Source of the DNA: a virus
Length of the DNA stretch: 24,489 bases
Virus record (IMG/VR): IMGVR_UViG_3300025128_000319
Span: 1-24,489 of that record
Direction: 5' to 3' (one strand)
The position numbers were made by a program, and so were the translations under genes. Shown piece after piece: positions 1-24,489 of the stretch. Position 1 is the stretch's first letter, and each line of letters opens with the position of its first letter. The notes under the pieces are model-generated. The model had not been told where the DNA came from. It ran no database searches and saw nothing but the letters and a program-made list of their open reading frames with translations.

Positions 1-147
1 GAAGTATCGTCTATAGTAAATATACAAAACAATCAGAAAGTAGTTACTAAATTATGTGTATTCTTAAAAAGAGCAACCTATATAGAAACACCGACACATG
101 ATGATGAAGTAAATGAAGAAATTTCTAAGTTATGGGGCGGCAAATAA
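1..147 (+). CDS. C-terminal end of an unidentified protein (partial)
   Basis: An open frame runs from base 1 to a TAA at 145-147 and gives the last 48 residues of a protein whose start lies outside the window. The visible part is mixed charged and hydrophobic, with an acidic stretch (HDDEVNEEI) and an end in KLWGGK. I do not recognise a family from so little sequence. Its stop overlaps the ATG of the exonuclease gene by one base (TAATG), so the two are probably translationally coupled and share a transcript. With a nuclease next door, a DNA replication or recombination role is possible, but that is inference from position only. Confidence 0.7.
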   Translation, partial: EVSSIVNIQNNQKVVTKLCVFLKRATYIETPTHDDEVNEEISKLWGGK

Positions 148-746
148 TGAACAATGTAATGGCTATAGATTTAGAAACTAAAAATCTATCAACTGAAATA
201 GGAGGATGGAAAAACACCCATATGTTTTTAGTTTCAACTGTAACAACTTGGAATGGAAATACAGGAACAGTCTATGTAGATGAACCAGTTTCCGATACCT
301 TTTCTAAATCAGGAATACAAACTAAAACAATTAGAGAACTTAAGTTTGACTTAGATGACCATTTCGCCAAAGGGGGTTATCTACTAGGACATAACATTGT
401 AGCATTTGACATGCCCGTTTTAAGAGATGCATTGGATATATATTGCATTAGAAAATATATTGCTAATAATCAGTATATAGATACAAGCAAATATTTCGTA
501 CAAAATCATGGAAGTAGATATTCTTTAAACAATTTAATTGACCACACTTTAGGAAAACAGAAATCTTTAGAAAGTGCAGATGCTCCAAGGCTGTGGAAGC
601 AAGGGGATTATGATATTGTAGTTGATTATTGCTTAAAAGATTCACAATTAGTATATGATTTATGGAAATATGGGAAAGATAATGGATTTGTAAAAGCATA
701 TAATATAGATAATGAAGAAAAAATAACAATGGAGGTTGAGTGGTAA
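147..746 (+). CDS. DEDD-family 3'-5' exonuclease (RNase H-like fold)
   Basis: 199 aa if started at ATG 147, which overlaps the previous stop as TAATG; an in-frame ATG at 132 would add five residues. Three exonuclease motifs are visible in order. Exo I is DLET near residue 8 (catalytic D and E). Exo II is GHNIVAFD near residue 85. Exo III is DYCLKDSQLVYDLW near residue 170, with YCxxD. These are the metal-binding acids of DnaQ-like and DNA polymerase proofreading exonucleases. The segment RYSLNNLIDHTLG before Exo III resembles the region preceding Exo III in T7-type polymerase exonuclease domains. No polymerase domain follows, so this is a stand-alone nuclease. It could be the proofreading half of a split polymerase or a recombination or degradation nuclease. 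Family call is strong, exact role open. Confidence 0.85.
   Translation: MNNVMAIDLETKNLSTEIGGWKNTHMFLVSTVTTWNGNTGTVYVDEPVSDTFSKSGIQTKTIRELKFDLDDHFAKGGYLLGHNIVAFDMPVLRDALDIYCIRKYIANNQYIDTSKYFVQNHGSRYSLNNLIDHTLGKQKSLESADAPRLWKQGDYDIVVDYCLKDSQLVYDLWKYGKDNGFVKAYNIDNEEKITMEVEW
731..736 (+). promoter_or_regulatory. Shine-Dalgarno site of the 53-aa membrane protein
   Basis: GGAGGT lies inside the end of the exonuclease gene, 9 nt before the ATG at 746. It supports translation of a gene too short to be obvious otherwise. Confidence 0.75.
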
Positions 747-907
747 TGGACACTGGAGAAGTATTTGGATGGATATTCTTTTTCATATTCGTTAGCATTT
801 TGTTCTTTGCGGCATTCGGAAGTGCTTCTGTAACAGAAGATACGGTCGAAGAATACATTAGTAACCTAATGGCTGAAGAACAAAAGTCAATGAATAGAAA
901 GAGATAA
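746..907 (+). CDS. 53-aa single-span membrane protein
   Basis: ATG at 746 overlaps the exonuclease TAA by one base and follows a strong GGAGGT. The 53-aa product starts MDTGEVFG and then has one very hydrophobic, aromatic-rich segment (about residues 8-26, with FFFIF and LFF runs). It ends in a charged tail with several acidic residues and a basic end (NRKR). This is the shape of a small inner-membrane protein with the N-terminus probably outside and the basic end in the cytoplasm. No family is recognised. Spacing and RBS make it a real gene. Function is unknown; small virus membrane proteins of this kind can be lysis or host-interaction factors, but nothing here proves that. Confidence 0.7.
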   Translation: MDTGEVFGWIFFFIFVSILFFAAFGSASVTEDTVEEYISNLMAEEQKSMNRKR

Positions 908-908
908 C

Positions 909-1043
909 ATGGGATTAAAACATAAATGTATTGAATGCGGAAAGGTAGTAATACCTAGACGTATTAAAGGATATTACATTGGTTCACAAGATGTGATAAA
1001 AATTTGGGAATGTCCTAAATGTTATCATCTTTGGCAAAATTGA
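909..1043 (+). CDS. 44-aa zinc-ribbon protein
   Basis: ATG at 909 lies one base after the previous stop. The 44-aa product has two knuckles, CIEC near residues 7-10 and CPKC near residues 35-38, separated by a short basic linker (IPRRIKGYY). Two CxxC pairs at this distance are the usual sign of a zinc ribbon that binds one Zn ion. Such tiny ribbons occur in many viruses as nucleic-acid or polymerase-binding proteins; the actual partner cannot be read from sequence. It is the last gene of the rightward cluster and its stop codon lies in the 5' arm of the terminator hairpin. Confidence 0.75.
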   Translation: MGLKHKCIECGKVVIPRRIKGYYIGSQDVIKIWECPKCYHLWQN

Positions 1044-1083
1044 GAATTGGGCTTCGGCCCTTTTCTCTTTTTTTTATTTTTTT
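1042..1083 (+). terminator. Intrinsic terminator with a cUUCGg tetraloop
   Basis: A perfect GGGC-TTCG-GCCC hairpin at 1049-1060 has the extra-stable cUUCGg loop. It is flanked by GAGAA (1042-1046) and TTCTC (1063-1067), which can pair and lengthen the stem past a TT/TT internal mismatch. A long T-rich tract follows (about 1068-1083). This is a textbook rho-independent terminator for the rightward genes. On the opposite strand the hairpin is not followed by a T-tract, so it should act in one direction only. Confidence 0.9.
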
Positions 1084-1211
1084 GTTTAAGTGGGTAAGAT
1101 TAGTCCTTACCATATGTACTTCTTTTATAAAGGATTAAAAAAGTTATACAGATATTTCACGCTCGACTAGAATTTCAACATTAGTTTTTCAAATCGGAGG
1201 TATTTTTAGTT
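1084..1211. other. Gene-free convergent junction
   Basis: This stretch lies between the ends of the rightward and leftward gene sets. I find no credible gene in it. It contains a 6-bp inverted repeat (GGTAAG at 93-98 and CTTACC at 106-111 of the second kilobase) without an adjacent T-tract. T-rich runs read leftward (for example the A-rich plus strand near 1131-1142) could help end leftward transcription, but no convincing hairpin terminator is seen for that direction. Confidence 0.6.
1093..1111. repeat. Short inverted repeat in the convergent gap
   Basis: GGTAAG and CTTACC form a perfect 6-bp stem with a 7-nt loop (ATTAGTC). It sits just after the rightward terminator. No T-run follows on either strand, so it is not a standard terminator. 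It may be a secondary structure that protects a transcript 3' end, or may be chance. Confidence 0.4.
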
Positions 1212-1370
1212 TTAGTGACTTTTTTCGTTATTATCGAAAACTTCAGGATTAGGAGCAAATTTAGGTTTGATGCTTACAACGATTTTCGATTCGGAAGGTT
1301 TACTCACAATCAGTCCAAAAATAAAAATCCAAAAGTAAAAAGATAAAGTTAGCATCAAATCATACGACAT
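1212..1370 (-). CDS. 52-aa predicted membrane peptide, last gene of the late operon
   Basis: ATG at 1370 opens a 52-codon frame ending in TAA at 1212-1214, 36 nt downstream of the methyltransferase-like gene. Residues about 5-22 form one hydrophobic, aromatic segment (LMLTLSFYFWIFIFGLIV). A hydrophilic tail follows with Lys, Pro and acidic residues (KPKFAPNPEVFDNN). The composition looks like a protein rather than noise, and it fills a stretch otherwise empty. The ribosome site is weak, and a second in-frame ATG lies at codon 6. A single membrane span at the end of a virion operon would suit a lysis or accessory membrane protein, but no family was recognised. Confidence 0.5.
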   Translation of the reverse strand: MSYDLMLTLSFYFWIFIFGLIVSKPSESKIVVSIKPKFAPNPEVFDNNEKSH

Positions 1371-1406
1371 GACACAAGTAAGTTTAATCGAATTATATTT
1401 TTTTCT

Positions 1407-1868
1407 TTAGTATTGTTTCCTTTTTGTTTCTTGTAACCAAAAACCTAACCAGTCACAATGCGGACTATATTTTTCTGTCATGACTTTAACAAAGTCTTCT
1501 TTTGTGTATTCCGACATCGTACTAACCCAATGGTCAATCCATATACAATCCCAATGTCCTTCTATTTCCCAATTGTCTGCATCCGCATGTATCAATTTAA
1601 ACCTCTCATCTTTTACACAATCATCCCAAGTTAAATCTATAACTTCTTGGTATTTTTCTATGATTGTTACGGATGTAACATTCGGATTATTAATAAGATT
1701 AGCGTGACAAAAACCTAAACCTAAACCTGTAATCAATACATCTCCTTTTGCTATTTCCCAAAATTTTTTATGTTCATCACATTCAAACTTATTATTAGTC
1801 ATTATAGAATCATTATTATAATCTAATGATTTAAAATTAAATTTATCAATAGTTCTTATTTTAAACAT
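1407..1868 (-). CDS. Rossmann-fold methyltransferase / spermidine-synthase-like protein
   Basis: 153 aa, ATG at 1868, 8 nt after the preceding gene's stop, with GTGATT as a weak ribosome site. Residues about 42-72 show the cofactor-binding pattern GDVLITGLGLGFCHANLI followed by VTSVTIIEKY. This is a glycine loop after a first beta strand, then an acidic residue at the end of strand two, as in SAM-binding methyltransferases and spermidine synthases. LIHADADNW and DCIWIDHW follow in the order of strands 3 and 4 of that fold. At about 150 aa it is much shorter than full spermidine synthases and lacks an obvious substrate domain. It may modify a virion component, nucleic acid or small molecule. 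Enzyme class is likely; substrate unknown. Confidence 0.65.
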   Translation of the reverse strand: MFKIRTIDKFNFKSLDYNNDSIMTNNKFECDEHKKFWEIAKGDVLITGLGLGFCHANLINNPNVTSVTIIEKYQEVIDLTWDDCVKDERFKLIHADADNWEIEGHWDCIWIDHWVSTMSEYTKEDFVKVMTEKYSPHCDWLGFWLQETKRKQY

Positions 1869-1876
1869 ATAATCAC

Positions 1877-2419
1877 TTAAGCAAAAGTTACTGAAAAACT
1901 AAATTGACTACTATCACTTGAACCATAATCGTTTGTTACAGTGCAAGTAATTGATAAAGTTAATGTTTCTCCCGACTCTGTACCAGCCGCCATAAATGAA
2001 TAATCATCATAATCCCCATCGCTCGCATCGGGGTCGCCAACTGATATAGTTAAATCACTAAGATTCCCAGTATAACTTGCGGCCCAACCATTAGTATTCC
2101 CACTCCCTGTTCCCCAAGCAAAAGAAAGATTATTTAATTCATCATCATCAGTAACAGTGTATAATGCCTTTGTTTTTATAGTTACACCATTGCCAACATT
2201 TACTGTTTCATTAACGTCAAAACTACCACTTGGGCCTACCGTTTCGCCATTACCAACTAAAAACTCATTAACACTTCTACCTGCTACAACTCTAAGTTCT
2301 ATTTTATTTGCGGTATCATCGGGTGCGCCCAGTTGCACATTACCTACTGCTGAAAGACCACTAGCCGCAGTAGTCGCCACTGTTCCAAATCCTAATACAG
2401 TATAACCAAAACCACTCAT
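1877..2419 (-). CDS. Probable virion surface protein with Ig-like domain
   Basis: 180 aa. Its ATG overlaps the fibre stop codon by 4 nt (ATGA), so the two are coupled. The N-terminal part is Gly/Ala/Thr-rich (MSGFGYTVLGFGTVATTAASG). The C-terminal half alternates short beta strands with Asp/Gly turns: a DDDELNNLSFAWGTGSG segment, then TLTLSITCTVTNDYGSSDSSQF and a final hydrophobic strand. This resembles Ig-like or PKD-like repeats that decorate phage tails and capsids and bind surfaces weakly. Position directly after the tail fibre suggests a fibre-associated or decoration protein. No catalytic motif is visible. Confidence 0.6.
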   Translation of the reverse strand: MSGFGYTVLGFGTVATTAASGLSAVGNVQLGAPDDTANKIELRVVAGRSVNEFLVGNGETVGPSGSFDVNETVNVGNGVTIKTKALYTVTDDDELNNLSFAWGTGSGNTNGWAASYTGNLSDLTISVGDPDASDGDYDDYSFMAAGTESGETLTLSITCTVTNDYGSSDSSQFSFSVTFA

Positions 2420-4923
2420 GCATCATTCCCCGCATCAACTGTATAAAATATTTTAATTCCGATAAGTCTAGCATCACCCGTTTGGTTATCTGCTGAAATA
2501 TCTCGATTTATTTGAAAGTAAGTAACACTATCAACAGAAGCACCGCTAATTGTGACATTACCACTTTCTGCCGAAACCATCATATCATTAGTTGTACCGC
2601 TATGTGCTTTAGCAGTGGTCGCAACTTGTGTACCAAAAGCAGTATTAATATCATCACTGTCACCAAACGCAACACCTGATAACTGCCAAGCAACTGTTCC
2701 TGTATTTGTTCCTGTAACAGTCCAAAATGGCTGAAAAGTTATTACTCCCTCGTTCCATGATTTAGGGAACGATACTGTAAATTGAGCGAACTCATCCGAA
2801 GAAGCATCGAAATCTAAAACTTTTAATTCGGGGCCATTTGTTAATTCTACTTGTGCTAAAGCGGCACAACCACCAGTTGTATTAGGATACATAGCGGCGG
2901 CTGGAACCCAAATAGTATGCTTACCACCTTTTAAAAAGATTTCATCTGTACCAGCACCATCAATCATATGTAGTTCATTATCTGAATTGGTGTATAATTG
3001 TCCTCTATCAGCAGTATTTGTAGGGGCAGATATTTCATCTAAAGATAATGCCCCCTCAATAGACAATGCCGCATTAGTATCAGGGCTACTAGTTCCAATA
3101 CCAACATTACCCGCATCAGTAATTCTCATCCTTTCTGCCAATGTTCCAGCATTAGCGGTGGATAATACTAAACTTCCATCATCGACTCCCGTTACTTCAT
3201 TGATAGCAGAAATTCTCGCACCAACATAAGAAGTCGGTCCATGTGAATCGTAATTTTTTAAATCAATTCTAGCAAAATCTGTTCCAGTTGCGTTCCTTGC
3301 TCCTTCAATGATAACCGTTCTTGTTTCACCACTATCAGAACTTCTTGAAATTGTAGTATCTCCGCTTACTTCTAATTTAGCCGAAGGAGCAGTTGCGCCA
3401 ATACCAACTCTCGATTCTGAACCATCAATCCTCATTACTTCTGTTCCCGAAGAACCGCCATCATTTACTTGTAAAATAATATCTTTATTTGAAGTTACAT
3501 TTTGAATTATAACATCATCAGAAGATGTTGAAAGTTGTAAGTCTGTTCCTATTACTACTTCTCCTGAATCTTTTATTCTCATTCTTTCTGCTAAACTTCC
3601 AGCGTTAGAAGTTGAGATTACTAGGTTCCCATCATCAACTCCTGTTGCTTCATTAAATGAGGCAATCCTAGCGCCAACATAAGAAGTTGGCCCATTAGAG
3701 TCATAATTCTTTAAATCTATTTGAGCGTAAGCGGTCCCTGTTGCGAATCTTGCACCTTCTAAAATTAATGTCCTAGTTTCACTATTATCAGCACTTCTCG
3801 ATAATGTTGTATCTCCTTTAACTTCTAACAATGCAGTGGGGGTGCTAGTCCCAATACCAACATTTCCTCCACTAAATAAAGCGGCATAATTTGTATCCGC
3901 TGAACCTACATCAACTGTAAGACCTGTTGCTGTTGATGTTCCACTGGTCGCTCCAACAACATCAATATCCATACCTATAACAGATGATGTTCCTAAACTA
4001 GCAGAGTTAACATCTAAGTTAATTCCAATATCGTTATGTGCGGCTGTCCCCGAACCTGCAACTGTTCTATCAAAATCAACGTGAAGCCCTACTAAATCTT
4101 CTGCTCCATCTCCAGAAGTATCTGTGTTAACCACCATAGATTTACCATCAAAAGTTAAATTGGCTTCTCCTTGAATAGCATTTGCACCAGTGACAGTTGT
4201 AATTGTATTGTTGGTTGAACCAGTTAAAGCCGCACCACTTAATGCGGCAAGACTAGAAGCCGTTACTGTTTTAATAACATCAGAACTTCCAGCATCTTGA
4301 ATTAAAACTTTATCCGAACTAGCAACTGTCGCTGTTCCAATGTTAGAAATAAACAACCCATCAGAAGTTCCAGTAATACTACTTACCTCTGCATATTCTC
4401 CACTGTTATCATAACCGATAGAAACCGAATTAGATTGCTTAGTTGTTGTAAAGAATTGTGTCGCTAAATCTCCACTAGTATCTGTTGACTGAACTTTAAT
4501 TAAAGATATAGGAGTTGCTTGTGCTGGTATGTCGGGAACAACACTATCGGTAGTTCCTGAAACTCTACTAAGAACCGATGCCCCATTCTCTACAACAATC
4601 CAATGATATAAAGTTCCAGAACCTAATTGATTTAAAGTTAGACTAGAACTATCAGCAATAGTTACTAGTTTTCCTTCATTTAAAATAACTCCACCTTGAA
4701 CTACAACACTCCATCCGCTTCCTCCAGTTGGAGCAGTATAAGTATGGCTAAATCCAAAATTACCTGCGGAATCCGTACCACCGAAATCTAATGCTAAATT
4801 ACCTTGAGACATAGCATGTAACGCTTTAAATAAACCTGAATGTGGAGAATCAACTTTATCTGTTAATTGAGTTGTACCTGTTGTTCCCATAGAACTTAAA
4901 ACACCTGAACCAACCACTACCAT
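2416..4923 (-). CDS. Tail fibre with tandem VGIG repeats and receptor-binding-like tip
   Basis: 835 aa, ATG at 4923 with GGAGGT 8 nt upstream, 1 nt after the previous stop. The protein is Ser/Thr/Gly/Asp-rich. Two long repeats of about 100-150 residues (roughly residues 354-455 and 505-606) share VGIG, LEVKGDT/LEVSGDT, EGAR, IDLKNYDS, GPTSYVGARI, TGVDDG and LAERMRI. A third VGIGTSSP lies near residue 606. VGIGT-type repeats are common in phage fibre shafts. The last 165 residues or so (from about 670, HTIWVPAAAMYP) include a KVLDFDASSDEFAQF and FPKSWNEG pattern that I recall from the fibre tips of many marine phages. It is likely the trimeric receptor-binding fibre. The N-terminus (residues 1-130) probably attaches to the tail. 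Confidence 0.8.
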   Translation of the reverse strand: MVVVGSGVLSSMGTTGTTQLTDKVDSPHSGLFKALHAMSQGNLALDFGGTDSAGNFGFSHTYTAPTGGSGWSVVVQGGVILNEGKLVTIADSSSLTLNQLGSGTLYHWIVVENGASVLSRVSGTTDSVVPDIPAQATPISLIKVQSTDTSGDLATQFFTTTKQSNSVSIGYDNSGEYAEVSSITGTSDGLFISNIGTATVASSDKVLIQDAGSSDVIKTVTASSLAALSGAALTGSTNNTITTVTGANAIQGEANLTFDGKSMVVNTDTSGDGAEDLVGLHVDFDRTVAGSGTAAHNDIGINLDVNSASLGTSSVIGMDIDVVGATSGTSTATGLTVDVGSADTNYAALFSGGNVGIGTSTPTALLEVKGDTTLSRSADNSETRTLILEGARFATGTAYAQIDLKNYDSNGPTSYVGARIASFNEATGVDDGNLVISTSNAGSLAERMRIKDSGEVVIGTDLQLSTSSDDVIIQNVTSNKDIILQVNDGGSSGTEVMRIDGSESRVGIGATAPSAKLEVSGDTTISRSSDSGETRTVIIEGARNATGTDFARIDLKNYDSHGPTSYVGARISAINEVTGVDDGSLVLSTANAGTLAERMRITDAGNVGIGTSSPDTNAALSIEGALSLDEISAPTNTADRGQLYTNSDNELHMIDGAGTDEIFLKGGKHTIWVPAAAMYPNTTGGCAALAQVELTNGPELKVLDFDASSDEFAQFTVSFPKSWNEGVITFQPFWTVTGTNTGTVAWQLSGVAFGDSDDINTAFGTQVATTAKAHSGTTNDMMVSAESGNVTISGASVDSVTYFQINRDISADNQTGDARLIGIKIFYTVDAGNDA
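3110..3864 (-). repeat. Tandem duplication inside the fibre gene
   Basis: Two copies of about 300 nt lie at roughly 3560-3864 and 3110-3411. They are in register 453 bp (151 codons) apart: CCAACATAAGAAGT begins at 3674 in one and at 3221 in the other. The protein copies are closely similar, with the same motif order. The intervening stretch is less similar. The even codon offset keeps frame, as expected for a duplicated structural repeat. Confidence 0.75.
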
Positions 4924-4924
4924 A

Positions 4925-5347
4925 TCATTCGACCTCCATCGTGTATATCACTTCGATAGTATCAGTAGTTGAAAAGTTTCCTATTGCATCAAAATTAATT
5001 CTACCTAACATAACCGTTTCTCTATTTCCCGCAGTTGTAATATCATAATCTGCCGTTACATCTATATCTCCCATCTCACTATCCGTTGGTAGACTACCAA
5101 AGAAGCCAACTTCTCTGATAGTATATCCTTGTAAAGCACTACCACTAAATGATGTTTTTATTTCCACAACTCTATCATCCGATGAAGTTGCATTACTAGT
5201 TGCCGATGTGCTTAATGGAACATCTAAATCTGTAGCAGTAGGGTTTGTTCCTCCACCACCAGTTCCTAATTTGGTTGTTCCAAAGGTAGAACCAAACATT
5301 TCTCTTAAAAATAGAGCCATTTTTCGTTTCGTTGTATCTGTTATCAT
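4925..5347 (-). CDS. Tail-collar / fibre-attachment protein
   Basis: 140 aa. ATG at 5347 overlaps the giant gene's stop by 4 nt, with GAGG 7 nt upstream. The order of motifs matches phage tail-collar proteins: a GTGGGGTNPTATDLDVPLS segment near residue 28, IREVGFFG near residue 83, MLGRINFDAIGNF near residue 113 and a final strand IEVIYTMEV. In characterised phages such proteins (DUF3751 type) carry the fibre at the tail end. Its place between the hub-like giant protein and the fibre agrees. The usual collar proteins are longer at the C-terminus; here the fibre shaft is a separate gene. Family assignment is by motif recall. Confidence 0.65.
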   Translation of the reverse strand: MITDTTKRKMALFLREMFGSTFGTTKLGTGGGGTNPTATDLDVPLSTSATSNATSSDDRVVEIKTSFSGSALQGYTIREVGFFGSLPTDSEMGDIDVTADYDITTAGNRETVMLGRINFDAIGNFSTTDTIEVIYTMEVE

Positions 5348-8300
5348 ATTAAATCCTCATCTGTTATTATAGTTGTTATTGTATCTAATGGGGCCATAGT
5401 TGTTCCGAAATCTAATTTTCTTTCTGTTAATGTTTGGAATCCTAATGTGAATGCGCTAGGGTCCGCTAAACTAATCTTCTTAATTACTAGCCTTAATTCT
5501 TTCAGTTTAACTGTATCGAAAAAGTCTAAAGGAGCAGTAGTTGATGTGAATTGGGAACCTCTAATTGAAGCGGCATTTGACTTATTTAACATAGACAATT
5601 CTGCAAATCTATTTGCTAAATCTTTACGATATGTTCCTACTTCTAATTCAACTAATCCCATCAGTTCTCGTCTAATTTCATATATTTTATATTGTCCACT
5701 TTGTATTCCCTCTGCTGGAAAATCCAAAGTAATAATATCTCCAGACCTAATTAATTCAATACCATTCTTAGACATCTTAACTGTAAACCTATCATCGCCT
5801 TCTGAATGTGCCTTTAGTAAAGTCTTGGCTCTTGAATCAACATCATCTTGTGAAATAAGTTCCATATTTACATCCTCAAGAGTTTTCTTACCAAACTTCT
5901 CTATACTCTTACGATTTCTCTTAATTGTTTTTACTCCATTTCCATAGACAATGATTTCATTATAAAGGTCAAAAGTTGATTTGTTTCTAGTTACACTTAT
6001 AATGTTTAAGTTAGTATTATCATAAGATAAAACTATTGGCCTGTAATCTCTAACATTAGTTTGTTTAATTAAAGATATACCGATTTCATCTAATCTTATT
6101 TCTTTTTCTTTATATCTAGCCGCAAAGTTAGCCGCATTAAATATATCAATTCCTTGATAATTAGGAGCAATATAATATGGGTACTCTCTATCATCTTGTA
6201 TATCGTATTGTATATCCTCTGAACTTAATAAACTATTAATAACATCTTCAACTTCTTGTCCTATTACTATTGTTGAGCCTATTTTGGCAGACGAATAAGT
6301 TTCTGCTTTAGTTGGTTTATTAGATTTAAGAGTAAATGTTTCTCCAAAAGAAACTATACCTAACATATCATTTTCTATTTTACCAATGGATAATTTACAT
6401 AATGCTCTATCATCATAATAATCCGCTTCAACTCCCATAGATATTTTTTGTTTTGACAGCCCATCGGTTAATAACATATTATAAGGAGAACCAGATTTAA
6501 ACGTATTTCTATTACCAGTTGGATTAAATAAATGAATATAATCTCTCAATACTAAATATGTATTGTTGAATAACCAACCATTTGCAGAACTAGATAAAGC
6601 CGCATCGTTAGCAAATTTCCCCGCTATAGTTAAACTAGTATTGCTCTCTATTGACTTAACATAACATTTTTGATGGTCTAATAGTATTACATCTCCCTCT
6701 TTTAAATCAGTTAAGAAAGTAGTATTAGTTCCAGTAACTTGATTACTATTCAATGCTATTGTAACTCTATCTGAACCATCCCCTAAATGTAAATATTGAG
6801 CGTGTCTAGCATCAGGGTCAATAGCAACATACATTGACATTACTGCTTCATTGATACCAGTATGCGCTTGTAATTGATAATTACTATTCTTAGTATCTGG
6901 ACCTAAAAATTCTTGGTCTTTATTAATTCTTAATAAGTTAGGGGTATCCCCATACATTAAATCACTATCAGGTCTTTTGGTGGTTCTTGAAGATAAACAG
7001 TTAATATCTATTTCATTAGGGGAATTTCTCCATAAACAAGTTTCAGCAGGTCGCATAATTCTATAGTTATCATAAAAGTCTATTGCCCCACTATTATCAA
7101 GTGGGACATTATCTAATAATAACTCATGAGCAACTACTTTACCTGTTACATTTCTTTTATGCTCCTTAACATAAATAATATGATTAGGGTCAACCATAGT
7201 ATCAGCCATACTACTTTGTCCTTGAAAGTAACTAATTGCATTAGTGGTTCCTTCCGAATTCATATCTGCAAAATAACTAATATCATATACACTAGAATCA
7301 TTTTTAAACGGCCTAAAGTCTAACCTAGTTGGTTTTTTACCTACTTGAGTTCCAAAGTTAGCGACCAAATACATACCAGTTAAATCTACAAAATTTAAAA
7401 ATGGATTATAATTAGTAGAGCCTTCTACATCCATTTCTATTCTTAACGAGCCTTCTCTAGTCATATTATTAGGGCCATCACCAGCAACAGAAGTAAAACT
7501 AACAGTTCCTTCTTGAGTTTCAGAATTATTAAGAGCAGTTGTGCCAACTAAAGAATTTATACCTAAATATAAATTAGGAACAAATACACCAAATACACCA
7601 TCGGCCACATAATTTTTTGTCGCCTTACCTTCTTCTAATTCAACATAAAAAGTTGGGGATGCGGCCCCTGTAGTAGTGTTTTGTTCTGGTGAATCACCTG
7701 CAAGAGCCGCAAAACCAGCATTTTCTAATGAACCTTGTGCGCCTATAAATGTAAATTCATGACTTCTTTCATCTGCAAAATCTACTTCATTTCCAAAGGT
7801 AATGGTTGCACTAGTTTCTGTTCCCGACCCATCGGGGTCTATAAAGTTCACTTCTGTACCTCCTGTATTACTCATTGTAAATGCAGTTACATCAACACCC
7901 TCTGTTCCAGATGTTATAGTTCTAACAACTGCTCCACTTGGAATACCACTACCACTACTACCATCAGAACGTGTATAAGATGCTAGTGAATGCCCAACTC
8001 TAATTGTTGCAGACGAAGAACAATTAATTGTACTAGAGCCGTGAGTTAAAGTACAACCACTAACAGTAAAGGTTCCAGTTATTTTACCAAAACCATCTCC
8101 ATAAGTTTGTAAGGATTCTTCATCCGAATCTGCCGCTGGTGTTCTTAATCTAGCAGGTTTTGAATAAGGGAAATTTCTAGTCGCTCCACCCCTATAATCA
8201 GGAAACATACTTATTCTTGAGCCTATAGGAGTTTTAATTTTAGAAGCATTTTCAACCTCATATCTTCCTAATGCCACTACTCCGCATCTCCAATATGGAT

Positions 8301-11300
8301 TACCGCCTTCTTGAATCCATTCTAAAATATTAGATACATGGGAATACTCACTACTTATAGTATTAGTATCACTACTTGTTCCAGTATTTCTATTTACTAG
8401 ATAGGTTTTAGATTGCATTGCATTTATTGTTCTCTCTGGATTAGTGCTAGTAAAGTTATGAGCATAAAAAGTTCTAAAGCAAGGGGGTAAAGCGACTATG
8501 GGAGATACATATTGTGAACCTACACTAGCACTTTGAGCGAAATACATAAACGATTCATTAAAGTGTTCTAAAAATGTAGAAGAAGTAATGTTATCTGTTA
8601 AAGTATGGTCAGTTAATCCTGAAACGTTTTTACCCCAAGCAGTAATATTCGATATAGGGTCATTCTGAATATTTGCAGTATTACCATCAATAAAACCATA
8701 AGGAATCTGATAATGTATTGTAGTGCCGCTTTCTCTACGATTAGCATATCCATTCCACATTTGTTGTAGCATGTTAGTTCCTTTTTGTTTTGTAGGAGTT
8801 AAGAAAGAATTTTCCCCACCTCTGCCGTAAGTAGTAAACTGATAAAACGAATCCCACCAATCTTGAGTAGCAATAGTGGTATTTTTACCACAAACATATA
8901 CAAACCCATAATACAAACAAGGAGTCCCATCTGCCTTTAAAATAGGTCTTCTTGCATCTTCTACTAAAGTAAAAGAACTAGAACTAGTGTTTTCATCTAT
9001 AACTTTACCAATGTATTTTCCTTTATCTGTAAATATTTGGTCGCCTATTTCTAGTAAACTAGAAGGGTTAGCATCTACAGTTACTACGGTATCACTTGTC
9101 CCATATGCCGTTATCTCTAAATTTAATCTAACAAGTGGTTGATACCTAGTATATTCAAAATTAGGAGTTGTCATGTTTTTAATATCACTTATTCTTTCAG
9201 GGTCTACTAAATTAAAATGCCAATCATAAGTACAATCTATTAATCGCATTAATCCAAATCTTTTCATTTGAGAAGGAGTATATTCTGTTCCATCAGCATT
9301 TGTAGAAGAACTACTAATTGGTAATACTTCATATTGGTCATCTATTTCTTGTTCTTCTTCTAAAGCCCCCTCATAATATTCATGAGAAGTATTACTATTA
9401 GAGAAAGAACTTTCTCCCTTTAATAATAAACTATAATCTGTAAACTTCCTATTAACGGTTACACTATTTACAGTTCCCGAATAACCTATATGATGCTTTC
9501 TTGCCATAGAATCAGGATACATATCAGCAGGTGAAAACATAAACCATCTCTGAGTTTTAGGGTCTGGTAATTCCCAATGGTCTTTTGCTCTAGTAATACC
9601 GTCAAACTTTGGTCCAATCCAAGGAGGATAAAGGACACTAATTCCCATATCACCCGTAGTGGTATCAGCCGAACCTCTTACATCTCTACCTAATTTTGAA
9701 TTAGCCAAACTAACTCCTATTTGTGTGAACGGTGGAGTATCTACATCCATTTGTAATCTACCATTACCACTAGAAACATCAGCAAAACTACTCGCTAATT
9801 TAAATGTTCTATTGTTATTCTTATCGGGCCAACCAAATAACTTAACCCATCTATCGACTAAACTAGCAGAAAAAGTAGTGCTGTCATCTGCCGCAGGGTC
9901 TACATATGCGGGGGCTTCATTTGCGCCCCCCGTACCTGCCCACTCAATATCATAGGCTTCACCTTTCCATCTTCTGTAAACTAATTCATTTCCAGCACTA
10001 TCATTTAATGGTGATTCAGTATCTTCTTGCCAATCACCACCTCTAAAGTTATCATGTATTCTAGGCATAAATCTAGGGTAAATTAAAGAATTATAATTAG
10101 TCTCATCAGGAGAATAAATTGTAGTCCCATGTTTATTGAAATCAGCAAAGTTACTTCCCATAACTGGTCTAAAGTCTCTTGATTCTGGAGAAGAGTATTC
10201 TAAGAAATAGGGGTGGGTTTTAATTAAATTATCATCTCCATCCGAAGCGGCCTTATTATCGAATAACATTCCTATAGTTCCACTATCATCGACCATTTTT
10301 ACAGCCCAAGCATAATCATTATTATGATAACCATAAGGATATTTCATTAATTTATTTCTACCAAATTTAGCATCTGATATTCTATAAGCAGTAGCATAAC
10401 CATTTACTCTACCCTTATCGGTTGCATAGGTATCTTTAATCTGCCCATCTTTTCTTCTTCTATTAATGTAGGAAAGATACTTACCTCTTTGTAATCCAAA
10501 ATATCTCCATTTAGTATTACCATATCTATCTATCATATCAGAATATAATAAGTTAGAACCGTAAGAATATTGTCCAGTACTATCTCTACTAACGCTTTGG
10601 TCAGTTATGTGGTGATATATTCCACCACTCCATTTAACAGGTTTACGAATATTATCAGCGGCATTTGGGCTAGACAAAATAGGGTTAGTTAAAGTTACAA
10701 CTCCCCCTTGCCCCAATCCCTGAGTGTTTAAGAAATATAATCCTTGAGTAAAGTAATCTGTTAATACAGTTATTCTAAGTGTGTCCGTTAAACTACTATC
10801 TTCAAATAAACCACCAGCGCTATCAGTAAATTTAGTTGATTCATATTTTCTACTAAAGAAAACTAAATGAGCATCGTCAGACGAATCATCTTCGAATACA
10901 TGACCAATAGTAAATACTCCATTGTTCGCTCCTTTTTCATGTCCTTCTATATGTATTCTCATACCTGCCGATAAAGAAGATAAGAAAGCCATAGAAGCAG
11001 TGCCACTTGCAGTTAAAACTCCAACTTTATATTTTGTTCCTCCAAATTTATCTATCCCACTTGCATCATCGAAATCAAAATCATTGGCCGAATAATATTG
11101 TGGTGGACTTGCCTCTCCGTAGTATTTGTAAATACTTTCACTACTTGTTACTGATTTAAATAAGGGTCTATCTAAAGTAAAAGCAACCCTATCATTCGCT
11201 AATCCAGCATTAGAACCAGTACTAATGTCTATAATTTTACCAAATAAGTTTCCACTAGAATCAAATATAAAATCTCCTTCTTTTAATTCTTCTATGTAAT

Positions 11301-14300
11301 CTTCTAAAGAAGTTCCCGCACCTATTAGTTCAAATTGAAATATACCATTATATCCTTTAGGTTGAGTATCTGGAAAATTACCAACACTTACTAAATATTT
11401 ATCTCTACCGTCTAATGGGTTATTATCTACTCTTGCTAAAACCACTGGACAAATAGGAGCAACTTCTATTGAAGTTTCTTTATCTTTAGAAGTTAAATTA
11501 ACTATTTCATAATCAGTTAAAGAACTAACCGTATGTAAGTTAACAAAATCAATAGTAAATTTATCAGTTATTTCATCTGCTAAATGACAATAAAATGGTA
11601 AATCAAAATCTATTTTATCAGGAGCATGAATACTATATCCTTTGGCTAACGGATGATTACTACTTGAACTACCCACTAAAGTAGTGCTATCATTATAGGG
11701 CGCAAATTCATTACTTAAACTTAAAGAATTACCACCTGTAAAAATAATACCTTTATCACTAGTTCCACTTAATGAGTTTACTCTAGTTGTTGTATATGGA
11801 TTAGATGATAATGCTTTAGCAAAACTAATCGTATTACCTCTTATAAATTGTTTAACTGTTTCACTAGCCGCAGAAGTATCTAATATATCATCAGGTACAA
11901 CATCCAATTTTAAATCAGTACCAGAACGGTTTGCAAACTGACTAGAAATCATAATTACTTCGTCATCTTTTAAAGCAGTTGGTATTCCTTCTTCTAAAGT
12001 AAAAGTACTGCCACTAATACCGTAGATTCTACCTATGAAAACTCCTTGAGTTGTAAACAGTAAATCACCTTCATCAGCCGCTACATTCTGATTACTACTA
12101 TCAACTGCGATAACTATTTCAGTAGTGCCTACTTCATATCTTGCTCCAACACTTGAGTTATTTATACTACCATACATCATCATTCTTTCAACGGGACCGA
12201 TTGTGGAATAAACAATGTCTTCAGTAAATTTATAATCTTTATTTACTATTGGCCCTAATAATTTACCAACATCATTTCTACCTTTAACTTTTAATTTAAA
12301 CATTCCATCTTCTACGACTTGCTCAACACTCTCAACAACTCCAGAAAACACTCTTTTCTCTATATCGTAAACACCCTTAAAATAATCTAAATAAGATAAA
12401 GTTCCCCTAACGTGATTATTAGTAGTTAAACCGTTTTGACTTAAATCGTATCTTTTTTCACTACCACTAACAGGAACGCTTTCTGTATTAATAGGATAAC
12501 CATATAAAGATACATTAGACATACCATAAGAATAAGGAAGAAAATCTGTTTTATTATAAGATTCTAAAAACCTTTCATCTTTAAGATGTGTTTTTAATTT
12601 AATAAATTTATTTAGTTTATCTCCATACTCAACATGTAGTCTATGTCCAGTAGCAGAACCACCCCTTAATATAAAATTAATATCATTAATTCTACTATGT
12701 TCTTGTTTTTCTATAATACTAGAACCTACCTTAATAGAAGAACCATTTGTTTCAAATAAACTATTAAAAGTAGTTAAATTTCTTTTAGTTGGTGCGGCAG
12801 AACTACCATCATAATCTAAACTATAACCGTTTATTTCTGAGTCTATCGGGATGTTCGTCATAATATTATCTGCGTTAAAAGAATACTTTCTTCTATATCC
12901 CTTAGTGTTAAAACTAGGAACTGAACCTGCGGCCAATGTGGTTGTATTATATTCTGTATCAGTAGCCTTTCTCCATAACCTAGGAGTAATAATTTGAGAA
13001 CCACTTGAAGGGTTAGAAATACTATCAGGAATTATATGATATAAAGTTCCAGAAACACTTACAGTAAATCCGTCATATAGAGGGTCATCTCTTGAACCTG
13101 TATCTGTTTTACTATCAGGAATAGGACTCATTAATAAAAATCTTATATCTTGTCCTTCGGTTAAATTATCAACAGTTAGAGTTGTATCGCCGATAAAATA
13201 ATTAAAAGTTCCAATTTCAGAAATTCTATTTAACCCCTGTTCTTCACTAAATATTATTTCATGAATAAATAGAGGGTCGCCTTCTTTTATTTTTTTAGCA
13301 AGAATCTTTTGAGTATCAGCGAATACAATATCTACATATCCACCACTAGCAGTAACGGATTCGTAATCAATCATCTCCATAGCGTTTGGTGCTATATTAT
13401 TAGTCAAAGGAGAATCAGTATAATACATATATCTTGTTTGTCCTATTGCATAACTGTGGTAATTACTATCATCGTCATTAGGTCTATGAGCCATTCTAAA
13501 TGCATTTTTTAAATGATTAGTAGAATCAACGGCACAATACATTTTATTATGGTCTAAATCTACCGCATGGGATAAAAACTTTAATTGTAAATCATTATCG
13601 GTATCACTACTTTCATCCGCCCCAAAATCAGTATCATCTAAAAATAAAGTAGTAGCAGTAGCGTCTGTTGCGCTATCTATACAATAAACATCATCATTAT
13701 CGCTATCAGCACTATCACTAATATTAAATCTGGAATCTCTTAATATACCCGCTAATCCCCAATTGGTTCCTTCGGTTCCATCTAAATCAGTTTTAGAATT
13801 ATCAAAACTGGCACTAGTTCCATTTAATGTTATTTTATCTGCATTACTACTATAGTTTTTATGTAATTCTAAACTATCATCATCTATTAATAAAAAATCC
13901 ATAGCGGCTGGATTATCCGCTTTATACATCATATCTACTATACTTGCTTGCATAGTATAAGGACCATAATCAATAATATCTGTTCCATATTCTTGGTCGG
14001 TTACAAATGTAGAATAAGTATAAGTATGTGTAGAACCATTATAACTAGAACTTCTAAGTACGTATCTTGTAGCAGGTTCTAATTTATCTTTACCATTTAA
14101 AAAATAAAAGAAAGGACGAGAAGCATGGGTATTAAGATAATGTTTAACATTAGAAGTTGTTCCTAATAAACCATAACCACAGGCAACTAACGTTTGGTTA
14201 TCCGAATCTAATTTAGGCATGTTAGAGTCATTGGAATCAAAGACAGCAAATTTAGTATCTTTAGGGATATCAACTCCTAGACTTGGTGAGAACTCTATTG

Positions 14301-15105
14301 TGTCTCCCCATACCTCTGATTCTAAAATTTCAGTAATTTTAGCAAAATGATGATTATCAGCATTATCTGAATAAACTAATACCCATAAACTATCTATATT
14401 GTCTTTTAATAAAACTTTATCTCCGCTGGTATGAGAAGTAGCAATGGTATTATTAAATCCTCTAATTACTGTTAAAGAACCCGAAACCGCAGTTACTAAC
14501 ATTTCTTCATTATTAATAACTATTATGTCATTAACGGAAATACCAGTAGTGCTTGCTACTCCAATGGTGGTATCAGTAGCATCTTCATTTCCACTTAATG
14601 TAGTTTTATCTGTTATAAATCTTTGACCACTATTACTATGATAATCATAACTTCTTAGAATATTACCTCTAGTAGTTTCTAAATTAGATAAGTGGTCACT
14701 AGTGGTAGTTGAATTAGGGTATTTTCTATTTACTGTTGAGTAAGTTTGCGTAGCCGAACCATCTGTAGTAGTACCCTGCGCTTCATGAAAATGATAAGAA
14801 TTATTAATTCCAAATTTAGAATTAGTTAAAGTTGTATTATCTGCTTTATGTATTTCATAACTATTTATAGTATCAGCCGCAGATAAAAGTTTAAAATCAT
14901 CAAATCTTTCATGAACTTCCCCTCTGACTAATAAAGGATTTAAGGGAGTTTTATAAATTGCTTTTTGCATAAAGTTATCAGAATAGGTACTGGCATTTGT
15001 AATATTAGTATCTATAATATCAGTATTAGCCTGTGCTATAGTGTTTGCGGAAAATGCTTTGCGCATAGCAAAAACGCTGGTAAAGTCACCCATACCTTTT
15101 GTCAT
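5344..15105 (-). CDS. Giant 3253-aa tail protein with hub-like end regions
   Basis: A 9.8-kb frame, ATG at 15105 with GAGGGGG upstream and a 4-nt ATGA overlap with the previous gene. Residues about 170-233 carry a beta module (IVINNEEMLVTAVSG, then VIRGFNNT). Residues about 919-957 (VFSGVVESVEQ, then KVKGRNDVGKLLGP) look like the first part of a tail hub of gp27/gpD type. The last 310 residues (EVEDVINSLLSSEDIQYDI near 2950, DLYNEIIVYGNG near 3045, GDIITLDFPAEGIQSGQYKI near 3120) look like its remainder. Between them lie repeated GDxxF...G..IGKI modules near 1010, 1277 and 2020, a DLKEGDVILLDHQ module near 2800 and much unrecognised sequence. It is likely the central tail-tip protein. No lytic enzyme motif was recognised. 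Confidence 0.7.
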   Translation of the reverse strand: MTKGMGDFTSVFAMRKAFSANTIAQANTDIIDTNITNASTYSDNFMQKAIYKTPLNPLLVRGEVHERFDDFKLLSAADTINSYEIHKADNTTLTNSKFGINNSYHFHEAQGTTTDGSATQTYSTVNRKYPNSTTTSDHLSNLETTRGNILRSYDYHSNSGQRFITDKTTLSGNEDATDTTIGVASTTGISVNDIIVINNEEMLVTAVSGSLTVIRGFNNTIATSHTSGDKVLLKDNIDSLWVLVYSDNADNHHFAKITEILESEVWGDTIEFSPSLGVDIPKDTKFAVFDSNDSNMPKLDSDNQTLVACGYGLLGTTSNVKHYLNTHASRPFFYFLNGKDKLEPATRYVLRSSSYNGSTHTYTYSTFVTDQEYGTDIIDYGPYTMQASIVDMMYKADNPAAMDFLLIDDDSLELHKNYSSNADKITLNGTSASFDNSKTDLDGTEGTNWGLAGILRDSRFNISDSADSDNDDVYCIDSATDATATTLFLDDTDFGADESSDTDNDLQLKFLSHAVDLDHNKMYCAVDSTNHLKNAFRMAHRPNDDDSNYHSYAIGQTRYMYYTDSPLTNNIAPNAMEMIDYESVTASGGYVDIVFADTQKILAKKIKEGDPLFIHEIIFSEEQGLNRISEIGTFNYFIGDTTLTVDNLTEGQDIRFLLMSPIPDSKTDTGSRDDPLYDGFTVSVSGTLYHIIPDSISNPSSGSQIITPRLWRKATDTEYNTTTLAAGSVPSFNTKGYRRKYSFNADNIMTNIPIDSEINGYSLDYDGSSAAPTKRNLTTFNSLFETNGSSIKVGSSIIEKQEHSRINDINFILRGGSATGHRLHVEYGDKLNKFIKLKTHLKDERFLESYNKTDFLPYSYGMSNVSLYGYPINTESVPVSGSEKRYDLSQNGLTTNNHVRGTLSYLDYFKGVYDIEKRVFSGVVESVEQVVEDGMFKLKVKGRNDVGKLLGPIVNKDYKFTEDIVYSTIGPVERMMMYGSINNSSVGARYEVGTTEIVIAVDSSNQNVAADEGDLLFTTQGVFIGRIYGISGSTFTLEEGIPTALKDDEVIMISSQFANRSGTDLKLDVVPDDILDTSAASETVKQFIRGNTISFAKALSSNPYTTTRVNSLSGTSDKGIIFTGGNSLSLSNEFAPYNDSTTLVGSSSSNHPLAKGYSIHAPDKIDFDLPFYCHLADEITDKFTIDFVNLHTVSSLTDYEIVNLTSKDKETSIEVAPICPVVLARVDNNPLDGRDKYLVSVGNFPDTQPKGYNGIFQFELIGAGTSLEDYIEELKEGDFIFDSSGNLFGKIIDISTGSNAGLANDRVAFTLDRPLFKSVTSSESIYKYYGEASPPQYYSANDFDFDDASGIDKFGGTKYKVGVLTASGTASMAFLSSLSAGMRIHIEGHEKGANNGVFTIGHVFEDDSSDDAHLVFFSRKYESTKFTDSAGGLFEDSSLTDTLRITVLTDYFTQGLYFLNTQGLGQGGVVTLTNPILSSPNAADNIRKPVKWSGGIYHHITDQSVSRDSTGQYSYGSNLLYSDMIDRYGNTKWRYFGLQRGKYLSYINRRRKDGQIKDTYATDKGRVNGYATAYRISDAKFGRNKLMKYPYGYHNNDYAWAVKMVDDSGTIGMLFDNKAASDGDDNLIKTHPYFLEYSSPESRDFRPVMGSNFADFNKHGTTIYSPDETNYNSLIYPRFMPRIHDNFRGGDWQEDTESPLNDSAGNELVYRRWKGEAYDIEWAGTGGANEAPAYVDPAADDSTTFSASLVDRWVKLFGWPDKNNNRTFKLASSFADVSSGNGRLQMDVDTPPFTQIGVSLANSKLGRDVRGSADTTTGDMGISVLYPPWIGPKFDGITRAKDHWELPDPKTQRWFMFSPADMYPDSMARKHHIGYSGTVNSVTVNRKFTDYSLLLKGESSFSNSNTSHEYYEGALEEEQEIDDQYEVLPISSSSTNADGTEYTPSQMKRFGLMRLIDCTYDWHFNLVDPERISDIKNMTTPNFEYTRYQPLVRLNLEITAYGTSDTVVTVDANPSSLLEIGDQIFTDKGKYIGKVIDENTSSSSFTLVEDARRPILKADGTPCLYYGFVYVCGKNTTIATQDWWDSFYQFTTYGRGGENSFLTPTKQKGTNMLQQMWNGYANRRESGTTIHYQIPYGFIDGNTANIQNDPISNITAWGKNVSGLTDHTLTDNITSSTFLEHFNESFMYFAQSASVGSQYVSPIVALPPCFRTFYAHNFTSTNPERTINAMQSKTYLVNRNTGTSSDTNTISSEYSHVSNILEWIQEGGNPYWRCGVVALGRYEVENASKIKTPIGSRISMFPDYRGGATRNFPYSKPARLRTPAADSDEESLQTYGDGFGKITGTFTVSGCTLTHGSSTINCSSSATIRVGHSLASYTRSDGSSGSGIPSGAVVRTITSGTEGVDVTAFTMSNTGGTEVNFIDPDGSGTETSATITFGNEVDFADERSHEFTFIGAQGSLENAGFAALAGDSPEQNTTTGAASPTFYVELEEGKATKNYVADGVFGVFVPNLYLGINSLVGTTALNNSETQEGTVSFTSVAGDGPNNMTREGSLRIEMDVEGSTNYNPFLNFVDLTGMYLVANFGTQVGKKPTRLDFRPFKNDSSVYDISYFADMNSEGTTNAISYFQGQSSMADTMVDPNHIIYVKEHKRNVTGKVVAHELLLDNVPLDNSGAIDFYDNYRIMRPAETCLWRNSPNEIDINCLSSRTTKRPDSDLMYGDTPNLLRINKDQEFLGPDTKNSNYQLQAHTGINEAVMSMYVAIDPDARHAQYLHLGDGSDRVTIALNSNQVTGTNTTFLTDLKEGDVILLDHQKCYVKSIESNTSLTIAGKFANDAALSSSANGWLFNNTYLVLRDYIHLFNPTGNRNTFKSGSPYNMLLTDGLSKQKISMGVEADYYDDRALCKLSIGKIENDMLGIVSFGETFTLKSNKPTKAETYSSAKIGSTIVIGQEVEDVINSLLSSEDIQYDIQDDREYPYYIAPNYQGIDIFNAANFAARYKEKEIRLDEIGISLIKQTNVRDYRPIVLSYDNTNLNIISVTRNKSTFDLYNEIIVYGNGVKTIKRNRKSIEKFGKKTLEDVNMELISQDDVDSRAKTLLKAHSEGDDRFTVKMSKNGIELIRSGDIITLDFPAEGIQSGQYKIYEIRRELMGLVELEVGTYRKDLANRFAELSMLNKSNAASIRGSQFTSTTAPLDFFDTVKLKELRLVIKKISLADPSAFTLGFQTLTERKLDFGTTMAPLDTITTIITDEDLI

Positions 15106-17630
15106 GAGTTTTCCCCCTCAAATCTAAAATAAAGTAAAGTATTTCTAAAGTTAGGAATTAATGTATCTAAACTATTGAAGTTTTCTTTTACATCTTTAGT
15201 AATAGAAAACTCATGTATCTCTCCCATAAACTGTGAAGCCCTTCTAGTTTCTAAAACATCATTACCATTAGAACCTAAATAACAATCACTCTCGTCAAAT
15301 GCAAAATCAACAATAGGATTATTTGTTCTAATAGTTACATCTCTTACCGTTAAAGTTTCTCCAGTAGCCGCACTTATACTACTATTAATACTATTTTCAG
15401 TAATAACAAGAAAAGAATTATCAGTTAAAAAATCGTTAAAAACTAACCAAATACCATTCAAGTCTGCATCATTAGCACCTTCTATACTTACATAATCTCC
15501 AGCAGTTAGACCATGTGGGTCTATTGTAGTAATAGTAGCAGAAGGGTCGCCAACACCACCATCTCCAACAATATTGTTTATCACAAAATCTTTTTCATTG
15601 AACTGCTGGGTGGGAACTTTAACTCCATCAATCATTAAGTTTATTCTTTTAGCGTTGATGTCATAACTCATAGATAAATGAAATGGCCTTAAAAGATAAG
15701 ATGCTTCTTTCCAAGTTTCTCCTAATAGTGGAGCACCAAAAGAAGCATGTTTATCTCCACCGACATCTACTAAAGTTGCCCCACTGTCATTTACTAATCT
15801 TAAACCATTAAAAAGTTTGGAAGGTAAAGTCTTGTATAAAGTTCTAGCAAAATAAAATTCTTCTTTAGGAGTAACCGAGTCTGTACTTGTGTCTATAGTT
15901 TTATAATCTTGACCCGAATCAGTGTTGTTATTATCCGACTGTAAATTAGTTGTTTGAGTTGTACTGGCATCATAACCCCTAGTAACAGTTAAGGTATTTC
16001 CAGAAATAGCAGTTACTAAGACTAATTCATTACCTAATCGTAATATATCTGTTGCACTTATATCTCTAGCATCATCCACATAAAAAGTCGTTTCAGTTTT
16101 TGTTCTTACAGGTTTAACTAATTTACATGCGGCCATATATGCATAGTCAACATCATTATCTGAATCCGCATGAATAGTTTCTATATAACCCAAAGAAATA
16201 GGTTCTTTTTGTTCTATGGTGGATATATTAGTTGGTGATGAATTATTCCAATCAGAAGAATAAAATCTTGAAGTCGCAAATTGCGTGTATAATTTTCTTC
16301 CTCTCCACATCCTATTAGCCATATCTAAATTATTAGCCCCATCTACAGCGAGACTACTTCTTCCTTGATTAATGAAAGATATTACTCCTTCTGTATCTGC
16401 TCCCTTTAGAGTGTGAAAAACTGTCAAATTCCCGCTTGTCATAGTTTCATCAATTAATAAACTAGTAATAGAGTTACCAGCGGCAGTCCAGTCATTTGTA
16501 TCTAAAGTTAATGTTGTCCCAGATTGTATTCTAACTTGATAAAACCCATCATTACTACTAGAACCCACCACTTTAATAAATCTTATATTACTAGTCCAAG
16601 TACCACTTGCTCTAACTATAGTAAAATTACTACCAGTGAATGTCACATTTACGCTAGATGTATTTATTGTTTCACTTCCTCCACCTAAAGCCGCCCCACT
16701 ATAATCAGAACTATTAACATATACTCTATCAATATCTACTTGATAACCGTTATCTTGAATTATTCTATGATACTTTACTCTATCTTCACTACTCAGATGA
16801 ACAGGTTTTCCAAATACAAAATTAGTTTCATCTGTTTGTTCAATCGCTGAACCATAATATTCTTCATCGGCAGTTATAACTGGATTATTACTCTCAACAG
16901 TTACAGTACTAACATTTCCATTTTTATCTTTACCCTTTAACACACAACCAATTTTATATTCGGCTGGCTGATTCATATTTGTTCTAGTCATATTCTTTAA
17001 ATAAAATTCACAGTTATTATTATAGAATAATGTCATTTTATGATTTAATCTATTATCTGTATAAATAGGGGCAAATTGACTATGAGATATAGCAGTAGTC
17101 CCATCATATGCTCTAGTAACTGTAATTTCTGTTGAATTACCAAAATGCCTATCAATAGATACAATTAGCATTTTTTCATTATCTATTCTAATATAATTCC
17201 CACCATGTAAATATTCAGTACTAGTAACTTCAAATGCTGTAACAGAATCGTTTATTGCTTCTGCTAAGTAAGCAACATGTTCATGAGAGAAATACGCAGA
17301 AGACCTAGAACTAGCAACTGCTGTATTACCAACAGAAGAAAACGCCTTCGCTGTAAATGGTAGTTCTAAATTAGTAGCATCAATATTTGTGCTTACATTA
17401 GGAACCCCTCCAGTAGTAGTATAGTCTTTACCTATAGACCAACCGAAACCGTTTACATCATAAGGGGTTATAATGCCCTCAATTGTAAAAGAACTTTTAT
17501 GACCCCATAAACCATAAGGGTCGTCTGAATCTGTTGGTATATGTTTACTATAATCTAAATGAACATAACCGTCACCCATAATAGGAAATACTAATGACTT
17601 TTTATCTCCGCTATAAATCCTATAACTCAT
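15102..17630 (-). CDS. Tail-tip protein with LamG-like fold and repeated beta modules
   Basis: I choose ATG 17630 (842 aa, MSYRIYSGDKKSLVF): it has GTGAT just upstream overlapping the previous stop, while the longer TTG start at 17648 has no good site. The N-terminus (SFTIEGIITPYD near residue 45) and the C-terminus (FHLSMSYDINAKRINLMIDG near 645-665; GEIHEFSITKD and LLYFRFEG near 802-838) fit a LamG/concanavalin-like jelly roll with large insertions. The insertions carry two beta modules: IDNEKMLIVSI then TVTRAYDGTTA near 145-180, and LGNELVLVTAISG then TVTRGYDAST near 525-555. Another is PHGLTAGDYVSIEGANDADL near 705. It lies between the distal tail protein and the giant hub, so it is probably a tail-tip or carbohydrate-binding structural protein. 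Confidence 0.6.
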   Translation of the reverse strand: MSYRIYSGDKKSLVFPIMGDGYVHLDYSKHIPTDSDDPYGLWGHKSSFTIEGIITPYDVNGFGWSIGKDYTTTGGVPNVSTNIDATNLELPFTAKAFSSVGNTAVASSRSSAYFSHEHVAYLAEAINDSVTAFEVTSTEYLHGGNYIRIDNEKMLIVSIDRHFGNSTEITVTRAYDGTTAISHSQFAPIYTDNRLNHKMTLFYNNNCEFYLKNMTRTNMNQPAEYKIGCVLKGKDKNGNVSTVTVESNNPVITADEEYYGSAIEQTDETNFVFGKPVHLSSEDRVKYHRIIQDNGYQVDIDRVYVNSSDYSGAALGGGSETINTSSVNVTFTGSNFTIVRASGTWTSNIRFIKVVGSSSNDGFYQVRIQSGTTLTLDTNDWTAAGNSITSLLIDETMTSGNLTVFHTLKGADTEGVISFINQGRSSLAVDGANNLDMANRMWRGRKLYTQFATSRFYSSDWNNSSPTNISTIEQKEPISLGYIETIHADSDNDVDYAYMAACKLVKPVRTKTETTFYVDDARDISATDILRLGNELVLVTAISGNTLTVTRGYDASTTQTTNLQSDNNNTDSGQDYKTIDTSTDSVTPKEEFYFARTLYKTLPSKLFNGLRLVNDSGATLVDVGGDKHASFGAPLLGETWKEASYLLRPFHLSMSYDINAKRINLMIDGVKVPTQQFNEKDFVINNIVGDGGVGDPSATITTIDPHGLTAGDYVSIEGANDADLNGIWLVFNDFLTDNSFLVITENSINSSISAATGETLTVRDVTIRTNNPIVDFAFDESDCYLGSNGNDVLETRRASQFMGEIHEFSITKDVKENFNSLDTLIPNFRNTLLYFRFEGENS

Positions 17631-17634
17631 AATA

Positions 17635-18438
17635 TCACATACTTGCAAAGGCTATCTCAAATGATAAACTAAATTCAATAAAAGGAGAACCCCCAACAAA
17701 TGTAGTGTCGAATGAACGAACAAAACCCTCTAGCCCTTGTATAGTATTAGTATCTGTAACTATAGGTTTAGGAAACTTACTTCTAGGAACGCTCAAAGTA
17801 GCGTCTAATTCACTCCCACCTTTATCTCTTACAGCATAAGTAAAAGGAATCAAAGGGCAGTTTTCTGATGCCAACGAACCACCCACATTAGTTATTGTGT
17901 TTTCTCCAGCATCTTCATCGTGATATAAAAATTTAGGACCAACTCTCGAAGGAATTAGAATAATTAAACGATTTAGGTTTTGTTGTGATTGCATAAAAGA
18001 TGAATCTACATAAGAATGTATTAGTTGAGCGACTTCTTGAGCCGTCATTTTTACAGTAACATGACTACCATCTATATTATCTGTAACTTGAACAGTAGAA
18101 TCCAATGGGTCCTTTACATCTAATTCAAAATCACCAGCATTAAATTGTTTACGGATTGTTTGTTCAGTTATAATTCCGCTAAGACTGACTGACTTTGTAG
18201 ACATACCTAAATCCAAACCAAGAGAAACTGATTCACCAGTAGCAATACCTATTGCTGGAGTAGGGAAAGCAAATATATTTTTAGAAGTAGAGATAGAAAT
18301 ATTATCACATTTAAGTGCTATTCTATTTGTTTGAAAGTTTTTCATAGAATCACCTGCACTATCAGCAATAGGGCTTCTTGAACTTAAGTCAAGATAAACA
18401 TAATGAGAATCTAAATCAGTAGAAGAAAACGTAGCCAT
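17635..18438 (-). CDS. Probable distal tail protein
   Basis: 267 aa, ATG at 18438, one base after the tape measure stop, with GAGGT 7 nt upstream. The product is beta-rich and has no membrane segment. A central stretch, LGLDLGMSTKSVSLSGIITEQTI (cut here near residues 73-95), resembles the part of distal tail (Dit) and related tail-tip proteins in which a strand with SxxGxI follows a loop. It ends in FIEFSLSFEIAFASM, a final beta strand typical of tail-tube-like folds. In long-tailed phages the gene directly after the tape measure usually encodes Dit, the ring that closes the tube and binds the hub. The call therefore rests on place and general fold, not on a diagnostic motif. Confidence 0.55.
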   Translation of the reverse strand: MATFSSTDLDSHYVYLDLSSRSPIADSAGDSMKNFQTNRIALKCDNISISTSKNIFAFPTPAIGIATGESVSLGLDLGMSTKSVSLSGIITEQTIRKQFNAGDFELDVKDPLDSTVQVTDNIDGSHVTVKMTAQEVAQLIHSYVDSSFMQSQQNLNRLIILIPSRVGPKFLYHDEDAGENTITNVGGSLASENCPLIPFTYAVRDKGGSELDATLSVPRSKFPKPIVTDTNTIQGLEGFVRSFDTTFVGGSPFIEFSLSFEIAFASM

Positions 18439-18439
18439 C

Positions 18440-20149
18440 TTAATACCTCACATTAGTAGACGAAGAAGTAGTTCTATTTATTTCCGTATTCACCATTCGT
18501 CCTATTTTCTTTGCTATATCTCTTAACTCTGAATCTGATGCTCCCATTCTTCCATTAACTGAAACGTTAATAGTCGTACTACCCCTAGAACCGTTAGGAT
18601 TTACTTTTGCTCCTGTAGGTAAATTAACTAATTCTGGTCCTCTTTCTCCAACTATTGCTAAACCTCCTTTATCTATTAAACCACCAGTAGCCAGTAAAGG
18701 AATATCTGCAAATGGAGATATGGCATTTATTCCTTTAATTATAGTATTAACTATCCGTTTAAAGAATCCCATTACATCTCTTGTAAAGAATGTTGTTATC
18801 TTTTCTACTATACTCCCTCCTAATGATAAAAATTTCGCTTTTAGTTTTTCGAATACACTGCCCCAAAATGCACCACTAGTTAAAACAAGTAAAGCCTTAA
18901 AGTAAAGACCTAAAAGGCCAACTATTAAACCAAACGCTAATTTAACAATTCCTTTCATTACAGTAAATATAATAGCACCTAAACCTCCAAAGATTTTGGC
19001 TATACCTGTAATTAATGTCACAAACCTTTCATCAATACTACCACTCCCAAAGAATGCATTAAATATATCAAATACCCCACTGACTATAACAGCAAGGCCC
19101 TCAAAAATTTCTTTTGCCCCATCTACTAATGTTTTTATAACTTCAGCATCTTTAACCAAAGTTCTAAATAAAGAGAATATTACAAAGGCTTGTATTAAGA
19201 ACATAACTCCTAATAAAGCATATTTAGATGCCATCTTCATAACTTTTCCAAATGGTATTTTTCTAAATGCTTTAACACCTGACACAACAACTTTAATCAT
19301 GCTAAAAATGGGTTGTTGTCCTTTTGGGCTAAATAAACCAAGTGTTAAAAATTTAAATAAAGGACTATTCTTAATACCTTCCCCTATAGACTTAGCGGCA
19401 TCTATTCTTCTTTCACCTGCTAGGTCGCCTATTTGTCTTTTTAATGAAGCCCCTTTTTCTGTTGTAGCAAATCTAGGTCTAAATTGTCCTATTGAAAACC
19501 CTTGATTATATGCTTTTTCTTGTTGTTTAAAGGTTTCTCTTAACAGTTCTTCTTGCTTACGGATTTTAGTTACCCTTTCTCTTTCCGCCGCTAGTTCCAT
19601 TTGTTTTTCTTCTTCTTTTAATAAACCTTTAACTTGTTCACCATATCCTTTTTTAGTTTCTAATAAAACATCATGCATATCGCTATATTGTTTTTTAGTT
19701 CTATTTAGTGCAAATTCTTGTGCCTTTTGTTGTTCCATTCCAGCCGCATCTGCCATTGCATATGCATCAGCAACCTCTTCTATTGAATCACTTAAATCTT
19801 TAAATGATAGAGAAGCATCGTTTAAATCCTTTTGAACATCCGCTACCTTTTGTAATTCTTGCTGTACTTTACCCACACTTCTAATACTTTTTTGAGTTTC
19901 CTCAAATGCTCTATCTTGTTTTTTATAATAAAAATCTAATACTTGACCAAGAGAACGCATATAATTTTGTAATTTCCATAACCCACTTCCAGATAATACC
20001 CTACTAAATGCTGTCCATTTTTTACTCGCCTCTCCAGTTCCATTCGCTAATTCTCCGAAACTCCTAAGAAGACTATCTGACGCTTCTTTTTGGGTTTCAA
20101 GAGCAGAGGTTAAAGACCTAACAGAATCAGTAGCATTATTTAAACTCAT
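18440..20149 (-). CDS. Tail tape measure protein
   Basis: 569 aa, ATG at 20149 with GAGAGG upstream, 2 nt after the frameshifted chaperone frame ends. The first 240 residues are charged, helical and coiled-coil-like, rich in Gln, Glu and Lys (EEEKQMELAAERERVTKI). Hydrophobic segments lie near 309-328 (VMFLIQAFVIFSLF) and 380-435 (GGLGAIIFTVMKGIVKLAFG and following). The C-terminal third carries GLAIVGERGPELVNLPTG, a signature found near the end of many tape measure proteins. It sets tail length and helps DNA pass the host membrane. At about 1.5 Å per residue (rule from other phages) a tail of roughly 85 nm is implied, shorter than in lambda. Confidence 0.9.
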   Translation of the reverse strand: MSLNNATDSVRSLTSALETQKEASDSLLRSFGELANGTGEASKKWTAFSRVLSGSGLWKLQNYMRSLGQVLDFYYKKQDRAFEETQKSIRSVGKVQQELQKVADVQKDLNDASLSFKDLSDSIEEVADAYAMADAAGMEQQKAQEFALNRTKKQYSDMHDVLLETKKGYGEQVKGLLKEEEKQMELAAERERVTKIRKQEELLRETFKQQEKAYNQGFSIGQFRPRFATTEKGASLKRQIGDLAGERRIDAAKSIGEGIKNSPLFKFLTLGLFSPKGQQPIFSMIKVVVSGVKAFRKIPFGKVMKMASKYALLGVMFLIQAFVIFSLFRTLVKDAEVIKTLVDGAKEIFEGLAVIVSGVFDIFNAFFGSGSIDERFVTLITGIAKIFGGLGAIIFTVMKGIVKLAFGLIVGLLGLYFKALLVLTSGAFWGSVFEKLKAKFLSLGGSIVEKITTFFTRDVMGFFKRIVNTIIKGINAISPFADIPLLATGGLIDKGGLAIVGERGPELVNLPTGAKVNPNGSRGSTTINVSVNGRMGASDSELRDIAKKIGRMVNTEINRTTSSSTNVRY

Positions 20150-20151
20150 AT

Positions 20152-20732
20152 CTATCCTCTCTTTTTTATTTCTTTCTCCATTTCTTCCGCTTTATACCGT
20201 TCCACTTCGCCATGAACCATTAACATATCTCTAACCAAACGGGCTGGCATCTGATAAACCTCTAATGGGCTTATCGCTAAAGCCTTAGAAAGACTATAAA
20301 CTGTAATCAGAGATACAATCTCTGGGTCGGGTTTACCCCTTCCTCTTATTGTGGCTCTGATTCTTCGTTTTTTGTATCATCCCCCGCTAACTGTTGAAGG
20401 GGATTAGGAAGTATATCTTTTAATTGACTTCCTAAATAGGGACTTAGCCTAATCAAATCAGTTTTACCTAAATGTGGCTCTGTCTTTTCTACAAAGTTAT
20501 CAATCATATAATGGTATAAATTATTTAAATCTATATCCATTTCCTGAGTTCTAGGATTAATATTCATTACAGAAGCCATTCCTTGTTCTACTTGTAGCCA
20601 AGTTGGTTCTTTAATCCATATTTTCAGGTATTCATCACTATTCTCACTTATTTTGAGATAGTGTAATTTCGGTTCATTTGCCGCAAACAGCAAGTTCTTA
20701 TTACTAACAATTTTTTTATTTTCGTTTAACAT
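20152..20732 (-). CDS. Tail assembly chaperone, -1 frameshift product (GT-like)
   Basis: Joins the zero-frame chaperone (20732 to the slip at 20367-20373) to the -1 frame that continues to TAG at 20152-20154. The extension is 71 codons with no start of its own needed, and reads RRIRATIRGRGKPDPEIVSL, then SPLEVYQMPARLVRDMLMV and a Lys/Glu-rich helix ending KKRG. The total is about 193 aa. The PLEVYQMP...LVRDMLMVHGEVE pattern is typical of the second half of tail chaperone fusions (lambda gpG-T type), which bring the tape measure and tube subunits together. The frame ends 2 nt before the tape measure ATG, the standard place. Expected to be made in a small fraction of translation events. Confidence 0.85.
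20308..20324 (-). repeat. Hairpin downstream of the frameshift site
   Basis: Perfect 7-bp inverted repeat CAGAGAT / ATCTCTG with a 3-nt loop inside the -1 frame of the chaperone. It may fold in the mRNA, but at about 42 nt from the slip site its role in frameshifting is uncertain. Confidence 0.45.
20346..20732 (-). CDS. Tail assembly chaperone, zero-frame product (G-like)
   Basis: 128 aa from ATG 20732, which has AAGGTGG 5 nt upstream; a TTG 11 codons earlier lacks a good site and is rejected. The protein is helical and acidic, with WIKEPTWLQVEQGMASV near residue 44 and LGKTDLIRLSPYLGSQLKDI near 89. It ends with a disordered acidic tail (DDTKNEESEPQ), the part where frameshifting occurs. In known phages the short product (G) is abundant and coats the tape measure, while the fusion recruits tube protein; neither is in the mature virion. 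Identification rests on position directly before the tape measure and the slippery site. Confidence 0.85.
   Translation of the reverse strand: MLNENKKIVSNKNLLFAANEPKLHYLKISENSDEYLKIWIKEPTWLQVEQGMASVMNINPRTQEMDIDLNNLYHYMIDNFVEKTEPHLGKTDLIRLSPYLGSQLKDILPNPLQQLAGDDTKNEESEPQ
20367..20373 (-). promoter_or_regulatory. Programmed -1 ribosomal frameshift site A AAA AAC
   Basis: Read leftward, the codons ACA AAA AAC contain the heptamer A AAA AAC in the X XXY YYZ register needed for -1 slippage. Both tRNAs can re-pair after the slip. The -1 frame stays open for 71 codons. A 7-bp hairpin (CAGAGAT TGT ATCTCTG at 20308-20324) lies about 42 nt downstream, farther than a typical stimulator. Confidence 0.85.
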
Positions 20733-20737
20733 TTTAT

Positions 20738-20744
20738 CCACCTT
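20738..20744 (-). promoter_or_regulatory. Shine-Dalgarno site deciding the chaperone start
   Basis: AAGGTGG lies 5 nt before ATG 20732 and fixes that codon as the start, since the upstream TTG in the same frame has no matching site. Confidence 0.8.
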
Positions 20745-20753
20745 CTTTTTTTT

Positions 20754-20780
20754 ACCAACATACAAACAAACGGTGTTGGT
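20754..20780 (-). repeat. Hairpin upstream of the chaperone gene
   Basis: ACCAACA at 20754-20760 and TGTTGGT at 20774-20780 form a perfect 7-bp stem with a 13-nt loop. It occupies the gap between the Lys-rich 43-aa gene and the chaperone ribosome site. No T-tract follows leftward, so it is not an intrinsic terminator. It may be a processing or translation-tuning structure. Confidence 0.4.
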
Positions 20781-20791
20781 GGAATATGATA

Positions 20792-20923
20792 TTATTCAGT
20801 AGTTTCTGGAGTTTCTTCCTTAACTACCTCCTTTTTCTTTTGGCGTTTTTTAGCCCTTGATTTTTTAAGTTCTTCTTTTAGTCTTTGTTCAACTAACAAT
20901 CTTTTTTCTGCTTTAGAAACCAT
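20792..20923 (-). CDS. 43-aa Lys/Glu-rich small protein
   Basis: ATG at 20923 follows AAGGGTGAT, which overlaps the stop of the major tail protein, and ends at TAA 20792-20794. The 43-aa product is very rich in Lys, Arg and Glu (KRLLVEQRLKEELKKSRAKK, then KKKEVVKEE) and ends in an acidic, Thr/Glu tail. It should form a charged helix or coiled coil without a membrane span. Placed between the tube protein and the tail chaperone, it might act in tail assembly, but no family is known to me. The ribosome site and tight packing support that it is real. Confidence 0.65.
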   Translation of the reverse strand: MVSKAEKRLLVEQRLKEELKKSRAKKRQKKKEVVKEETPETTE

Positions 20924-20928
20924 TTATA

Positions 20929-22554
20929 TCACCCTTGTAAAACCCAATGAGTTTTAACAGTACAACTGTTTAAAGTTCTAGGCATTACTGTTCCTTCTAC
21001 TGTAATTGGTCCTTTATCATCAGGTATTGTAAAGTTAGCACTATTCAAGAAATAATCTTGGAACTTCATAAGAATCTGTTCTCCATTCGCTTTATCGAAC
21101 TGTAGAGTAAGAAGTGTAGAAGCAGTATCTCCTACTTCGGTTTGATTCAATAGTTCTTCAAATAATTTATCATCAGTAACCATAGCAGTAAAGGAAACTT
21201 CATAATTTCTTTGTGCAGGTATAGCATCTTTTATTGATTTATTACCTATTCCTATAAACCTTTTATCTTGTAAATTATTATTAATAGTTAAAGTTAAGTT
21301 TGTAACTTTTAAAAATTGTTGCCCAAATACACTAAACAGTCCACTTGAGAAAAAGAATGGTTCCAAAAATTCAGCATCAAAATCAGTAGTACTACTATCA
21401 TTAGCCTGTTCAAAGTTAAACAATTGACGGTTATCAGTTATACCAGCCCTTGCCTCATAATTCTCTGCTTGGGTTAAACTGTGAACTGCTCTAGTGTTTA
21501 AATCCATAGTCATTTTAACTTCTTCATTTTCATTGGCCGTCATTGTAAAAGTATTAACTCTATTACCCCTAGCAATCCTAACAAAAGTAGCACTTTCTGA
21601 AGCAGATGCAGTATTGGTGGTTAATGTGCTAGTCTTGGATAAAGTTTGTTCTAAAGCAAAAGAAGGTAAATTAGCCCCATCTGCCTCAGCAAATGTATAT
21701 GTAATTAAATGGTCTGTACCTCCCCCTGTAGTTCCATCAGTTATTGCTCTTTGTAATAATTCCGTATTTGCCGCCGCATCTATACCACTAAGTAAAGGCG
21801 GAACTAAAGTATTAGTGCCTCTTTGAGTTTTATAGAAAATTGGTCCTTGGTCTAAAAACTCGGTAACATCATGGTCCGCCTCCGCACCACCATTTCCCGA
21901 ATCAATATATACAAATCTTCTATCATCTACTGAGGATGCACCATGTCCATTTAATAAATCAGTAGTGCCTTGGGCTTCTAAAGTAGCATTAACATTAGTA
22001 CATCGACCTAGTGCATAATAAATAAAAGCACCATGATTCGCAACTAAATTTATATTAGCACCACTAGCAGTTTCTATTCCTTTAAATTGATGAGTAAAGT
22101 TTCTACTTCCTCCTAATTGAAGATTCATTTGTTTCATTTCTACTTCTACATTAGGAAATGTAGCGGACTCAACTAAACCTAACCAGTTATCAGCGTTAAG
22201 TCTTTTAGTTGTTGAATTTTTTGCTCCAACACAAGGAGCGCCATAACCTCTAATGTGAATAAAATCGCCACTTGCCAAAGAATGCGAATGAGCAGGGCTA
22301 ATGGTTAAATCTTTTTCATCATTTTTAGTAACAATGTGAGTTGAAACTATAGTAGTAGGTGCGCCAGCGTCATAAAGTTCAACAGTACAGCCAACATATA
22401 AATTATCAACCATTAGAAAATGCGCTTCCCAATCATCATGCGCTCTTAATACCGTTGTAGTACTATTACTATTGTCTAATGGTATGTATAAGTCCACTTC
22501 TGGAACTAACGTTAAACTTGCTTGGCTTCCTAAAAATATATCTTCTGCTGTCAT
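20929..22554 (-). CDS. Probable major tail (tube) protein
   Basis: 541 aa from ATG 22554 (MTAEDIFLGSQASLTLVPE). AGGTGA at 22563-22568 sits 8 nt upstream of it; the GTG at 22566, four codons earlier, overlaps that site and is rejected. A segment LNADNWLGLVESATFPNVEV near residue 120 and following (QLGGSRNFTHQFKG) fits the strand-loop pattern of phage tail tube proteins. Residues about 25-110 look like an inserted beta module ending SLASGDFIHIRGYG. The long C-terminal half may hold further outer domains. Position between the tail terminator and the tail chaperone is the standard place of the tube gene. No sheath gene accompanies it. The call rests mainly on position. Confidence 0.65.
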   Translation of the reverse strand: MTAEDIFLGSQASLTLVPEVDLYIPLDNSNSTTTVLRAHDDWEAHFLMVDNLYVGCTVELYDAGAPTTIVSTHIVTKNDEKDLTISPAHSHSLASGDFIHIRGYGAPCVGAKNSTTKRLNADNWLGLVESATFPNVEVEMKQMNLQLGGSRNFTHQFKGIETASGANINLVANHGAFIYYALGRCTNVNATLEAQGTTDLLNGHGASSVDDRRFVYIDSGNGGAEADHDVTEFLDQGPIFYKTQRGTNTLVPPLLSGIDAAANTELLQRAITDGTTGGGTDHLITYTFAEADGANLPSFALEQTLSKTSTLTTNTASASESATFVRIARGNRVNTFTMTANENEEVKMTMDLNTRAVHSLTQAENYEARAGITDNRQLFNFEQANDSSTTDFDAEFLEPFFFSSGLFSVFGQQFLKVTNLTLTINNNLQDKRFIGIGNKSIKDAIPAQRNYEVSFTAMVTDDKLFEELLNQTEVGDTASTLLTLQFDKANGEQILMKFQDYFLNSANFTIPDDKGPITVEGTVMPRTLNSCTVKTHWVLQG

Positions 22555-22562
22555 TTGCTTTC

Positions 22563-22568
22563 TCACCT
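22563..22568 (-). promoter_or_regulatory. Shine-Dalgarno site deciding the major tail protein start
   Basis: AGGTGA lies 8 nt before ATG 22554. Because an alternative GTG start falls inside it, the site favours the ATG. Confidence 0.75.
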
Positions 22569-22584
22569 ACTTACTTACTTACTA
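22567..22584 (-). repeat. Short (GTAA)n tetranucleotide repeat
   Basis: Leftward the sequence reads TAGTAAGTAAGTAAGTAG, about three and a half copies of GTAA. It lies between the stop of the tail terminator gene and the ribosome site of the major tail protein. The copy number is low; it is noted because it abuts a highly expressed structural gene. Confidence 0.5.
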
Positions 22585-23169
22585 TACTGAGATGGCGTAC
22601 CGTTTCATTGTCACATTTACTTTATAACCCAATAACCTTTTTGCTTTGTTATTAGATTCCGTTCTTCCTCCTAAAAAAATTTGATGCATTTTCAATGATT
22701 CACTTCCAATTGTAACGGTCGCACCCTTCCTCTGTGATTCAAGCGTGTAGCGAAGCGATTTATAAAGTGATTCCAACCTTTTATGCGCATACATATTATC
22801 TGCGGCTCTAGTATCTCCACCACTTACAGTTCTAATATGACAAGTTAAGTTATAAGTCTCGTTCCTAACATCGTAATGAACTGTACCATATTCTATATCT
22901 TGTCCATCTTCAAATACCACAATTAAGTCTGAAGAAGTTGCCGCCCCAATAGCAGGGCTAGTCTGATTTAACAAACTATATTGCCTAGCCTGACCTCTAC
23001 TAACTTTACCAGTTGTTCCATCTGTTGCTCCACCTGAAGATAAATTACGAATATCTAGTATTGTAGGTTTAACCCTATGAGCAGATGGTATTCCTAATGT
23101 ATTTTGCATAACACTAGAACTAGGCCAGTTATCTCTTAAGAGTTCTACCAAATAAGTTACTTCATCCAT
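22582..23169 (-). CDS. Probable tail terminator / tail completion protein
   Basis: 195 aa, ATG at 23169 overlapping the previous stop by one base (TAATG). An N-terminal helix (VTYLVELLRDNWP) is followed by a middle beta region (LIVVFEDGQDIEYG, then YDVRNETYNLTCHIRTV). A helix comes next (AHKRLESLYKSLRYTLE), then final strands (LLGYKVNVTMKRYAI). This helix-strand-helix-strand order is that of small tail-completion proteins (lambda gpU-like class), which cap the tube next to the head connector. Its place just before the tube gene agrees. No catalytic residues are evident. It could instead be a head closure protein. Confidence 0.6.
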   Translation of the reverse strand: MDEVTYLVELLRDNWPSSSVMQNTLGIPSAHRVKPTILDIRNLSSGGATDGTTGKVSRGQARQYSLLNQTSPAIGAATSSDLIVVFEDGQDIEYGTVHYDVRNETYNLTCHIRTVSGGDTRAADNMYAHKRLESLYKSLRYTLESQRKGATVTIGSESLKMHQIFLGGRTESNNKAKRLLGYKVNVTMKRYAISV

Positions 23170-23357
23170 TATAACCCACTACCCTTTACAACTTTATTTA
23201 ATCTTTTACGAATATCTTTCTCAATTGCTTCTGCTACAAACTTTTCTATTTCTGCATCAGAATAAGTATAATCTCCAAGTCCACTAGCCTCGAAAAGTTT
23301 ATTTCTTTCTCTATACATTTGTTCTACTCTTTTGATTATTCTTATTACGTCACTCAA
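23169..23357 (-). CDS. 62-aa helical protein of the head-tail connector region
   Basis: 62 aa with a TTG start at 23357, inside the last codons of the adaptor gene (8-nt overlap), preceded by GGGGTG 7 nt upstream. An ATG at codon 14 is the only later start. The protein is helical and charged (VIRIIKRVEQMYRERNKLFE, DAEIEKFVAEAIEKDIRKRL) with a short Gly-Ser end. It has no membrane span. In tailed phages this slot normally holds a head-closure or minor connector protein, but it is too short for the usual families and I do not recognise it. Function is inferred from place only. Confidence 0.6.
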   Translation of the reverse strand: MSDVIRIIKRVEQMYRERNKLFEASGLGDYTYSDAEIEKFVAEAIEKDIRKRLNKVVKGSGL

Positions 23358-24465
23358 TTAAGAACACCCCTTCCTTCTTACCATCTAATATTTCCATTGC
23401 TTCTTTTCTTAGAATATCATATTTCTCTTTAACGGATATTTGGTTTCCAGATTCAGTAATTAAAACAGTAGCATCATCAGAACGTAGAATTTCACAAGCA
23501 ACTAACTTTGTAGCCGCATCTGTAATTGTTGCTGGAATGTTACCATCCCCTGCATAGTAAGTTGCCCTTACAGAATTTAAATGAATATATGGGAACTTAT
23601 CTCTAAAGAAAATTCTACCTTCTCTACTTATTTTCCACCATTCATCCATTCTTCCTGATGACTCTTTATCTGTAAAGCCACTAACTTCTAATCCGTGTGC
23701 AGAAGTTGTAGCCGCATTACCATTTAGATAAATACTACATTCTGCACCATCATCACTTGGTAATAAAGATGAAATTAAAACTTTACTAGAATCTTCTGAA
23801 TCAAGACAAGCATAGAAAAAGTCTGAAACTTGTTTAGCACCCGTAGAATCTGTCTGCCCCTTTGCTTGTGTAGCACCTGTTAACGATGCAGTTTTATCGG
23901 GGAACCTTTCATTGATTAATGAAACAAGTTCCCTTGCCGCAGTTTTATTACCATATGTGGTATCGAATCTTGAATTTGTAGTCCCTGCCAGTAAATTAAA
24001 TACTAAACCGCTGTTAGGTAAACGAAGGTTAATTGTAGTTGTACCACTAATCATAGAAGTATAATCGTTAAAGGTTACACTGGCTTCTGCTCCACAAATG
24101 TTTGTCCATTTACTCCCTTCCCATATATCTAAACGAATCATTTTGGATATACTATGTCTATCTAATTGAATAAAACCAAGATAATCTCTATACATTCCAG
24201 CGGGATAATGCCCTAGTCCTACAGTAAAATTATGATATTCTTTTTCATATAGTATTTTTCTCCAAGAAGTTTTAGTTTTACCATCAACCATATCTTCTAC
24301 TCTTTTAATAAATTCACCAACTTCTGAGTGCATTGGTGTAGTATTAGCAGTAAAAGGTGGTATCTGTAAAAGTTCTGCAACTTTATCAGCAGTAGTATAA
24401 TATCCTCTACCCGCTGAGTAATCGGGGTTTATTGTTGTTGTATCTGATGGTGATTTATATGTCAT
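23350..24465 (-). CDS. Probable head-tail adaptor (connector) protein with an inserted domain
   Basis: 371 aa, ATG at 24465 with GGAGG upstream and a one-base TAATG overlap with the preceding gene. The N-terminus (YYTTADKVAELLQIPPF near residue 22, then VGEFIKRVEDMVDGKTKTSW near 48) resembles the first helices of HK97 gp6-type adaptors. The C-terminus (ITDAATKLVACEILRSDD near 315, then VKEKYDILRKEAMEILDGK near 347) resembles their last helices. The roughly 240 residues between, rich in beta strands, are not part of usual adaptors, which run about 100-150 aa. So this looks like an adaptor carrying an insertion. It would join the portal to the tail. Family call is by pattern recall. Confidence 0.6.
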   Translation of the reverse strand: MTYKSPSDTTTINPDYSAGRGYYTTADKVAELLQIPPFTANTTPMHSEVGEFIKRVEDMVDGKTKTSWRKILYEKEYHNFTVGLGHYPAGMYRDYLGFIQLDRHSISKMIRLDIWEGSKWTNICGAEASVTFNDYTSMISGTTTINLRLPNSGLVFNLLAGTTNSRFDTTYGNKTAARELVSLINERFPDKTASLTGATQAKGQTDSTGAKQVSDFFYACLDSEDSSKVLISSLLPSDDGAECSIYLNGNAATTSAHGLEVSGFTDKESSGRMDEWWKISREGRIFFRDKFPYIHLNSVRATYYAGDGNIPATITDAATKLVACEILRSDDATVLITESGNQISVKEKYDILRKEAMEILDGKKEGVFLIE

Positions 24466-24489
24466 TATTCTGCCTCCACTGGTTCATGC
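24465..24489 (-). CDS. C-terminal end of an upstream late gene (partial)
   Basis: Reading leftward from the window edge, a frame ending HEPVEAE then TAA (24465-24467) overlaps the adaptor ATG as TAATG. Only seven residues are visible. In this gene order it could be a capsid or neck protein, but this cannot be told. Confidence 0.4.

Follow-up and report, generated by a model that had tools for sequence, protein, structure and literature searches.

Can the hub at the tip of a virus tail be interrupted by some 2000 residues and still be encoded as a single protein? The question is raised by one gene in the window, the complete linear IMG/VR record of 24489 bp analysed here. This gene (5344..15105, minus strand) encodes a giant protein of 3253 aa and about 360 kDa, in which an earlier note had seen two hub-like segments, near residues 919-957 and about 2950-3250, that looked like the separated parts of one hub. 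The reading frame proved to be real and is matched by 69 distinct intact homologous genes, and profile comparison placed the two segments at residues 920-951 and 2952-3147.

The gene resides in a minus-strand tail module with the order tube, small gene, tape measure, 267-aa protein, 848-aa protein, giant, 140-aa protein and fibre-like protein. In this module, the tail tube protein (20929..22566) was recognised by Pfam Phage_tube_2 (E 1.3e-13), the 569-aa tape measure protein (18440..20149) by PHROG matches, and the tail fibre-like protein whose gene follows that of the hub (2416..4923) by matches to PHROG tail fibers. The 267-aa protein (17635..18438) lies between tape measure and hub in a kept gene order and by position could be the distal tail protein or hub connector. 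The 848-aa protein (15102..17648), assigned from module matches and gene order, adjoins the hub upstream and carries two mobile modules; its gene is about double the length seen in distant relatives, with counterparts of about 365-410 aa in most relatives. Among the 44 relatives' loci in which the three adjacent genes could be read, the order of tape measure, a protein of ~210 aa, one of ~390 aa and giant was kept with few exceptions in size. The giant gene thus has the position of a gp27/gp44-type hub, within the tail-tip cluster and past the tape measure gene, and searches of the window against Pfam, PHROG and NCBIfam returned no second hub candidate. Profile comparison of the neighbouring genes with HFTV1 gp41 and gp42 gave no match, including none of the 267-aa protein to gp41. 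Additionally, a 139-aa ORF (20346-20765, minus) sits where a tail assembly chaperone belongs, a protein that haloviruses make via programmed frameshift; a 153-aa ORF past the fibre genes (1407-1868, minus) has a weak methyltransferase-fold match; and an exonuclease-like ORF on the opposite strand (132-746, plus), with a weak match to RNase_T, probably marks the margin of the replication module.

The C-terminal end was compared with known hubs through its predicted structure. An AlphaFold2 model of residues 2495-3253, built from a 62-row alignment, had a mean pLDDT of 66, with the hub part better predicted. Foldseek returned 45 matches to solved structures at E<=1e-3, almost exclusively tail hubs, including NF5 Tal, HFTV1 gp44, MuSo2, Mu gp44, T5 pb3, lambda gpJ and VgrG, to be read with the moderate confidence of the model and low global TM-scores in mind. 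In sequence, the C-terminal profile matched the baseplate hubs of haloviruses (hhalign, E 2.7e-8) as well as PHROG tail families, three family members matched Pfam YQBQ (E 2.1e-7), and residues 2952-3147 aligned to Mu gp44 110-320, domains II-IV, in a deeper profile built on hubs of the Mu gp44 type. The C-terminus is therefore predicted to have the hub fold, with hub domains II-IV (HDII-IV) recognisable in both modelled fold and sequence.

The corresponding hub domain I (HDI) is far upstream. With the same deeper profile, residues 920-951 matched Mu gp44 63-95, the end of HDI, at E 0.003, and none of 150 column-shuffled profiles reached this score. The HDI hairpin aligned in one register in three of six hubs, which none of 150 column shuffles achieved, and the FxG register of the Mu-type match was repeated on the HFTV1 and vir515 hubs. 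Against single hub families HDI alone is weak (E 0.003 to 0.17), and three of the six hub queries, namely the halovirus hubs, P2 gpD and THSA-485A, gave no HDI match by hhalign. Among the scanned segments of the giant, E<0.05 against the Mu profile occurred only within the two proposed hub parts. When the insert was excised in silico, these parts formed a single collinear alignment over Mu 63-320 with a score of 51.6 (E 2.9e-6), compared with 33.7 for the C-terminal part alone and no more than 35.9 for any of 46 control splices with other segments. Because no shuffle out of 150 and no control splice reached these values, the split-hub signal goes beyond chance. At the level of sequence profiles, a putative HDI tube domain is thus present upstream of HDII. 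The two matched parts are 14 residues apart in Mu gp44 and 2000 in the giant, and the usual gp27/gp44 arrangement, in which HDII follows HDI directly or after a small insertion, is not the one found here. Such direct succession is usual rather than strictly defining, given that lambda and RcGTA divide the hub over two genes.

Based on these matches, conservation and models, the protein can be divided as follows, all coordinates being on the minus strand. An N-terminal extension ahead of the hub (residues 1-800, 12706..15105) has conserved blocks near 250-400, 551-620 and 701-750. HDI, delimited by profile match and predicted strands, spans about residues 801-954 (12244..12705; upstream edge approximate) and ends in the hairpin with the GR[DN] signature (residues 920-951, 12253..12348). 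The 2000-aa insert (residues 952-2951, 6253..12252) was placed from profiles, conservation and model, and its edges may move by some strands. HDII-IV (residues 2952-3159, 5629..6252) rest on Foldseek and on the halovirus and Mu gp44 profiles, and are followed by a C-terminal segment (residues 3160-3253, 5347..5628) that is conserved in the alignment and mostly of low pLDDT. Small mobile beta modules are scattered along the chain. One, at residues 166-240 (14386..14610), also occurs in the 848-aa protein and is missing from distant giants; another, phrog_1980-like by PHROG match and module comparison, is at residues 2781-2850 (6556..6765); and a second module type at residues 1006-1085 (11851..12090) has a further copy at residues 1274-1347. 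The 848-aa protein has the module type of the giant's 166-240 and 2781-2850 at its own residues 127-203 and 514-574.

The architecture is common to a large family. Searches with the C-terminal 353 aa led to 20 loci, and wider profiles to 141 and then 184 relatives. Besides the window's own gene, 71 complete distinct frames with the C-terminal part were found in IMG/VR, 69 of which are giants of 1981-3557 aa. Every one of these 69 intact giants has both the HDI motif and the C-terminal hub, with 1054-2158 aa between them (three nominally negative distances stem from a secondary, weaker match of the C-terminal profile), and the smallest span that covers HDI together with HDII-IV is ~1490 aa. With 69 distinct intact homologous genes of matching layout, the giant is not an accident of assembly, and the layout looks like an established, so far undescribed design for the tip of a virus tail. 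The two remaining frames, L122 (break at 4480-4560) and L153 (480-620), look like frameshifts. A natural gene split was rejected for both: the break in L122 is a frameshift error, since its near-identical counterpart L121 is intact, and L153, which has no such intact copy, was judged likewise. A scan of genome contigs contained no relatives, and the C-terminal 2253 aa gave no tblastn match to named phages. The earlier claim that a hub is split by about 2000 residues is hence borne out by the profiles, the excision test, the Foldseek matches of the C-terminus and the occurrence of both parts in 69/69 relatives.

What fills the gap is not one well-known fibre family: the insert has no Pfam match, a single short PHROG match, to a mobile module, and no convincing PDB fold, and searches with the whole giant against Pfam, NCBIfam and PDB sequences yielded no family. 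In the smallest relative, the compact L062, HDI and the whole ~1100-aa insert are predicted to form a single ordered body rich in beta structure (pLDDT 78, pTM 0.81). Foldseek found no PDB match for this model at E<1e-3; the best reached E 2.8e-3 at low probability, and the weak matches were to tail proteins as well as Gar1-like small barrels over ~85 residues. The model matched two unnamed viral proteins in BFVD, A0A516M0A8 (E 1.2e-20) and A0A516LT38 (E 4.9e-7), which are large and uncharacterised and probably belong to the giant family. The insert is built of conserved core blocks alternating with clade-specific additions, among them the mobile beta modules. In its fast-diversifying region (residues 2101-2600, 7306..8805, minus), delimited by identity to the relative L005, identity falls to 15-52%, as against 89-95% in the hub-core bins. 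Such divergence fits a role in surface recognition, making this region a candidate receptor-recognition part, and could also be explained by relaxed constraint. Fast diversification together with location at the tail tip makes it plausible that the insert constitutes a novel structure for receptor binding or adhesion.

Known hubs provide several points of comparison. In the gp27-type hubs Mu gp44 and the MuSo2 43-kDa tail protein, both Foldseek matches, the HDI signature and HDII-IV are collinear with the giant once the insert is removed; Mu gp44 differs in having only 379 aa, a gap of 14 residues from one matched part to the other and no N-terminal extension. The hubs of haloarchaeal viruses (HCTV-2 gp44, HVTV-2, HCTV-5; phrog_21793) have HDIII-IV homologous to those of the giant (E 2.7e-8), and their gene likewise comes after the tape measure genes. 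At about 476-489 aa they are much shorter, and by inspection their HDI part is separated from the later part by a ~150-aa beta domain. In the halovirus hubs L163-L166 this small domain, recognised by eye and from the way YQBQ matches are split, occupies residues ~115-290, and its position between HDI and the later hub suggests that hubs of archaeal viruses have long had an insertion site here. HFTV1 gp44 (PDB 9H4P/9H7V), the second-best Foldseek match, shares the HDI hairpin in identical register; judged from profile positions, its 954 aa include an extra part after the hub core, whereas the extra part of the giant lies between HDI and HDII. In T5 pb3, lambda gpL+gpJ and RcGTA gp13+gp15, an HDII insertion is located near the giant's insert site, between HDI and the remaining hub, but is much smaller and without detected homology to the insert. 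This insertion closes the tube in T5 and GTA, and in T5 the tube opens when HDII-III rotate once the receptor is bound (PMC10038345). HDI and HDII-IV are on separate proteins in lambda (gpL/gpJ) and RcGTA (gp13/gp15) (PMC10721106), while the giant keeps both halves on one chain.

The identity of the virus was approached through the contigs of 20 of the window's relatives (36-185 kb). Chaperonin Cpn60 was present in 15 of these and family B polymerase in 19, in most cases divided into an N-terminal and a C-terminal frame. A chaperonin and a split PolB are both described for Aoguangviridae of the order Magrovirales (PMC10768690), and chaperonins also for marine group II viruses (PMC5332604). Magrovirales are marked by a split family B DNA polymerase and a chaperonin on ~90 kb genomes, genes that the relatives' contigs contain and for which the window itself is too short. 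MCM gave only weak matches, below the cut-off, in 7/20 contigs, and PCNA_N was found in none of the 20. With chaperonin and split PolB present, MCM weak and PCNA not found, the virus is likely, short of proven, to be a magrovirus of Poseidoniales, which are marine archaea. The contig of L062 (IMGVR_UViG_3300021958_000021, G014, 184733 bp) has both the chaperonin gene and the set of PolB halves twice, ~90 kb apart, and is probably two joined magrovirus genomes or a dimeric assembly. In the consulted parts of the magrovirus literature (PMC10768690, PMC5332604) a hub of this design was not found described, which does not by itself establish novelty.

Taken together, we consider it highly probable that the giant is a four-domain tail-tip hub of the gp27/gp44/pb3 type with a 2000-aa insertion between HDI and HDII, in a non-contractile-tailed magrovirus; it would be a trimer whose inserts form the tip and probably bind the receptor. 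The split hub, the C-terminal hub fold, the kept layout, the ordered insert and its fast diversification emerge from profiles, prediction and conservation; trimerisation, tube closure, receptor binding and opening we infer. In such a hub, the chain would leave the ring after domain I, form beneath the tube a large, ordered body of beta-rich structure and re-enter at domain II, and three such bodies, about 6000 residues in the trimer, would make the tip. They may shut the tube before infection, their variable outer part may recognise the archaeal cell surface, and receptor binding would then displace domains II-III so that the tube opens, as happens in T5.

Other readings differ in which part of this picture they replace. 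Residues 920-951 might be a beta hairpin unrelated to HDI, the C-terminal hub finding its ring partner in another part of the protein or in another protein; the weakness of HDI in single comparisons and its absence against three of six hub queries would fit, but the excision test and shuffles, the universal co-occurrence of the HDI motif with the C-terminal hub and the confinement of every scanned segment with E<0.05 against the Mu profile to the two proposed parts make this quite improbable. The giant could also be a long fusion protein in which a central fibre is joined to a hub-like fragment without hub function, the real hub being encoded by another gene. Its very large size and the adjoining fibre-like genes are in line with that, yet the window has no other hub candidate and the giant gene itself, coming after the tape measure gene, is where a hub is expected, so we regard a fusion of this kind as very improbable indeed.

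Two further alternatives accept the split hub and concern its fate or its function. A giant precursor cleaved in the virion, leaving HDI and HDII-IV on separate chains, would resemble the naturally two-protein hubs of lambda (gpL/gpJ) and RcGTA (gp13/gp15) (PMC10721106); neither a cleavage site nor an adjacent protease came to light, however, one reading frame is kept in all intact relatives, and cleavage appears unlikely. It is similarly improbable that the insert is mainly an enzyme, a glycan hydrolase or protease digesting the archaeal envelope, rather than a receptor-binding or tip-closing body: hydrolase domains do occur in some tail-tip proteins, and the HFTV1 hub is somewhat similar to xylanases and glycosaminidases by DALI (PMC12494034), but neither Pfam nor NCBIfam gave an enzyme family and no PDB enzyme fold was found at E<1e-3.

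Beyond the split hub as such, we tentatively raise a bolder possibility, more doubtful than the hub assignment itself: that magroviruses have a tip organisation without precedent, in which the HDI/HDII junction bears a fold of very large size, about 0.7 MDa per trimer and not seen before, which both shuts the tube and attaches to the archaeal receptor, in place of a separate plug, central fibre and receptor-binding protein. To our knowledge, the insert is the largest known in a hub. The four-domain hub type is known; what the data support as new is a giant insertion at the HDI/HDII junction common to a virus group. The analysis thereby identifies the likely tail hub of magroviruses, split by a huge insertion, and indicates that the HDI/HDII junction accommodates insertions from none to >2000 residues. 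Further, residues 2101-2600 are a candidate determinant of host range, opening the way to host prediction and expression tests.
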